Below, piece after piece: positions 1-64,000 of a DNA stretch of 64,000 bases. The position numbers and the translations under genes are program-made. Position 1 is the first letter of the stretch. Each line of letters starts with the position of its first letter. The notes under the pieces were generated by a model. The model saw only the letters and a program-made list of their open reading frames with translations. It did no database searches and was not told where the DNA came from. Location of the stretch: positions 1-64,000 of the forward strand of contig JAJXZS010000044.1 in NCBI GenBank assembly GCA_021779955.1. Reading direction: 5' to 3'. Source of the DNA: Chloroflexota bacterium. Lineage in GTDB: Bacteria > Chloroflexota > Anaerolineae > Anaerolineales > Anaerolineaceae.

Positions 1-113
1 ACGAAGGGCATCAATTGCTCAGAACCAGCTATATGGCAACCCACACCGACGCGCAAATGGACCGCGTCCTCAGCGTGTTCGAGAAGGTCGGAAAAGAAGT
101 GGGACTGATCTAG
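1..113 (+). CDS. C-terminal end of a PLP-dependent acyltransferase, probably glycine C-acetyltransferase (partial)
   Basis: Only the last 36 codons are in the window, in the frame that starts at base 3 and ends at TAG 111-113. The residues SYMATHTDAQMDRVLSVFEK followed by VGKEVGLI match the C-terminal helix of the alpha-oxoamine synthase family (2-amino-3-ketobutyrate CoA ligase, serine palmitoyltransferase-like enzymes), where a 'THT' turn precedes the final helix. The family joins an acyl-CoA to an amino acid using PLP. The catalytic lysine and the substrate pocket lie outside the window, so the exact substrate cannot be judged. A strong hairpin follows 13 bases after the stop. Confidence 0.5.
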   Translation, partial: EGHQLLRTSYMATHTDAQMDRVLSVFEKVGKEVGLI

Positions 114-126
114 GAAAGAGACGAAG

Positions 127-160
127 CCGGCTTATCTGAATCCAGATAAGCCGGTTTTTT
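127..160 (+). terminator. Rho-independent terminator
   Basis: Two perfect 12-bp arms (127-138 and 143-154), a 4-base loop and a run of six T (155-160). It ends the aminotransferase-like gene. The convergent DegV gene stops inside the T run, so the hairpin may serve both strands. Confidence 0.9.
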
Positions 161-992
161 ATTTGGTAAAGTATAGGATGCCGATGGTTCCCGGACCGCA
201 GTGGCTGGCGATGGTGGCTCCTGCGTGGCTGATGCACACTTCTTCGATGGGAGCAATCTTTAGCAACTCAGTTTTCAAGTACTCGGCATCCTCATCGGGG
301 GAGGTATGCGTAATAAAAACACGATGCAGATCGATTTGATCCATCTTTCCCTTGAAATCTCCCAATAGTGAACCGAGCGCTTTCTTCCGGCTTCCTCCAA
401 CCTTTGTTTTGACGCCGAGGGTTCCATCTCGAACAACCTCGATCACCGGCCTGATCTTGAGCATACTGCCGACAACCTTCGTCATTGCCGAGCAGCGCCC
501 GCCCATATACAAATAATCCAGGGTGTCGATGGCGAAGGAACAATACGTCCTGGGTACCCAGCTTGCCAATTCTACTGCGATATCCGTAGCTGCTTTCCCG
601 CCATCTCTCAATTCAGCAGCCTTCAGTGCAAGCAAGCCGATGGCCGAGGAGAGCGTTAGCGAATCTACTATATAGATTTCTTTTCGACCCAATTCCGCCT
701 TTGCCAGCAGAGCGTTCTGATTGCTTGCGGATAATTTCGATGAAATGCCAACATACACCACCTCGCCAGATGTGCCAAATTGCTCTGCGAAAGTGGGCAT
801 CGAAGGCGCTGATGTTTTAGGCAGCGTGCCGGTCTTTCTTACCATATCGAACAATTGCGGAGGGGTGATCGTCACCCCGTCGAGATAAGTATCTTCATTG
901 AAGTGTACGTAGAGGGGAATCACATGGAGGCGATTCGTGGTGATTTGTTCCGGCGTGAGGTCACAACAGCTGTCGGTAAAGATTTCGACCAT
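159..992 (-). CDS. DegV family fatty-acid-binding protein
   Basis: The 277-aa protein has normal length for the DegV family. The N-terminus MVEIFTDSCCDL is the family's opening strand with its conserved T-D-S, and the conserved motif near residue 60 (TSAPS) is where DegV proteins contact the fatty-acid carboxylate. Known family members bind fatty acids and, in Firmicutes (FakB), present them to a fatty-acid kinase for phosphorylation before phospholipid synthesis. No FakA kinase gene lies next to it here, so a FakB role is inference only. The ATG at 992-990 is preceded by AAAGGATG, a fair ribosome binding site. It is a single gene, convergent with the preceding one. Confidence 0.88.
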   Translation of the reverse strand: MVEIFTDSCCDLTPEQITTNRLHVIPLYVHFNEDTYLDGVTITPPQLFDMVRKTGTLPKTSAPSMPTFAEQFGTSGEVVYVGISSKLSASNQNALLAKAELGRKEIYIVDSLTLSSAIGLLALKAAELRDGGKAATDIAVELASWVPRTYCSFAIDTLDYLYMGGRCSAMTKVVGSMLKIRPVIEVVRDGTLGVKTKVGGSRKKALGSLLGDFKGKMDQIDLHRVFITHTSPDEDAEYLKTELLKIAPIEEVCISHAGATIASHCGPGTIGILYFTK

Positions 993-1156
993 GAATGCAT
1001 CCTTTTGGCATGAATAGATTTAGCGAATCATTGTATTCGAACCCAATTTATCAATCTGGGTTGATCTGGCATTCCCTCCCGCACCCTGCGGCATCGCAGC
1101 CGTTGGGCCCTGCCCACTGGGTTATTTTATCCTGAATTCGAGATTCTTCATACCTG

Positions 1157-1184
1157 TTCGACGCAGGTGGATTCCTGTTAGAAT
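1157..1184 (+). promoter_or_regulatory. Possible sigma-70 promoter for the SCP2 gene
   Basis: TTCGAC (1157-1162), a 16-base spacer and TAGAAT (1179-1184) lie 26 bases before the start codon. Both boxes deviate from consensus. The rest of the 993-1210 gap shows nothing else I can name. Confidence 0.4.
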
Positions 1185-1210
1185 GGAATAAACACATAAT
1201 TGGAGAAGTC

Positions 1211-1555
1211 ATGCAGAAGGACAGGCTCGAGCATTTGATGCAGCAATTGCAGAACTCATTCATTCCCGAAAAGGCTGAGGGAATGAATGGAGTATTTCAA
1301 TGTCATATCCCGGGAGAAGAGGGCGGAGACTGGATCATGGCTGTTGAAAACCAGCAGTGCCTGATTAGTCGAGGGATTGCTGACCACCCCCGCGCTACAT
1401 TGACCATCGAAGGCGACGATTTGGACGATTTACTTTCGGGCAAACTGGATCCGCTACGTGCGTTTTTTTACGGCAAATTTCAACTGTCTGGAGATAATCA
1501 GGCGGCGATCAAGCTGCTTTCCATGTTCAATCTAAATCCAAAGTCTTTCCAATAA
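1211..1555 (+). CDS. SCP2 sterol-binding domain protein
   Basis: This 114-aa protein is a single SCP2-type domain. The pattern of a short amphipathic helix, a beta strand (GDWIMAVENQQC), then 'ADHPRATLTIEGDDLDDLLSGKLDPLRAFFYGKFQLSGD' in outline (key features D-LDPLRAFFYGK--L-GD) is typical of the fold, which makes a hydrophobic tunnel for lipids. Bacterial stand-alone SCP2 proteins have no settled role, and the ligand is unknown. The start ATG is preceded by GGAGAAGTC. It is monocistronic, between its own weak promoter and a strong hairpin at 1561-1590. Confidence 0.8.
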   Translation: MQKDRLEHLMQQLQNSFIPEKAEGMNGVFQCHIPGEEGGDWIMAVENQQCLISRGIADHPRATLTIEGDDLDDLLSGKLDPLRAFFYGKFQLSGDNQAAIKLLSMFNLNPKSFQ

Positions 1556-1560
1556 TAAGT

Positions 1561-1590
1561 AGTGAGCCGGTCAGAAATGACCGGCTCACT
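1561..1590. terminator. Bidirectional terminator hairpin
   Basis: Perfect 13-bp arms 1561-1573 and 1578-1590 closed by a GAAA tetraloop, lying between two convergent genes. The T tract is poor on both sides, so it may act partly as an mRNA 3'-end stabiliser. Confidence 0.7.
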
Positions 1591-1598
1591 GTTGTGGA

Positions 1599-1949
1599 TT
1601 AGTAAATCCCCCAATCACCGCCGAGGCCTTCTTCCATCATCGAGAAATCCCAACTCTCCAACCCCAAATCGATTCCCACAGGAATGCCAAGAGATTCCTC
1701 GGCTTTCTTGCGAGTGGCTTCGATCATGGCCGGCCCATATGGGCAAAAAGGAGTCGTCAGGATCATGCTGACGATGGCAGCACCGTCTTCGATCTTCAGA
1801 TTTCGAATCAAGCCTAATTGAACAATGTTCAATCCCAATTCGGGATCGATGATTTCTTTCAAACCTTCCTTCAATTTCTTTACCATGTCTGGATCGCTTT
1901 TTTCAGCGTCCCAGACAGGCCGGTTGGTGCCCGGCGTACCACGCATCAT
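1599..1949 (-). CDS. DUF59/MIP18-family Fe-S assembly protein (SufT-like)
   Basis: The 116-aa product carries the DUF59 core: 'IIDPELGLNIVQLGLI' (the conserved DPE motif) and 'TTPFCPYGP' with the conserved cysteine (T-x3-C-P). DUF59 proteins (SufT, PaaD, MIP18/Cia2) help deliver or mature Fe-S clusters. The start ATG at 1949 overlaps the stop of the sufR-like gene in an ATGA junction, so the two are translationally coupled. A longer reading frame exists (to 1994) but would run 15 codons into the upstream gene and lacks a ribosome site. Location beside sufR and the suf operon fits a role in cluster assembly. Confidence 0.85.
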   Translation of the reverse strand: MMRGTPGTNRPVWDAEKSDPDMVKKLKEGLKEIIDPELGLNIVQLGLIRNLKIEDGAAIVSMILTTPFCPYGPAMIEATRKKAEESLGIPVGIDLGLESWDFSMMEEGLGGDWGIY

Positions 1950-2578
1950 TTTGAACTCTCTTCTGTCTTCTGATTCTTGATGACGTAGCTGCAAAGATTA
2001 TCGCCATTCAGCACGCACTGGACTTTTTCGGTTGGGATGGATAGCATGGTCGAAATCAGGGTCTGGTCCAAAGCACAAACTTCGGGATGACTTTGGCCGA
2101 TGTGATAGAAGGGACAGGCAACTTCGTTGATTCGAACCTCGTCGCCGGTCTGCTCCCACTCAATGCTGAACCCCTCATTCTCAAGATTCGCTTTCAAGAT
2201 GTTCAGTTTTTCCTCGAGCGGAAGAGATTTTATCTTCCTCCCTTGCTCGACGGCCATGTCTTTTGCCATTTCGCTGAACAGCTTTGTATACTCAGCTTCC
2301 GGAAGGGTTTGCTGGAGATAGTTAAGCAGGCGGTCGGTCAATTGCAAATAACGTGTGGGGAACTTTTCCTGACCCGATTCAGAAAGGGAGTAAACCAACC
2401 TCGGACGGCCCACTCCATGACGTTCTTCTTCGGCGATGATATAGCCATCTGCCTGCAGGCTGGTGAGATGGTGGCGCACCGAGATATTGTTAATATTTAC
2501 TGCATCTGCCAGTTCACTAATTGTGGAGTGAGGGTTGGCAAGCAGCGTTTGCATGATACGATCGCGAGTACTTTTCAT
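1946..2578 (-). CDS. sufR: SufR-like Fe-S-sensing transcriptional repressor
   Basis: The 210-aa protein begins MKSTRDRIMQTLL, followed by a winged helix-turn-helix (residues about 5-75) with an arginine-rich wing 'EERHGVGRPRLVY', as in DeoR/ArsR-like SufR proteins. The C-terminal half has four cysteines in the order C-x12-C-x19-C-x7-C. In SufR of cyanobacteria a set of conserved cysteines binds a [4Fe-4S] cluster and loss of the cluster relieves repression of suf. The spacing here differs from the cyanobacterial one. ATG 2578 is preceded by AAAAGGAAATCG, so I prefer it to an upstream TTG-type extension. It is divergent from sufC with palindromes between them, which supports control of both units. 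Confidence 0.82.
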   Translation of the reverse strand: MKSTRDRIMQTLLANPHSTISELADAVNINNISVRHHLTSLQADGYIIAEEERHGVGRPRLVYSLSESGQEKFPTRYLQLTDRLLNYLQQTLPEAEYTKLFSEMAKDMAVEQGRKIKSLPLEEKLNILKANLENEGFSIEWEQTGDEVRINEVACPFYHIGQSHPEVCALDQTLISTMLSIPTEKVQCVLNGDNLCSYVIKNQKTEESSK

Positions 2579-2614
2579 CGATTTCCTTTTCTTAAGAAAC
2601 CCTTCTCGAGCGTA

Positions 2615-2644
2615 ACTATACCATAAATCTTCAATAAGTGTCAA
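2615..2644 (-). promoter_or_regulatory. Promoter of sufR
   Basis: On the minus strand TTGACA (2639-2644), an 18-base spacer and TATAGT (2615-2620), 37 bases before the sufR start. Confidence 0.7.
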
Positions 2645-2670
2645 TATTGTCATACTTATCGTAAATATTG
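2642..2670. promoter_or_regulatory. Candidate SufR operator (spaced inverted repeat)
   Basis: Arms CAATATT (2642-2648) and AATATTG (2664-2670) with a 15-base spacer. The left arm overlaps the -35 box of the sufR promoter, a position suited to autorepression. Binding by SufR is inferred from position. Confidence 0.45.
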
Positions 2671-2715
2671 GACAGATCTGGGTTCTTCGAATATAATAGA
2701 TAAAAATAGCAATTA

Positions 2716-2744
2716 TTGACCTTCGAGAGCGAGAGTGTTATAAT
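2716..2744 (+). promoter_or_regulatory. suf promoter P1
   Basis: TTGACC (2716-2721), exactly 17 bases, TATAAT (2739-2744). Near-consensus sigma-70 promoter; predicted start of transcription about 2751, giving an 80-base leader to sufC. Confidence 0.8.
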
Positions 2745-2768
2745 CCCAAAGGTTTCTGAATAAACTAG

Positions 2769-2785
2769 ATATTTATTATAAATAT
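2769..2785. promoter_or_regulatory. Candidate SufR operator (perfect AT-rich palindrome)
   Basis: ATATTTAT-T-ATAAATAT, perfect 8-base arms around one central base. It lies downstream of P1 and over the -35 region of P2, so a bound repressor would block both promoters. Confidence 0.55.
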
Positions 2786-2788
2786 TTA

Positions 2789-2797
2789 TGATATAAT
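2789..2797 (+). promoter_or_regulatory. suf promoter P2 (extended -10)
   Basis: TGATATAAT: an extended -10 element (TG, one base, TATAAT at 2792-2797), with no recognisable -35 box because the palindrome occupies that position. Predicted transcript starts near 2804, just before the ribosome site of sufC. Confidence 0.55.
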
Positions 2798-2830
2798 GTC
2801 GGCAATCAAACGATAGAGGAGTCTTTGTCC

Positions 2831-3610
2831 ATGGCTGAATTGCAGATCAAGGATTTATGTGTCAGCATCGAAGGAAAACAAATCCTGAACGGGGTGAATC
2901 TTACTGTGCCGCAAGGTGAAGTACATGCGATCATGGGCCCGAACGGCACAGGGAAATCGACTCTGGCATACACGCTTATGGGCCATCCTGCATATACGGT
3001 CACCGGTGGCGAAGCCCGGTATAAAGGCAAAAATCTATTCGATCTCAATCCAGCTGAGCGCAGTCACCTTGGAATATTTCTGGCTTTTCAGTATCCGGTC
3101 GCCATTCCGGGTGTGACGGTCGCAAACTTCCTTCGAACGGCAGTCAACGCTCACCGTAAAGCTGCGAATCCTGAGGATAAAGGCATTCCCATTCCTGAAT
3201 TCAGAAAGATTCTGAAAGAGAAGATGGAAATGCTGAAAATGGATCAGAATTTTGCGGGACGTTATCTCAATGACGGATTCTCGGGCGGCGAGAAGAAGCG
3301 TACCGAAGTTTTGCAAATGGCCATGTTGAAACCCGAGATCGCCATCCTGGACGAAACAGATTCGGGGCTGGATATCGACGCGCTTAAGGTCGTCTCCGAA
3401 GGCGTCAATATGTTGCGGGGAAGCGATTTAGGCGTGATCGTGATCACCCATTACCAGCGGTTGCTAAATTACATAAAACCAGACGTTGTTCACATCATGA
3501 TGGACGGGAAAATCGTCGAATCCGGCGGACCCGACCTGGCTTTGCATCTCGAAGAACACGGGTACGAGTGGGTTCGCGAGAAATACGAAAACGGAGTCTC
3601 CTCTCTCTAG
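2831..3610 (+). CDS. sufC: Fe-S cluster assembly ATPase SufC
   Basis: The 259-aa ABC-type ATPase has Walker A GPNGTGKST (about residues 34-42), the SufC-type signature FSGGEKKRTEVLQ, Walker B AILDETDSGLDID and the switch histidine in VITHYQR. SufC hydrolyses ATP to drive cluster building on the SufB-SufD scaffold in the cytoplasm. I chose ATG 2831 because GAGGAG (about 2816-2821) is correctly spaced from it; an in-frame TTG two codons earlier would be too close. It is first in the suf operon, with sufB 27 bases downstream. Confidence 0.97.
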   Translation: MAELQIKDLCVSIEGKQILNGVNLTVPQGEVHAIMGPNGTGKSTLAYTLMGHPAYTVTGGEARYKGKNLFDLNPAERSHLGIFLAFQYPVAIPGVTVANFLRTAVNAHRKAANPEDKGIPIPEFRKILKEKMEMLKMDQNFAGRYLNDGFSGGEKKRTEVLQMAMLKPEIAILDETDSGLDIDALKVVSEGVNMLRGSDLGVIVITHYQRLLNYIKPDVVHIMMDGKIVESGGPDLALHLEEHGYEWVREKYENGVSSL

Positions 3611-3637
3611 ACGAGGGAAGAGCACGAGGAGTCATTA

Positions 3638-5050
3638 ATGGCCGCGGAACAGAAACCGACATTTCTGGATGATCTGGGTAGTTATCAATATGGATTTCGA
3701 GACCCTGATACGTCCGTTTACAAATCAAGCAAGGGATTGACCGAAGAGGTCGTCAGAAAAATCTCCGAGATGAAGGGAGAGCCTGAATGGATGCTTAATT
3801 TCAGGCTCAAGGCGCTTGCTCACTTCAAAATTCGACCTTTACCCATGTGGGGTGCCGACATTACCGGGTTGAATTTCGACGAAATCTTTTATTACGTCAA
3901 ACCGACCGAAGCTATCAGCAAAAGTTGGGATGAGGTTCCTGACACGATCAAGAACACTTTCGACAAGTTGGGCATTCCGGAAGCCGAACAGAAATTTTTG
4001 GCAGGCGTGGGCGCTCAATACGAGTCAGAAATGGTGTATCACTCCATTCATGAACATCTGGCAAAGCAAGGGGTCATCTTCTTGAGTATCGAAGATGGTT
4101 TGCGCCAGCACCCCGATTTGTTCAGAGAATACTTCGGAACAGTGGTCCCGATCGAAGACAACAAGTTCGCAGCGCTGAATTCTGCTGTATGGTCAGGTGG
4201 ATCGTTCGTTTACGTGCCCAGGAGCGTCAAAGTGGATTTGCCGCTACAGGCTTATTTTCGGCTGAATGTCGCCAATATCGGGCAGTTCGAGCGATCCTTG
4301 ATCATTGTGGATGAAGGAGCACAATTACATTACGTCGAAGGCTGTACAGCCCCCACGTATTCAACCAACTCCTTCCATTCCGGCGTGATCGAGATCTTAG
4401 TCAAGAAGGGTGCTCGAATGCGCTACACTACCATTCAAAACTGGTCGACCAACGTCTACAACCTGGTCACGCAGCGGGCTAAAGTCGATGAAGCAGGAAC
4501 GATGGAATGGGTCGACTGCAACCTGGGATCTAAAGTAACCATGAAGTATCCATCGTGCTATTTGATGGGGCCGCGCGCCCACGGCGAAATTTTGTCTGTG
4601 GCGTTCGCGGGTGCGGGTCAGAACCAGGACGCCGGCGGCAAGATGATCCATTTTGCGCCTGAGACAACCTCCAAGATCACTTCGAAATCGATCAGCAAAA
4701 GTGGAGGGCGCAGTTCGTTCCGCGGCATGGTGAAGATCTACAACGGGGCGAAAGGCGCAAGGTCCAACACGGTTTGCGATGCCTTGATTCTCGATCCCCA
4801 ATCTCGCTCGGATACTTATCCCACAATCGAGATCGACGAACAGGATGTGACGGTTGGGCACGAAGCGTCTGTATCAAAAGTGGGCGAGGAACAGCTTTTC
4901 TACCTGATGAGCCGGGGGATGAGCGAAGAAGAGGCCACCACAATGGTCGTTTCCGGTTTCATCGAGCCGCTGGTGAAGGAACTGCCCATGGAATATGCAG
5001 TCGAAATGAACCGATTAATCCAGCTGCAAATGTCTGGTTCGGTCGGTTAA
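3638..5050 (+). CDS. sufB: Fe-S cluster assembly scaffold SufB
   Basis: The 470-aa protein matches SufB along its full length. Cys236 in 'YVEGCTAPT' corresponds to the E. coli Cys254 that accepts sulfur, and Cys380 in 'NTVCDALI' corresponds to the E. coli Cys405 cluster-site cysteine; the second cysteine of that E. coli region is serine here. The C-terminus '[20 protein letters not shown]' is the family's closing helix. SufB with SufC and SufD forms the scaffold on which nascent clusters are built. The start is preceded by GAGGAGTCATTA. sufD follows after 34 bases. Confidence 0.97.
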
Positions 5051-5084
5051 CTTTGCAGGTATTGACACGATTCAAGGATAAATC

Positions 5085-6428
5085 ATGACAGAATCACCCG
5101 TGATCATTCGCCGATCCAGCGCGCCACAGGCTCAGGCACCCAAAGAATTCAACTTTAAGCCTGACATTATTGAAGACGGATCGTTTTATCAGATGTATCG
5201 CAAGCAAGCGTGGGAATACTATCAGGCACTTAAGTTTCCAACGGTCAAGGACGACGCCTGGCGCTGGACTGATATTTCGAAGTTGCCGGTGGAGAGTTTC
5301 AAGCTCGAATCTGACAATCACGTGGTCAGGATTCCGGATGAGCTGATGGAGCCTGTGGCTGATGCAACTCATGGAGGTGAAATTCTGCTCGACGGAGAAC
5401 ACCGGCAGGTGAATCTTAACCCGGAGCTTGAGAGCGCGGGCGTAGTGTTTACCGATCTCAAAGATGGACTGGCACGATATCCGCAGATCGCCGAAAAAAT
5501 CCTTGGCAAGGTGATCGATCCGAAAGAAGAGAAATTCGGCGCACTTGCAGCCGCAATGGCATCGAGCGGCGTAATGCTTTATGTTCCCAAAGGAGTGAAC
5601 GTAAGCACTCCGCTGCATTCCTTACTCTGGATGTCCGGACCGTATGAGGCATCATTCAGCCATCTGCTGGTCTATCTCGATGAAGGTTCGAGCGCGACAT
5701 ATGTCCATGAATCCTCCTCTCCCGTGGAGGATGCAACCCCCGGCTTCCATTCGGGCATCATGGAGATCTTTGTTGGCGCTGGTGCCCATTTGCGGTTTGT
5801 CGAACTGCAATCATTTGGTGAAAATGTCTGGAACTTTATGCACGAGCGGGTGAAGGTAGATAATGGCGGCGAGGTGGAATGGATTTTCGGTGCTCTCGGC
5901 AGCCACCTGACCAAGAACTTCTCTGAATTGGATTTAATCGGCAAGGGAAGTACAGGCAAAATGTCGGGATTCTACTTCTCCCAACACAAGCAGCATCTGG
6001 ATTACGATACCCAGCAGAACCATCTTGCACCAAATACGACAAGTGACCTGTTATTCAAGGGCGCACTGCTCGACGAAAGCCGGTCTGTCTGGCAGGGCAT
6101 GATCTATGTTGCCAGGAATGCCACAAAGTCGGATGGATACCAGGCAAATCGCAATCTCGTTTTGAGCGAAGGGGCAAGAGCAGATTCGATCCCAGGATTG
6201 GAGATTTTGACCGATGACGTCCGCTGCACACATGGCGCAACGGTTGGAAAAGTCGATCCGGAAGAGCTTTTCTACCTCGAAAGCCGTGGTCTAGGCAGTA
6301 AAGATGCGGAAAGGATGATCGTTGAAGGTTTCTTCGAACCGATCATGCAGCGGATTCCTTTCGAAGGCGTGAGAAAACGGTTTCAACAAGCGATTGAACA
6401 AAAGATGAATGAAGTGGTCAATTCTTGA
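5085..6428 (+). CDS. sufD: Fe-S cluster assembly protein SufD
   Basis: This 447-aa protein is a SufB paralogue with the right-handed beta-helix core and the C-terminal 'THGATVGKVDPEELFYLESR' region. The histidine in THGATVG corresponds to His360 of E. coli SufD, which with SufB Cys405 forms the proposed cluster-assembly site. It lacks the SufB-type YxEGC sulfur-acceptor motif (here 'YVHESSSP'), which separates SufD from SufB. The N-terminal helical part includes the family's 'W.YY..LKFPTVKDDAWRWTD' motif. It heterodimerises with SufB and binds SufC. Position third in the operon fits. Confidence 0.95.
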   Translation: MTESPVIIRRSSAPQAQAPKEFNFKPDIIEDGSFYQMYRKQAWEYYQALKFPTVKDDAWRWTDISKLPVESFKLESDNHVVRIPDELMEPVADATHGGEILLDGEHRQVNLNPELESAGVVFTDLKDGLARYPQIAEKILGKVIDPKEEKFGALAAAMASSGVMLYVPKGVNVSTPLHSLLWMSGPYEASFSHLLVYLDEGSSATYVHESSSPVEDATPGFHSGIMEIFVGAGAHLRFVELQSFGENVWNFMHERVKVDNGGEVEWIFGALGSHLTKNFSELDLIGKGSTGKMSGFYFSQHKQHLDYDTQQNHLAPNTTSDLLFKGALLDESRSVWQGMIYVARNATKSDGYQANRNLVLSEGARADSIPGLEILTDDVRCTHGATVGKVDPEELFYLESRGLGSKDAERMIVEGFFEPIMQRIPFEGVRKRFQQAIEQKMNEVVNS

Positions 6429-6491
6429 GAATATATTAAGATGCGTATGCTAAAATCTATAGATTACACTTTTTTGGATGGAGATGAATCC

Positions 6492-6767
6492 ATGGCTCAA
6501 GCCCCTTTTATGCGACCCCCGGAACACGAATTTTTGTACGAAGTAGGAGATACCGTAGAAGTCTTTTGCGATCATGAAAAGAACGGTGAGCGGGTTCGGG
6601 GATGGCTCAAGGGGATAGTCGTCCAGGTGGATCCCAAGATGGTTGCGGTTCAATTTAGGGTCAATGTTTATCTGACAGATGGTTGGATGGTGCCCGATCA
6701 CATTTTGTGGTACCCCCAGAATTCCCCACACATTCGTATGCCGGCGAAGAAGACTGTAGCAGGATAA
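6492..6767 (+). CDS. Conserved-looking small protein of unknown function in the suf operon
   Basis: I do not recognise the family. The 91-aa protein begins MAQAPFMRPPEHEFLYEVGD and continues with alternating short hydrophobic stretches and charged turns ('TVEVFCDHEKNGERVRGWLKG' in outline, then IVVQVDPKMVAVQF and VNVYLTDGWMVPDHILWYP). This looks like a small all-beta, SH3-like barrel; the motif 'GWMVPDHILWYP' resembles basal-barrel proteins that bind other proteins or nucleic acid. It has one cysteine, so it is unlikely to hold a cluster by itself. ATG 6492 is chosen because GGATGGAGA precedes it; a longer in-frame start at 6441 has no ribosome site. It is 63 bases after sufD and 12 before sufS, same strand, so probably co-transcribed. 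Confidence 0.75.
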   Translation: MAQAPFMRPPEHEFLYEVGDTVEVFCDHEKNGERVRGWLKGIVVQVDPKMVAVQFRVNVYLTDGWMVPDHILWYPQNSPHIRMPAKKTVAG

Positions 6768-6779
6768 GCGAGCTTAACT

Positions 6780-8024
6780 ATGTCAGAAATGTACAAGGTG
6801 GAAAATAAGCTGGGAGCAATCCGGGCGGATTTCCCGATCCTTTCTCGGGAGGTGAGGCCGGGCGTGCCGTTGATCTATATGGACTCGGCGGCAACTTCGC
6901 AGAAGCCCGAGGCCGTCATCGAGGCGATGAATCGCTATTACCGGTGGACTAACGCCAACATTCATCGCGGAGTTCACGCGCTTGCCGAAGAGGCCACTGC
7001 CATGTATGAATCGGCGCGCGAGAGGATTGCACGCTTCATTGGCGCTGGCAAGGCGCGCGAGGTAGTCTTCACACGCAATACGACCGAATCGATCAACCTG
7101 GTGGCGTACACCTGGGCGCGTAAGTTCCTGTCAAAGGGTGATTTGATCGTTCTGAGCGAGATGGAGCACCATTCCAATCTCGTGCCATGGCAGATCCTGG
7201 CTGCGGAGAAAGAACTTCGTCTCGAGTTCATCCATGTTACCGATGAAGGCGAGTTCGATCAGGAATCCTATCAGGGGCTATTGGAGCAACATCCCAAACT
7301 GGTTAGCATTACCCATGTGTCGAATGTCCTCGGCACGATCAACCCTGTAAAAGAAATGATCGTGCAGGCTCATACAGTCGGAGCGAGGGTGTTGATCGAC
7401 GGCGCCCAATCGGTGCCGCATATGCCTGTAAACGTCAAAGAGCTGGATGCCGACTTCCTGGCTTTTTCAGCCCACAAGATGCTCGGTCCCACGGGGATCG
7501 GAGCGTTATGGGCTCGTGAAGAGACACTCGAAGCCATGCCGCCGTTCCTGGGTGGTGGTGAGATGATCAAGCGAGTGTATTTACGGACGTTCACACCCAA
7601 CGAAATTCCGCACAAGTTCGAAGCGGGCACACCTGCCATCGCCGAAGCGATGGGTTTTGGAGCAGCAATCGACTATCTGAACGAAATTGGCATGGATACC
7701 GTTGCCGCTTACGAAAGCGACCTGGTGAAGTATGGAATGGAAGCCCTGGGGCAGGTGAAAGGCCTTCGCATCCTCGGACCTGCCGCTGACAGGCGCTGTG
7801 CTTTGATGGCATTCACGATGGAAGGCGCGCATCCGCATGATGTCGCCCAGATTTTGGACATGGATGGAATCGCGGTCAGGGCTGGGCACCATTGTGCCAT
7901 GCCGTTGCACGATCGCTACAACATTCCGGCAAGCACGCGTGCAAGCCTTTATCTCTACAATACGCGTGCCGAGATCGACCAACTGGTTATATCGCTCGGG
8001 AAAGTAAACAAGCTGTTCAATTAA
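6780..8024 (+). CDS. sufS: Cysteine desulfurase SufS
   Basis: The 414-aa PLP enzyme is a group II cysteine desulfurase. 'SAHKMLGPTGIG' contains the PLP-binding lysine, 'EMEHHSNLVPWQ' and 'DGAQSVPH' are cofactor contacts, and 'AVRAGHHCAMPLH' contains the catalytic cysteine that takes sulfur from L-cysteine as a persulfide. The sulfur then passes to SufU, whose gene follows after 9 bases. Full family length, no gaps. Confidence 0.97.
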   Translation: MSEMYKVENKLGAIRADFPILSREVRPGVPLIYMDSAATSQKPEAVIEAMNRYYRWTNANIHRGVHALAEEATAMYESARERIARFIGAGKAREVVFTRNTTESINLVAYTWARKFLSKGDLIVLSEMEHHSNLVPWQILAAEKELRLEFIHVTDEGEFDQESYQGLLEQHPKLVSITHVSNVLGTINPVKEMIVQAHTVGARVLIDGAQSVPHMPVNVKELDADFLAFSAHKMLGPTGIGALWAREETLEAMPPFLGGGEMIKRVYLRTFTPNEIPHKFEAGTPAIAEAMGFGAAIDYLNEIGMDTVAAYESDLVKYGMEALGQVKGLRILGPAADRRCALMAFTMEGAHPHDVAQILDMDGIAVRAGHHCAMPLHDRYNIPASTRASLYLYNTRAEIDQLVISLGKVNKLFN

Positions 8025-8033
8025 CGGAACCCT

Positions 8034-8435
8034 ATGGACGATCTATATCGAGAAGTGATCATCGAGCACTATAAAAATCCGGACCATCGCGGTCGACTGG
8101 ATCCTCATGATATCTCTTTCGAAGATGAGAATCCGTTGTGTGGAGATCATATTCGAATTGATTTGCGTGTAGATGAAGACGGCAAAATCACCGATGTTGC
8201 GTTCGATGGGCACGGCTGCGCAATCTCGCAATCGAGCGCCGATTTGCTTTTGGATTCGGTTCTGGGCAAAACTGTGGATGAAGTCAAAAAGCTGACCAAG
8301 GCGGACGTGTTGGATCTTCTTGGTATCGAATTGGGTCCGGTGCGGCTAAAATGCGCCCTTCTTCCTTTGAAGATCCTGAAAGCCGGGGTTTATGGGCTTG
8401 GCGAAGCCAGTGACAGCCTGGTTGAAGATGAGTGA
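8034..8435 (+). CDS. sufU: SufU sulfur-transfer protein
   Basis: The 133-aa protein has the three cysteines and the aspartate of SufU: 'LCGDHI' (Cys, Asp), 'GHGCAISQSSADLL' and 'RLKCALLP'. In Gram-positive bacteria SufU binds zinc through these residues and accepts persulfide from SufS. The operon has no SufE or SufA, which fits the SufCDSUB type of system. It overlaps the following Rieske gene by 8 bases. Confidence 0.95.
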   Translation: MDDLYREVIIEHYKNPDHRGRLDPHDISFEDENPLCGDHIRIDLRVDEDGKITDVAFDGHGCAISQSSADLLLDSVLGKTVDEVKKLTKADVLDLLGIELGPVRLKCALLPLKILKAGVYGLGEASDSLVEDE

Positions 8436-8781
8436 GATGACGGAGAAGGCGCAGACTGCTTATAGGTTCTATGCGATTGTGCCGGTAGGCGAAGTCCTGG
8501 AGGGCGAGCGACTCTTCTTCGAACTCGAAGGTCAGCCGATTGTTCTCTTCTCAATTAAAAATGTTTTCTATGCCACAGGTGATGTGTGCAGTCACGATGG
8601 CGGTGACATTGGACAGGGAGAACTCGAGGGATTTGAGATCATCTGTCCGAGGCATGGCGCGCGATTCGACATTCGAACGGGAAGGGTGCTTCAGCTCCCC
8701 GCAGTGAAAGATATTCCGCACTATCCCGTGCGGGTGAATGAGAACGGTTTTCTGGAAGTTGGGATTCCCACAGAGAATTAA
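8428..8781 (+). CDS. Rieske-type [2Fe-2S] ferredoxin
   Basis: The 117-aa protein shows the Rieske signature CSH (C-x-H) followed 16 residues later by CPRH (C-x2-H), the two cysteine and two histidine ligands of a Rieske cluster. Its length and the sequence around 'CPRHGARFDIRTG' match stand-alone ferredoxins related to the small redox component of ring-hydroxylating dioxygenases. No oxygenase is nearby. A similar ferredoxin at the end of suf operons is known from other bacteria, and its electron-transfer partner is not settled. The start is ATG 8428 inside sufU (coupled); a second ATG lies three codons on. The hairpin at 8789-8812 ends the operon. Confidence 0.88.
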   Translation: MSEMTEKAQTAYRFYAIVPVGEVLEGERLFFELEGQPIVLFSIKNVFYATGDVCSHDGGDIGQGELEGFEIICPRHGARFDIRTGRVLQLPAVKDIPHYPVRVNENGFLEVGIPTEN

Positions 8782-8788
8782 AACATAT

Positions 8789-8819
8789 CGGCGGAAGCGA
8801 TCGTTTCCGCCGTATTTTT
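8789..8819. terminator. Terminator of the suf operon
   Basis: Arms CGGCGGAA (8789-8796) and TTCCGCCG (8805-8812) with an 8-base loop, followed on the plus strand by TATTTTTA. It sits between convergent genes and may serve both. Confidence 0.8.
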
Positions 8820-9474
8820 ATGCTCCGTAAAATGAGCCGATCACGCGGAGGATATCAAACCCTTCGGCGTATGGTCTTTCGGCAAGTGCTCCGTGCCGGA
8901 CAAGCGTGGCGCGGGTGACCTCAGGCTTGAAATAATATTTGTCCGCATAGGTACGGTATTCCGAGAGGGCCTTGAGCTTCGTCTCCACGTCTGCTTCAGA
9001 AACCTCGACGAGAAAACTGGGGAAAAAGCCGTAGCTGCTGCGGATTACATCGAAGCCGAGGACCGTGTTGCCGCGAAACGCACGCAAAGCCTCCTCTGTT
9101 GCAGTGCGGTGATCCTGGTGCAGATCCGCTTTTGTGTGGACGAAAACGATTTCAGGATGGAAGCTCTGTTTGAGTTGGATCAGGTATTCCAGGATTTCCT
9201 GGCGCGCATGGGGAAAACGGCGGGTTTCGAATTCACCTACGATCACATGGTCTTTTTGAACTCCCAATACAGCCATGCTGCTATAGTGTTCGTCGACCAC
9301 TTTGGTCAACAGCGGATTCTTCTGGTTGTTCGAAAGGGTGACGCACAATACCTCGGTAGATTTGGTAATGTGGGCAATGAGAGCACCGCAACCGAGCTCG
9401 ATATCATCCGGGTGGGCGCCGATGAAACAAACCTTGCGACCGTAAAAAGACATATCGGTGTTCATAGCCCTCAC
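8818..9474 (-). CDS. PIG-L family (LmbE-like) deacetylase
   Basis: The 218-aa protein has the PIG-L zinc motif 'GAHPDDIELGCGA' (A-H-P-D-D) near residue 19 and the later 'HTKADLHQDHRTATEEALRA' segment with the paired histidines (HxDH). Family members remove acetyl groups from N-acetylglucosamine derivatives such as precursors of GPI anchors, mycothiol or bacillithiol, or from antibiotic intermediates; the substrate here is unknown. The GTG at 9474 overlaps the stop of the methyltransferase gene (GTGA), indicating coupling; an ATG three codons later is the alternative. The pair suggests modification of a small molecule or sugar. Confidence 0.85.
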   Translation of the reverse strand: MRAMNTDMSFYGRKVCFIGAHPDDIELGCGALIAHITKSTEVLCVTLSNNQKNPLLTKVVDEHYSSMAVLGVQKDHVIVGEFETRRFPHARQEILEYLIQLKQSFHPEIVFVHTKADLHQDHRTATEEALRAFRGNTVLGFDVIRSSYGFFPSFLVEVSEADVETKLKALSEYRTYADKYYFKPEVTRATLVRHGALAERPYAEGFDILRVIGSFYGA

Positions 9475-10271
9475 TTTGTGGCGAGGAAGCCGCCAACAAC
9501 CTTGGTCATCACCAGCTTGCCCTGCTGGTCGAGCTTTCGTTTTGCCACTTCTGTGATCGAAGCGATGATCTTTTCGAAATCATCTTTGCTCTCGAAGAAG
9601 GATTTCCACAATTTGCGATCTTCAGACATGGAGGCGCGCGTGTATTCGATATAAGGTTCCACGGATTCGAAAGTCAGCGGGTTTTCGAAGATGTGCACTT
9701 CAACCTTGCTGTAAAGTGACTTGATCGTCGACAGAAACTCGGAAGCATAGCGCGAGCTGCCCGGCATGGGAGGGATGGGTTTATGGGTCGCTTCTTGGAT
9801 GATTTCGTAGAAGATTTTCTTGTTTTCAGGCATCGGGCCTGTGGTAAACAGCCTACCGCCTGGCTGCGTGATCCGGTGCATTTCGCCAATGGTAAAGGGT
9901 ACGTTCTCGGCATAATATATTGCGAAACAGCAAGAAATGAAATCGAAATGGTTATCCGTGAACTCGAAGGGTTTGTTGAAATCCAGAGTGACAAAGTTCA
10001 AACCGCTTTTGCGGCGTGCGTCTTCGTCACGGGCTTGCTTAAGCAGTTCTTCAGAAACGTCGCCGCCTGTAATAACAGCCTGTCCCTTGAGGCGGTCGTA
10101 ATACGAGAAACACTGCTTGCCAGACCCGCAGCCCACGTCGAGGATGGTGCTGCCGGGCTGTAATTGGATCAGGTCGAGCATCCAGGCATCGATATCTCGC
10201 GCTCCGAACCTGCTGTGAATGTCGATGCGCTTGGCTAAATCCTTGGTGGTTTCCTGGAATTCGATTTTCAT
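9471..10271 (-). CDS. Class I SAM-dependent methyltransferase
   Basis: The 266-aa protein has the SAM-binding motif I 'ILDVGCGSGKQ' near residue 43, motif II-like acid 'GGDVSEELLKQA', and the post-core 'FDFISCCFAIYYAENV' and 'ITQPGGRLFTTGP' segments of the UbiE/type-11 group. The substrate cannot be deduced. It is first in a two-gene unit with the PIG-L gene and has its own good promoter. Confidence 0.88.
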   Translation of the reverse strand: MKIEFQETTKDLAKRIDIHSRFGARDIDAWMLDLIQLQPGSTILDVGCGSGKQCFSYYDRLKGQAVITGGDVSEELLKQARDEDARRKSGLNFVTLDFNKPFEFTDNHFDFISCCFAIYYAENVPFTIGEMHRITQPGGRLFTTGPMPENKKIFYEIIQEATHKPIPPMPGSSRYASEFLSTIKSLYSKVEVHIFENPLTFESVEPYIEYTRASMSEDRKLWKSFFESKDDFEKIIASITEVAKRKLDQQGKLVMTKVVGGFLATK

Positions 10272-10298
10272 TTTCCCTCGTCTGATGGATATAAAGTA

Positions 10299-10326
10299 AG
10301 TATAAGAATGCTCGAACGGGTGTCAA
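10299..10326 (-). promoter_or_regulatory. Promoter of the methyltransferase/PIG-L unit
   Basis: Minus strand TTGACA (10321-10326), 16-base spacer, TATACT (10299-10304), 27 bases before the start codon. It separates this unit from the hyp genes upstream. Confidence 0.7.
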
Positions 10327-10336
10327 GTACGGCAGA

Positions 10337-11413
10337 TCAGCAGATGCGAGGCAGCATCTCACCGGCCAGCACGTCCATGATGCGTGTGCCGCCAATCTTC
10401 GTCTTGAGAAGTACTCTCGACACGGGGGTTGCGCTTACGTTGCCGATAACCGCCGCATTCTTGCCGTATGGATTCAAATGCATCGCTGTGAGGGCAGCTT
10501 CAGCTTCAGCTTCAGGCACGATCACGATCACCTTGCCTTCATTGGCTACATAAAACGGGTCGAAGCCGAGCATCTCACAAGCTGCATTGACTGCAGGCTG
10601 TACAGGGATCAGACTCTCTTCAATAGTGATACACATATTGCTCTGGCAGGCGATTTCGTTCAGGGTTGTCGCCAAGCCGCCACGCGTGGGATCGCGAAGC
10701 ACGTGTGTGTGGGGGGCTGCGTCGATAACTGAGCGAATGAGATGATTCAGCGGGGCGACATCCGACTGGATCTCAGTCTCGAAACCGAGTTCGCCGCGAG
10801 CAGAAAGCACAGCGATACCGTGATCGCCCATCGTCCCGGAGATCAGAACAATATCCCCAGGTTGTGCTCCTGCCCCGCTGATTTCCACGCCCTCGGGAAT
10901 CCAACCCATTCCCGTCGTGTTGATGAACAATCCATCGGCTTTGCCCTTCTCGACCACCTTGGTGTCACCCGCGACGATTTGCACACCTGCTTCTTTGGCT
11001 GCTTCGGACATTGAAATGACGATCGACTCTAGCAGACTTGTGGAGAGGCCCTCTTCGAGGATGAAGCACGCTGTTAAGTAGAGAGGAGTGGCCCCCGACA
11101 TGGCGACATCGTTTACCGTGCCGCAGACAGAAAGCCTTCCGATATCGCCGCCGGGAAAGACAAGAGGCGATACGATGTGCGAGTCTGTAGAAACTGCAAG
11201 TCGGCCGTTTCCATGTGATGGCGCAGGAATCATCTCGGCAAAATCGTTCCCTGCCAATAGTTGAGGCGAAGCCAAATGGGGTTGGAAGATTTCCTGGATG
11301 AGTTCCTGGGTCATGCGGCCGCCCGAACCATGGCCCATGACGATCGTATCGTGATGTTTGAGGGGCACAGGGCAAACCGATCCCTGGATGACAGGCAACG
11401 TTTCTTCGTTCAT
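10337..11413 (-). CDS. hypE: Hydrogenase maturation protein HypE
   Basis: The 358-aa PurM/ThiL-like protein has the N-terminal '[13 protein letters not shown]' and '[15 protein letters not shown]' ATP-binding motifs and ends in 'PRIC'. The last residue is the cysteine that HypF carbamoylates and HypE dehydrates to thiocyanate, the source of the cyanide ligands of the [NiFe] site. The start overlaps hypD by 4 bases. It is the last gene of the hyp operon. Confidence 0.97.
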
Positions 11414-12510
11414 GCGTTCACGCTTTCATTCCGAGCGTAGCGGTAATAGGCTGAACAGGCACCTTCAGAAGAGACCATCGTTGCCCCCAAAGGATTCTCC
11501 GGGTTGCAGAACGTGCCAAAAGCCGGGCATTGGGGCGGCTTCTTGATCCCCTGCAGGATTTGCCCTGCAATACAAATCTCAGATTCCCTGGTCTGGATCT
11601 CGCCAACGTTGAAACGGACCTCTGCGTTGAAGGCATCGAACTCAGGCTGCAAGCAAAGGCCGCTCTGAGGGATCATGCCGATGCCGCGCCAGTTGCGATC
11701 GCAGACTTGAAAGACATCTTTGAGGATCTTCTGCGAGGGTAGGTTGCCTTCCTTGCTCACCACGCGCGAATACGCGTTCTGCACCTCGTGTTTTCCTGCT
11801 TCGAGCTGTTGGACAGTCATCAGCACCCCGTTGAGCAGGTCAACAGGTTCGAACCCCGTGACTGTAATCGGCACTTTGTACTTCTCGGCAATCTCGTAGT
11901 ACTCCCAATAACCCATCACAGAGCAGACGTGACCGGCTGCCAGGAACCCCTGAACCCGGTTGGTGGGAGAACCGAGGATGGCATGCATTGCCGGAGGGAC
12001 CTTCACCTGCGAGACCAGAATCGAATAATTTGTCAAACCCAAAGCTTTGGCTTGAAGCACCGACATGGCATTGGCCGGCGCTGTAGTTTCAAAGCCTATC
12101 GCAAAGAAAACCACCTGCTTATCGGGATTTTGTTTGGCAATCTTGACCGCATCCAGGGGTGAATAGACGACCCTAACCTGTCCGCCCTTTGCGCGGATGG
12201 AGAAAAGATCTCCAGTTGAGCCAGGGACGCGAAGCATGTCGCCAAAGGAGCAGAAGATCACATCGGGTTTAGAGGCTATTGCTAGGGCCTTATCGACAAG
12301 CTCCAGGGAGGTTACACACACAGGGCAGCCGGGACCGTGCACAAGTTCGATTTCAGCCGGGAGGATTTGATCCAGTCCATTTTGCATGATAGAGTGCGTC
12401 TGACCGCCGCAAATCTCCATGATCACCCAGGGCTGGGTGATAGTCCGGTCGATCCGGTCCACAATATTCTTGACCAGTGCGGCATCTCGATATTCATCCA
12501 AATAGCGCAT
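11410..12510 (-). CDS. hypD: Hydrogenase maturation protein HypD
   Basis: The 366-aa protein has the HypD motifs '[10 protein letters not shown]', '[10 protein letters not shown]' and the C-terminal cluster-binding stretch with Cys in '[14 protein letters not shown]' and '[12 protein letters not shown]', which hold a [4Fe-4S] cluster. HypD with HypC is the platform on which Fe(CN)2CO is assembled. It starts 11 bases after hypC. Confidence 0.97.
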
Positions 12511-12521
12511 TTTCGGCTCGT

Positions 12522-12779
12522 TTATTCAGGATCGGGTGGATTGAGTTCGGCTTCGAGATCTCCAAGCTCACGAAATGCATCCAGAGATTCCTGGGCTTCT
12601 TTTTCGCTAAGGACGCTCAATGCAAATCCGGCATGCACGATCACGTAATCGCTGATTTTAGCTTCGGGAACGGCCTCCAGACACACATCGCGAAACACAC
12701 CGCCGAAATCGACCTTACCCATTTTCAGGGCTGGAGAATCCAGGAACTCGGTGATCTTACCGGGGACTGCTAGGCACAT
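12522..12779 (-). CDS. hypC: Hydrogenase maturation chaperone HypC
   Basis: The 85-aa protein begins MCLAVPGKI, the HypC/HybG signature; Cys2 binds the iron centre and the large subunit precursor. It ends in an acidic tail. It carries the Fe(CN)2CO group between HypD and the hydrogenase large subunit. Confidence 0.96.
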
Positions 12780-12787
12780 ATTTACCT

Positions 12788-15073
12788 CTAATTCTTTTTC
12801 AATTTGGTTGATGTGATGGCTACCTGTCCGAGAGCAATTCCACCATCATTTGTTGGCACCTGGTGGTGAACCAGGATTTCGAAGTTTTCTTTCTCGAGCA
12901 ACAAATAAGTCTTGGCAAGTAAGGTTTTATTTTGCCACACTCCACCTGAGAGTGCAACGGTATGGATGCCAATTTCAGACCTGATTCTCTTGCACAGGCT
13001 CACGAGGACATTGGCAAGCCCGTTGTGGAATTTGGCAGAAATGATGGACGCGGGTACTCGTTGCTCAATATCGGATACGACCTGAGTGAAAAAGGATGCC
13101 AACTGGATGGTATCGGCTTTGATTTCGAAGGCGTAGGCGCTTGTCTCGTCGGGGGCGCACAGGTTCTCAAACTCGATGGCTGCCTGCCCTTCGTAATTCA
13201 CCCTGGCTCTTACGCCGGAAAGCGCTGAAACTGCGTCGAATAAGCGGCCCATGCTTGTAGTCAGCGGTGTGTTGATCGACTTCTCGAGCTGAGAGCGCAA
13301 TACAGTCCGCTCCTCAGAGCATAATTCACTGACAGGCGGTAGGGCAGGATTCCAATCGATATCCGACTTCCACAACAAAGCGAGGGCAACTCTGGCAGGT
13401 GTGCGAATGGCTGCGTCGCCGCCTGGTAATGGGAATTCTTCGAGGTGAAAGCGTCGATCGAACCCGGCATAGCCCCCTTCAAGTATCTCTCCGCCCCAGA
13501 TATTCCCATCCAGACCGTAACCTGTTCCATCGAGGATCAATCCGATGACGGGATCTTGCGTTTTCCAGCCGTTATCGGCTAGGCAGGCTGCGAGATGCGC
13601 GTGGTGATGCTGCACCTGGACGAGCTGGAGATTTTCGGCGCTTGCCCGATTCTGCCCATAGCGGGTAGCAAGGTAGTTCGGATGCATGTCCACGGCGATC
13701 GCTTCCGGTTTGATACGGAAAAGACGCTGATAATGCTCGATTCCCTTTTCGAACGATTGCAGCGTCTCGTAATTCTCAAGGTCGCCGATGTGGTGGCTCA
13801 GGAACGCATAATTCTCCCGGGTAAGGCAAAAAGTGTTCTTCAGTTCTGCTCCACATCCGAGGATCATGGCGGATGGAATGAATGGCAGCAGGACTGCGTC
13901 AGGAGCATATCCACGCGAGCGGCGTATGGGGTAAGCCTTGTTGCGGATGGTTGTGATGACAGAATCGTCAACGCGCATGTAAATCTCGCGATTGTGCAGC
14001 AAAAATCCGTCAGCAATCGGTGAAAGGCGTGCCATGGCATCGTTATCTTCGTAGGCGATCGGTTCTTCACTCATGTTACCACTGGTCATAACAAAGGCAT
14101 GCGGAAAGCCTGCTTCCGGCTCGAGCAGCAACAAATGCAAAGGTGTGTAAGGCAGCATGAAGCCGAGTTGGTTCTGATGTGGGGCTACTTCTTCCACGAT
14201 CGTTGAGCTTGATTTCTTTTGCAGCAAAACGATGGGGTGATGAAGAGATTCCAGCTCTGTGGACTGAAATTCGTCGATCTCGCAATAGCGCCGAATCGTC
14301 TCGGCATCGAAAGCCATTAGGGCGAATGGCTTGTCGCTTCGCTTCTTGCGCATGCGAAGCTCGTGCACAGCTTGCGCGTTCTCTGCGTCGCAGGCGAGAT
14401 GGTAGCCGCCCAGTCCTTTGATGGCAACGATCTTGCCCGCCTTAAGCCATTCACGCGCCATGTGAATGGCGGCGTCTTTTTCGGCCAGATGAGTCTGTCC
14501 GTCGCTGAACCACACGTGGGGACCGCAGTCGGGACAGGCGGTGGGTTGGGCGTGAAAACGGCGATCATTTGGATTGTCGTATTCGTCCTGGCACGCATCG
14601 CACATTTTGAATTCCGCCATGGTCGTTTTAGGCCGGTCGTATGGAATATCGCGAATGATCGAAAAACGGGGTCCGCAGTTGGTGCAATTGATGAATGGAT
14701 AACGGTAACGTGGATTTGCAGGATCGAACAACTCGCGGCGGCAATCATCGCAAATGGCTACATCCGGAGAAATGGGAACGAACTTGCCTTCTTCTGCCTG
14801 GCTGGCCATAATTGTGAAGCCGTTGTAGTTATTCGGCGCAACAGGCACGACCGTGATCTCGTCGATGCGGGCGAGTTTGGGCGCATTCGTGTTGAGCGCC
14901 TTAAGGAATTCATCGAGGGATTCCTGGCTGCCATTCAGCTCGATTTCAACACCGCTCGAATTATTGATTACCCAACCGGTTAATTCCAAAAGATTGGCCG
15001 TGCGATGGACGAACGGTCGAAATCCAACCCCCTGTACGATCCCTTTGACCGAAATCTTGATGCCTTGAATCAA
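12788..15073 (-). CDS. hypF: Carbamoyltransferase HypF
   Basis: The 761-aa protein has all HypF domains in order: an acylphosphatase-like domain (about 1-90, 'VKGIVQGVGFRPFV'), two zinc fingers of C-x2-C-x18-C-x2-C type ('CDDCRREL', 'NCTNCGPRFS', 'CDACQDEY', 'ACPDCGPH'), a YrdC-like domain (about 200-380, 'KGLGGYHLACDA') and a Kae1-like domain (about 390-755, 'VQHHHAHLAACLAD'). It makes carbamoyl adenylate from carbamoyl phosphate and loads HypE. It is 7 bases after hypB. Confidence 0.97.
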   Translation of the reverse strand: MIQGIKISVKGIVQGVGFRPFVHRTANLLELTGWVINNSSGVEIELNGSQESLDEFLKALNTNAPKLARIDEITVVPVAPNNYNGFTIMASQAEEGKFVPISPDVAICDDCRRELFDPANPRYRYPFINCTNCGPRFSIIRDIPYDRPKTTMAEFKMCDACQDEYDNPNDRRFHAQPTACPDCGPHVWFSDGQTHLAEKDAAIHMAREWLKAGKIVAIKGLGGYHLACDAENAQAVHELRMRKKRSDKPFALMAFDAETIRRYCEIDEFQSTELESLHHPIVLLQKKSSSTIVEEVAPHQNQLGFMLPYTPLHLLLLEPEAGFPHAFVMTSGNMSEEPIAYEDNDAMARLSPIADGFLLHNREIYMRVDDSVITTIRNKAYPIRRSRGYAPDAVLLPFIPSAMILGCGAELKNTFCLTRENYAFLSHHIGDLENYETLQSFEKGIEHYQRLFRIKPEAIAVDMHPNYLATRYGQNRASAENLQLVQVQHHHAHLAACLADNGWKTQDPVIGLILDGTGYGLDGNIWGGEILEGGYAGFDRRFHLEEFPLPGGDAAIRTPARVALALLWKSDIDWNPALPPVSELCSEERTVLRSQLEKSINTPLTTSMGRLFDAVSALSGVRARVNYEGQAAIEFENLCAPDETSAYAFEIKADTIQLASFFTQVVSDIEQRVPASIISAKFHNGLANVLVSLCKRIRSEIGIHTVALSGGVWQNKTLLAKTYLLLEKENFEILVHHQVPTNDGGIALGQVAITSTKLKKN

Positions 15074-15080
15074 TGGGTGA

Positions 15081-15752
15081 TCATCCTTGCCTGGATGCGA
15101 GGATCTCAGCCTTCAGCCACTCGATCCATGGCGCGATTCCTTCACCGGTGCGGCAGGAGACGGGAAAAGTGGTCAAACCCGGGTTCAGCAATTGCACTCC
15201 ACGGGTGAAGTAATCCATATCGAACTGAACATACGGCTTGAGATCGGTTTTATTGATCACCAGCACATTCAGTCCGCGGTAAATATTCGGATATTTATAG
15301 GGTTTGTCGTCGCCTTCAGGTACCGAAGCAACGAGCAAATTAATGGTGGTACCAAGATCGAAAGCAGCCGGACAGATCAAGTTGCCAACGTTCTCGACGA
15401 TGACGAGATCAAGTTCGTCAAGAGGCAGTTGAGGCAAGGCATTGCTGATCATGCTCGCATCGAGGTGGCATTCGCCGCCGGTGTTGATCTGTACCGCAGG
15501 CATGCCGGCAGCCGCAACCTTGTCTGCATCGATGGTCACTGCCGCTGTATCGCCCTCGATCACCCCGATCTTGAATTCGGATTGAAGGTGTTTGATTGTC
15601 TGCAAGATGAAGCTGGTCTTGCCCGCACCAGGAGAAGCCATGATATTGATGGCGTAAACGTGATTCTGCGCCATTAATTGTTTGTTTTGGTGCGCGATCT
15701 GGTCATTGGCATCGAAGATCTTCTCGACAATTGGAACACGAATGGCACTCAT
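15081..15752 (-). CDS. hypB: Hydrogenase nickel incorporation GTPase HypB
   Basis: The 223-aa GTPase has the P-loop 'ASPGAGKTS', 'EGDTA', 'ENVGNLICPAAFDLG' and 'VINKTDL' motifs. The family inserts nickel with HypA. This version has neither the N-terminal CxxCGC nickel site nor the histidine-rich stretch found in some HypBs, so it is the minimal form. The zinc/nickel-site 'GGECHLDASM' region is present. It overlaps hypA by 4 bases. Confidence 0.96.
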   Translation of the reverse strand: MSAIRVPIVEKIFDANDQIAHQNKQLMAQNHVYAINIMASPGAGKTSFILQTIKHLQSEFKIGVIEGDTAAVTIDADKVAAAGMPAVQINTGGECHLDASMISNALPQLPLDELDLVIVENVGNLICPAAFDLGTTINLLVASVPEGDDKPYKYPNIYRGLNVLVINKTDLKPYVQFDMDYFTRGVQLLNPGLTTFPVSCRTGEGIAPWIEWLKAEILASRQG

Positions 15753-16111
15753 GGATTTTTTACTTCCTCTTTTTCGATCTCGATACTATCAAGGTAAAAT
15801 TCTTCGCCTGAGACGATGGCAGTATTATACCCGCCGCATTTAGGGCATGGAGTGAGCCGCTCGGTGATTTCGTACGTGAAATCGCAATCCTGACACTTGA
15901 GCATGGCCGGGATTCGCTCGAAATGCAGTTTGGCACCCCGGCAGATGCTGTCTTCCGCCACAAAATCCCAATAGAATTGCACAGAATCGTCTACGATGCT
16001 TGATAAACGCCCGATCACCAGATGAATGTCGGTGACTTTCTTGGCTTCTGCTTTTTGCGCATATTCACTTGCGATGCTGAGGATGCTCTCAGTAACGGAT
16101 AATTCATGCAT
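15749..16111 (-). CDS. hypA: Hydrogenase nickel metallochaperone HypA
   Basis: The 120-aa protein starts MHELSVTESI; His2 is the conserved nickel ligand, which fixes the start codon. The zinc site is CQDCDF and CPKCGG. It delivers nickel with HypB. There is no Shine-Dalgarno sequence before the ATG, and a TATAAT box ends only 9 bases before it. Confidence 0.96.
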   Translation of the reverse strand: MHELSVTESILSIASEYAQKAEAKKVTDIHLVIGRLSSIVDDSVQFYWDFVAEDSICRGAKLHFERIPAMLKCQDCDFTYEITERLTPCPKCGGYNTAIVSGEEFYLDSIEIEKEEVKNP

Positions 16112-16120
16112 GGCGAAGGT

Positions 16121-16126
16121 ATTATA
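16121..16126 (-). promoter_or_regulatory. -10 box giving a near-leaderless hypA transcript
   Basis: Minus-strand TATAAT at 16121-16126, 9 bases before the fixed hypA start codon. Transcription would begin only about 3 bases before the ATG. No good -35 box is visible. Confidence 0.35.
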
Positions 16127-16171
16127 CTCTAATTGGACTGTTTAGGTGGTATATCGAGGAGACAGATCCGG

Positions 16172-16675
16172 TTATTCCAAATCCTGGCTGACCTTGTGAG
16201 CTTGAGTAGAACTGAGGATCAGGTTCATCAGTTGAAGGCGTGTGGTCAAAAAGCTGCGGGCTGCAACATTCGCAACTCGTTTATATGTCAGCATGCCAAT
16301 ATCATGGTCGAGTTCGCACAAAGGGATAAGTTTCTTGGTATCAAATTTGACCATGAAGCTGTTTGTCAGGCAGGTCGCCGTGCCCGTTCTTTGGCGGACC
16401 ACAGGTGTCAAAGCTGACCAGCCAAGGATATCCAGCGGGCCAAGGTGCGACGTCTCGATGTTGCCATAGGCCGGAACAAACACTTCGACTTTGATCTCGC
16501 CTTCAAGGATGATATAGATACAATCCAGTCTTCCGCCTTCGCTGACCACCACCGAGCCGCTTTCGAATTCGACAATGGACGCGGTTTCGGCAAGCTTGGC
16601 AAGCTGGAATTCTTTGAGATCCAGAAACAGCGGAATCGTTTTGAGCACTTGAATGAGATCTGGATAGTAGGCCAT
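16172..16675 (-). CDS. Cyclic nucleotide-binding domain protein without a DNA-binding domain
   Basis: The 167-aa protein is a single cNMP-binding beta barrel of the CRP/FNR superfamily: 'VLKTIPLFLDLKEFQLAKLA' opening helix, 'SGSVVVSEGGRLDCIYIILEG' glycine turn and 'LGPLDILGWSALTP' phosphate-binding-cassette-like segment. The usual arginine of the cAMP cassette is not obvious, so the ligand is unknown. The barrel is followed only by a helix of about 45 residues with no helix-turn-helix. It may sense a ligand or redox state and act on a partner protein. ATG 16675 has AGGAAAACC before it; an upstream in-frame extension to 16738 has no ribosome site. Confidence 0.75.
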   Translation of the reverse strand: MAYYPDLIQVLKTIPLFLDLKEFQLAKLAETASIVEFESGSVVVSEGGRLDCIYIILEGEIKVEVFVPAYGNIETSHLGPLDILGWSALTPVVRQRTGTATCLTNSFMVKFDTKKLIPLCELDHDIGMLTYKRVANVAARSFLTTRLQLMNLILSSTQAHKVSQDLE

Positions 16676-16773
16676 TGGTTTTCCTGTTCGTGAACTCGAA
16701 CCCTTAAGATTAACAATAATCCTAATTTGTCTGCACAATTAGTGTGTTCTATCACTTCTCGTTGTGTGTGGTG

Positions 16774-17646
16774 TCACTTTACGGTTATTACCTGGGAAGC
16801 ATTTTGTCTTTTGGGGAGATACACAAGCGCGTAGATCAGGCCGACAAATAATGCGCCGCCAGCGATGTTTCCCAATGAGACAGGCAAAAGATTGGCAATC
16901 AGGATGTTGCCAGCGGAGATGGAAGTCAGGTCAAGCGAAGCAGCTCCTGCGAACGCGGGATCGAAAATCCTGATCAGGAATGCCATCGGAAGGGCATACA
17001 TATTCGCAACACTATGTTCGAACCCTGCTGCTACGAAAGCTGTGATCGGGAAGATGATCGCCATGATCTTATCGGTGGTAGAGTGGGCGCTGTAGGTCAG
17101 CCACACTGCCAGGCAGACCAGGATGTTGCAGAGGATACCCAGGACAAAAGCTTGGGTAAAGGTGTAACTCAATTTCGTCGATGCGGTTTTCAAGATTGCT
17201 TCACCAACCTGTCCGCCGCCAAATGTATACGCACGTCCAATGAACACCAGGGCCGCCAGGAAGACTGAACCAAGGAAGTTGCCAAGATAAACGATTCCCC
17301 AATTACGCAGCATCGATCCAAGCGAAATCTTGCGATCGATCCAGGCGATGATCATCAGAGCGTTGCCCGTGAACAGCTCAGCCCCGCCAACGACAACCAG
17401 GATCAAGCCCAGGCAGAAGACCAACCCACCGAGCAGACGGGTAATGCCGTATGGAAGGCTTCCAGATGCCCCTGCAGTGACCACAGACGCGAGGAGACAG
17501 CCAAAACCTATGTAGACGCCTGCAAGCACAGCCAGGAGCAGCATACGCCCTATGGACAACGCGGATTTGGAAATCCCGATCGAGACAGCCTTTGCGGTCA
17601 TGTCGGCAGGAGTGAGTGTTTCGATTTTGATGGAATCAGAGTTCAT
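16774..17646 (-). CDS. Formate/nitrite transporter (FNT) family channel
   Basis: The 290-aa protein has six hydrophobic membrane segments and the FNT motif 'GAELFTGNALMI' near residue 85, plus 'VYLGNFLGS' and the second-repeat 'CNILVCLAVWL'. FNT proteins are pentameric channels for formate, nitrite or hydrosulfide. Location in a hydrogenase cluster suggests formate, but the sequence alone does not decide. It lies 24 bases after the protease gene on the same strand. Confidence 0.92.
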   Translation of the reverse strand: MNSDSIKIETLTPADMTAKAVSIGISKSALSIGRMLLLAVLAGVYIGFGCLLASVVTAGASGSLPYGITRLLGGLVFCLGLILVVVGGAELFTGNALMIIAWIDRKISLGSMLRNWGIVYLGNFLGSVFLAALVFIGRAYTFGGGQVGEAILKTASTKLSYTFTQAFVLGILCNILVCLAVWLTYSAHSTTDKIMAIIFPITAFVAAGFEHSVANMYALPMAFLIRIFDPAFAGAASLDLTSISAGNILIANLLPVSLGNIAGGALFVGLIYALVYLPKRQNASQVITVK

Positions 17647-17670
17647 TTTGCCCCCGCGAGGAGAAATGGA

Positions 17671-18150
17671 TTAACTACTCAACCATTTTAAGATCAAATT
17701 GGCAGATTGAGGAATCAAATCGGCAGTCGGTTTTGAAAGGTCGCGTGAAAAGCCGAATTCGAACCCGCGCACAGAAACCAAAATGGATCGCGGGCATTGA
17801 TGATAAATCGATTCCGTCATGGACAGAAGCGAATTGGGCGTCAGATGATGTGTAAATGGCGATTGCTGGAAGCCCGGTTGGAGAGTTTCGAAGTGCACGT
17901 CTTCAGGAACGGCCCCTGTGTGCGCATCGACAAAGCATACCCGGTCATACCCGGCAAGCATCTCGCTGAGTTCGGGAGTAAGTTGAAGGAGGAAAAGGAA
18001 ATCGACATCTGCAATTGTGATCGGGTTCTCCTCCTCCATTTCGAAGGGAGCTTCTCCGCCTAATGCGGCGATTAACTGGCGGATGACATGCCAGGCAACA
18101 CCGTCGTCCTGACGGTCAGCATTTCCATAGCCCAAGACTAGCGTATTCAT
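17671..18150 (-). CDS. Hydrogenase maturation endopeptidase
   Basis: The 159-aa protein has the HycI/HoxW/HyaD opening 'LVLGYGNADRQDDGVAWHVI' with the nickel-ligand aspartate, and a later 'VDAHTG' and 'THHLTPNSLL' histidine region. These proteases cut the C-terminal tail from the large subunit after nickel insertion. The large-subunit gene immediately upstream encodes such a tail. Confidence 0.92.
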   Translation of the reverse strand: MNTLVLGYGNADRQDDGVAWHVIRQLIAALGGEAPFEMEEENPITIADVDFLFLLQLTPELSEMLAGYDRVCFVDAHTGAVPEDVHFETLQPGFQQSPFTHHLTPNSLLSMTESIYHQCPRSILVSVRGFEFGFSRDLSKPTADLIPQSANLILKWLSS

Positions 18151-18163
18151 CGTGCTCCCTCGT

Positions 18164-18204
18164 AAAAAAAGAGCGCTGCCAAACCAAATCAGGCACCGCT
18201 CTTT
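18164..18204 (-). terminator. Terminator-like hairpin after hoxH
   Basis: Outer arms AAAGAGCG (18168-18175) and CGCTCTTT (18197-18204) with an inner TGCC/GGCA pair, and a run of seven A on the plus strand (18164-18170) that gives a U tract on the minus strand. It lies between hoxH and the protease gene, so it probably lowers, rather than abolishes, downstream transcription. Confidence 0.75.
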
Positions 18205-18227
18205 ATCTCATATGAATCCGCCTGTTC

Positions 18228-19655
18228 TTAATCGCGGGTGACAGATTCGATCAGCTTGCCATCAGAATCCACCATCTCGAGGATGATGGGCATCTGACCC
18301 ACAGCGTGCGTGGAGCATGAAAGGCAGGGGTCGTGAGCGCGGATGGCAGCTTCGACGCGGTTGAGCATTCCTTCGCGGATATCAGGACCGGTGATATAGG
18401 CCTTCGCTACGCTATCGACTGCTTCGCTCATGGCCCAGTTATTGTGACCCGTGGAAACGATCAGGTTTACGCTGGTGATCTGGGCGTTCTCGTTGACCTT
18501 GTAGTGATGGATCAGCGTGCCGCGCGGCGCTTCGATCACACCAACGCCTTCGGGCTGGATGTTGCGGCAGGTGTTGAGAATATCTGTGCTCAGAATATCC
18601 GGATCGTCAAGCAGGAGCCTGACATTTTCTGCGGCGTAAAGAGTTTCGATGAGGCGGGCGTAGTGGTAGAGCAAAGTGTTCTCGACCGGCTTGCCTGGAT
18701 TCAGGGCCTTGAACTTATTCAACTCCTCGTTTGCGAGCGGCGTGGTGATCGATTCGGAATTGTTGCAGCGACCGAGCGGCCCGACTCGGTAAACACCCTG
18801 AGGATACCCCATCTTCTTGTAGTAAGGGAACTTGAGGTACGACCAGTTTTCGACGTGCTCGGCAATGTAATCCAGGTAGTGGCTTGGCTCGAACTTCTCG
18901 AGCTGCTTGCCCCTGGAGTCTGTCATGCGGAGTTGTCCATCGTACAATTCGAGCGCATTGTTTTGATCGACAAGACCCATATAGCCGGTAGCGAAGACAG
19001 CAAATTTGTCGATATCTTCGGCGTTCTTCTCAGCCCAATCCTTGATGATGGCGATACCCACCTGGATGGTGGCGATCGAATCGTCGAGTCCTGCGAGGAT
19101 CGTTTCGCGTTCCTGGGCGGTGAGAGCTTTATTCACGCCACCGGGGATCGCGAAGTTGGGGTGTACCCGGCGGCCGCCTAAGGTGTGGATGATCTCCTGG
19201 CCCCATTTGCGCAGATTCACAGCCTTGAGCGTCAATGCGGGGTCCGCTGCCAGCAAGCCGGCAACGTTGCGGATGGCAGGATCGGCATCGAAACCGAGCA
19301 GTAAGTCAGGACCTGCCAACTCGAAGAAGTGCATGCCGTGGCTCTGAACGATTTGCCCCATGTGCATCAACTCACGCAGCAGGGAAGCCGGATGTGGGGG
19401 AGTGGCTCCATAGATGGCATCTCCGGTTTTTGCCGAAGCCAGGTGATGACTGACAGGGCAGATACCACAAATGCGGGGGGTGATCAACGGCATTTCGAAT
19501 ACCATTCTGCCTTCGCAGAACTTCTCGAAACCGCGGAATTCATTCACATGCAGGTATGCGTGATCTACTTTGCCGGCATCATTCATCCGGATGGTGACCT
19601 TGGCATGGCCTTCGATACGGGTAACAGGTTCTATGGTAATCTTTTGAGTAACCAT
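18228..19655 (-). CDS. hoxH: [NiFe]-hydrogenase large subunit (group 3, HoxH-like)
   Basis: The 475-aa protein has the L1 motif '[11 protein letters not shown]' (Cys63, Cys66) and the L2 motif 'DPCLSCSTH' (Cys444, Cys447) that bind nickel and iron. A 25-residue tail follows His450 and would be removed by the adjacent protease. The L1 and L2 wording fits group 3d bidirectional NAD-linked hydrogenases and the related bifurcating [NiFe] enzymes. It makes or oxidises H2 in a soluble complex with the genes upstream. Confidence 0.96.
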
Positions 19656-19671
19656 TCAATCTCCTTCCGGA

Positions 19672-20214
19672 CTAATGCCAGTGTAGCTTATCGCCCTTGA
19701 CCTCGGGAATGCGGCCTTGTGCCAATTCTGCGAGGACATAGAAAATCGTATCGGCATCGGGAGGGCAGCCGGGAACAAAAACATCCACTGGAACGACGTC
19801 CTGCAAAGCGCGTACTTTGGTGGGCACGGCCAGTTCGGGATCATCGGGAATCTTCCCGCTTTCATCCGTGCTTTCGGTTTCCACATAAGCCCGTCTGAGA
19901 GATTCTTCGATCGTAAAGAAATTGCGCATGGCAGGCACACCGCCGAATACTGCGCAATCACCAAGGGCCACCAGTATTTTGCAGCGTTGGCGCATTTTCT
20001 GGGCAACTTCCTCATTGTATGTGTTTGAGATTGCGCCTTCGAGAATACCAACATCCACGCCGGTTGCATCCGGTTCTTTGAGATCGGTGATTGGGGTGGA
20101 GCGCAGATCGGCGAGTTCGAGCACCGTTGCGATGCGTTCGTCCATATCCAGCAGCGACATATGGCAACCGGCGCAGCCCGCCAACCAATCTGATGAGACT
20201 TTTGGTTTACCCAT
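19672..20214 (-). CDS. hoxY: [NiFe]-hydrogenase small subunit (HoxY-like)
   Basis: The 180-aa protein has 'WLAGCAGCHMSLLDMD', 'LVALGDCAVFGGVPAMRN' and 'VFVPGCPPDAD', which place the four cysteines of the proximal [4Fe-4S] cluster. The short length and absence of a Tat signal are typical of cytoplasmic group 3 enzymes. It pairs with the large subunit encoded 16 bases downstream. Confidence 0.96.
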   Translation of the reverse strand: MGKPKVSSDWLAGCAGCHMSLLDMDERIATVLELADLRSTPITDLKEPDATGVDVGILEGAISNTYNEEVAQKMRQRCKILVALGDCAVFGGVPAMRNFFTIEESLRRAYVETESTDESGKIPDDPELAVPTKVRALQDVVPVDVFVPGCPPDADTIFYVLAELAQGRIPEVKGDKLHWH

Positions 20215-20248
20215 GTTATCTCCTTGTATCCATTGCAGACTACTAATA

Positions 20249-22195
20249 TTAGTTCAACTCGACCGACGCCACACGCTGGTGAAGTTCTTTCTCCCAGGAA
20301 TTGTCGAGGGAGAAGCCAAGTTTGGTAGCCAGGGCGCCCAAGGTCTCTCCAGCACTCATCATATCTTCCGCAGGGGTGATGGCGCGGCGGGCTTCCTGAA
20401 CACGACCTTCAAAGTTGACATAGTGGCCGTCCTGCTCGAGCCAGTTGGTCGAGGGAAAGACCACATCGGCCATGGCAGTGAGGGTAGAGGCGTATGTAGC
20501 CTGCACAACCTTAAAGGGGACTTTTTCAATGTGCTTGACGAATTTCTGAGACACTTCATCATCGCCGGCGATGATGAAAACTGCCTTGCTGGATTTCAGA
20601 TCCAGGTTATGATCGAGCTTGAGCTGTGAGGCGGCGAGGCTGTTTGCGCTGCCCTTGACGCTGATGATGCCTGCACCGATAAGGTTGGCAAAAGCAGCCA
20701 GGGCTGCAGGAGTGATGCCGTCTTCGACGAGAATGACAGGTTTCTCACCAGTAGCGATCACATAGGCAGCATCCAGATAGTCTACAGAAGCCACGCCGGT
20801 CTTGGCGGCGAGTGCGTCAAGATCCCCAGCTTTAATTGAGGTCTTGCCTTTTGCCAGGCCCAGCTTTACGATGGCAGCGCTTAGGGCTGCAAGCACATCC
20901 TCTTCTTTGCCCTTTGTGGCTTTAAGGAACTTGTTCGAAAGGTGGGCAAGATCGTTGTCCTTCTGATCGATCACGAGCAACTTTGTGCCGTTTGGCAGCA
21001 TGCGCTTGGCAACAAAACCGAGGAACTCATGGCGATGGATGAGGTCGGTATCGATCGCGAGGATAGCATCAGCTGATTTTAAGGCGTCCAATTTGCCTTC
21101 GAAGGATTTGCCGAGTTCCTCGGCATGATTGGCGAAGGATCGGGTGAAAGCGCCTTCTTCAAGAGTTGTTACGTTTGTGCTTCCCAATTTACCTGCAAAC
21201 AATTGTTTGAAGGCAGATAATGTCTCGACAGGTTGGCGGGTTGAAATCACCGCAGCGATGTCTTCGGAATTCTTCTTGGTCGATTTCAAGCCATCCGCAG
21301 CAACGGCGATCGCTTCTTCCCAGGTTGCAGCTTTGAGAGCGCCGTTCTTGCGAACTAATGGCGTTGCAACCCGATCGCATTTCTCTACCATCGGCTCGAA
21401 ACGGCCAACTTTGCAGATGACGCCTTCGTTTACCGCGGCATCCCAGTTGCCATCGATTTTGACCAGGTTGTTATCGCGGGTGAACACGTCGATGCCGCAG
21501 CCGACGGAGCAGCCGACACAAATCGTTTGGGTCGTGTCTGTCTGTTCCTCATGTCCGCGATAGGCGCTCCATCGATCGATCAGTGCGCCGGTGGGGCAAA
21601 CCTGGATGCATGTACCGCATGACACGCAGGAGCTTTCTCCAAGGGCGACACCAGTATCCGCTACCAGAAGGCTGCTCGCGCCGCGTTCTTCGAAGCCGAG
21701 GGTGAAATTGCCTACAAGCTCGCCGCAAGCCCGTACGCAGCGCCGGCAGAGGATGCAGCGGTTGTTTTCCATGATGATGTACGGATGAGAGGCATCCACG
21801 GGATAGCGCTGGAAATTCGGCGAAAGAGGCCAGTGGGTCATTCCCTGTCCATACGCTGAATTTTGCAGTTCGCAGTCGCCGCCTGAGACCTGGCAATAAG
21901 GACAGAAGTGGTTGCGTTCGCTGAAGATCAAGGTGAGCACGAATTTGCGTGCGTCCTGAACTTTTTGTGTGTCGGTATGGACGACCATATTGTTGCTTAC
22001 CGGCATTGTGCATGAAGGCTGGAGTGTGCGCGCACCTTCGATCTCTACCAGGCAGAGACGGCAGCCGCCGTATGGCGTCAGATGGGGATGATCGCACAGG
22101 GTCGGAATGTCGATGTTTGCAGATTGCGCAGCGCGGAGTACCGTTGTGCCTTCGGGAACCTCAATTTTCTTGTTATCGATTGTAACGGTGACCAT
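20249..22195 (-). CDS. NuoG/HoxU-like iron-sulfur subunit with a vestigial molybdopterin-type domain
   Basis: The 648-aa protein has, in order: a [2Fe-2S] ferredoxin domain (cysteines in 'CDHPHLTPYGGCRLC' and 'PSC'), the His-Cys3 cluster motif 'HFCPYCQVSGGDC', two [4Fe-4S] sites ('CILCRRCVRAC', 'CVSCGTCIQVC'), and a further cluster site 'CVGCSVGCG' with a distant 'CKVG'. From about residue 270 it continues as a reduced molybdopterin-oxidoreductase-like domain of some 370 residues. Simple HoxU proteins stop at about 240 residues, so this is the long NuoG-like form. It should wire the NADH module to the hydrogenase small subunit. A formate dehydrogenase is unlikely because the domain is too short. 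Confidence 0.9.
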   Translation of the reverse strand: MVTVTIDNKKIEVPEGTTVLRAAQSANIDIPTLCDHPHLTPYGGCRLCLVEIEGARTLQPSCTMPVSNNMVVHTDTQKVQDARKFVLTLIFSERNHFCPYCQVSGGDCELQNSAYGQGMTHWPLSPNFQRYPVDASHPYIIMENNRCILCRRCVRACGELVGNFTLGFEERGASSLLVADTGVALGESSCVSCGTCIQVCPTGALIDRWSAYRGHEEQTDTTQTICVGCSVGCGIDVFTRDNNLVKIDGNWDAAVNEGVICKVGRFEPMVEKCDRVATPLVRKNGALKAATWEEAIAVAADGLKSTKKNSEDIAAVISTRQPVETLSAFKQLFAGKLGSTNVTTLEEGAFTRSFANHAEELGKSFEGKLDALKSADAILAIDTDLIHRHEFLGFVAKRMLPNGTKLLVIDQKDNDLAHLSNKFLKATKGKEEDVLAALSAAIVKLGLAKGKTSIKAGDLDALAAKTGVASVDYLDAAYVIATGEKPVILVEDGITPAALAAFANLIGAGIISVKGSANSLAASQLKLDHNLDLKSSKAVFIIAGDDEVSQKFVKHIEKVPFKVVQATYASTLTAMADVVFPSTNWLEQDGHYVNFEGRVQEARRAITPAEDMMSAGETLGALATKLGFSLDNSWEKELHQRVASVELN

Positions 22196-22232
22196 TATCG
22201 AATCTCTCCTGTCAAGGAATTCTTGGACAAAT

Positions 22233-23867
22233 CTAAATCTTCTTTCCGCTCATCGGGCAGATTCCCGTGGGGCAGACTTTGAGTCGAATATGCGCTTCCA
22301 CTTCAGCACGGAAGTAGTTCAAAATATCACGGACCGGAGCGCCTGCGGTCTGACCGAGACCACAATTCGAAAGCTGGTAGAGGTTATCAGAAAGCGACAT
22401 CAGGTCGTTCAGATCCTGCATCTTGCCGGTGCCTTCCGAGATATTGGTCAGGATTTCATAGATGCGCTGGGTACCGATGCGGCATGGATTACACTTACCG
22501 CAACTTTCCTTTCGGAAGAAGTTTAAGAGCACCCTTGCCAGGTCGATCACGCAGGTATCTTCAGCGCAGATGAGCAATGCACCTGAGCCAAGCGCTACTC
22601 CTGCCTTGCTGAACGAGTCGAAGTCCATCGGTGTATCCTGCATACTGGCTGGGATGACCGAGCCTGAAGAACCGCCGGTCTGCGCCAGCTTGAACGCGGC
22701 GTCGTTCTTCATTCCCTTGGCGTAAATGGCGATGACTTCACGCAAGGTAATGCCCATCGGCACTTCGATCAGGCCGGTGACATTGACGTTTCCCAGAATG
22801 GTGTATACCTTGGTGCCGGGACTGGAGGGTGTGCCGAAACTGCGGTACCAATCGGGGCCATGACGCAGAATTGGCGGGACATTTGCCAAAGTCTCGACAT
22901 TGTTGACCAGGCTGGGTTTTCCCCAAAGGCCATGAGTCGTCGGGTAGGGTGGTCGTGCGCGTGGTTCACCGCGTTTGCCTTCGATCGACTCGATGAGCGC
23001 GGTTTCCTCGCCGCAGATATAAGCTCCTGCTCCGCTATGAACGTGGAGCTCAAAATTGAATCCGCTTCCCATCAAGTTCTCGCCAAGGAAGCCCATCTCG
23101 TATGCCTGCCCAATTGCGTGGACAAGGCGCTTCTGGGCAAGCTCGTATTCGCCTCGAATGTAAATGTATCCTTCATCAGCACCCACCGCATAGGCGGCGA
23201 TGGCCATGGCTTCGATGATAGCATGCGGGTCGCCTTCAAGGATCAATCGATCTTTGAAAGTACCGGGTTCGGATTCATCGGCATTACAGATGACATATTT
23301 CTTGTCGCCGGGTGCTTTTGCGACGAATTTCCACTTCGATCCGGTGGGGAAGCCTGCACCGCCGCGTCCGCGCAGGCCGGCTTTCTCGAGTGTCTCATAG
23401 ACATCGTTAGGTTTGAGCGTGGTCAGTGTGGTGACCAGCGCCTGGTAGCCATCGTGGATGATGTAGTCATCGATGGAATCAGGATCGATCAATCCGGCCC
23501 GCTCGAGAACGATGCGCTGTTCTGCTGGCAGCGTGCCTTTACGGGCGCTCAGCCAGGCAATCCGGCCGGTCAATTCACGGGTTGGCGCCTGGAAGCTCGA
23601 TGCGATGCGGCCCTTGTAAAGGTGTTCTTCGACGATGGTATGAACATCTTCCGCCTTGACAGGACCGTAAACCACGGCTTCGGGGTAAACAATCACCATG
23701 GGGGAGGAATCGTGTCTGCCGACATCGCCAACCATTGTCAGCGAAATTTCATCTTGAAGATCGTATGACTTAATTTCCTGCTGGAGCTTTTGATAGACTT
23801 CATTTGCTCCGCGTTCGATGCTTAGCGGGTCGCTCGAAACCAGGACCATTGATCTGAATGCTTTCAT
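22233..23867 (-). CDS. NuoF/HoxF-like NADH-binding flavoprotein (first copy, no C-terminal ferredoxin domain)
   Basis: The 544-aa protein has the NuoF glycine-rich site 'LRGRGGAGFPTGSKW', 'CNADESEPGTFKDR' for FMN and NADH, 'GAGAYICGEETALIESIEG', and the [4Fe-4S] site 'ESCGKCNPCRIGT' with a fourth cysteine in 'LSNCGLGQ'. The N-terminal 100 residues are a thioredoxin-like domain in which all cluster cysteines are lost (Ser11 and Ser16 replace the Cys11 and Cys16 of the second copy). It ends soon after 'CPTGICPMSGKKI'. ATG 23867 is preceded by AAGGAGACCAGAC; a longer frame overlaps the previous gene. Confidence 0.93.
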   Translation of the reverse strand: MKAFRSMVLVSSDPLSIERGANEVYQKLQQEIKSYDLQDEISLTMVGDVGRHDSSPMVIVYPEAVVYGPVKAEDVHTIVEEHLYKGRIASSFQAPTRELTGRIAWLSARKGTLPAEQRIVLERAGLIDPDSIDDYIIHDGYQALVTTLTTLKPNDVYETLEKAGLRGRGGAGFPTGSKWKFVAKAPGDKKYVICNADESEPGTFKDRLILEGDPHAIIEAMAIAAYAVGADEGYIYIRGEYELAQKRLVHAIGQAYEMGFLGENLMGSGFNFELHVHSGAGAYICGEETALIESIEGKRGEPRARPPYPTTHGLWGKPSLVNNVETLANVPPILRHGPDWYRSFGTPSSPGTKVYTILGNVNVTGLIEVPMGITLREVIAIYAKGMKNDAAFKLAQTGGSSGSVIPASMQDTPMDFDSFSKAGVALGSGALLICAEDTCVIDLARVLLNFFRKESCGKCNPCRIGTQRIYEILTNISEGTGKMQDLNDLMSLSDNLYQLSNCGLGQTAGAPVRDILNYFRAEVEAHIRLKVCPTGICPMSGKKI

Positions 23868-23878
23868 GTCTGGTCTCC

Positions 23879-24358
23879 TTAGTGATATTTCGCGAGGATG
23901 GAAGATACCTGCGTGGGTTCGACATTGCCATAAATATCGCTGTCGATCATCATCACAGGTCCGACGCCGCAGATGCCGAGGCAACTGGTAGTTTCGAGCG
24001 TCCACTTGCCGTCTGCACTGGTTTCTCCATCGAAAAGGTGAAGCTCATTTTGCAATGCACGCCAGACTTCACGTCCGCCGACTACATGGCAGGGCGCGCT
24101 CTCGCAAAACTGGATCACATGTTTTCCGCGGGGTTTGGTGGAAAGCATCCGGTAGAAAGAAGCGACGGAGAAGAGTTGGCTCGCGGGAACACGCAGTTGA
24201 GCGCTCACCTCATCGAGAGCCTCTTTTGGAAGGAACCCTATCTCACGGTTGAGCTCGTTAAGAATGGGAATCAACTCGTCCTTTGAAGCCCCGTACCGGG
24301 CAACAGCGGCCCGTACTGCTTCTTTGATTGACTTGCCATCACTTGCATCGATTGTCAT
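23879..24358 (-). CDS. NuoE/HoxE-like [2Fe-2S] subunit (first copy)
   Basis: The 159-aa protein has a four-helix N-terminus and a thioredoxin-like [2Fe-2S] domain with C-x4-C ('FCESAPCHV') and C-x3-C ('SCLGICGVGP'), all four ligands present. It forms the NADH dehydrogenase module with NuoF. ATG 24358 has a strong GGAGG site 5 bases away. It is 11 bases upstream of the first NuoF gene, so this pair is one unit. Confidence 0.92.
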   Translation of the reverse strand: MTIDASDGKSIKEAVRAAVARYGASKDELIPILNELNREIGFLPKEALDEVSAQLRVPASQLFSVASFYRMLSTKPRGKHVIQFCESAPCHVVGGREVWRALQNELHLFDGETSADGKWTLETTSCLGICGVGPVMMIDSDIYGNVEPTQVSSILAKYH

Positions 24359-24424
24359 ACGATCCTCCACAGAGTGGTCTTCAATCAATTGGAGTCAACA
24401 GCGCAAATATCCGCTGATGAGTGA

Positions 24425-26206
24425 TTACTCGATCACAACAGCATTGAAATTACAAACCTGCTTGCAGATACCGCAGCGGATGCAGATATCGGGATCGATC
24501 ACATGAGTCTGGCGTCTTTCACCGCTGATCGCACCCACAGGGCAGTTGCGCGCGCAAACCGTGCAACCCGTGCACGCATCCGGCTGGATTTCATAGCGGA
24601 TCAGAGCTTTACACACTTTGGCCGGGCATTTCTTCTCATAAATATGAGCTTCGAGCTCGGGCCTGAAATGCTTCAAAACCGACACGACCGGGTTTGGCGC
24701 TCCCTGTCCCAGGCCGCAAAGTGAATCCTGGCGGATCTGGGTGCTGAGCATTTCGAGCGTCGGGATGTCCTCGGGTGTGCCTTTACCCGCGCAAATGCGC
24801 TCAAGGATCTCGAGCATACGGCGTGTGCCTACGCGGCAGGGTGTACATTTACCGCAGGATTCTTCCTGGATGAAATCCATGAAGTAGCGGGCAATATCCA
24901 CCATGCAGGTCTCTTCATCCATAACGACCAGGCCGCCGGAGCCCATGATGGAGCCGGCTTTTGCCAGTTCTTCATAGTCGATAGGTGTGTCGAGATATTC
25001 AGGAGTCAGACAGCCGCCCATCGGTCCGCCGGTTTGGATGGCTTTGAAACCTTTGTCGTCCTTGATACCGCCGCCAATTTCAAAAATCACTTCGCGAAGG
25101 GTAATGCCAAGCGGAACCTCGATCAGGCCAGGTCGTTTGATGTCGCCGGCCAATGCGAAGGTCTTGGTGCCCTTGGATTTCTCAGTTCCCATGCCGGCAA
25201 ACCATTCGGCGCCTCTCAGGATGATTTGAGGAACGTTGGCGTAAGTCTCGACATTGTTGATGTTCGAGGGCTTGCCAAAAAGACCTCTCACCGCTGGGAA
25301 TGGAGGCCGAGGACGCGGCTCTCCGCGATTGCCTTCGATGGATGCCATCAAAGCCGTCTCTTCACCGCAAACAAAAGCGCCTGCGCCAATGCGCACTTCG
25401 AGATCAAAGTCGAAACCGCTCCCGAGAATATTCTTGCCCAACAGACCCATGGCGCGGGCCTGCTCGATGGCAATACGAAGGGTGCGGACGGCGATCGGGT
25501 ATTCGGCGCGGCAATAGACGTAGCCCTGGTTCGAGCCGATGGCATACGCCGCGATCATCATTCCTTCGATCACAGAGTGCGGATCGCCTTCGAGTACACG
25601 GCGGTTCATGAACGCGCCGGGATCGCCCTCATCGGCATTGCAGATGACATACTTGGGCGTGTCGAGTGAAGCACGGCAAAGCTGCCATTTCTTTGCGGCA
25701 GGAAAGCCTGCACCACCACGACCGCGCAATCCCGATTTCAAAACATGGTCGATGACCTGTTCGGGCGTAAATTCCGTCAGTACCTTACCCAGGGCTTGGT
25801 ATCCGTCCTGGGCGATATAGTCTTCGATATTTTCCGGGTCGATCGCACCACAATTGCGCAGCACAACCCTGACTTCCTTGGCCGTTGGCGCGCTCAATTC
25901 TTCGTCGACTGCTTTGACTTCTTTGTCAATGAACTTCTGGGCGACGCGACCCTTGAGGAAGTGTTCTTCAACAAGATAAGGTATGTCATCTTTCGTGAGC
26001 CCAACATAGTGGACCCCTTCGGGATATACCATCAATTCAGGACCATTGAAGCAGGAACCGATGCGTGAAGTCTCTAGAACCTGTACTTCGTCGATCAGCC
26101 CTTGTGAAACCAGTTCATCTTGTAGCGAGTCCTCAATATCGTGGGCACCTTTACCCAGGCATTCAGGGTCCACACATACGAGAACATGAGATCGATAATA
26201 CGTCAT
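24425..26206 (-). CDS. NuoF-like NADH/ferredoxin flavoprotein with C-terminal ferredoxin domain (HydB/HndC type)
   Basis: The 593-aa protein has a thioredoxin-like N-terminus (only Cys11, Cys16 and Cys52; Arg48 takes the fourth ligand position), the FMN/NADH site 'GLRGRGGAGFPAAKKW' and 'CNADEGDPGAFMNR', the [4Fe-4S] site 'EESCGKCTPCRVGT' and a C-terminal 2x[4Fe-4S] domain ('CTGCTVCARNCPVG', 'CIRCGICKQVCNF'). This order is that of HydB/HndC subunits of electron-bifurcating hydrogenases, where one flavin couples NADH and ferredoxin. It lies in one run with the HndB-like and NuoE-like genes. Confidence 0.93.
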   Translation of the reverse strand: MTYYRSHVLVCVDPECLGKGAHDIEDSLQDELVSQGLIDEVQVLETSRIGSCFNGPELMVYPEGVHYVGLTKDDIPYLVEEHFLKGRVAQKFIDKEVKAVDEELSAPTAKEVRVVLRNCGAIDPENIEDYIAQDGYQALGKVLTEFTPEQVIDHVLKSGLRGRGGAGFPAAKKWQLCRASLDTPKYVICNADEGDPGAFMNRRVLEGDPHSVIEGMMIAAYAIGSNQGYVYCRAEYPIAVRTLRIAIEQARAMGLLGKNILGSGFDFDLEVRIGAGAFVCGEETALMASIEGNRGEPRPRPPFPAVRGLFGKPSNINNVETYANVPQIILRGAEWFAGMGTEKSKGTKTFALAGDIKRPGLIEVPLGITLREVIFEIGGGIKDDKGFKAIQTGGPMGGCLTPEYLDTPIDYEELAKAGSIMGSGGLVVMDEETCMVDIARYFMDFIQEESCGKCTPCRVGTRRMLEILERICAGKGTPEDIPTLEMLSTQIRQDSLCGLGQGAPNPVVSVLKHFRPELEAHIYEKKCPAKVCKALIRYEIQPDACTGCTVCARNCPVGAISGERRQTHVIDPDICIRCGICKQVCNFNAVVIE

Positions 26207-26257
26207 TAGAATTACCCTGTTTTCTATATTGTGATGAGACTACGTGCGAAAACGAGA

Positions 26258-26626
26258 CTACATTGGAATGACATGGTCTTGCACGATTTTGTGTTTGACT
26301 ACGTGCTCGCGCACGATCTTCTTCGCAATATCGGGGCTGACTTTTCCGTATGTGACCTTGGGCTCTTCGCCGATGATCACTTCGACAATGGGTTCTTTTT
26401 CGCACAAGCCGATGCATCCGGTCTGTGAGACGATAACGCCGTTGATCGAATCCGATTCGATCGTCTCGAGGATCGATTTCATGGCATCGCGCGCACCGGC
26501 AGCAATACCGCAAGTACCCATACCAACGATGATTTGGGCAGCCCCAGAGGTGGCTTTGGCGCTCTTCTTTTTGAGGGCTTCTTCGCGTGCATGTTTCAAG
26601 TCTTCGAGGCTTTTAATGGTGGACAT
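26258..26626 (-). CDS. HndB-like thioredoxin-fold [2Fe-2S] protein
   Basis: The 122-aa protein matches the HndB/NuoE-C-terminal type: an N-terminal charged helix, then 'IIVGMGTCGIAAGARDAM' and 'VSQTGCIGLCEKEPIVEV'. Three cysteines (TCG, GC, LC) are at cluster positions. In HndABCD of Desulfovibrio this subunit joins the NADP-reducing hydrogenase. It sits between the HATPase gene and the NuoF-like gene. Confidence 0.88.
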   Translation of the reverse strand: MSTIKSLEDLKHAREEALKKKSAKATSGAAQIIVGMGTCGIAAGARDAMKSILETIESDSINGVIVSQTGCIGLCEKEPIVEVIIGEEPKVTYGKVSPDIAKKIVREHVVKHKIVQDHVIPM

Positions 26627-26666
26627 AGTTTTCTCCTGCAGACTCAGGTTTTTCGATCTCGCTGGC

Positions 26667-27212
26667 CTAACCTTGTTGAATTTCCTTTACGCCGGTTTCC
26701 AGCATTTCGCGTAAACAACTCAAAACGGGTGGTTCTGTCATCGCCACGCCATCGAGTTCTGCTTTGATGGGTGCGTCGTCGAATCTGTAGCTCTGGTCAT
26801 CGAAGCGATAGTTGAAAACCCAATGAACCGGTGGGTTCGCCACGACCAGACTCAGGATTGTCGAGGGCAGGTCGCCGAGCGGCATGCGATCGATGTGACT
26901 GCGCTGGAAATGTACTTCCAGGACTGTGCCGACCGCTTTTTGGGATCGAATCGCCAAACCGCCGTTACACAACTCTGCTGCTTCCTTGAGCAGCGGAATG
27001 CCCAGTCCAACCTTTCGGGTTGTCCGGCTGGTGACGAATGGGTCGATCACTTTGGCTGTGGTATCCGCATCCATCCCGCGTCCATCGTCTTCGATACTCA
27101 TTTGTAAAAGATCCATACGTGTATCTTCAGTTACACTGATCTGGATATTCATTGCACCGGCAGCAATGCTGTTCTCTGCAATATCCAAAAGGTGGAGCGA
27201 GAGTTCGCGCAA
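26667..27212 (-). CDS. Histidine-kinase-like ATPase domain protein without phosphoacceptor
   Basis: The 181-aa protein is one HATPase_c domain: N box 'LLDIAENSIAAGA', G1 box 'EDDGRGMD' and G2-like 'GLGIPLLKEA'. It has no HisKA helix and no phosphoacceptor histidine, so it resembles anti-sigma kinases or partner ATPases rather than a sensor kinase. Proteins of this type accompany HydABC hydrogenase operons in anaerobes (recalled, not checked). It begins 6 bases after the NuoE-like gene. Confidence 0.85.
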   Translation of the reverse strand: MRELSLHLLDIAENSIAAGAMNIQISVTEDTRMDLLQMSIEDDGRGMDADTTAKVIDPFVTSRTTRKVGLGIPLLKEAAELCNGGLAIRSQKAVGTVLEVHFQRSHIDRMPLGDLPSTILSLVVANPPVHWVFNYRFDDQSYRFDDAPIKAELDGVAMTEPPVLSCLREMLETGVKEIQQG

Positions 27213-27218
27213 ACCGAA

Positions 27219-27737
27219 CTATCCTTGTTCCTGAACCGGCTTTAAAGCTTGCGGTAATTTGTTCGGGCGCATCTTTCCCTGGATGTTCTCGTCTACTACG
27301 ATCACCGGAGCTTGTGAACAGGCGCCGACACATCGGCAGATCTCCATGGTGATCATTCCATCTGCTGTGGTCTGCCCCGGTTCGATCCCCAGGATTTGCT
27401 TTGCTTTTTCTAGCAATTGAGGAGTGCCGCCAACGTAACAGGCGGTGCCCATGCAGAACTTGACAGTGTGCTTTCCCCGAGGGGTGGTGGTAAAGAAAGA
27501 ATAGAAAGTGACCACCCCGTGTACCCGGGAAATGGGAACCTGCAGGCGTTCGGCGACGTAGTCTTGCATCGGTTCAGAGATGAACCCGATCTTGGCTTGC
27601 AGCTCATTGAGTACCACCATGGTGGCGCCTGGTCTGGCTTTGTTATCGTCAATGATTTGGTCGATGGTGCTCTTGAGGTTAGGATCCATAAGGGGATCAT
27701 TCTTTGGTATTTTGAGATCAGCGGTCATTGTTGCCAT
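27219..27737 (-). CDS. NuoE/HndA-like [2Fe-2S] subunit (second copy)
   Basis: The 172-aa protein has the helical N-terminus ('IDQIIDDNKARPGATMVVLN') and the [2Fe-2S] thioredoxin domain with C-x4-C 'FCMGTACYVGG' and C-x3-C 'CRCVGACSQAP'. It is clearly divergent from the copy at 23879-24358. It probably pairs with the ferredoxin-domain NuoF (HydC/HndA role). It opens the catalytic part of the hydrogenase operon. Confidence 0.92.
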   Translation of the reverse strand: MATMTADLKIPKNDPLMDPNLKSTIDQIIDDNKARPGATMVVLNELQAKIGFISEPMQDYVAERLQVPISRVHGVVTFYSFFTTTPRGKHTVKFCMGTACYVGGTPQLLEKAKQILGIEPGQTTADGMITMEICRCVGACSQAPVIVVDENIQGKMRPNKLPQALKPVQEQG

Positions 27738-27913
27738 AACGAATTAGGCTCCGGGTATAAAGTTGATAAACATTGTAAACTTACCCTGATTACACCAGCA
27801 TCAGTTTACTCTTGTGCGCAGAAACAGACAATGAATGAATGTCACCAGAAGACATGTAACTCATCTAATAAACAAACTATCGAAAGCGTTGGTTGTATCT
27901 AAACCGAGTTTCA

Positions 27914-27942
27914 ATTTTATCGCGAAACGGGATATTTCACAA
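27914..27942 (-). promoter_or_regulatory. Candidate promoter of the hydrogenase electron-transfer genes
   Basis: Minus strand TTGTGA (27937-27942), 17 bases, TAAAAT (27914-27919), in the 210-base gap between the PHP gene and the NuoE-like gene. The -35 region reads TTGTGAAATAT, which equals one half of a Rex (NADH-sensing repressor) operator. The rest of the gap shows no other clear signal. Confidence 0.4.
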
Positions 27943-27947
27943 CACAT

Positions 27948-28685
27948 TCACGAGATGGTGAGCTTCCTGTCCTCAGAACTGCGTATAGCCAATATTATCT
28001 CTTCAATCGTTGGAGATTCTATTGTGAAGTTATTGGCGCCCAAAAATTCATTCAAGCTGTGCGCATCGCCGCCGCGGAGGAGTGGAAACGACTTTATTTG
28101 GGGGAATTGCGATTCAATACGACTGATGGAGAGGTGACGCGAGATCTCGAGAGCCTCGATGGGAATGTCTGTGGGTACGAAGCCCAGGTTCTCGATGAGG
28201 CCAAACGCTTTACGGTCGACATGCGCGGGAATGAACAGACCATCCAACGAATCGACAAGATTGAACGCCTGCGTGATGGTCAGGCTTGTTGAGATAATGA
28301 GAAGCCTGTCTTCCCGCCGTATGAACTCACCAGTTTCATCCACCACGAATTGCTCGCCAAAGTGCTCAGGTTGATTCTGCATTCGGGGAAGAGAGGCATC
28401 CACGACTTTCTGCAGTTCCTCAAGCTGGTCGAGCCGGTCGAACAGGCACAGGCAATGCACCTCTTCCGAGGTCTGCAGCTCCATCCCGGGCAAAACCGTG
28501 AGGGGCAAGCCGGTCGCGGCTTTTTGGACAGCCTGCACATTCGCGCTTGAGTTGTGATCGGTAATGGCGATGATGTCGATCCCTTGTTCGATGGCAGTCT
28601 CCACGATCAATGGCGGGATCATCTCCACCTCGGCGCACGGGGAGAGTACCGTATGAACGTGCAATTCAGCGCGATAAGTTTTCAA
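27948..28685 (-). CDS. PHP-domain phosphoesterase-like protein
   Basis: The 245-aa protein has the PHP metal motifs: 'ELHVHTVLSPC' (HxH), 'AITDHNSS' (DH), 'PGMELQT' (E), 'PAHVDR' (H) and 'RGGDAHSL' (DAH). The family includes DNA polymerase-associated phosphatases, histidinol phosphatase and nucleotide-cleaving enzymes. Its substrate here is unknown. It lies in the accessory cassette upstream of the hydrogenase genes, 18 bases after a DRTGG gene. Confidence 0.87.
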   Translation of the reverse strand: MKTYRAELHVHTVLSPCAEVEMIPPLIVETAIEQGIDIIAITDHNSSANVQAVQKAATGLPLTVLPGMELQTSEEVHCLCLFDRLDQLEELQKVVDASLPRMQNQPEHFGEQFVVDETGEFIRREDRLLIISTSLTITQAFNLVDSLDGLFIPAHVDRKAFGLIENLGFVPTDIPIEALEISRHLSISRIESQFPQIKSFPLLRGGDAHSLNEFLGANNFTIESPTIEEIILAIRSSEDRKLTIS

Positions 28686-28703
28686 GAGAACTCTTGACGT
28701 TAT

Positions 28704-29060
28704 CTATTCCAGTGAAGATTTACACCTGATGCCCAATTCCCACAACTTGCCGGCGATTTCAAAAGTAGTTTTTTTGGTCGATAATAGAATGACGCCTTCT
28801 TCGTTCGCTTTGGTGATGGTTGCATCTTCTGGCGAGGCGCCTTCGGTAATGATGATAGCGGACAGGTCCAGCAGCGAAGCCACTGCAATGATGTTGCCGT
28901 GCGCCTGAAGGGTGACCCAAATCGAATGCCGGGCGGCGCCTGACATTACGCAGCTGAGCAAGTCGGCTGCATAGCCACAGGACGGTTCGAAGGCTGAAAA
29001 CTCTTTTGCTTCGGTTAATGGAGTAAGCTCCAGTGCGTCGATAATTTGCTGCAAATTCAT
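28704..29060 (-). CDS. DRTGG-domain protein (second of two)
   Basis: The 118-aa protein is a single DRTGG-like domain, with 'GYAADLLSCVMSGAARHSIW' and 'VASLLDLSAIIITEGASP' followed by 'GVILLSTKKTTFEIAGKLW'. The domain occurs with CBS pairs and in HPr-kinase-like proteins and is thought to bind small ligands; no catalytic residues are evident. ATG 29060 follows the CBS-ATPase stop by one base, so translation is coupled, and AAGGAGAG precedes it. Confidence 0.8.
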   Translation of the reverse strand: MNLQQIIDALELTPLTEAKEFSAFEPSCGYAADLLSCVMSGAARHSIWVTLQAHGNIIAVASLLDLSAIIITEGASPEDATITKANEEGVILLSTKKTTFEIAGKLWELGIRCKSSLE

Positions 29061-29061
29061 C

Positions 29062-30060
29062 TCAACTCTCCTTGTTTTGACCGAAGCCTTCACCCATCAC
29101 TTCTTGGTTGGGCAGAAAGATCTTCATTTTAAGGTTTGTGCCTTTTCCAATGATCGATTCGAGGCGCATCGAATCCACGCAGCGCTGAATGTTAACCAGG
29201 CCCATGCCTGCGCCAAAGCCCAATTCGCGAACATCATCATCGGCGGTGGAGAACCCGGGGCGCATCGCAAGATCCACATCTTCGATACCTGGTCCGTCAT
29301 CGTAAGCGTTGATCGCAATTTGATGCGGCTCGATTTCGGCGCGAATTACGCCTCCATTTGTGGTGTGGATGATCAGATTCATTTCAGCTTCGTATACCGC
29401 TATCCCAGCCCGCCTGGCGATCTGCGGAGTTGCACCCAGGCGCAGCAACGCGCGTTTTATTTTCGATGAGGCAGCGCCGCCGAGGACAAAGTCGCCTTTC
29501 TTGATGTTATAGCGCAAGATCAGACTTGAACGGTCGCTCTCGATATCCTCAAAGAGGTGGCTTGCGCGGTAGCGCCTGACTTCCTCTTCATGATAATCGT
29601 GCTGCAGAGCGGCTAGAATGCCGCGGGTAAGATCGCCCTTGGTGATAATACCCACCAGGCTGTCATGCTCATCGAGCACAGGAAACCGCCCGTAATGGGT
29701 GGCTGCAAATTGCTTCAATGCTTCGACAACCGGATCTTTGCTGCGGATCGACTGTGGATTCGTGGTCATGTAATCGGAAATTGAAGCGGCCAGATCGTTC
29801 AATCGCAAGCAGCGAATCAGGTCTTCCATGCTGATCAAACCCACAAGCTTGCCTTTGGCAACAACAGGCGCACCGGAGATGCGTTCTTCACGAAATGCTT
29901 CGAGCGCATCCTGCATCGTGGCATCCGGGGCAAGCGTCTTCAGGTCCTTGGTCATCACCTCTTCAACCTTGAGTTCGTAGGCCAACTCTTCGGTTCGGGT
30001 GATGTTTTCGGCATCCTGATCGGTCATGGGCTTCTTTTGACTTTCAGAAACCGGGCTCAT
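29062..30060 (-). CDS. Tandem CBS domains fused to an anti-sigma-type ATPase domain
   Basis: The 332-aa protein has a CBS pair (about residues 32-150, 'VEEVMTKDLKTLAPDATMQD' and 'ISDYMTTNPQSI') that binds adenosine nucleotides in other proteins, then an HATPase_c domain (about 180-320) of RsbW/SpoIIAB type with N box 'YEAEMNLIIHT', 'YDDGPGIED' and 'GFGAGMGLVNIQ'. It joins energy sensing to an ATPase. No sigma factor or anti-sigma antagonist lies nearby, so the target is unknown. It lies between two DRTGG genes. Confidence 0.88.
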   Translation of the reverse strand: MSPVSESQKKPMTDQDAENITRTEELAYELKVEEVMTKDLKTLAPDATMQDALEAFREERISGAPVVAKGKLVGLISMEDLIRCLRLNDLAASISDYMTTNPQSIRSKDPVVEALKQFAATHYGRFPVLDEHDSLVGIITKGDLTRGILAALQHDYHEEEVRRYRASHLFEDIESDRSSLILRYNIKKGDFVLGGAASSKIKRALLRLGATPQIARRAGIAVYEAEMNLIIHTTNGGVIRAEIEPHQIAINAYDDGPGIEDVDLAMRPGFSTADDDVRELGFGAGMGLVNIQRCVDSMRLESIIGKGTNLKMKIFLPNQEVMGEGFGQNKES

Positions 30061-30080
30061 TCGATCCTCTAAAATGAAGA

Positions 30081-30452
30081 CTAATCACAGGCTGGGCTGT
30101 TCACAGACCTTTCAAGACTGGGTAAGCCTGCCTGGTAGAGTTTTCCGCATAAAGCAAACATTCCAAACGGTGATGAGATCAAGGCGATATGTTCTTTTTC
30201 GGCGAGCTCAAGCGTCTCTCTTGCCGGTACTTTTCCGCGCACAAGGATAATGGCAGCCACGTCCGCCATTTGGGCCGTGCGAACGACCTGGGGATTGCAT
30301 AAGCCGGTTAAAAGAACAGCTTCGGGTTGAATCGATGCCAGCACGTCGCTCATCAAATCTGCGCCACATCCGCCTCTAATCTCACGCATGAGATTGGCAG
30401 AAGGATTCAATAACGTACCATCGATCAGGGTGACTAACTCTTTGACATTCAT
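30081..30452 (-). CDS. DRTGG-domain protein (first of two)
   Basis: The 123-aa protein matches the domain of the gene at 28704: 'REIRGGCGADLMSDVLASIQ', 'NPQVVRTAQMADVAAIILVRG' and 'IALISSPFGMFALCGKLYQ'. It heads the accessory cassette of the hydrogenase island. ATG 30452 (GGAAG seven bases before it) is preferred over an upstream GTG at 30488. The upstream region is divergent to hisS. Confidence 0.78.
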   Translation of the reverse strand: MNVKELVTLIDGTLLNPSANLMREIRGGCGADLMSDVLASIQPEAVLLTGLCNPQVVRTAQMADVAAIILVRGKVPARETLELAEKEHIALISSPFGMFALCGKLYQAGLPSLERSVNSPACD

Positions 30453-30630
30453 ATAAACTTCCGGAAGATGAGAATTTTGCAGGTCCACAAATGGAATATA
30501 AGACTGAAATAATTTACCATTTGAAGTTTATCATGAATACCGGGGTCAGATGCCATAATTCGAAGCGAACTTCGGCACCAATCTCTTTTATACGTTAAAA
30601 TCATCCTTAATCTAGATCAAAGGAAATCCT

Positions 30631-31905
30631 ATGAAACCTACCATCCAATCAGTCAAAGGAACACGTGAATTCTATCCGGAAGACATGGCCATCAGGCAAT
30701 GGCTCTACGGAAAACTGCGGCAGGTTTCAGAACTCTATGGTTACCAGGAATACGATGGTCCCTTTCTCGAGAAGATCGAATTGTATGCAGCGAAATCGGG
30801 TGAGGAGCTTGTCAAGGAGCAATCATTCGTCTTTCCCGACCGGAATAATGAGTTGATCGCCCTGAGGCCTGAATTGACTCCATCGCTGGCACGCATGATC
30901 GCCCAGCGGCAGGGCGAACTCGTCTTTCCTGCTCGCTGGTGGTCCTTTGGACCATTCTGGCGTTATGAAAAACCACAAAAGGGGCGGACGCGCGAATTCT
31001 TCCAGTGGAATATCGATCAGGTCGGGGCAAACTCGCCCGAAGCTGATGCTGAAATGATCGGCATCTGCGCATCCTTCCTAAAAAGTACCGGTTTGACCGC
31101 TGACGAGGTCATAGTATATGTGAACGATCGCAGATTGATGGACGAACAAATTGCGGCTTTGGGTATTGCCGAAGACCAGAGGAAATCTGTCTCAAAGTTG
31201 ATCGACAGACGTGACAAATTAAGCTCATCCGCATGGGATCAATCGATCCTGGATGCAGGTTTCACTTCAGGGCAGCTGGCGGGGTTGAAGGAACTCCTGG
31301 ATAACAAGGACCTGTGGAAGAAATCGACCGAGTTGACCCGCGTATTCGATGCCCTGGAGAAGATGGGAGTATCAGAGTACGTCCGGTACAACCCGCAGAT
31401 TGTCCGTGGATTGGATTACTACACAGGTGTTGTTTTTGAAGCCTGGGATGCCGGTGCTGAAGGTAGAGCGGTGCTCGGAGGCGGGCATTACGACAATCTG
31501 GTGGCTGATGTAGGCGGGAATCCTTTGCCAGGAGTCGGATTTGCCATGGGCGATGTCATGATCAACCTGCTGCTGGAAAAATACGGCAAGTTACCCGGGT
31601 TCAACCTGTATTCCGCGGCGGTTCTTGTTACGGTCTTCGATGAAGCTTTGCGGGATGACTCGATGAAACTTGCGGCCGAGATTCGGGACGCCGGCATTCG
31701 ATGCATCTGCTACTCAGAACCGGCAAAGTTGCAGAAGCAGCTCAAATATGCTGATCGCCTGGGCATGCCGGCAGTGCTGGTCTTTGGCCCGGACGAAGCC
31801 AGTGCGGGCAATATCACGATCAAGGATCTGAAGAATCGGGCGCAGAAGACGCTGCCCAGAGCGAAGGTCATTCACGAGCTGGAACAAATCCTTGCACAGG
31901 CATGA
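30631..31905 (+). CDS. hisS: Histidyl-tRNA synthetase
   Basis: The 424-aa class II synthetase has motif 1 ('QEYDGPFLEKIELY'), motif 2 ('RWWSFGPFWRYEKPQKGRTREFFQWN'; shown here by its FRYE-like and Q-GR-REF residues), the histidine-specific 'GLDYYTGVVFEAW' segment and motif 3 'GGGHYDNLV', plus a C-terminal anticodon-binding domain. It charges tRNA-His. AAAGGAAATCCT precedes the ATG. tRNA-His itself lies 27 bases after the stop. Confidence 0.97.
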   Translation: MKPTIQSVKGTREFYPEDMAIRQWLYGKLRQVSELYGYQEYDGPFLEKIELYAAKSGEELVKEQSFVFPDRNNELIALRPELTPSLARMIAQRQGELVFPARWWSFGPFWRYEKPQKGRTREFFQWNIDQVGANSPEADAEMIGICASFLKSTGLTADEVIVYVNDRRLMDEQIAALGIAEDQRKSVSKLIDRRDKLSSSAWDQSILDAGFTSGQLAGLKELLDNKDLWKKSTELTRVFDALEKMGVSEYVRYNPQIVRGLDYYTGVVFEAWDAGAEGRAVLGGGHYDNLVADVGGNPLPGVGFAMGDVMINLLLEKYGKLPGFNLYSAAVLVTVFDEALRDDSMKLAAEIRDAGIRCICYSEPAKLQKQLKYADRLGMPAVLVFGPDEASAGNITIKDLKNRAQKTLPRAKVIHELEQILAQA

Positions 31906-31932
31906 TGGCTGTGTTACAATCCGTTCGTTCAT

Positions 31933-32005
31933 GGTGGGCGTAGCTCAATGGCAGAGTGCGTGACTGTGGATCACGATGTTGTGGGTTCGACCCCCATCGC
32001 CCACC
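31933..32005 (+). tRNA. tRNA-His (GTG)
   Basis: The gene folds into a cloverleaf: acceptor GTGGGCG with CGCCCAC, anticodon stem CGTGA/TCACG around loop CTGTGGA (anticodon GTG), and T arm GTGGG-TTCGACC-CCCAT. The base before the acceptor stem is G (31933) and the discriminator is C (32005), the G-1:C73 pair that marks tRNA-His. CCA is not encoded. Confidence 0.95.
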
Positions 32006-32020
32006 CCTACCGTCAACGAA

Positions 32021-32046
32021 AAGACCCCTTGCTAAGGGGTCTTCAT
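32021..32046. terminator. Terminator after hisS/tRNA-His
   Basis: Perfect 10-bp arms AAGACCCCTT (32021-32030) and AAGGGGTCTT (32034-32043), 3-base loop, then CATTTATT. It can also stop the convergent EamA transcript. Confidence 0.85.
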
Positions 32047-32062
32047 TTATTAATTTGATGAA

Positions 32063-33007
32063 TTATTGATCCTGCAGGGGGATATCCGACATGTGGACGC
32101 TGCGTGGGTTTAGCCAACTCAAGAACCCTTTGCCTTTGCGTTTCTTGGGGACGATCTTATCATAAGCAACCAATAGTAAGTTCCCGCAAATCAGCAAAGC
32201 ACCGATCCACTGTACAGGGGATAGCCGCTCTCCCAACCAGGTGAATGCCAGCACAACCGTCACGAGCAATTCTGCCAGGCCCAACAAAGCCGTTTGGATT
32301 CCGCCCAGGTGCTTGACTCCCAAAAATAAGGTAAGGCGCGAAATGAATGTGATTACACCGAGTGAAATCAGCGGCCACCAAATCACATCGACTGCAGGCA
32401 GCGACGGCTTGAAGCTGATGAATGCGATGACCACAGTAATCGCCATGGCGAGCAGCGTATAGAAAGTCACAGTGGGGGCTGGAGCGTCGTAAAGAACGCG
32501 CTGATTGATCAGCAAATGAAGGGCGTAAAGTGCTGCTGCGCCAATCATCATTCCAGCGCCAGCCAGGTCGACAAGGGTATGTGAATTACTGACGAGTAAT
32601 AAGATGCCGGGTACCGAAATGGTCAAACGGATAAGTGTCATCCGGCTGGGAGGCTGGCTATCCAGGAAGAGCCATAACGCCACAAACAAGGGGTAGAACG
32701 AGTATAGCAATTGCCCGACGCTCGCATCGAGCAGCGAAAGTGCGTTGTAATAGAGGATCGAACCGAGCCCGTTCACAACCCCGGCTAAAACGCAACCGAT
32801 CAATCCTACCGGGTAGATGTAGAAGAAAGACCGTTTGAAGATCAACAGAAACAAGAAGAGTAGAAGAACAGCCAGCGTAGACCTCACGGCAACAACAGCA
32901 AGCGGTGTAAAACCGAAGAGCATCGCTTGCTTGCCGAACACTGGTGTCAACCCCAGGAACAGGGCTGAACCCAAAGCTGCTGAAATTCCTTTCTGTCTAC
33001 CGTTCAT
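32063..33007 (-). CDS. EamA/DMT superfamily permease
   Basis: The 314-aa protein has ten hydrophobic segments arranged as two EamA repeats, the second starting near 'GAGMMIGAAALYALHLLINQ'. The proline-containing 'GIQTALLGLAELLVTVVLAF' and 'TWLGERLSPVQWIGALLI' segments are typical. DMT permeases export amino acids or other metabolites. Its start is 5 bases after the stop of the threonine synthase-receiver gene, so the two are probably co-expressed and the permease may move a product of that enzyme. Confidence 0.88.
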   Translation of the reverse strand: MNGRQKGISAALGSALFLGLTPVFGKQAMLFGFTPLAVVAVRSTLAVLLLFLFLLIFKRSFFYIYPVGLIGCVLAGVVNGLGSILYYNALSLLDASVGQLLYSFYPLFVALWLFLDSQPPSRMTLIRLTISVPGILLLVSNSHTLVDLAGAGMMIGAAALYALHLLINQRVLYDAPAPTVTFYTLLAMAITVVIAFISFKPSLPAVDVIWWPLISLGVITFISRLTLFLGVKHLGGIQTALLGLAELLVTVVLAFTWLGERLSPVQWIGALLICGNLLLVAYDKIVPKKRKGKGFLSWLNPRSVHMSDIPLQDQ

Positions 33008-33012
33008 TCCTT

Positions 33013-34698
33013 TTATTTCAAGAGTGAGTTCACTTCATCCAGCAGGTCGTCACTCATGAAATTTCCTTTTTGCATCAAGGATTGGATATGACCTTTCAGC
33101 CGTCCTTTTTCGAACGCGGTCAATTCCTTGGCGGTGACAACAATGATGGGGATTTCACGCGTTTCAGGCTGCGACTGAAGCGTATCCATGACTGAAAATC
33201 CATCCATGTCGGGCATCATCAGGTCGAGCAGAATGAGGTTTGGACGCTCTTTGCGGATGATCTCCACCGCGTCTTTGCCATTCGATGCTTCAACAAGGAC
33301 GTAATTGCCTTGAGATTGTAGAATCCGCCTGACCAGCTTTCGCACGTCAGGCTCGTCATCGATGATCGCAATCTTGGGGAATTTGTCGATTGTTACACTG
33401 GATAAGGCCGCAAGCAAGCCTTCCTCGTTCTCCTGGACAGCCTTTGCGGTTGCATCGATATTATGCTCCCAGCCTTCACCCAGCATACTTCTTTCAACGG
33501 GAACGGTGTGCCCCGTGCAATTGATCACAACCACTTCATTGGGCTTGATCGTGCCTGCCCTGAACAATTTGACCACACCGGCAAAAGCCACGGCTGCCGC
33601 TGGTTCGACGGATAAGCCTTCCATCTTGGCCAACAAATGCATTGCTCTGAATGCCTCTTCATCACTCACGCTTTCGATTTCTCCGCCGCTGCCTTTCTGG
33701 ATCGCTTTGCGAAGCAACGTGTAAGTACGGCCCGGATTCCCTGTCGCCAATGTTTCGATCCGTGTGCGCGGAGAAAGAACGGGGATGACCTCATCTTTGT
33801 TCTGTCGCCATGCATGCACCATGGGCGCGCAGCCTTCAGTCTGTATCAAGCCAAGTTTTGGCTGCTTTTCAATCAAGCCCATCAATTTCAGCTCGCGAAA
33901 GCCCTTATCCGCGCCAAGAGGTCCCATTCCGCCGCTAACCGATTGAATATACCAGTCAGGCGCCATCCATGGCGTCTTTGGCGGCTCGATATCTTTCAAT
34001 TCGTGATTATGCACCAAATTCGAGATCTGTTCTGCGATCTCGAATGCAATGGTCTTCATCGACTCAACGCATGGGATACTTCGCGCCCCCAGATCGAGGA
34101 ACATGTTCCTCTGCCGCGAAAACTCCTCTGCCAACTGCTTGGTGAGGTCGTATGAACCGGTGATCTTGACTACCTGGGTTCCGTATAGCGCGACCTCGCG
34201 CATCTTCACTGCAGGCACAAGGCTTGTGAGGAACGCCCAAAGCTTGATTCCCGCTCGCGATGCATATGCTGAATAGGAGATGGCTACATTTCCGGTCGAA
34301 GCGCAGACCATCTCTGTGATACCAGCTTCCTTCAATACAGCGATGGTAATGGCAGCCTGGCGGTCTTTGAAAGAGTTGGTCGGTCCCTGCCGCTCGTCTT
34401 TAATGTAAAGATTAGGGAGTCCCAGCATGAGCCCTAGATTTTTGGCATGGATCAGGGGTGTCCCGCCTTCACCCAGGGTCAAATCTGGAATGATCTTCTG
34501 AATCGGCAGCAGTTCGCGGTAACGCCAAAGGTTGAATGGGCGGTTTGCGATTTGCTTCAGAAACGTCTGTGCCAGAACAGCATAGTTATAGTGCGCTTCC
34601 CTCCAGAGGCTGCCGCATTTGGGGCAACCGGGTTTCTTGGGATCGTAGGGAGTTTTGAAACCGCAATCAAGGCATTCTGCATAGAAATAAAGTGGCAT
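33013..34698 (-). CDS. Threonine synthase-like PLP enzyme fused to a response-regulator receiver domain
   Basis: The 561-aa protein has an N-terminal zinc ribbon (Cys9, Cys12, Cys25, Cys28), then a fold-type II PLP domain (about 40-430) with 'NSFKDRQAA' (Lys111, PLP Schiff base), 'CASTGNVAISYSAYASRAG' and 'VSGGMGPLGA' phosphate loops. That is the layout of threonine synthase, which makes L-threonine from O-phospho-L-homoserine. Residues 443-560 are a complete receiver domain: 'IIDDEPD' acidic pair, Asp492 in 'LLDLMMPDMDG' as phosphoacceptor, Thr522 and Lys544. Such a fusion would let a histidine kinase regulate the enzyme. It follows the hybrid kinase gene by 14 bases. Confidence 0.9.
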   Translation of the reverse strand: MPLYFYAECLDCGFKTPYDPKKPGCPKCGSLWREAHYNYAVLAQTFLKQIANRPFNLWRYRELLPIQKIIPDLTLGEGGTPLIHAKNLGLMLGLPNLYIKDERQGPTNSFKDRQAAITIAVLKEAGITEMVCASTGNVAISYSAYASRAGIKLWAFLTSLVPAVKMREVALYGTQVVKITGSYDLTKQLAEEFSRQRNMFLDLGARSIPCVESMKTIAFEIAEQISNLVHNHELKDIEPPKTPWMAPDWYIQSVSGGMGPLGADKGFRELKLMGLIEKQPKLGLIQTEGCAPMVHAWRQNKDEVIPVLSPRTRIETLATGNPGRTYTLLRKAIQKGSGGEIESVSDEEAFRAMHLLAKMEGLSVEPAAAVAFAGVVKLFRAGTIKPNEVVVINCTGHTVPVERSMLGEGWEHNIDATAKAVQENEEGLLAALSSVTIDKFPKIAIIDDEPDVRKLVRRILQSQGNYVLVEASNGKDAVEIIRKERPNLILLDLMMPDMDGFSVMDTLQSQPETREIPIIVVTAKELTAFEKGRLKGHIQSLMQKGNFMSDDLLDEVNSLLK

Positions 34699-34712
34699 GG
34701 TAAGAAATTTTC

Positions 34713-37700
34713 CTAGCTCATTGATGAAGTTTTGTATTTCTTGAGTGCAGCATCGAGTTCAGTCAATAACTCTTCTTCTCTTAGCGTGCTCTTTGTGATC
34801 ATTTGGGGACCGTAGTCTTTCAATTGCTTCCGCTGCTCGGATGTCAGGTCTACACCGGTCAAAATGATGACGGGGATTCTGCTCAAACGCATTTCTGAGC
34901 GTAACCGTTCGAGCACCTCAAAGCCGTTCATTCCCTGCATGAAGAGATCCAGGAGGATGATATCAGGAGTGAGTCGTTTGAGAGCATCCAGGCCAGCCTG
35001 ACCGCTTTTAGCTAGAGTGGCATGGACTTTTCCGCCCTGTTCGAGCATTTTTTGCACGAGGTGCAAGTCATCCTCGTCATCATCGATGACCAGGACTTCG
35101 CGGAAGTTGTTGTCGCGATCGAGGCGGAAGATGGCATTGGCAAGATCATCTGCGGCAAACGGTTTGACCAGATAATCAGATGCTCCCATGCTGAAGCCTT
35201 TTTCCTCTTCCTCAAGGATTGAGCAAACCAGGATGGGGATATTGCGGGTTTGTTCATTCTCTTTCAACTCGTTGATCAACTGCCAACCGTCCTTTTGTGG
35301 CATCATGATGTCCAGGGTGATCGCAAAAGGCTTCAGTTCGATCGCTTTTGCGACAGCCATGTCCGGATCGGTTAGGGGGACGACTTTATAGCCGTTGGGT
35401 TCGAGGAAGCGTTCGTAGAGTTCGATGACCTCTGCATCATCATCGATGGCAAGAATGACATTTTCGCCATGCTTCAACTGATCCTGGTCGACAGGGCGTT
35501 TTACTTCAGGCAGAGGCAAGGTAAAGTAGAAGACACTCCCCTTGCCAACTTCGCTGCTCATCAAGCCGATCTGGCCACCGTGCATTTCGATCAGTGAGCG
35601 CGAAATCGAGAGGCCGAGGCCAGTCCCACCGGTCTTGCGTGTCGGCGAATCATCCACCTGTGAGAAGCGCTGGAACAGCTTCACCTGGTCAGCCGGCGCG
35701 ATTCCGATACCGGTGTCCGTTACAGTGACAAGCACTTCTTTCTTGCCGAACGGGTTTTCGGTGATCTTGGCTTCCACGGTGATCGAACCTTTTTCGGTAA
35801 ACTTGACCGCGTTCGAGATCAGGTTGATCAAAACCTGGCTGATACGTGTCTCATCCATCATCAAGCGGGGGAGCGTAGCGGGGATCTTCTGGATGAGTTC
35901 GATTGATTTCTCTTTGACCAGACCGGATGTACTGGAAATCACACTGTTGACAATATCGCTCAGATTGATTGGCTCGAGCTGCAATTCCATCTTGCCGGCA
36001 TCGATCTTGGACAGGTCGAGGATTTCATTGATCATTGTGAGCAGGTGCATGCCAGACTTGTAGATAGCGTTGATGTCCTGTTCCTGTACGTCGTTGATCG
36101 GGCCGTCGATGCCTTTGAGGATCACGCGCGAGAAGCCAATGACAGAATTGAGAGGGGTGCGCAGTTCATGACTCATATTTGCCAGGAACTGACTCTTCAC
36201 GCGGTCCAATTCCTGCATTTCCGAAACGGCCTTCTGGCTCATTTCATAAGCGCGGGCATTTTCAATGGCGACTGCAATTTGATCGGACAGAATCTGCAGC
36301 ACACTCAACTCATCCTGGGTAAATGCGGATGCGCGTTTGGATTGAATGTCCAGCGCACCGATGACTTTACCCGCAATCTTGAGCGGGATGGCCATCTCAG
36401 AGCGCGTGTCGGGTAAGAGTGGATTGGGGTAGTAGATTGGACTGTAGCGCACATCGTTCACGACCACAGGATTGCCAGAGGCGGTTGTATTGCCTATAAC
36501 CGACTTTGAGCCAACCGCAAGCTGATGATTGTGTTTCTTGAGCTCTTCACCTGCACGACCTGTGGATTCTTTGACCTGCGCGTAAGTACCGGTTTCGTCC
36601 ATCAGGAAGATTGAGCAATGATAGAACCCGAAACGATCCTTCAAAAGAGTGACGATTCGGGCAAGTAGGGTTTCCAGTGATAGCGTGCTTGTAGTATCGC
36701 GGGCGATTTCAGCTGCAGCCTGAAGCTCGATGGCCCGGCGCTGAGCTTCGTTGAGCAGCCTCTGGCGCTCGATAGCGACCGTGATGCTGTTGCCTACCAC
36801 CTGGAGTAGATGAATATCATCATTGCGATAATCGACCGGTTTCGTCGCGCCGGAGGCCAGCACGCCAATCGTGGCGCCCGCAGATTGCAGCGGAACAAAA
36901 CATCCACTGATGAATCCCAGACGTGAGAAGACCTTTTGCTGATCGGGTGTAATGGACGATTTGTTCAGGTTGTTATAAACGAAGGGTTCCCCATTATCGA
37001 AGTCGATGAAGTCGAAAGCCTCGAATGGGACACGCTCATTCGCCTTGTAGTACTTACCCTGCGATGTGTAACAACCTACGATGTCCAGTTCGCCTGTGCG
37101 GTTTTGAACGCGCCCGGGAGCCACAAACAGAAGAAGCTGATCGGCATTCTTGGGCATGGCGCTTTCACCTACCAGCTTGACCAGATCGTGCAAATCGACT
37201 GCGTTCGAAATACCGCTCGAAACCTTATACAAGAGTTCGGTTTCCGAGAGAGCTTCCTGGGTTCGCTCGAACAATTGCAGGTTTTCGATAGCCGTAGACA
37301 TCTGGTCGACCAGGGGCGGGAATGTTCGAATTTCCTGATCGGTAAACTCATGCTTCAGGCTGGACTGCAGCAGGAACACACCGATCTGCTTGTTCGAAGA
37401 CCACAAAGGAAGTACGGCCATTGCCAGGATATTTTGCCGCAGCAAGATTTCGCGCAAGCCCTGATCGATCTGCGCCGTAGTGATGTCGTTGTAGAAACCT
37501 GAGTCTTCACGGATGAATATGGGTTCGTAAAGGTCGCGCAAGTATTCTGTGCCTGCAGGGGGTGGAGGTGTACCAGCACCGCTGTGGTAGTTGGCTTCGA
37601 CGTTCATCCGCACCAGTTGACCGTTTTCGTCATAGGTGAACAGAACGAGGACGCCGCGATTGATTTCCTGAACGCTTTCACCTGAAATGACCGCTGTGAT

Positions 37701-39962
37701 CATTTCGGGCATGTTGTTTGCGAGAGCAAGTTTATGAGATGCTGAGTACAGACTCTCGGTTTCATCCAACGAGGTCTTCAACTGCGAAAGTAAACCTTCG
37801 CGGATGAGAGTGTTCGTGTAGGCATCGGAAGCAATACGCAGCACCGAAATTTCATCCTGCGCCCAGACATGCGCTTCCGTGTGATTTTCGAACGCGATGA
37901 ATCCGATCTGCTTATCCTGTGATGGGATCGAGAGGAGCAGAAGGGATTGGGCGTTGTGCTTCTTCAGGAATTCTTGTTCCGGGGAGGATGGTCCGGTCGA
38001 TGAAATCACTGCCGCGTGCCAACCGTTACCGGATAGCGATTTCTGCCAATTCGCGAATTGTCCGATCGGGACGAACTCGGGTCGTGGTAGATTGACTTTC
38101 TTTTGCAGCGCTGGTGTCTCATAGAGAGAGACAACTCTCCAAATCGGCTCGTTCTTTGAATCGGCATCCTGAACTGCGTAATAAACTCGCTGGCACAGAG
38201 ATGCTTTCGAAAGGAATTCGAGAACCTCGGGTGTGGCGGCCACACCATGCTCACTTAACGTAGCGACCGCCTGGGTCACGTTCATCTGGAACCGTTCGCG
38301 CACTTCAATGATTTCAAGTGCATGGCGGATCTCTGCGAACAAATTCGCGTTCTCCAATGAGGTTGCAGTCTGGCTGGCAATTGTTGAAAGTAGCTCTTGC
38401 TGGATCTGGTCGAAAGCGAATTCTTTCGAAAAATCGAAAACGCTGATCACACCGATCGACCGGTCGCCGGCAAGTAGGGGGACCGCAAGCAGCGACTGGG
38501 GAATACCTCCCGGATGATCAAGTGCGCTGTCGCTGAGTGCTTGTGCCGCGTCACTCTGGATCAGTACTGGGGCTCTTTTATTCAGGATGATTTCTTGATA
38601 CCCATGCGAGAATGGGCGGTCTGGAAGCATGATCGTTTCATTGTTCATCACGCAGACTGGGAAACTCAACATGTTCGTTTCGCGGTCGATAAGCGTGATG
38701 AGCAGGTTTTGCGTGTTCAACATCTGTTGGATGCTGTTCGAAAGGATCGCGTAGATCTGTTCACGGCTTACCAGGCTGCTCAAGCGCTGACCGATGGTGT
38801 TCAGTGTAGCCAGATCTCTGTTGCGGCGTAATGTTTCCTCTTCTGCTTTGACCCTCTCGGTCAATTCCTTGCGTACGGCCGAATATAGTTGGGCATTTTC
38901 GAGGGCCAGACCGAGCTGCTTGGTCACTTCCTCGAGCAAAAGGCGGTCATCTTCTGTCCAAACCCGTTCAGGCGACACATCGACGAGTTCGATCACGCCC
39001 GCTTTTTCATTTCTAACGCTTAGAGGTGAGGCCAGCACTGCAGGAGTATCTTGATATGCCTCGTTCGAGATGACCGAATTCGAATTGAAGCTGTTTAGCG
39101 CTTCCTGCGTCCAAACATTCTCAGCAGATTGGAACTTGTCATTCGAGAAAGAGACACCCGCGATCGGTTCGGTTTTGATCGCGATTCCGTCGATCATCGT
39201 GCTCGCGCCAAGTCCTGGCAAAGGCCCAAGAGGCGCGGTTTTGGCGAGTTTGAAGGAATCTGATGCGCTCGAAAGTGATTTAGATTCATCAATCGCGGGT
39301 TTTTGCTGACCGAACGAGCCCGTTTGCTTGTGGATTTTTCTTGCAGGCAGCGGTTTGAGATCCGGCATGGGATTTACCTTGCTGTCCATGCGGGGCATCT
39401 CAAGGTCAGAATCGTCAGGTATCTGCAATTTACCTGTATCCACCTTTTGTGGGCTTGTCTTGGCCGTCTCGGGAGACTTTTGAATGGCAGCGGCCTCATC
39501 GAAGTGCTCGCTCAAGAAATCGTCAAGCGATGTACTCTCACTTTGTGCTTCATACCCATCATTGACCGGCAGAGCCTCACCTTTCACGCTGCTCAACTGT
39601 CCTTTTTCATCCAAAACTGCAGAGAAGGTACAACGAATGGCGCGGTACTCTGTTTTAGCAGACTGAAAATGTAATTCCGCTTCTACCGGATATTTTCCAT
39701 GCTTGAAGATGCTTCCCAGCGTTGAACGGTCTTCTTTCACAAAATCCATGCCCAATAAAGATTTTCCGGTCAATTGTTCGGGGTAGACACCCATCAATTC
39801 CGCAACATCTCTGCCACACTTGACGAATCGTCCTTCTAGATCCGTTTCCCATTGGAACGATTGCGGTAAAGTATCAGCTCCCCCGGCTGTCGATTCATCC
39901 GAGAGCTTGATCAAGTTAGAAAACAGTGCGTTTAGCCGGCTATCTTGATTTTTCTTAGGCAT
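34713..39962 (-). CDS. Soluble PAS/multi-GAF hybrid histidine kinase with two receiver domains
   Basis: The 1749-aa protein has a PAS-like domain (about 40-135), a low-complexity linker (140-260), six GAF or GAF-like domains (about 265-365, 400-545, 560-725, 745-900, 920-1075, 1100-1245), HisKA with 'NMSHELRTPLN' (His1265), HATPase ('NLISNAVKF', 'TDTGIGIAP', 'GGTGLGLSIS'), receiver 1 (Asp1551 in 'LDIMMP') and receiver 2 (Asp1672 in 'LLDLFMQG'). No membrane segment is visible. It is the only complete kinase in this operon, so it may phosphorylate the receiver domains encoded around it. ATG 39962 has AGGAG upstream; a TTG three codons earlier is too close to it. Confidence 0.93.
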   Translation of the reverse strand: MPKKNQDSRLNALFSNLIKLSDESTAGGADTLPQSFQWETDLEGRFVKCGRDVAELMGVYPEQLTGKSLLGMDFVKEDRSTLGSIFKHGKYPVEAELHFQSAKTEYRAIRCTFSAVLDEKGQLSSVKGEALPVNDGYEAQSESTSLDDFLSEHFDEAAAIQKSPETAKTSPQKVDTGKLQIPDDSDLEMPRMDSKVNPMPDLKPLPARKIHKQTGSFGQQKPAIDESKSLSSASDSFKLAKTAPLGPLPGLGASTMIDGIAIKTEPIAGVSFSNDKFQSAENVWTQEALNSFNSNSVISNEAYQDTPAVLASPLSVRNEKAGVIELVDVSPERVWTEDDRLLLEEVTKQLGLALENAQLYSAVRKELTERVKAEEETLRRNRDLATLNTIGQRLSSLVSREQIYAILSNSIQQMLNTQNLLITLIDRETNMLSFPVCVMNNETIMLPDRPFSHGYQEIILNKRAPVLIQSDAAQALSDSALDHPGGIPQSLLAVPLLAGDRSIGVISVFDFSKEFAFDQIQQELLSTIASQTATSLENANLFAEIRHALEIIEVRERFQMNVTQAVATLSEHGVAATPEVLEFLSKASLCQRVYYAVQDADSKNEPIWRVVSLYETPALQKKVNLPRPEFVPIGQFANWQKSLSGNGWHAAVISSTGPSSPEQEFLKKHNAQSLLLLSIPSQDKQIGFIAFENHTEAHVWAQDEISVLRIASDAYTNTLIREGLLSQLKTSLDETESLYSASHKLALANNMPEMITAVISGESVQEINRGVLVLFTYDENGQLVRMNVEANYHSGAGTPPPPAGTEYLRDLYEPIFIREDSGFYNDITTAQIDQGLREILLRQNILAMAVLPLWSSNKQIGVFLLQSSLKHEFTDQEIRTFPPLVDQMSTAIENLQLFERTQEALSETELLYKVSSGISNAVDLHDLVKLVGESAMPKNADQLLLFVAPGRVQNRTGELDIVGCYTSQGKYYKANERVPFEAFDFIDFDNGEPFVYNNLNKSSITPDQQKVFSRLGFISGCFVPLQSAGATIGVLASGATKPVDYRNDDIHLLQVVGNSITVAIERQRLLNEAQRRAIELQAAAEIARDTTSTLSLETLLARIVTLLKDRFGFYHCSIFLMDETGTYAQVKESTGRAGEELKKHNHQLAVGSKSVIGNTTASGNPVVVNDVRYSPIYYPNPLLPDTRSEMAIPLKIAGKVIGALDIQSKRASAFTQDELSVLQILSDQIAVAIENARAYEMSQKAVSEMQELDRVKSQFLANMSHELRTPLNSVIGFSRVILKGIDGPINDVQEQDINAIYKSGMHLLTMINEILDLSKIDAGKMELQLEPINLSDIVNSVISSTSGLVKEKSIELIQKIPATLPRLMMDETRISQVLINLISNAVKFTEKGSITVEAKITENPFGKKEVLVTVTDTGIGIAPADQVKLFQRFSQVDDSPTRKTGGTGLGLSISRSLIEMHGGQIGLMSSEVGKGSVFYFTLPLPEVKRPVDQDQLKHGENVILAIDDDAEVIELYERFLEPNGYKVVPLTDPDMAVAKAIELKPFAITLDIMMPQKDGWQLINELKENEQTRNIPILVCSILEEEEKGFSMGASDYLVKPFAADDLANAIFRLDRDNNFREVLVIDDDEDDLHLVQKMLEQGGKVHATLAKSGQAGLDALKRLTPDIILLDLFMQGMNGFEVLERLRSEMRLSRIPVIILTGVDLTSEQRKQLKDYGPQMITKSTLREEELLTELDAALKKYKTSSMS

Positions 39963-40080
39963 ACTGGGCAATCTCCTGAGCCAGATTCCTCTGCTGCTCT
40001 TGCCAATCTTGCATCTCGATTTCCATGCTTCTTCTCATCGTATCCATTCAATTTCGGCCGAATTGCTTCCTGCTGCCCGT

Positions 40081-42993
40081 TCAATCATTTGCTGATATGA
40101 ATGGTTTGAGGGAATTTGTTCGGTCCTCTTTTTGGTCGCCGCCAGGCAGGTTGATAATGATTTGCCCGTCTGTGATTCTTAGGTTTTGTTTTAGCTCTTC
40201 CAACGTCACTCGTAGCATTTGTTGCGGATCATTCGTCGAACGTATCTTGCTTGTGATCTCTAGCACTCTTCGGTCTCGCTCAGCACGCCGAACGGTGGAT
40301 TCGAAGAGGCGTGCATTTTCCAAAGTCTGCGCAACCTGGTCCGAGACCGCCTGCACGGTAGTCAGTTCGTTTTCGCTCCACTCGAAATCGTCAGAGCGAT
40401 TTTCCTGGAGGTGAATAACACCAATCGATTCACCGCGGAGCATGATCGGCACAGCCATAATGGATTGCTGTGTCGGATGTTCACCTTTGCGCGTCGTCGA
40501 CCTGAAGATGGGGCGTCCGGTTTCGAGAACGGTGTTGATCTCGGGAATATCTTCTTTCGTCGGAACCAGACCCTCTGGAGTGAACTTGTAGCTTGTATTG
40601 CCTGGCTCACGCATCTTGCGAGTCCATTCCTGGTTCAAGTATCTTCTATGCAGGCTCTGCGCCTCATCGAGAGCAGCACGGGTGTTTTCATAGAGCTGGT
40701 TATTGCTGATGGCAATGGCGATCTGGTCAGCTAGCGTGGAGAATAACTCGATGTCTTCGGGGGAGAAAGCGTTCGGTTCCACGCTCTGGACGTCTAGCGC
40801 GCCAATGACTCTGTCTTCTTCTTTCAGCGGAAGGGCCATTTCTGAACGAGTCTCGGGAAGATCAGGGTTGTTGAAGAACACGGCATCCTGACCAACGTCA
40901 GTTGCAATGCGGGGTTCCCCCGATTCAGTCACATAACCCACAATACCGGCCTGTCCGACAGCAAGCTTATGCTGGCGTTCGAGCATCATGCGGCCACCGG
41001 CCGAATTGGCAGCGCGAAGCACGGCATACTCTGCTTTTTCATCGATCAAGAAAATACCCACGTGATAGAAGCCAAAACGTTCATTGATCAGGGTGGTCAC
41101 GCTGGTCAGCAGCGTTTCGAGATCGCGGTTGGCAACAATGTTTCGCGCCACGTCAGACACTGTTTGCAGTTGAGCAGATCGGAAACTGAGCGCGTCGTTT
41201 CTTTTGGCGAGTTCTTCGGTTCTTTCCTTTACACGCGTTTCCAGGGTATCGATGAAAGTTTTCAAATCGCGAGTCATCGAGTTGAACACATTTCCGAGCA
41301 TACCAATCTCATCTTTCGAGCTGACTTTGGCTTCCGCACCCATATCGCCTGCGGAGATTTTTTCCGCCGCTTCGGTTAATTGGAGAATTGGACGGGTGAA
41401 CAGGTTAGCCACGAAGATGATCGACATGCCGACGATTCCGGCGATGATCGTCGCGATGATGGTGGAAAGGCGGTTCTGCGAGGCGCGCGCTTCGATCAGG
41501 TTTGTCTGTTCCTGCAGGAAGACGACTTTCCAGGGATGCAGAGCAAGGGTTACAGCCGTTGCTGATTCCGTACGGTTTCCCTGTTCGCCTGCCATCGCGA
41601 CTGTAAAGAATTGACCGGCATTTCTTTGATTTAGGCTGTCATTCAGTTCTGTTTGATTAGTTGATAGAAGCTCACGAGGGAGATATGAGGGCAGTCGTTG
41701 GGCAAGTACCAGTGCCTGGAAAGTCTCCAGATCCATTGGGACGAGCGTACGATAAATCAGATTGGGGCTGTATCCATCTGCAAGCCGCAACCCGTTTTCA
41801 TCGAGAAGCATGGGATATGAACGTGGGCCGATCAGACCGACATTGGCCTGGACAATGGTTTGAAGCAAGAGGGCATCGAAGCGGGTTCGCAAATAGCCGA
41901 TCGTCTGATTGGTGACATCTTTGATAGGCGCGATAAAAATGAGATAGGCGTCGCGTGTGCCGCTCGGGAAATAGACCCCGGAAGAATATGGCAGGCCAGT
42001 GCTCGCTACCGTCTTGAAATACTCTGAGGATGCTTCTGTTTGAGAAATCGATGCCGCGTCTGTGTCGAACAGATTTGCACCATTGATATCGAGAAGGCCA
42101 TAGGACGGCTGGTAAAGCTTCTGCTTGGTCTGCAATGAAGTGAATGTCGTCTGGAGCTCGGTTTCCTCCACGCTTCCCGGGCGATCGCTGGCTTTCAATG
42201 CCAAATAACGTTGAATGGCAGGGAGAGTGGTTTCGGTCTGTACTGAATCAAGGTTCGAGCTAAAGAAATCGTTGAGAGAGGCTGCCGTTTGCTCCGCTGC
42301 AACCTGCAGCGACTGGTTCGATTGAGCTTGAATGGCATCTTGGGTATATTGGTTCGATATCACGGAAAGAATCGCAAGTGGCACGAGTGTGACTACCAGA
42401 CCGCCCAACAATAATTTGACACGGATCGAAGCAGTGATCCATCCAAATATGAACAAAACGATCAAGATGAATGCCAGGACTCCTGCTGCGATAAATATGC
42501 CCAGGGTGAGGCTGGTATTGGATGCCTGGTCGACGAGATTCAAGTTTCCTGCCAGCGCAGATGCCACTGCGGCGACAAGGCCCACAAAAATAGACAGTTC
42601 GATATACTGTTCCCTCAAGGCGGTTGAGCCCAGGATTACGGCGAAAATGATTGCGATTAATGCGATTCCGAGGGAAACGTCTGACGTGAGTACCAGGGAG
42701 GTAATAACAAAGGCGATCTCCGTAGTTACGACGAAAGCGAATCCACGCGCTTGCGACTTGGTCTCCCAGAGTTGAAAGATGGTAAACAGACCGGTAAGAC
42801 AGGCGACGCCAAATGCTGCAGCTATGGTAAAGTATTGCCACTGGCGTGTGATCGCTCCCAGTATAAAGGCGCCAATTGTAAGGACCACGGTGAAGACGAC
42901 AAAAACATCGAGAATCACGCCCCTGGATATTCCCTGACGTTCAGATTCGACGCTGTCGCTTACAATCTCGGAAGGTTTTTCTATCTTGCTCAT
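40081..42993 (-). CDS. Membrane dCache-HAMP-GAF sensor without kinase domain
   Basis: The 970-aa protein has about six membrane helices in its first 185 residues, a seventh at about 191-212, a large outside domain (213-508, dCache-like, 'PIKDVTNQTIGYLRTRFD'), a membrane helix at 510-530, HAMP (531-585), a coiled coil ('LETRVKERTEELAKR'), a full GAF domain (610-765, 'RFGFYHVGIFLID', 'NPDLPETRSEMALPL', 'GALDVQS'), a divergent GAF (780-895) and a short GAF-like tail (905-948). No HisKA, HATPase, GGDEF or other output is present. Confidence 0.9.
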   Translation of the reverse strand: MSKIEKPSEIVSDSVESERQGISRGVILDVFVVFTVVLTIGAFILGAITRQWQYFTIAAAFGVACLTGLFTIFQLWETKSQARGFAFVVTTEIAFVITSLVLTSDVSLGIALIAIIFAVILGSTALREQYIELSIFVGLVAAVASALAGNLNLVDQASNTSLTLGIFIAAGVLAFILIVLFIFGWITASIRVKLLLGGLVVTLVPLAILSVISNQYTQDAIQAQSNQSLQVAAEQTAASLNDFFSSNLDSVQTETTLPAIQRYLALKASDRPGSVEETELQTTFTSLQTKQKLYQPSYGLLDINGANLFDTDAASISQTEASSEYFKTVASTGLPYSSGVYFPSGTRDAYLIFIAPIKDVTNQTIGYLRTRFDALLLQTIVQANVGLIGPRSYPMLLDENGLRLADGYSPNLIYRTLVPMDLETFQALVLAQRLPSYLPRELLSTNQTELNDSLNQRNAGQFFTVAMAGEQGNRTESATAVTLALHPWKVVFLQEQTNLIEARASQNRLSTIIATIIAGIVGMSIIFVANLFTRPILQLTEAAEKISAGDMGAEAKVSSKDEIGMLGNVFNSMTRDLKTFIDTLETRVKERTEELAKRNDALSFRSAQLQTVSDVARNIVANRDLETLLTSVTTLINERFGFYHVGIFLIDEKAEYAVLRAANSAGGRMMLERQHKLAVGQAGIVGYVTESGEPRIATDVGQDAVFFNNPDLPETRSEMALPLKEEDRVIGALDVQSVEPNAFSPEDIELFSTLADQIAIAISNNQLYENTRAALDEAQSLHRRYLNQEWTRKMREPGNTSYKFTPEGLVPTKEDIPEINTVLETGRPIFRSTTRKGEHPTQQSIMAVPIMLRGESIGVIHLQENRSDDFEWSENELTTVQAVSDQVAQTLENARLFESTVRRAERDRRVLEITSKIRSTNDPQQMLRVTLEELKQNLRITDGQIIINLPGGDQKEDRTNSLKPFISAND

Positions 42994-43018
42994 TCTTTCC
43001 TCCGGCCGTTAATGCCTG

Positions 43019-44743
43019 CTATTCGGCTGCCGCCGTCTTCAACTGAATTCTTACCTCGGCGACACCCAGAGATCTACCCAATTCGGTTGCTGTGGTTTTC
43101 AAAATCGAATCGATATCAGATGCTGCACGGACCTTATCAGAAATATTGGCGACGAGATGCTCTCGCTCCGCGCGTTCCTGAATTTCTTCGAGCAATCGGG
43201 CATTTTCAAGCGCAAGCGCCAGGCGGTCTGCAGCAGTGTTGACAAGGGCCTGCATTTCTACGGGAAGATTCTCGCCCTGGTACTTGATATTCAGCACTCC
43301 AAGAACCTGATCGCGTAACTTAATGGGAACCGCCAGGATCACGCCTTGCTTATCGCTCGCATCCTCTTTCGTGAGCGGAGCTACGATCGGCTTGCCAGCG
43401 GACATCGCTTCACGATAAAAACGTGCCCGCTCTTCCGTGGGTTGAGCCTTGGCTTCGGCATAGCGAAAGTTTAACTTCTTCCGTGAACCCTTGAGGTGCG
43501 TCTGCCATACTCGGCCTGTGAACTCGCGGCTTTTTTCTTCCAAATCTTCCAGGCTGGCCTTCAATACCTGGATTTGGCCCAGTTTATCGATCGAGGATGC
43601 GAGTGTGTCGGCGATGGTTTGAATGACATCAGCGTCTTCGGTGTCAAATTCATCAGGATTTTGCGATTGAAGGTCAAGCGCGCCGATGATTTGAGATCCA
43701 AGACGAAGGGGGACGGCCATCTCCGATCTCGTCTGGGGCAGCAAGGGATTTTTATAGTGCATCGAGTCGAGTTCGACGTCTGAAGCGATGCGAACCTCTC
43801 CTCTCGCCACAACATAGCCAACGACGCCTTCTTCTCGTAAGCGGAGTTGGTGTTTTCGGGCAAGCATTTCAGCGCCGGCATCGCCTGTAGCCGCTTTCAG
43901 CACAGCAAACTCATTGCGTTCATCCTTTAGAAAGATGCCGGTATGATAGTAACCAAATTGCGAGCGAATCAATTCGACGGATTCCTTGAGCAAGGCATCG
44001 AGATTGGTCTGCTGTGCAATTTCGCGTGAGATTTGACGGGCTGCTACCATGCGGAATTTTCTGCTGTCAAGTTGATCCTGGAGAGTGGTCACTTGTAGAT
44101 TCAGATCTTTGTTACGCGAGGAAATCTCCTGATCACCCGATTGCACGCCGCTGATCAGCGCCATAAAATCGCTGAAAACGTCAGCGACAACGGATGAGAG
44201 CAAGTAAGTGAGGAAAAGCATGATCGTGACGATGCTCATCCACGAAAGCGTCGCATTCACTTCACTCATGATCCCGTTAGGGACGATGAACCCTTCCCCG
44301 ATAATGACGGCAAGGGCAATCAGAATTGTGGCAGAGAAACCAAATACCCAAAACCATCGGCGACTGGGCAACAGGAGCGCTGCAACAACGACAGCGGTGA
44401 AGAAATAGAGTATCCCATTCGCTCCAAGGCCTTGAATCATTTCGCTCAAGATGCCTGTGCCGACAAACGCGACGATCAAGATCCAGGTGCGCAACCCTGC
44501 GCTCAACGAGCGAACGAATGCCGCAATAAATGTCAGGACGAACAAAATGATGACCGCAGATCCAGAGATGAGATTCCGCGATTGAAGTGCTGAAAACAAA
44601 TTGAGGAAGAGCAACACTGTCGCCAATATCAGGCTACCATTAGCGATCTGCTGCAATCCATGATCGATGATTGATTTGATCTCCGGAGCCTGGCCTGGAG
44701 TCGACTCAATAGATTCGAGTTGAGAAGGCGATTTGGCGATCAT
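43019..44743 (-). CDS. Membrane GAF protein without kinase domain (574 aa)
   Basis: Five or six hydrophobic helices (about 35-190) are followed by a coiled coil, one full GAF domain (about 240-385, 'QFGYYHTGIFLKDE', 'NPLLPQTRSEMAVPL', 'GALDLQS'), a divergent GAF ending 'ADRLALALENARLLEEIQ' (about 400-515) and a short tail 'DKVRAASDIDSILKTTATEL'. It looks like the 970-aa protein without its Cache-HAMP part. It overlaps the next upstream gene by 4 bases (ATGA), so translation is coupled. No catalytic output domain. Confidence 0.9.
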   Translation of the reverse strand: MIAKSPSQLESIESTPGQAPEIKSIIDHGLQQIANGSLILATVLLFLNLFSALQSRNLISGSAVIILFVLTFIAAFVRSLSAGLRTWILIVAFVGTGILSEMIQGLGANGILYFFTAVVVAALLLPSRRWFWVFGFSATILIALAVIIGEGFIVPNGIMSEVNATLSWMSIVTIMLFLTYLLSSVVADVFSDFMALISGVQSGDQEISSRNKDLNLQVTTLQDQLDSRKFRMVAARQISREIAQQTNLDALLKESVELIRSQFGYYHTGIFLKDERNEFAVLKAATGDAGAEMLARKHQLRLREEGVVGYVVARGEVRIASDVELDSMHYKNPLLPQTRSEMAVPLRLGSQIIGALDLQSQNPDEFDTEDADVIQTIADTLASSIDKLGQIQVLKASLEDLEEKSREFTGRVWQTHLKGSRKKLNFRYAEAKAQPTEERARFYREAMSAGKPIVAPLTKEDASDKQGVILAVPIKLRDQVLGVLNIKYQGENLPVEMQALVNTAADRLALALENARLLEEIQERAEREHLVANISDKVRAASDIDSILKTTATELGRSLGVAEVRIQLKTAAAE

Positions 44744-46398
44744 GACTTCACCTCAGTACCAACTGTTCGCTTTTTCTTGATGCTGAAATCCTCGGGCGGA
44801 ATGAGTGAAATTGAAGCTTCGAACACCGAAGGAAGATTACCGAATTCTTCCACAGCAGTTTTGAGAATTTCTTCGATCGTGAATGCTCTGGAGAATTGAG
44901 TCGAGAGTTCGTTCAATTTTTGCTCTTGAGCTGCTGCGCGCTGAGTCTCTTCGATCAGACGGGCATTTTCCAGCGCTGAGGTCGTTTGGGCAGAAATTGT
45001 CTGCAGGAATTCGTTTTGCTCCGGCTGGATTTCGGTTCCCTCGATCTCAAGATTGAAATAACCAATCACCTCATCACGAAGGACAAGCGGAATCTTGACC
45101 TGGGAAGTCGTTTCTGGACTTGAGGTTACCTGAGGATTCTCATAGTTGAATTTGAGTTCTCCCACCTGGTCGATCTCGTCACCCCAGGCTTGCTGCACAA
45201 AAGCCTTGTTCAAGATCCGGATATCCTCCAGCGCTTTTTGCGTTCGGTTGAACGAATTGGCATTTTCAAGTGCTACCGCAAGTGAATCTGCTACGCTCTG
45301 GAGCAGGAGCACGTCGTTTTCATCGAAGGCATTCGGGCGGTCAGATTGGATTGACAGAGCTCCCAGGATATCTGTGGAACTCTTGATGGGCAGCGCCAGC
45401 TCTGACCTGGTTGCAGGGAGGTCTGGATTGTCGAAGTGAACAGCTTCTTCGCCGACGTCCAGAGCGATACGCGCTTTGCGCGTTTGAGTTGCCCAACCGA
45501 TCATGGAGTAACCGCCAACCGCCAGGCGGTGCCGATTGGCGGCCATCTTTTTGCCCTCATCTCCTGTGCCATATCTCAAGATGGCGTACTCACGTGTCGG
45601 ATCGACAAGGAACACGCCGACATAATAAAGAGTGAATGCGCTCTTAAGGCGTTCAGCAACTTGCTGGATCAAGAGGCCAGGATCGAGAATCGAGGCCAAA
45701 GACTGTGAGATTTCTGAGCCTGCGCGCAATTGAGCCAGGCGGTGCTGCAGGTCCGCCGACTGAGCTTCATATCTTGCTTGCAGTTCATCGCTCTCTGCCA
45801 ACGCAGAAATCAACTTTTGATTCTTTTTAAGATAGGAAGATTTGATGGAAAGAATTCCGAAATTTGCCAGTGCTGCCACCAGGATCACAACTACTGTGTC
45901 CAGAAGAAGCGATCCATGGGTGATGATGATCATGTTGGCAAAGATATTTGATGACGCGAGTGCAAGGCAAAGAATCAGGGTCGCCAGACCGATGCCATTG
46001 ACTACGAGCGCCTGGCGGCTTTCGAGCAAACTTGTACCCAGTATCGAGAAGGCGATCAACGCGAGCAGAGTCTCACCTGACCAGCCTGTCTTGGTGAAGA
46101 GGATCAGAATGAGTAAGTACATGAGTGCCAGGAAAGCCATCGACCGAACCGTAAAGCTGATTCTCCGACTGAGAAATATTGCCAGCGAAACGACAAGCAG
46201 CAGACCGAAGCCAATCACCAGAATGAAATCAGGAGAACCGATCAAAAGGCCAGTGGTCAGGAGCGTAGCCAGGGCACCGGCAACGATGCCAACGATCGCC
46301 AGGATGTGCAGAGATTCTTCCTGCCAGCGGGCCAGGTAATTAGAGGGATCGATCGATGTGGGAACTGAATTGGGGAAGAGCGATCGCAGATAGTTCAT
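44740..46398 (-). CDS. Membrane GAF protein without kinase domain (552 aa)
   Basis: This is a close relative of the preceding 574-aa protein: N-terminal membrane helices (about 30-190), a coiled coil, a full GAF domain (about 225-375, 'YYVGVFLVDPTREYAILRYG', 'NPDLPATRSELALPI', 'GALSIQS'), a divergent GAF (about 385-490, 'TTSALENARLIEETQ') and a tail 'STQFSRAFTIEEILKTAVEE'. The 4-base overlap with the 1431-aa gene upstream and with the 574-aa gene downstream shows the three are one translational unit. Ligand unknown. Confidence 0.9.
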   Translation of the reverse strand: MNYLRSLFPNSVPTSIDPSNYLARWQEESLHILAIVGIVAGALATLLTTGLLIGSPDFILVIGFGLLLVVSLAIFLSRRISFTVRSMAFLALMYLLILILFTKTGWSGETLLALIAFSILGTSLLESRQALVVNGIGLATLILCLALASSNIFANMIIITHGSLLLDTVVVILVAALANFGILSIKSSYLKKNQKLISALAESDELQARYEAQSADLQHRLAQLRAGSEISQSLASILDPGLLIQQVAERLKSAFTLYYVGVFLVDPTREYAILRYGTGDEGKKMAANRHRLAVGGYSMIGWATQTRKARIALDVGEEAVHFDNPDLPATRSELALPIKSSTDILGALSIQSDRPNAFDENDVLLLQSVADSLAVALENANSFNRTQKALEDIRILNKAFVQQAWGDEIDQVGELKFNYENPQVTSSPETTSQVKIPLVLRDEVIGYFNLEIEGTEIQPEQNEFLQTISAQTTSALENARLIEETQRAAAQEQKLNELSTQFSRAFTIEEILKTAVEEFGNLPSVFEASISLIPPEDFSIKKKRTVGTEVKS

Positions 46399-49300
46399 TT
46401 CTTTTGCTCCTTCTCTTTTTCAGTTGTTGCAAGGTGAGAGCCATTTCCTTTTTCGACGCCGCCGGTAATCTCGATCGATGCGCGTTTGATGTTGAGAGCA
46501 CCGCAGATTTCGGCGACTGAAGTCTGCATGATGGTTTCGATATCCACCGAACGGCGGATCTTGCTCGTGATGTCATATAGTTGACGCTGACGCTCTACCT
46601 GCGACCTCACCTGATCGACAAGTTGAATGTTGGCGAAGATCGAAGCCAGGTTGTTTGCCAACGTTGTTAGAATTTCCTGGTCCGTTTCATCGTAGGCTGC
46701 GACCTCCATGTTCTCGACGTTGAGAACACCCATTACTTTGTCCTGGTAGATCACGGGCACAGTCAAAAGCGATTTCGTTTCAAGGTTGACGGGTAGCTTT
46801 GCCGGATCTTCAGCAGGTTCATTGAGCCTGATCGGTCTCTTTTCTTCCGCCACGAGCCCGACGGTTCGTTCTCCCAGATTCAAGATCGTTGAAGCGATTT
46901 CAATCCTGGGTAAACCGGCATAGGCTTTCACGATGAGCTTTCCGCTTGAAAGGGGGAGCCAGTACGTAATTTGGTCTTGAGCCATGGTCATATGAAGCGT
47001 TTCGACAGCAGCGCGAATCGCGTCATCGACGGTGGAGGTCTTGCTTGCGATCGATGTGATCTGGTGGAGCAGACGGTGCCTGGAAAGAGAAGATTCTGTT
47101 TTGGTGAACAATTCAGAATTCTGAATGGCAACTGCGAGTTGATCGCTCAGCACCTGCAGAATGCGCACATCTTCGGAACTAAAGGCGTCGCGCTTGATGG
47201 ATTGCACATCCAATGCGCCAATGACCTGGCCGGAATTGATCAAGGGAATGCCCAACTCCGATTTGGTTTCCGGCAGCATGGGGTTCGGATAGTAGTTTTC
47301 TGCTGCGGTTACATCGTTCACAACCACGGGTTCGCCCAACAAAGTGGTTTGACCAATGATGGACTGCGAGCCAACCGCCAATTTGTGGCCTTTTTGTTTC
47401 AAGGCTTCGCCCGCTTCACCAGTCGACTCTTTGAGGACAGCAAATTGACCAAGCGGATCGAGAAGGAAGATGGAGGAGTGATAGAAGCCAAAACGGCTGC
47501 GTACCAGGTCCACCAGCCTGCGCAGCAGTTCGTTGATGTTTTGAGATCCCGAACTGGTGTCACGTGCGATTTCTGAAGCAGTTAGCAGCTGGCTTGCACG
47601 GCGTTCGGCAAGCTGCTCAGTCGATTTCAAGTCAGTAATATCGCGGCCGATCTTCAACAATCCGTTGATATTTCCGGCATCATCACGAAGAGGTATCTTG
47701 GATACCAGCTCCCAGCGTTCATTTCCATCCGGTGCGATGAACTTTTCCACATCGCCGATGATGGAAGTGCCAGATTCCATCATCTCCTGGTCCTCATCTC
47801 GGACGAATTCACCTTCAACTGCGGATTGCGATTCAGTCGCCGGCTGCAAGTGCTCTGCAGGGTTTGCAGATGCCTGGCTCGCCCGGATTGTCTGCCCTTC
47901 AGTGTTTTTGAACTCGACACGGTCGGGTGTGTGGTCGAGCAACGAATTCAGTAGGAAGCGTTCCTGATCGTAGGCTTTGAGCGCTTCCGTTTGCGACGTC
48001 AAGAGTTCCACATTACGGATATTGGTACTTGCTTGCGGCGCGATGGTAACGAGAAGGTCCTGATCAGAGAGGGTGAACCGGTTGGGATGCTGGCTATCGA
48101 GCAATGCCATCGCGCCGATCACCTCATCGGCAAGCTTAAGGGGAACGCCGAGGAATGACTGGGTAGTCAATGTGAGGTTGGGAGAATCGATCGTTCTGAA
48201 TCCCAGAATTGATGTTTCACTCAACAAGATCGGTTCGCCCTTATTGATAATCGTCGAGAACAAATCATTCGTGATAGTGTACGGCTCACACTCGATCTCT
48301 TTTTCATCGATGTAGTAGGGGATTTCAACTTTCTCGAGATCGGGTCGGTGCAACGCAAGAGCAAAGCCCACATCCGAACCGAGGGCGGCTTTCAGTTCAT
48401 TGTGCAGGCGGGAGAGCAACCCGGGAAGATCTGCTTCATTCGATGTGGTTTTGCTGATCGCGCCCAGCGTCGAAAGCTCTTTCGCGCGCTGTTCAAGGGT
48501 TTCCTCCAGCCGAATCCTCTCCAGTGCTGACCCGATGACTTCTCCAGCAGTCGTAAGTGGCTGAATCTGCATGGGGGCGATTGCAATCCTATCGCGAGAA
48601 CCAAGCGCAATGATGTGAGAAAGTTCTGTTCCTTCCATCACGGGGATCAAGGCAGAGGATTTGCATCCGCGGCGGGAGAAATAGGAGTTCAAGTTCGCGA
48701 ATTCGGATTCGCCTTCAAGATTCTCGATATAGATATTAATGCCTTCGGCAAGCTTGTGGATACCCCGAGCGAAAGGCACCGTAAAACCTTTGAGGGATTG
48801 GTCGAGACGTGTACCTTTAGGGTCTGTGAGATTGACGAGACGCAACTGATCATGCTCGACATCCATGAAGAAACAAACATAGTTCGTTTGTGAGAAGAGT
48901 TCTGTGATAAGCGAAGTGACTTCGTCTTTAGATTGAGCCTTCGAGATCTGTCGGGTTGAACGGTACAGCGACGTAGCTTGCTGAAGGTTTACCGTGGAGG
49001 ACTCGACCATTTGAATGTTGCGTAAACCTGCTGAAATCTGGCTGCCAAGCGAAGTGAAGATCGTCACAGACTCAGAATCGAATGACCCCGGCGTATCACT
49101 CTGAATGTCCAACACGCCTGCCACGGTATTACCCATAACCAGGGGGATCACGAGTTCAGATTGTGTTTCAGGAAGAACGTGCATCAGTTGGGCAGGTGTC
49201 TTTGTCAGCGGAAGTCTCTCTTCCAGTCTGGGCTGATTATTCTTGGCAACCCATCCGACGAGTGTCTCATTTTCGACAGCGATACGCGTGAAATCTTCAA

Positions 49301-50690
49301 GCCTTTTGGAAGGATCGCGGGTATATTGCTCAGCCAGGACGACGAGTTTTCCGCTTTCATCCATAAGGTAGATCGAAGCCATCTGGAAGCCGAATTTCTC
49401 GCCGATCATTTTCACTGCGCGTTGAAGGATTTCATTTTGCGTCGTTGCAGTCACCGCTTCCTGGGCAATTTCGGTAGCCTGACGCATTTGGTGGGTACGC
49501 TCTTCAACTCTGGCTTCCAGTGAGTGATAGAAATCGGTCAGCTGTTGCACCATAACGTTGAATGAATAACCCAACAAACCAATTTCATCTCTCCGTTTGA
49601 CGTCCACGCGAAACGACCAGTCACCCGAAGAGAATTCCCTTGCGTGCTTTGCCAGGTCGACCAGCGGCACAACGATCGACCTTGCTCCCAAACCAATAAT
49701 CAAACCGGTTATCGCCAGCGATCCTGCCAGTAGTATTCCGATGAACGGGAGCATGGAGCTCAGCAGACCATAAACTGATTTGTCGGGAACTTCGATGACA
49801 AGGGTCGATTTCACATCGCTGATCTTGCGGATTTCAGAAACAACTGGGATGGCGTTTTGGTTTGTATACGCAAACGAAGTGCCCGAGCCGCTCTGATTTA
49901 CATAATTCTCGATCAGCGTTTGAAAGGTTTTGTTGAAAGTCACCTGGGAGACTGTAGATTGCACAGGATTATATGCAGCGTACTGTTTGTTTGTGGTGAT
50001 GAAATACGCGCTGGAGTTGGCGAACAGGCTCTGGGAGGTCCTCAAAGTATCCGTCAGCAGGGTAGGCGTAGAAAAACCGATGAAAGTCAATCCGGGACCG
50101 CCCAACGGATTACGGTACAACTTGGTGGTCACCAGTACCAACTGGTTTGGAAACAAACCGCCAGGGTTCAGCACGAGTACGTTCTGGTTGGTTTGGTAAA
50201 GGGTCATCAAGAAGGTTTCTTGGGTGAGTAATTTGCCAATCAAATCAGAATTGGTCGAAGCAATCACCGTACCATCGGAGGTAATGATCGAGAGTTGGTT
50301 AAAGATTTCCTCAGTAGGGGTGGAGATGTAAGAATTTAGGTAATCGGTGATGTTTCTGGATGCCTGATAGTAACCAGGAGTCCCGGTGCCTTTATTGATG
50401 GTCAAGATATTCTCATCAAAATTGGGTTGGCCATTTAATTCATTCAAAGCCTTGGTGCGCGAAGCAGCCAGGTTCGATAGCTGATTCGTATATGTCTGAG
50501 AAATCGTGTCGATCTGCACTTTTGCCTGCTCGAGCATTGTCGTACGGGTACGCAAATAGGTGGCAAAACCGATAATCAAGACCGGGATCAATGAAATGAT
50601 CAATAGGCCAATCACAACAGTCCGAGCCAGACTTCCGCGGAACTCTGGCGCCGATTTGGTTTGAATACTCGGAGCAGTTTGATCTGTCAT
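46395..50690 (-). CDS. Membrane dCache-HAMP-GAF/PAS sensor without kinase domain (1431 aa)
   Basis: Domains in order: membrane helix 24-45; extracytoplasmic dCache-like domain 46-310; membrane helix 311-335; HAMP 336-395; GAF 405-560; divergent GAF 575-730; GAF 745-895; PAS 905-1020 ('DHTPDRVEFKNTEGQTIRAS', 'GLLKIGRDITDLK'); GAF 1040-1195 ('RFGFYHSSIFLLD', 'NPMLPETKSELGIPL'); GAF 1205-1360; short GAF-like tail 1370-1410. The long PAS-plus-GAF array looks like a sensor kinase that lacks the kinase. The HAMP suggests a conformational signal from the outside domain. Confidence 0.9.
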   Translation of the reverse strand: MTDQTAPSIQTKSAPEFRGSLARTVVIGLLIISLIPVLIIGFATYLRTRTTMLEQAKVQIDTISQTYTNQLSNLAASRTKALNELNGQPNFDENILTINKGTGTPGYYQASRNITDYLNSYISTPTEEIFNQLSIITSDGTVIASTNSDLIGKLLTQETFLMTLYQTNQNVLVLNPGGLFPNQLVLVTTKLYRNPLGGPGLTFIGFSTPTLLTDTLRTSQSLFANSSAYFITTNKQYAAYNPVQSTVSQVTFNKTFQTLIENYVNQSGSGTSFAYTNQNAIPVVSEIRKISDVKSTLVIEVPDKSVYGLLSSMLPFIGILLAGSLAITGLIIGLGARSIVVPLVDLAKHAREFSSGDWSFRVDVKRRDEIGLLGYSFNVMVQQLTDFYHSLEARVEERTHQMRQATEIAQEAVTATTQNEILQRAVKMIGEKFGFQMASIYLMDESGKLVVLAEQYTRDPSKRLEDFTRIAVENETLVGWVAKNNQPRLEERLPLTKTPAQLMHVLPETQSELVIPLVMGNTVAGVLDIQSDTPGSFDSESVTIFTSLGSQISAGLRNIQMVESSTVNLQQATSLYRSTRQISKAQSKDEVTSLITELFSQTNYVCFFMDVEHDQLRLVNLTDPKGTRLDQSLKGFTVPFARGIHKLAEGINIYIENLEGESEFANLNSYFSRRGCKSSALIPVMEGTELSHIIALGSRDRIAIAPMQIQPLTTAGEVIGSALERIRLEETLEQRAKELSTLGAISKTTSNEADLPGLLSRLHNELKAALGSDVGFALALHRPDLEKVEIPYYIDEKEIECEPYTITNDLFSTIINKGEPILLSETSILGFRTIDSPNLTLTTQSFLGVPLKLADEVIGAMALLDSQHPNRFTLSDQDLLVTIAPQASTNIRNVELLTSQTEALKAYDQERFLLNSLLDHTPDRVEFKNTEGQTIRASQASANPAEHLQPATESQSAVEGEFVRDEDQEMMESGTSIIGDVEKFIAPDGNERWELVSKIPLRDDAGNINGLLKIGRDITDLKSTEQLAERRASQLLTASEIARDTSSGSQNINELLRRLVDLVRSRFGFYHSSIFLLDPLGQFAVLKESTGEAGEALKQKGHKLAVGSQSIIGQTTLLGEPVVVNDVTAAENYYPNPMLPETKSELGIPLINSGQVIGALDVQSIKRDAFSSEDVRILQVLSDQLAVAIQNSELFTKTESSLSRHRLLHQITSIASKTSTVDDAIRAAVETLHMTMAQDQITYWLPLSSGKLIVKAYAGLPRIEIASTILNLGERTVGLVAEEKRPIRLNEPAEDPAKLPVNLETKSLLTVPVIYQDKVMGVLNVENMEVAAYDETDQEILTTLANNLASIFANIQLVDQVRSQVERQRQLYDITSKIRRSVDIETIMQTSVAEICGALNIKRASIEITGGVEKGNGSHLATTEKEKEQKK

Positions 50691-50700
50691 GACTTATTCC

Positions 50701-51165
50701 TTATGCATATTCCCATACAGATTCACCCGCCAGGATCCTTCGAATCTGGTCAGGGAAACGGTCTGGATCGAGCGGTTTTCCAATAAATCCGTTGAAACCT
50801 GCGAGCTTTGCTGCCCTCATTTGATCGAGCCCCGCCACCGCAGTCACGGCAATCACAGGTAATTTCCTCAGCCCTTCTGATTGGCGGATCTTGCGCAGCG
50901 CCCCGTAACCGTCTTCGTAAGGGAGGCGGATGTCCATCAGCACCAGATCGAGATACGGCATGGTGGAGGCAAATTCAACGACTTCGAACCCCGAGGTTTT
51001 CCATTCGCAAAGCACCTTAAGGGATTCGAGCATGCGGGCAATCAACATGAAATTTCCGGGGTTATCCTCCACCACCAGGATCATGGGTGGCCTGCCCGGT
51101 TTATTTTCATTATCTTGAGGGACTTTCGAAGAAAAGCCAGGGATTTTGGGTGGGATTTCAGTCAT
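50701..51165 (-). CDS. Stand-alone receiver-domain protein (154 aa)
   Basis: A single response-regulator receiver domain: 'LVVEDNPGN' acidic pocket, 'LVLMDIRLPYEDG' with the phosphoacceptor Asp, 'VIAVTAVAG' Thr and 'GFIGKPLDPD' Lys. A proline-rich N-terminal 30 residues precede it. No output domain, so it may act as a phosphate shuttle or partner in a phosphorelay. It is 10 bases upstream of the 1431-aa gene. Confidence 0.92.
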   Translation of the reverse strand: MTEIPPKIPGFSSKVPQDNENKPGRPPMILVVEDNPGNFMLIARMLESLKVLCEWKTSGFEVVEFASTMPYLDLVLMDIRLPYEDGYGALRKIRQSEGLRKLPVIAVTAVAGLDQMRAAKLAGFNGFIGKPLDPDRFPDQIRRILAGESVWEYA

Positions 51166-51193
51166 ACCAGTCGCCTTCCTTGATCAAGCAGGC

Positions 51194-51565
51194 CTAGCCG
51201 ATGAATCTACGGATTTGACCCAACAACTTATCGATATCGATTGGCTTTTCTACATAACCGTCACAGCCAGCCAGAAGGCTTTTTTCCCGATCGCCGCGCA
51301 TCGCGTTGGCGGTGACTGCAATGATCGGAATATTCTCCAGCCCTGGAACCGTCTTGAATTTCGTGGTCAGCGTATAGCCATCGATGATTGGCATATTGAT
51401 ATCCATCAAGATCAAGTCAGGGCGGTAATGTCGCAGCCTTGAGATAGCCTCGTATGCATTCGTGGCTTCCAATACCTGATATGAAGCAGACATCAGGAGC
51501 CTGCGAATTAATAGGCGATTATCAGGATTGTCTTCGATGTGCAGAATGATCTTAGTTGAGTTCAT
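51194..51565 (-). CDS. Stand-alone receiver-domain protein (123 aa)
   Basis: A complete receiver domain: 'LHIEDNPDNRLLIRR', 'LILMDINMPIIDG' with the phosphoacceptor Asp, 'IIAVTANAM' and 'GYVEKPIDIDK'. No output domain. It is the first gene of the signalling operon. ATG 51565 is preceded by GGAAG at suitable distance. About 95 bases further upstream a TATAAT sequence (minus strand, 51660-51665) could be the operon's -10 box, but no -35 box matches it. The rest of 51566-51789 shows no other signal I can name. Confidence 0.92.
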   Translation of the reverse strand: MNSTKIILHIEDNPDNRLLIRRLLMSASYQVLEATNAYEAISRLRHYRPDLILMDINMPIIDGYTLTTKFKTVPGLENIPIIAVTANAMRGDREKSLLAGCDGYVEKPIDIDKLLGQIRRFIG

Positions 51566-51789
51566 CGGAATGCTCTTCCTTATTAACACAAAAGACAGCC
51601 TAGATCAGCAAGATTTTAGAAAGATTATTATTTAATGATGGTTTAATGTCGGTCGAATAATTATAGCTCGTCCGCTCTCTGTTACTGTTGCAGAATACGT
51701 GCCTAAACCATACAGATTTGAAAGGCTTCGGTTTACAATCAGATTGCGTATTTCCCCCTCATATCACATATGTAGAGTGCGGGATTGAA

Positions 51790-51817
51790 AAATCTTCCGG
51801 CTAATATCGGAAGATTT
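51790..51817 (-). terminator. Terminator of tRNA-Gly
   Basis: Perfect 10-bp arms (51790-51799 and 51808-51817), 8-base loop; on the minus strand it ends in TTT. It lies 17 bases beyond the tRNA 3' end. Confidence 0.75.
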
Positions 51818-51834
51818 ATTTTGTCTCTTGAGAG

Positions 51835-51907
51835 AGCGGGTGATGGGATTCGAACCCACGAAATCTCACCTTGGGAAGGTGATGCCTTACCACTTGGCCA
51901 CACCCGC
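51835..51907 (-). tRNA. tRNA-Gly (CCC)
   Basis: Read on the minus strand: acceptor GCGGGTG/CACCCGC, anticodon stem TCACC/GGTGA around loop TTCCCAA (anticodon CCC), T arm GTGGG-TTCGAAT-CCCAT, discriminator T. CCA is not encoded. Confidence 0.95.
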
Positions 51908-51918
51908 ATGGTAACGAG

Positions 51919-51947
51919 ATTATAGCTTTCTCATATTCCACTGTCAA
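51919..51947 (-). promoter_or_regulatory. Consensus promoter of tRNA-Gly
   Basis: Minus strand TTGACA (51942-51947), exactly 17 bases, TATAAT (51919-51924), 11 bases before the tRNA. A perfect sigma-70 promoter. Confidence 0.92.
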
Positions 51948-52012
51948 GCCAAGCTGCTTTTGCCGGTTCAATGGATTGTAGAACTCCCGATTGGGTATTG
52001 TATTTTTCGGTA

Positions 52013-52021
52013 TGGTATAAT
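52013..52021 (+). promoter_or_regulatory. Promoter of the mre/mrd operon (extended -10)
   Basis: TGGTATAAT: TG, one base, TATAAT (52016-52021). A poor -35 (TTGGGT, 51991-51996) is 19 bases away. Predicted leader about 30 bases. Confidence 0.6.
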
Positions 52022-52060
52022 TTTCGAGACATTCTTGCACACATAATCTAGGAGAGACGA

Positions 52061-53119
52061 TTGGCAGCCAATCCTATTAGCTGGCTACTTGGTTTATTTT
52101 CACTTGACATTGGTATCGATCTCGGAACAGCCAATACATTGGTAAATGTCCGCGGCAAGGGCATTGTTATCAACGAACCCAGTTGGGTCGTGGTAAACAA
52201 ACGCACAAAAGAGACCGAATACGTGGGGGCTACAGCAAAAGAAATGGTCGGTCGTACTCCGATCAATTATATTGCTATTCGTCCCTTACGCGATGGCGTG
52301 ATCTCTGAGTTCGAGATTACGCGGGCGATGCTCGAATACTTCATCGGTAAAGTGCATCAGCAGACAATCGTTCCACTGCCTCAACCAAGAGTTGCCGTTG
52401 GAATTCCCTCTGGCGCCACGCAGGTCGAAAGGCATGCTGTCTATGATGCTGCAATGGCGGCCGGAGCTCGCGAAGTAATGTTGATCGAAGAACCCCGGGC
52501 TGCTGCCCTGGGCGCCGGCTTGCCCGTCAAAGAAGTGAAGGGCACCATGATTGTCGACATCGGCGGCGGCACAACCGAAGTAGCGGTCATATCGATGGGT
52601 GATGTTGCAGTTTCACGCAGCCTGCGCGTAGCTGGGGATGAACTGGATGTGGATATCGTCCAGTATATCCGTAACAAGTACAACTTGCTCATTGGCGAGC
52701 GGATGGCCGAGCAAACCAAGATCACAATTGGCTCTGCTTATCCCCTTCAATCTGAACAAACCATGACCGTGCGCGGCAGAAACCTGGTCACTGGCCTGCC
52801 TGCAACGATCGAAGTCTCCTCTGTCGAGATCCGCGAAGCGATCTCGGCTTCCATCCAGGTGATCGTGGATACCTTGAAAGATGCTTTGGATGAAGTCCCG
52901 CCCGAATTGATTTCTGACCTCCTGGATACCGGCATTTGCCTGGCTGGTGGAGGATCCCAGTTACTGGGATTGGTACCAAGACTCCGCGAAGAACTGAATC
53001 TTCGAGTCTGGATAGCTGATGATCCATTGACCTGTGTGGCTCGCGGAGCCGGAATGGTTCTTGAGGACCCGAACGCTTACCGGAAATTCATTGTGAATTT
53101 GGATAACGTTCATTCTTGA
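52061..53119 (+). CDS. mreB: Rod-shape-determining actin homologue MreB
   Basis: The 352-aa protein has the actin-fold motifs 'DIGIDLGTANTLV' (phosphate 1), 'VDIGGGTTEVAVIS' (phosphate 2) and 'GGGSQLLGLVPRL' (adenosine). It forms membrane-bound filaments that guide wall synthesis. The start is TTG at 52061, chosen because TAGGAGA ends 5 bases before it and the protein then begins with the normal MreB N-terminus (MAANPISWLLGLFS, an amphipathic membrane anchor). First gene of the shape operon. Confidence 0.97.
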   Translation: MAANPISWLLGLFSLDIGIDLGTANTLVNVRGKGIVINEPSWVVVNKRTKETEYVGATAKEMVGRTPINYIAIRPLRDGVISEFEITRAMLEYFIGKVHQQTIVPLPQPRVAVGIPSGATQVERHAVYDAAMAAGAREVMLIEEPRAAALGAGLPVKEVKGTMIVDIGGGTTEVAVISMGDVAVSRSLRVAGDELDVDIVQYIRNKYNLLIGERMAEQTKITIGSAYPLQSEQTMTVRGRNLVTGLPATIEVSSVEIREAISASIQVIVDTLKDALDEVPPELISDLLDTGICLAGGGSQLLGLVPRLREELNLRVWIADDPLTCVARGAGMVLEDPNAYRKFIVNLDNVHS

Positions 53120-53147
53120 GGATAGCGCATTTTCAATAAGCTGAAAA

Positions 53148-53993
53148 ATGAAAAACTTCTCTTTGAAGAATCTTCAGATCATGATGATCAGTCTGATCAT
53201 TGTGGGGGTTTTGATTTTAGCGCTGAGCGGGTTCTTAAATGATGTCATCGGCAAGGCGATCGATCCGCTCGTAGGCGCACAAAGTTGGTTCGCAACTCGG
53301 TATCAGGCCGTCTATGATTTCTTCACCGCTCCACGCGATGTACAGAGTCTGTCTGCTCGAAACGCTGAACTTGAAAACGAAGTCTCTCAACTGCAAGCCC
53401 AGGTTATTCAGCTCAAGCAGCAGGTGAGTCAAACTGAAGTGCTCTACTCTTTGCTCGATTTCGCCAGGCAGAGGCCTGAAAACAAGTATGTGGCGGCATC
53501 TGTCATTGGGCGCGACCCCAGCCCATTTTTGCATTATGTGATCATCGATCATGGTTCCGATGACGGCATCCAGTATGGCATGCCTGTAGTCACCCAGCAG
53601 GGTCTTGTCGGTCGTGTGGATGCAGTGACAGCCAGCGCTGCGCGGATCCAATTGATCACCGACCCTTCTTCGTCCATCAATATCCGCCTCGAATCTGCAG
53701 GGGTCGAAGGCATTGCTGCGGGTTCGGTGACCGGCGATATCTCTCTGGAAATGGTCGGACTATCGGTGAATTTGAATGCCGGCGATCTTGTGCTGACTTC
53801 TGGCCTCGGCGGTGATTTCCCGGCGGACATTCTGGTGGGGCAATTACTGGCGCCTTCTCACGAGCAGAATTCGCTCTTTCAATCTGCTGCCATTCAACCC
53901 GTCGTAGATTTCGCAAAATTACGCGCGGTATTGGTCATCACCAACTTCACTCCGGTCGATATTGCTCCATTGACACCGTCAACGGGTCAATAA
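53148..53993 (+). CDS. mreC: Rod-shape-determining protein MreC
   Basis: The 281-aa protein has an N-terminal membrane helix (about 10-32), a coiled coil ('SARNAELENEVSQLQAQVIQ' and following) and the beta-rich MreC domain ('VIGRDPSPFLHYVIIDHGSD' , 'VVTQQGLVGRV', 'LVLTSGLGGDFPADI'). It links MreB to the cell-wall enzymes outside the membrane. It follows mreB by 28 bases and shows no strong ribosome site. Confidence 0.95.
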   Translation: MKNFSLKNLQIMMISLIIVGVLILALSGFLNDVIGKAIDPLVGAQSWFATRYQAVYDFFTAPRDVQSLSARNAELENEVSQLQAQVIQLKQQVSQTEVLYSLLDFARQRPENKYVAASVIGRDPSPFLHYVIIDHGSDDGIQYGMPVVTQQGLVGRVDAVTASAARIQLITDPSSSINIRLESAGVEGIAAGSVTGDISLEMVGLSVNLNAGDLVLTSGLGGDFPADILVGQLLAPSHEQNSLFQSAAIQPVVDFAKLRAVLVITNFTPVDIAPLTPSTGQ

Positions 53994-53997
53994 CACA

Positions 53998-54498
53998 ATG
54001 TCTTTCTTCGTCCAGGCAATTGCTTTCTTTATCGTCGTTGTTTTGCAGTTGGCCGTCGTTGGCAACATTCCGCTGCTACATGGCACTGCAGATATCCTGC
54101 TGATTTGGGTGGGAGCCTGGGCATTGCTCAGCAAAGGCAAAGGTGCCTGGATCTATGCAGGAGTTGCTGCTGTCGTCGTATCCTACATTTCCGCCATTCA
54201 TCCCATCGTTCCCTTCGTTAGCTATTTCTTCGTCGTTGCCTTTGCAAGATACTTCCAGAGACGGATCTGGCAATCGCCATTAATCGCTCTCTTGATCATC
54301 TGTTTCGCAGCTTCGCTTTTACAAAGTGGATTATCATTTGTATCGCTTGTAATCGGTGGAGTGCCTTTGGACTTTTCCACCTCTTTGGTACAGGTGATAA
54401 TTCCGACATTGTTCCTTGATTTGCTTATGGCCCTGCCTGTTTATGCCTTGAGCAAAGATATGCACCAATGGATATACCCTTATGAGGTAGAAGTATGA
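53998..54498 (+). CDS. mreD: Rod-shape-determining protein MreD
   Basis: The 166-aa protein has five or six hydrophobic helices with little else, as in MreD. Position between mreC (4 bases) and mrdA (4-base overlap) settles the identity, since MreD is poorly conserved in sequence. Confidence 0.88.
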   Translation: MSFFVQAIAFFIVVVLQLAVVGNIPLLHGTADILLIWVGAWALLSKGKGAWIYAGVAAVVVSYISAIHPIVPFVSYFFVVAFARYFQRRIWQSPLIALLIICFAASLLQSGLSFVSLVIGGVPLDFSTSLVQVIIPTLFLDLLMALPVYALSKDMHQWIYPYEVEV

Positions 54499-56582
54499 AA
54501 ACCGAAACAGCTCGTTCCTCGGGATTCGAATTCTGGCGCTACCGCGTTATATATGTCATGCTCGGACTTGTTTTTGTGTTCTTTGTGATCAAGCTTTTCG
54601 ATATGCAGATCATCAATGGCACTTCCTATAAAGCACAAGCAGACGAAAACAGGCTAAAGGAGATCAGCGTACAGACTACGCGCGGCACCATCTTTGACCG
54701 CAATGGATACGTACTGGCACAAAATGTCCCGTCTTATGATGTTGCAATAACACCGGCGTATCTTCCCGCAGATACCGGCACCCTCGAAAAGGTTTACCGT
54801 GATCTTTCGGCGCTTATTGGAGTTCCGGTGACCAACGGCGTGCTGACCGATTCGACCGCAAAGGCATTCACGGCGTGTCAGACCGATTTCGGCATCAAGG
54901 AAATCGTCATCATCGGCGATACAAATGCACCTTATTCTCCTGTCAACATCAAGTGCAACGTGACCCAGGAAATTGCTCTCGAAGTGCAGAGCCATGCAAA
55001 CGACTGGGCCGGAGTAAGTGTCGTTGTTGAGTCGGTACGCAGCTATCCGACCGGATCGCTGACAGCGGATATCATTGGCTACGTCGGTCCAATTACTGCC
55101 GAAGCTGAAGCTGAATACAAGGCGCTGGGGTTTGTTCCGGGTCGCGATAAGGTCGGCTACGCGGGAGTCGAACTGACTATGGATGAAACGCTGAGAGGTT
55201 CAAACGGCACACGCGTTGTAGAAAAGGACAATGCTGGCAAGATCCTCAAAGACGTCGAAGCGCCGGTCGAGCCGGTGGCGGGCAACAATATCGTGCTCAC
55301 GATCGATTCGCGCCTGCAGGCAGCTGCTCAGGCTGCCCTGACGCATGAGATGGACTACTGGAATGCGCGCCTGGGAAAAATCAAATCGCAAAATGGGGTA
55401 GTGATTGCCGAAAATCCAAAAACTGGAGAAATCCTGGCCATGGTTTCATGGCCGACATATGAGAACAACCGAATGGCGCAAAATATTCCGGCGTATTACT
55501 GGAATCAACTTAACATGGATCCGTTACACCCGTTGGTCAATCATGCCATTTCAGCGGAGCTTCCTCCTGGTTCGGTGTACAAAATGGCGGCAGCGATCGG
55601 TGCGCTGAACGAAGGTGTTGTAACACCTGACCAGGAAATTAACTGCCCAGGATCGATTTCGGTGAAGCAGACTTACCTGGTCAACGATCCTGGAAGAGAA
55701 CAAGTCTACTATAGTTATGATCGTGCAGGTCATGGAACCTGTAACTTCATCAAGGGTGTGTCACTTTCGGATGATGTTTATTTCTACAAGATCGGCGGCG
55801 GTTTCGAGAATGAAGTTCCCAACGGTGGCTTGAACGCCTGGCGATTGAAGGAATACGCGCAAGCACTGGGGTATGGGGCGATCTCTGGACTTGAATTGCC
55901 GGGTGAAGCTCAGGGCCTTGTGCCAGACCCAACCTGGAAACGTATCGACAGGGCAGAAAACTGGTCCGTTGGTGATACGTACATTGCGACGATTGGCCAG
56001 GGCTACGTGACTTCCACGCCCTTGCAGGTCTTGGAATCATTCGCCACCATCGCCGACGATGGCAAGCATATGAAACCGACGATCATCAAGGAGATCACAG
56101 ATTCGGAAGGCAATGTGATCAAACCTTTCACCCCGACGCTTCTTTGGGATATCACCAAGGATCCTGTGATCAATGTGCTCGACGCGTCTGGGAAACCTAC
56201 AGGCGAAAAGAAAACGGTCGAACCCTGGGTGATCGATTATACGAAGCAGGCTTTGCGGGAAGTGGTCGTAAGCGGTACAGCAAAACTCATTTTTAAAGAT
56301 ACCGATACCGAACTGCGGTCTGCAGGCAAAACAGGCACAGCCGAATATTGTGACGATGTCGCCTGGGCGAAGAACCTCTGCCAGCCTGAAGCCTGGCCTA
56401 CCCATGCCTGGTACACCGGCTATGCACCTTACGACGACCCTGAAATCGTAGTCACCGCGTTCGTATATAACGGTGGTGAAGGCGCCAGCGTTGCAGCGCC
56501 AATAGTGCAGCAGGTGCTGGAAGCTTATTTCTCGTTGAAGGCAATCGATTCGGGCGCAGTCGACACCACGACAGGTCAATAG
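54495..56582 (+). CDS. mrdA: Peptidoglycan transpeptidase penicillin-binding protein 2
   Basis: The 695-aa class B PBP has one N-terminal membrane helix (about 17-38), a pedestal domain with 'TTRGTIFDRNGYVLAQN', and a transpeptidase domain with the catalytic serine in 'PPGSVYK' (S-x-x-K), 'SLSDDVYFYK' (SxD in place of SxN, common in PBP2) and 'KTGTAEY'. It cross-links lateral-wall peptidoglycan. It is in the shape operon with its partner RodA next. Confidence 0.95.
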   Translation: MKTETARSSGFEFWRYRVIYVMLGLVFVFFVIKLFDMQIINGTSYKAQADENRLKEISVQTTRGTIFDRNGYVLAQNVPSYDVAITPAYLPADTGTLEKVYRDLSALIGVPVTNGVLTDSTAKAFTACQTDFGIKEIVIIGDTNAPYSPVNIKCNVTQEIALEVQSHANDWAGVSVVVESVRSYPTGSLTADIIGYVGPITAEAEAEYKALGFVPGRDKVGYAGVELTMDETLRGSNGTRVVEKDNAGKILKDVEAPVEPVAGNNIVLTIDSRLQAAAQAALTHEMDYWNARLGKIKSQNGVVIAENPKTGEILAMVSWPTYENNRMAQNIPAYYWNQLNMDPLHPLVNHAISAELPPGSVYKMAAAIGALNEGVVTPDQEINCPGSISVKQTYLVNDPGREQVYYSYDRAGHGTCNFIKGVSLSDDVYFYKIGGGFENEVPNGGLNAWRLKEYAQALGYGAISGLELPGEAQGLVPDPTWKRIDRAENWSVGDTYIATIGQGYVTSTPLQVLESFATIADDGKHMKPTIIKEITDSEGNVIKPFTPTLLWDITKDPVINVLDASGKPTGEKKTVEPWVIDYTKQALREVVVSGTAKLIFKDTDTELRSAGKTGTAEYCDDVAWAKNLCQPEAWPTHAWYTGYAPYDDPEIVVTAFVYNGGEGASVAAPIVQQVLEAYFSLKAIDSGAVDTTTGQ

Positions 56583-56600
56583 CGCTGAGAGCGTACGATT

Positions 56601-57701
56601 ATGTTTCGAAAAGAGAGTTGGCGACATTTCGATTTTCTGCTCTTCGGCGCAGTGGCTTTCCTGTCCATTTTCGGGGTCATTATGATCCGTTCGGCGATTG
56701 CCGGGAATGTCAACCTGGAAGCACAGAATCTGGTCCAAAAGCAGGCGCAATTTGTGGCAGCCGGCTTGGTCATCGTGATTGTACTTGCGCTTATCAATTA
56801 TCGAATTTGGGCGAGCTTTAGCCGACTGCTTTACATCATCACGGTGGCGTTCCTCGCCATTATTTTGATCATCGGTAAAGCCAGTTTTGGCGCGCAGCGC
56901 TGGCTGGATATCGGCCTGGCGGTTATCCAACCAGCCGAAGTTGCCAAAATTGCACTGATCCTGATTCTGGCGAACTACTTTGCCAAGTCGGCAAACTCTG
57001 AGCACAACGCTAAATGGGCTGCGAAGAGCTTCCTGATCCTGATCACAATCGTGGCCTGGATCTTGCTCCAGCCAAACCTGAGCACATCCATCGTGTTGAT
57101 TGTGATCTGGTTCTCGATGCTTTGGATCGGTGGTTTGGCTCCAAAGTACATCGTTATTTTAGGCGTTTCAGCCATTGTTCTCTTCGCTGTGGCGTTTCCA
57201 TTCCTGGAAACTTACCAACAGGAACGGATCATGAGTTTCATCATCTCTGACCCGAATGCCACTCACGGTAACGAGTACAACGTCAACCAGGCGCTCATCT
57301 CCATCGGTTCGGGCGGATTGCTCGGGCAGGGGTACGGCAACGGCACACAGGTGCAATTGCGCTTCCTCCAGGTAAGGCAAACTGACTACATCTTCTCTGC
57401 AATGGCCAACGAATTCGGCTTTGTTGGCACTGTCGTCGTGGTGGCGCTGCTTGCCTTCGTAATTCTGCGCTGCCTGCGTATTGCGCGGCACGCCGAGGAT
57501 CCATACGGCGCAATGATCAGCTACGGCTTTGCGATACTGATTTTCTTCCAGACAATTGTCAATATTGGAGTAAACTTACACGTAATTCCGGTCACGGGCC
57601 TCACCCTGCCTTTCATCAGTTACGGTGGAAGTTCGCTCGTATCGTTGCTGATCGGAATTGGATTTATCGAAAGCGTTGCAGTACACCAAAAAACAATCTA
57701 G
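56601..57701 (+). CDS. mrdB: Peptidoglycan glycosyltransferase RodA
   Basis: The 366-aa SEDS protein has about ten membrane helices, the motif 'GAQRWLDIGLAVIQPAEVAK' and the conserved 'VTGLTLPFISYGGSSLV' C-terminus. RodA polymerises glycan strands from lipid II with PBP2. The gene follows mrdA by 18 bases. Confidence 0.96.
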   Translation: MFRKESWRHFDFLLFGAVAFLSIFGVIMIRSAIAGNVNLEAQNLVQKQAQFVAAGLVIVIVLALINYRIWASFSRLLYIITVAFLAIILIIGKASFGAQRWLDIGLAVIQPAEVAKIALILILANYFAKSANSEHNAKWAAKSFLILITIVAWILLQPNLSTSIVLIVIWFSMLWIGGLAPKYIVILGVSAIVLFAVAFPFLETYQQERIMSFIISDPNATHGNEYNVNQALISIGSGGLLGQGYGNGTQVQLRFLQVRQTDYIFSAMANEFGFVGTVVVVALLAFVILRCLRIARHAEDPYGAMISYGFAILIFFQTIVNIGVNLHVIPVTGLTLPFISYGGSSLVSLLIGIGFIESVAVHQKTI

Positions 57702-57718
57702 AGGATGGATGTAAGAGT

Positions 57719-59215
57719 ATGAATGATCGACCTACGCATGTACGAGTAAGATTTCCTCCATCACCAACCGGGCATATGCACCTTGGAAGTGCAAGGACAG
57801 CTCTCTACAATTACTTGTTGGCGAAACAGACAGGTGGGAAGTTCGTATTTCGCATCGAAGACACCGATGTAAAACGTTACGTGCCGGGCGCTGAAGAAGA
57901 ACTGATAAACGGGCTCAAATGGCTCGGAATGGAATGGGACGAAGGTCCAGACATTGGCGGGCCTTACGGACCTTATCGCCAATCTGAACGAAAAGAGATC
58001 TACCAGCAATATGCGAAGCAGTTGATCGATACCGGCCATGCGTACTATTGCTTTTGTACCCCGGAAAGACTTGCTCGCGTCCGTGAGGAGCAGCAGAAGC
58101 GAAAAGAACCCCCGCATTACGATGGCACGTGCCGCCGGCTCTCGAAAGAAGAAGCCGAAGCCCGGGTCAATGCCGGAGAGGCGCATGTCATCAGGTTTAA
58201 AACTCCCAAAGAAGGTTCAACGACTGTTCACGATCACTTACGCGGTGACATCACAGTTGAAAATCGCAACTTGGACGATTACATCCTGGTCAAATCCGAT
58301 GGTTGGGCGCTTTATCATCTTGCCACGATGGTTGACGATCATTTGATGAAGATCTCACACGTCATTCGTGGGTCAGAATGGCTTCCAACATTTCCACTGC
58401 ACGGCTTGATCTACCGCGCATTTGGATGGGAAGAGCCGGTCTGGATCCACCTTTCTGTATTCCTCAAGCCGAGCGGCAAAGGGAAAATGAGCAAACGAGA
58501 ATCAGCAGATTTGATCAAAGATGGATATTCGATCTTTGTGAAAGACCTGCGCGAGCTCGGATACACCCCGGAAGGCGTGGTCAATTGGATTTCGCTGATG
58601 GGCTGGAGTTATGACGATCACACGGAGTTCTTCACTCTCAGAGACCTGGTGGAGAAATTCAGTATCGATCACCTGAACCCGGCTCCAGCAGCGATCAATT
58701 TCTCGAAATTGGATCATTTCAACGGGTTGCACATACGCGCCCTGGATGACCGCGAGTTGGCTAAGCGGCTGCTGCCCTTCTTCCTGGAAAAAGGCATTGA
58801 CGCGGACTTCGAGACCGTATTGAAAATCGCACCGATCGCCAAAGAACGGATGGCAACACTTGATGAGGTCGTTCCGCTGGCCGAGTTTTTCTTCAAGGAT
58901 ACAGTCAGTCCGGATCCTGATTCGCTGGTTGCCAAAGGTTTGACGGCCAAAGAATCAGCAGAAATTGCTGAAAAAGCTGTCGAACTGCTGTCACCGCTCC
59001 CAGATATGAAGGCAGCCGGCGCAGAACCGGTGATGAGAACATATGTGGACTCTTCGGGATTCTCCGCTGGGCAGGTATTTGGAATCATGCGCGAGGCCGT
59101 CACAGGGCAGCACGTAAGCCCGCCGCTCTTCGAAAGCATGGAGATCATCGGCAAAGATAAGGTGATCCAGCGGCTTCAAAAGGCGGCACAATTACTGAGA
59201 ATGGTGAACCAATAA
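57719..59215 (+). CDS. gltX: Glutamyl-tRNA synthetase
   Basis: The 498-aa class I synthetase has the HIGH signature 'PSPTGHMHLGSARTALYN', 'FVFRIEDTD', and the KMSKS-type 'GKGKMSKRE'. The C-terminal helical anticodon-binding domain is full length. It may be discriminating or not; the sequence alone does not tell whether it also charges tRNA-Gln. It lies 17 bases after mrdB and ends the operon. Confidence 0.97.
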   Translation: MNDRPTHVRVRFPPSPTGHMHLGSARTALYNYLLAKQTGGKFVFRIEDTDVKRYVPGAEEELINGLKWLGMEWDEGPDIGGPYGPYRQSERKEIYQQYAKQLIDTGHAYYCFCTPERLARVREEQQKRKEPPHYDGTCRRLSKEEAEARVNAGEAHVIRFKTPKEGSTTVHDHLRGDITVENRNLDDYILVKSDGWALYHLATMVDDHLMKISHVIRGSEWLPTFPLHGLIYRAFGWEEPVWIHLSVFLKPSGKGKMSKRESADLIKDGYSIFVKDLRELGYTPEGVVNWISLMGWSYDDHTEFFTLRDLVEKFSIDHLNPAPAAINFSKLDHFNGLHIRALDDRELAKRLLPFFLEKGIDADFETVLKIAPIAKERMATLDEVVPLAEFFFKDTVSPDPDSLVAKGLTAKESAEIAEKAVELLSPLPDMKAAGAEPVMRTYVDSSGFSAGQVFGIMREAVTGQHVSPPLFESMEIIGKDKVIQRLQKAAQLLRMVNQ

Positions 59216-59234
59216 AAGCCAGGAAATCCAGTCA

Positions 59235-59258
59235 ACGGCAGAGTGATCTGCCGTTTTT
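59235..59258 (+). terminator. Terminator of gltX
   Basis: Arms ACGGCAG (59235-59241) and CTGCCGT (59248-59254), 6-base loop, then TTTTTC. Confidence 0.8.
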
Positions 59259-59435
59259 CTTTAATATTTCAAAAAACAAGACAGGTCGCAATCCTTTCAC
59301 GGCAAGATGGTTTTTCTCCCTGTTTACTTTCGCCTTTGCGATTCTACAATGACGAAAAAAATATACTTCGCAACAATCCCGTGAATGGCCGATGTATTGT
59401 TGGATTGTCTTTTCTTTCGATTAAAAGAGGGTTAT

Positions 59436-60009
59436 ATGACACAGCGTGATGCTCTCGAGCAATCCACTATTCAAAGACCGCATAAAAGAAGACTGTTCTT
59501 TGGATCGCTGTCGGAATTGTTCTGGCGCTGGCCATCTTGTGCGCAGCGATTGGCGCAGTTGCAGCGAACACATTGACCATTCCGCAAAGAGTTTTTGACA
59601 TTTCCTTGAATCCCAGCGTGTACGATGTCGCTTACCAGGAGTTCACTTTCCCCGCCAGGACGGACAATCTCTCGCTTGCAGATTGGTATATCCCTTCGGA
59701 AACGAACGAAAAGGCGATCATACTCGTTCACGGGAGGGACCACCGGCGGACGAAGGCTTTTGGCGGTAAATTTATCGAATTTGCTGTTGAATTGCATAAA
59801 GCCGGATATTCTGTTCTGATGTTCGATTTTCGCGGGCATGGACAGAGTGCAGACGCCCGATTTTCCTATGGACTTTTAGAACGGACGTCGACCAAATTTT
59901 GGAATATCTTCATTTGAAACGTATCCAAACGGATAGCGTATATTACAATGGTGTCAGTCTCGCTGATTGCGAGTCTTTGACCCATGATCTGAACAGGCTT
60001 CTTCGTTGA
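59436..60009 (+). pseudogene. Frameshifted, shortened alpha/beta-hydrolase gene
   Basis: The reading starts at ATG 59436 (AAAGAGGG before it): MTQRDALEQSTIQRPHK. Near 59484 (an A tract) it must shift frame to continue 'KKTVLWIAVGIVLALAILCA' (membrane anchor) and 'YIPSETNEKAIILVHGRDHR', 'SVLMFDFRGHGQSADARFSY' (hydrolase strands with the oxyanion HGR). A second shift near 59882 is needed to reach 'DVDQILEYLHLKRIQT' and stop at 60009. The GxSxG nucleophile elbow is not found ('NGVSLADCES' instead), and the rest of the fold is missing. It is probably inactive; sequencing error could account for one shift but not for the missing end. Confidence 0.75.
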
Positions 60010-60053
60010 ATATCTGTAACAAATCAATATTGCCCAAATTGAGGAGGAAAGTT

Positions 60054-60854
60054 ATGCGTAACGGAACTCGTATTGGCACCAGATTAGGACTTTGGCTCGT
60101 CTTGGGATTATTCGCACTTCTATCATTGGCTCTCTCTTTCTATATCGTACCGGCGGGCAGCGTCGGCGTGGTCACACGTGTGGGAGCTGTCAACCGTGTG
60201 GTCAACCCCGGTATGGGTGTGAAGATTCCATTTGTCGAAGATGTGCACCAGATGAGCGTAAGAACGCAGAAGGATGAAGTCGAAGCATCGGCCATGTCGG
60301 CGAATTTACAGGTTGTAACATCCACAATTGCGATCAACTATCATTTAGACGGGTTTTATGCGACACAGGTTTACCAGAACATTGGCACCAGCTACGCCGA
60401 TATCATCATCGCTCCGGCTCTACAGAACACGTTCAAGTCGGTTACGGCTAAATTCACAGCCGAAGAGCTGATCACCAACCGTGAGGCAGTGCGCCTGGAA
60501 GCAGAGAAGGAATTGACCGATCGGCTTGCTGTTTATCATGTCATCGTCGAAAATTTCAATATCGTGAATTTCGATTTTTCGCCGGAATTCCAGGCTGCAA
60601 TCGAAGCCAAGCAGGTGGCTCAGCAAGCCGTAGAAACTTCCAAGCAGAGACTGGCTCAGGCTCAAATTGAGGCGCAGACCGCGGTCACCCAGGCACAGGG
60701 TCAGGCGGACGCGCAAAAAGCGATGAAGGATACAGGTGCGTTGACTCAGGAATATCTCAATTTTCTTTTCCTGTCCAAGTGGGATGGCAAGCTGCCGGCG
60801 GTGATGGGTGGCGCAAGCAGCATGATCGACGTCAGCCAGTTTATGCCGCAATAG
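60054..60854 (+). CDS. SPFH/prohibitin-type membrane protein
   Basis: The 266-aa protein has one N-terminal membrane helix (about 9-30), an SPFH domain ('IVPAGSVGVVTRVGAVNRVV' and 'GMGVKIPFVEDVHQM') and a long alanine- and glutamine-rich helical region (about 185-235) that would form a coiled coil. Prohibitin-like proteins make ring-shaped membrane scaffolds and restrain proteases. No NfeD or FtsH gene is adjacent. ATG 60054 is preceded by GAGGAGGAAAG, a very strong site, so I do not use an earlier in-frame start at 60006. Confidence 0.88.
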   Translation: MRNGTRIGTRLGLWLVLGLFALLSLALSFYIVPAGSVGVVTRVGAVNRVVNPGMGVKIPFVEDVHQMSVRTQKDEVEASAMSANLQVVTSTIAINYHLDGFYATQVYQNIGTSYADIIIAPALQNTFKSVTAKFTAEELITNREAVRLEAEKELTDRLAVYHVIVENFNIVNFDFSPEFQAAIEAKQVAQQAVETSKQRLAQAQIEAQTAVTQAQGQADAQKAMKDTGALTQEYLNFLFLSKWDGKLPAVMGGASSMIDVSQFMPQ

Positions 60855-60891
60855 GGTTTTATAAATTCGATCAGTTAATTTGAAGTGTTCG

Positions 60892-60922
60892 GAGGGTCTT
60901 CTTACTGCAAAAAGAAGGCCCT
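60892..60922 (+). terminator. Probable terminator after the SPFH gene
   Basis: Arms GGGTCTTCTT (60895-60904) and AAGAAGGCCC (about 60912-60921) with one G-U pair. A T tract is weak. It begins 40 bases after the SPFH stop. Confidence 0.55.
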
Positions 60923-61077
60923 TCGCAGTTTGAGGCATGGATAGAACGGGATAGATCGAACAGGAGATCCTTCACGCCGTCCAGGATGAAAAGCTGATCG
61001 CGAAATCATATGGCGCAACGGTGCTGTGCTACCGCTGAAATCGGAAAAACTTAGGAACAATTTCGCATCGTGGATTG

Positions 61078-61175
61078 TATAATATATATATTCCAACATA
61101 CATCGCACGCGGGAAACAGGATTGAGGTTTCCATTCAAACCGCCGACTTAGTATCAGCGGTTTGTTTGTTTTGTA
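61078..61175 (+). promoter_or_regulatory. Possible leader or small RNA with two hairpins
   Basis: TATAAT (61078-61083) is followed by hairpin GGAAAC...GTTTCC (about 61112-61132) and a terminator-like hairpin CAAACCGC (61136-61143)/GCGGTTTG (61157-61164) with TTTGTTTTGT. The structure ends about 40 bases before the small protein gene, as an attenuator or sRNA terminator would. No -35 box is clear. The remainder of the 60855-61212 gap shows nothing else. Confidence 0.35.
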
Positions 61176-61212
61176 ACACAGGGTTCAGCATTAGCCAAAA
61201 TGGAGGTTGATT

Positions 61213-61518
61213 ATGGCGAAGTATTTTGTTTTGCATAAAACCATTGGAGACCCGAAAGCCGGATGGGAGACATTTGGCAAGAATGCTCCCGCACTGGCGG
61301 CTGCCATGGCGGCAGGTAAAATGCCCGCAAAGTGCCTGAAGACATGGAATCCATATGCCTTTGGGCGGAGCGATATGATCTTTTGCCTGTGGGAGGCCGA
61401 GAATTTCGAGGCTGTTGAATCTACATTACGCGAAGCCGGCTTCTACAATATTGTCACATCGGACGTGATGCCTGTGGCAGAAATCGATTGGGCGCAGATG
61501 GCAGCAACTGCAAAGTAG
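61213..61518 (+). CDS. Small protein of unknown function
   Basis: I do not recognise the family firmly. The 101-aa protein begins MAKYFVLHKTIGDPKAGW and has an alternating strand-helix-strand pattern ('DMIFCLWEAENFEAVESTLR', 'FYNIVTSDVMPVAEIDW') that suggests a ferredoxin-like alpha/beta barrel of the DUF3303/DUF4242 type. These domains often make dimers and include several small-molecule enzymes. AATGGAGGTTGATT gives a good ribosome site. It is single, downstream of a terminator-like hairpin that may control it. Confidence 0.75.
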   Translation: MAKYFVLHKTIGDPKAGWETFGKNAPALAAAMAAGKMPAKCLKTWNPYAFGRSDMIFCLWEAENFEAVESTLREAGFYNIVTSDVMPVAEIDWAQMAATAK

Positions 61519-61621
61519 TCTATCCAGCTGCGGTCTGAAACACAGAATTAAACAGAATACCTGTCTGCTTCGATTAAGCGGACAAGCTTTGATTTAATTG
61601 TGCTAGCTCCAAATGGCTTTG

Positions 61622-61867
61622 CTGTCGGGGCGAGAGGATTTGTGAAGCGCAGCGGAATCCAACCTCTGCGAAATAAAAAACGGCTTTTCGACCGTTTTTG
61701 TGGCTGTCGGGGCGAGAGGATTTGTGAAGCGTAGCGGAATCCAACCTCTGCGAAATAAAAAACGGCCTTTCGACCGTTTTTGTGGCTGTCGGGGCGAGAG
61801 GATTTGTGAAGCGCAGCGGAATCCAACCTCTGCGAAATAAAAAACGGCCTTTCGACCGTTTTTGTGG
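61622..61867. repeat. Three tandem 82-bp copies of the tRNA-Pro 3' end plus terminator
   Basis: Copies start at 61622, 61704 and 61786 (period exactly 82) and are nearly identical. Each begins with CTGTCGGGGCGAGAGGATTTG, which on the minus strand is the 3' acceptor and T-arm end of the tRNA-Pro gene beginning at 61868, the fourth unit. Each copy then has an 18-base insertion in the T loop relative to the tRNA, and ends in a short hairpin with A and T runs (ACGG-CCTTTCGA-CCGT), the tRNA's terminator. Copies differ by single bases (61681-61695 and near 61731). The bases 61519-61621 before them carry no gene I can see. Confidence 0.93.
61836..61864 (-). terminator. Terminator of tRNA-Pro
   Basis: Hairpin AAAAACGG...CCGTTTTTT with an 8-base loop, located just beyond the tRNA 3' end on the minus strand. 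The same hairpin is repeated in the two units further along. Confidence 0.75.
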
Positions 61868-61869
61868 CT

Positions 61870-61945
<76 letters not shown>

Positions 61946-61955
61946 AATTGAAAAA

Positions 61956-61984
61956 ATTATAGTCCGAATTCAATCATTTGACAA
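61956..61984 (-). promoter_or_regulatory. Promoter of tRNA-Pro
   Basis: Minus strand TTGTCA (61979-61984), 17 bases, TATAAT (61956-61961), 10 bases before the tRNA. The -35 box lies inside the end of the MFS gene. Confidence 0.8.
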
Positions 61985-63379
61985 TGGAATTGACTCAGGC
62001 TCTCCCAATTTTTTAAGATTGACTACTGCGCCAGGTGTCAAGATCGCACCCTCGTTGAGCAGATCGTCACGCCGTTTCGACATCAGATCGCGAATATTTG
62101 CGGCGTCCCTGGGATACGTGAAGTAAAAGAGACTGAAACCAATGCCGCAGATGAGCCATGGAAATGGAACTGTCCAGAGAAGGGCGTTCGTCAGGCCGAT
62201 TTTCACCGAAAGTGCGCCGGCGATGAGGCTTGAAAAGGCGGACAAACCTCCCTCGATAAAATTGACCACCGAATATGCGCTGGAGCGTTTCTCGGGCGAT
62301 ACCACGGCTTGCATCATGGGTTCTTTGGCACCCCGGCCTGGCCAGCCGATCACCAGTGCTGTGAGCAGCGCCCAACCAAAGAGCTGCCAGAAGGTCATGT
62401 GAGGACCAACTTTGATCAGCACATAGGATAAAGGCACTCCGGCAAGCACGCTGAATTGACCGATGATCGTGCGGCCATATCTGGCGTTTTTCTTTTCGGC
62501 GAAATCGCCGATGACGCCACCAAGATAGTTGCTTATGGCAGCACCGATGACGATGATCGCAAAAATCAATGGTGCGCTGCCCCTGGGATCGCTAAAGGAA
62601 ATCGTTTCCGAATAGTGCAAATCGGTGACCATCCAGTTGATGAAGAAAACGCTCATCACCACCCATGGCATGGAACCGGTGATACCCTGCAAGATTGCAG
62701 CCCAAATGGTCGGCACTCTGAGCGTGCTGAGCATATCTTTTACGCTAATGGAGTACTTGTTTTCGTTGGCGTGCGTGATCAGGCCCTTGAGTTCAGGTTC
62801 CGCAGAACCACGTGGCGGTTCATCGACGAATATCCAGATGATGAAGCCGGTCAGAACGCTGGCAATCCCCAAGCCAATGAATCCCCACCGCCAGAGCTGA
62901 TCTGTTGCCACAAACCCGAGCGCCAGAACGCCGAGGACGGTGCCCATCAAACCCACCAGGCCGATTACCCCGAGTGCGCGTCCGCGTTTGGACTGGGGGT
63001 AGTGGTCGCCAAGAAGCGAGAACGTGGCAGGCATCAGGCATCCCAGGCCAAGACCCGAGATGACGCGAATCACAAGCATGGCCGAAAATGAAGGAACGAG
63101 ACCGACGGCAAGCGTCCAGAGGCCCCAGATGCCAGTTCCGAAGATAAGCACTTTCTTCCGGGAATATTTATCCGAAATGTAACCCCAGAAGGGGGCGCTG
63201 ACTGTTTGCGCCACGGTGCGCAGCGTTTCCATCAGCCCGATGAGGGCGAGGCTTACACCAAAGAAGCGGGTGATGATGGGGGTCAATACACCCATCGCCT
63301 GGCTTTCACCCTGATCGACAAGATAACCGAATCCCAATGCAAACAACGTGCGACTTGATTTACGATTGGATTTCTGCAT
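61970..63379 (-). CDS. Major facilitator superfamily transporter
   Basis: The 469-aa protein has twelve hydrophobic helices and the MFS loop motif 'GYISDKYSRKKVLIFGTG' between helices 2 and 3, with 'PQSKRGRALGVIG' in the next cytoplasmic loop. The second half has 'SPEKRSSAYSVVNF'. The substrate is not evident. It precedes tRNA-Pro by 24 bases on the same strand. Confidence 0.9.
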   Translation of the reverse strand: MQKSNRKSSRTLFALGFGYLVDQGESQAMGVLTPIITRFFGVSLALIGLMETLRTVAQTVSAPFWGYISDKYSRKKVLIFGTGIWGLWTLAVGLVPSFSAMLVIRVISGLGLGCLMPATFSLLGDHYPQSKRGRALGVIGLVGLMGTVLGVLALGFVATDQLWRWGFIGLGIASVLTGFIIWIFVDEPPRGSAEPELKGLITHANENKYSISVKDMLSTLRVPTIWAAILQGITGSMPWVVMSVFFINWMVTDLHYSETISFSDPRGSAPLIFAIIVIGAAISNYLGGVIGDFAEKKNARYGRTIIGQFSVLAGVPLSYVLIKVGPHMTFWQLFGWALLTALVIGWPGRGAKEPMMQAVVSPEKRSSAYSVVNFIEGGLSAFSSLIAGALSVKIGLTNALLWTVPFPWLICGIGFSLFYFTYPRDAANIRDLMSKRRDDLLNEGAILTPGAVVNLKKLGEPESIPLSND

Positions 63380-63407
63380 GTCTACAGACGCCTCCCTGGT
63401 GAATTAA

Positions 63408-63461
63408 TAAAAAATGACCAGAAAACGGCTCTGATGTATGCAATGATGAGTTTTCCGGTCA
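63408..63461 (-). terminator. Terminator of the methyltransferase gene
   Basis: Arms TGACCAGAAAAC (63415-63426) and GTTTTCCGGTCA (63450-63461) with one wobble pair and a 23-base loop; on the minus strand a run of T (TTTTTTATT) follows. It lies 53 bases beyond the stop. Confidence 0.65.
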
Positions 63462-63514
63462 ATGGTTATTCTATCAAAGAAATCAGTAATATTTTAGTTA
63501 CATAACACATGTAA

Positions 63515-64000
63515 TTATGGGCTTTTCGTCCCATAAATGTAAAAGGTGGGAACCCAAAAGACCCTGCTGCCTGATTTCCAGGCGGCATTGTCAAGATCTT
63601 TGAAATGTGCAATCTCGGCTGCCTGCAGAGAACCTGACAAATCTTGTTCCAACACCTGCCATTCAAGGTCCCAACCGGCAGGAATTTTGGAAATGGAAGT
63701 TTGAAAACCGGAAGCCCCAAACTGAATATTGCGTAACCCGGCGCGTGAAAAAAGCTCGGGAAGGCGGCGCCCGAGGGATGGGTCAGCGCCCTGGGTTTTC
63801 AAAGAGGCTGTTTGAGCCTTGCCAAGGGGAATCAGCTCGTCTGGCGAGTCGATACGCGCGGTGTGATCAGGTTCTGCCAGAGCAAGGATGGTTCCGCCAG
63901 CCTGGGTCACTCTGACCATTTCTGCCAGGGCTGCGGATGGGTCGTGTACCCAGAGTAAAAAGTAATGGCAGGTGACGAAGTCGAAGGATCCGTCAGCGTA
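63515..64000 (-). CDS. SAM-dependent methyltransferase, C-terminal part (partial at window edge)
   Basis: The frame is open to the window edge. The visible 161 residues begin 'YADGSFDFVTCHYFLLWVHD' and continue 'EMVRVTQAGGTILALAEPDH', the motif II/III region of a type-11 (UbiE-like) class I methyltransferase, followed by a C-terminal part. The SAM-binding motif I lies outside the window. The substrate is unknown. Confidence 0.82.
   Translation of the reverse strand, partial: YADGSFDFVTCHYFLLWVHDPSAALAEMVRVTQAGGTILALAEPDHTARIDSPDELIPLGKAQTASLKTQGADPSLGRRLPELFSRAGLRNIQFGASGFQTSISKIPAGWDLEWQVLEQDLSGSLQAAEIAHFKDLDNAAWKSGSRVFWVPTFYIYGTKSP

Follow-up and report, generated by a model that had tools for sequence, protein, structure and literature searches.

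Coding region 33013-34698 of the window (the whole stretch of 64,000 nucleotides that was analysed) joins an enzyme of the PLP fold-type II (PALP) to a response-regulator receiver (REC), next to a histidine kinase gene. This raises three questions: whether the joined frame is real, which reaction the enzyme could catalyse, and whether the kinase could control that reaction.

Domain architecture and predicted structure of the fusion

The components of the fusion gene are the following.

33013-34698, minus strand: PALP-REC fusion gene, 561 aa, from an ATG start to a stop and without an internal stop
34615-34674, minus strand: zinc-ribbon cysteines 9, 12, 25 and 28, invariant in 80 of 80 fusions
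33514-34479, minus strand: PALP domain (fold-type II PLP enzyme), aa 74-395 (PF00291, 4.1e-58)
33379-33501, minus strand: linker, aa 400-440, pLDDT below 50, in which a short EEGLLAAL segment is kept
33016-33372, minus strand: receiver, aa 443-561, with Asp447/448, Asp492, Thr522 and Lys544 (PF00072, 4.1e-22; receiver fold)

A check of the frame showed that the opposite (plus) strand of 33013-34698 contains many stops. An earlier note, made from the letters alone, had described a complete PLP enzyme and a complete receiver in one uninterrupted frame, and the Pfam domain search confirmed this description, with scores of 197.5 bits for PALP (PF00291; gathering cut-off 35) and 78.9 bits for Response_reg (PF00072; gathering cut-off 30.2) over aa 443-544. 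The residues named in that note (Cys9, Cys12, Cys25 and Cys28, Lys111, Asp447 and Asp448, Asp492, Thr522, Lys544) were correct, as were the distances to the neighbouring genes: 14 bases (34699-34712) separate the fusion from the stop of the kinase gene and 5 bases (33008-33012) from the start of the permease gene. The PLP lysine is Lys111, and the residue expected to contact the pyridine nitrogen, Thr395, is T or S across the 80 aligned fusions.

The AlphaFold2 model of the fused receiver alone showed the full (beta-alpha)5 fold (pLDDT 86, pTM 0.81), and its best PDB match was RR468 of T. maritima (TM 0.84-0.85). This canonical receiver has the same predicted fold and all the phosphorylation residues of the fused receiver; however, RR468 stands alone while the fused receiver is C-terminal to an enzyme. 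A degenerate receiver was ruled out, all key phosphorylation residues being kept. The AlphaFold2 model of the full-length fusion was weaker (pLDDT 76), with the linker disordered at 397-426, and no interface between the PALP part and the receiver was fixed in it, the linker having a pLDDT below 50. The solved folds closest to the PALP part of the model were those of threonine synthases.

Distribution and conservation in Chloroflexota

The earlier note had proposed a survey of the genomes that carry the fusion, and this survey yielded about 80 relatives across the Chloroflexota, a little-known group of bacteria, with the same fusion and with the key residues of both domains kept. The bacterial genome scan gave 36 fusion loci, all with record titles naming Chloroflexota or its groups, and searches in related genomes gave further loci, including some in single-contig genomes such as G035. 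A search of 400 Chloroflexota genomes found 56 genes with an identity of at least 51%, spread over 42 genomes and all in frames of at least 549 aa; the next matches in the same 400 genomes showed at most 40% identity and were mostly frames of about 420 aa. Every Chloroflexota member with at least 50% identity and a gene not cut by a contig end had a frame long enough for the receiver. No relatives over the threshold were found in three further phyla, those of an Actinobacteria, a Limnohabitans and a Paenibacillus genome, each sampled with 296-299 genomes; this absence is only suggestive because the three samples had no internal positive.

The alignment comprised 80 fusion sequences, that of the window included, a few of which are one record present twice. 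The four zinc cysteines, Lys111, Asp448 and Asp492 were each present in 80/80 fusions and residue 447 was D or E in 80/80. Residue 522 was T or S in 79/80, the remaining sequence having a gap, and residue 544 was K in 79/80, the gap being in L037, whose gene ends at a contig edge. Ser134, Thr135, Asn137 and the glycine-rich loop (S255, G256, G257, G259) were invariant in the 80 aligned fusions. The EEGLLAAL segment, located about 14-22 residues ahead of the acidic pair of the receiver, was present in most of 79 fusions.

That sequencing or assembly joined two separate genes is a negligible explanation of the frame: nothing was found in its favour, and the same architecture in about 80 loci of independent assemblies already refutes it. 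With dozens of independent genomes carrying the fusion, the frame is no assembly error.

Two loci had unusual features. Locus L034 belongs to a genome of 6.4 Mb (G439) recorded under Candidatus Aquidulcis; four paralogues of the fusion occur in this genome, whose assembly may be mixed. At L130:8671-12144 there is a longer frame (1157 aa from stop to stop), in which the fusion is followed by further receiver-like sequence.

Receiver-free relatives in Cyanobacteriota

Homologues at 50-52% identity were found in 4 of 292 genomes from the phylum of a cyanobacterium. Three of them (L160-L162) are unfused, in frames of 399-427 aa, and the fourth (G468) runs off its contig. L160-L162 have the subfamily (about 46-52% identity), the SGGMGP loop and the FKDRQ motif in common with the fusions, whereas they are without a receiver and neither a kinase nor an EamA neighbour was recognised beside them. 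The genes around the cyanobacterial loci (Mg-chelatase-like, citrate transporter, radical SAM, GH3 and MFS) showed no common pattern and gave no substrate clue. These homologues narrow to Chloroflexota the claim that every member of the subfamily is fused. The occurrence of receiver-free homologues in Cyanobacteriota shows that the enzyme can exist without the receiver. The lone forms may be ancestral or secondarily receiver-free, and the tree is compatible with both.

Genes surrounding the fusion in the window

The fusion gene lies in a run of genes on the same strand, and the members of this run that concern signalling and transport are listed below.

32063-33007, minus strand: EamA-family permease, 314 aa (PF00892, 1.8e-26)
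34713-39971, minus strand: hybrid histidine kinase, 1752 aa, with GAF domains, HisKA, HATPase and two receivers
34737-35114, minus strand: terminal receiver (REC2) of the kinase, the closest paralogue group of the fused receiver in the receiver tree
35994-36197, minus strand: HisKA dimerisation/phospho-acceptor domain of the kinase (PF00512, 3.3e-19)
40081-42993, minus strand: kinase-less sensor, Cache-HAMP-GAF (domain search; dCache match below its cut-off)
43019-44743, minus strand: kinase-less GAF sensor
44740-46398, minus strand: kinase-less MASE11-GAF membrane sensor
46395-50690, minus strand: kinase-less HAMP-GAF-PAS sensor
50701-51165, minus strand: single-domain receiver, head of the run
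51194-51589, minus strand: single-domain receiver, head of the run

The phospho-acceptor of the kinase is His1268, in the motif SHELRTPL, and its H, N and G boxes are intact. The four kinase-less GAF sensors lie in a row (40081-50690, minus strand) and their C-terminal tails are related to one another; all four may signal to the single hybrid kinase located downstream of them. Relatives of the Cache-HAMP-GAF sensor are found upstream of the kinase in other loci. Elsewhere in the window, a compact run of genes for DRTGG, CBS + HATPase, DRTGG and PHP domains (27948-30488, minus strand) is possibly another signalling cassette.

Conservation of the operon and a second operon type

Comparison of the neighbourhoods of 79 relatives showed that the linkage to kinase and permease, from which the earlier note had proposed a single pathway, is strongly conserved, although the neighbour counts are not independent, the 79 loci being related to each other. 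A histidine kinase was located directly upstream on the same strand in 73/79 relatives (in 2 of the 73, only the receiver tail of the kinase was seen beside the fusion gene) and an EamA permease directly downstream in 58/79. The three genes usually overlap or lie within tens of bases of one another. In L039, L041 and L042, the kinase is downstream of the fusion instead.

In most of the EamA-type (type A) relatives with enough flank, the kinase is preceded by kinase-less GAF sensors and by a ParA-like ATPase (AAA_31); in the window, the GAF sensors are present and the ATPase is absent at that place. The ATPase, of the ParA/MinD-like kind, was seen between sensors and kinase at L140:16120-16902 and L141:4993-5778, and its function may be to position a complex of sensors.

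In type B operons (L129, L131, L137, L138, L139 and L142), a kinase without receivers is followed by the fusion and then by a single-domain receiver, and EamA is absent. The obvious targets of such a receiver-less kinase are the receiver of the fusion and the single-domain receiver encoded next to it. In L138, L139 and L130, the fusion and the single-domain receiver are followed at a short distance by a PALP gene of the threonine synthase type; that of L138 (L138:7452-8696) scored 577.6 bits on NF006050. Two genes downstream of the type B fusion of L137, the gene at L137:7306-8352 combines a receiver with an adenylate/guanylate cyclase domain.

In the receiver tree, which was built on few columns, the fused receivers grouped with the terminal receivers of the kinases (SH-aLRT 92). 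This placement suggests a common source of the two within the operon.

Comparison with threonine synthases

The earlier note called the enzyme threonine synthase-like and supposed that it makes threonine. This identity was not supported by cut-offs, residues or tree. The fusion scored 230.5 bits on NF006050 (cut-off 303) and 150.3 bits on TIGR00260 (cut-off 167.1), and its scores on the other threonine synthase equivalogs were 170.6, 122.8, 111.4 and 110.1 bits for cut-offs of 421, 358, 301 and 266, respectively. Residues T88, N154, S155, R160 and N188 of the T. thermophilus enzyme, which we take to be its contacts with the substrate phosphate, are invariant in five solved threonine synthases and mostly replaced by V, M/R/L, A, S/C and G, respectively, in the fusion family, a difference to be read with caution given that an NF006050-type protein of the same genome is also without most of those residues.

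Two other proteins of the same genome, C29 (573.9 bits) and C19 (181 bits), passed threonine synthase cut-offs. A homoserine dehydrogenase is encoded in this genome, and no protein in it was above the ThrB cut-off for homoserine kinase. The tree placed the fusions together with the lone cyanobacterial homologues in one group outside all threonine synthase groups (SH-aLRT 100).

Threonine synthases (TIGR00260, NF006050; 1uim, 2zsj, 2d1f, 6cgq) and the fusion have in common the fold, the PLP lysine in SFKDR and about 30-35% identity, while the fusion differs in its scores below curated cut-offs, in the replaced invariant residues and in the added receiver. Cysteate synthase (TIGR03844; 9k3c, CapA2) resembles the enzyme part of the fusion in fold and in overall length (VIA Z 37.7), but the fusion scored 110.7 bits on its model against a cut-off of 324.9. 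Because curated cut-offs were missed, residues of the solved enzymes are replaced family-wide and better candidates exist elsewhere in the genome, the name threonine synthase is not supported.

Possible roles of the fusion

The explanation that we favour, and consider fairly likely, is that the fusion is a response regulator with a PLP enzyme as output, controlled by the kinase and acting on an amino acid or an amino-acid-like substrate. A true threonine synthase under kinase control is quite unlikely. The nearest solved folds and sequences and the best NCBIfam models are threonine synthases, a threonine synthase-type gene lies close downstream in three loci and homoserine dehydrogenase is present; these points are outweighed by the scores below every cut-off, the replacement of the five T. 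thermophilus residues, the separate proteins that pass the cut-offs, the lack of a ThrB above its cut-off and the separate clade.

The receiver could also be a docking or dimerisation module for a signalling complex, with phosphorylation having no effect on catalysis, as would be suggested by the long flexible linker and by the conservation of an operon that includes large GAF sensors and, in most relatives whose flank is sufficient, also a ParA-like ATPase. We regard this as unlikely, since both acids, Asp492, Thr/Ser522 and Lys544 are kept family-wide, which docking alone would not demand. A further alternative, in which the PALP part is not the output of the phosphorelay but informs it of amino-acid status as a ligand sensor or pseudo-enzyme, is very unlikely: the invariance of Lys111, Ser134, Thr135, Asn137 and the glycine-rich loop argues against this, as do the lone cyanobacterial homologues, which have the same motifs but no neighbouring relay, even though the rest of the operon consists mainly of sensors and relay parts and three type B loci adjoin a threonine synthase-type gene.

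For a response regulator with a PLP enzyme as output, we infer the following course from the architecture and the operon. The kinase-less GAF/Cache sensors and the GAF domains of the hybrid kinase would collect signals and set the activity of the kinase, from which a phosphoryl group would pass to Asp492 of the fused receiver, directly or via the kinase's own receivers. Phosphorylation would then alter the pairing or a docking surface of the receiver, with an effect on the PALP enzyme joined to it, probably a dimer: either its activity or its oligomeric state would change. A sensory signal would thus probably turn a metabolic reaction up or down directly and not via gene expression. The strongest indirect points for kinase control are the strict retention of the phosphorylation residues and the receiver-less kinase of type B operons.

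The substrate would be an amino acid or a similar molecule and need not be O-phosphohomoserine. Its product may leave through the EamA permease, a suggestion based on gene order that does not extend to type B operons. Because EamA is missing there and no EamA neighbour was recognised at the loci in Cyanobacteriota, the role of the enzyme cannot depend on export through this permease. We propose only tentatively that the whole is a two-component system whose direct output, without a transcription step, is the synthesis (and in type A also the export) of an amino-acid-like molecule.

Relation to known receiver-enzyme fusions

That a metabolic enzyme is an unusual output for a receiver, as the earlier note put it, was overstated, such proteins being a recognised class of response regulators (PMC5847659). 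Receiver-metabolic enzyme fusions are already known as a general kind, because a 2018 census noted repeated bacterial cases of a receiver on a standard metabolic enzyme and listed archaeal fusions with KaiC, BcsA-like and other partners (PMC5847659). In structure, the fusion belongs with the regulators that have metabolic-enzyme outputs: its receiver is covalently joined to an enzyme domain and the arrangement recurs in a lineage. Like PALP-REC, KaiC-REC and the BcsA-like glycosyltransferase-REC carry a receiver on a metabolic-type enzyme, are thought to serve environmental control and are lineage-restricted (PMC5847659). PALP-REC differs from them in its output, a fold-type II PLP enzyme with a zinc ribbon, and from the enzymatic-output regulators of that census (PMC5847659) in being phylum-wide rather than confined to a family or genus and in its conserved kinase-enzyme-permease operon. 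No paper describing a PALP-receiver fusion was found in the literature searched; Galperin's output-domain surveys of 2006 and 2010 were outside it, and a listing there is possible.

The automatic label of threonine synthase on such fusion genes calls for caution. Receivers on metabolic enzymes have been described as fusions bound to particular lineages and have received little study. The present fusion is a tractable case for a probable direct phosphorylation control of an amino-acid-type enzyme, because it is kept over a phylum with an adjoining kinase and because the kinase, the target Asp and the catalytic lysine are identified. If the proposed control is true, the phosphorylated PLP enzyme would be a signal-controlled synthase of a metabolite or of a signal.
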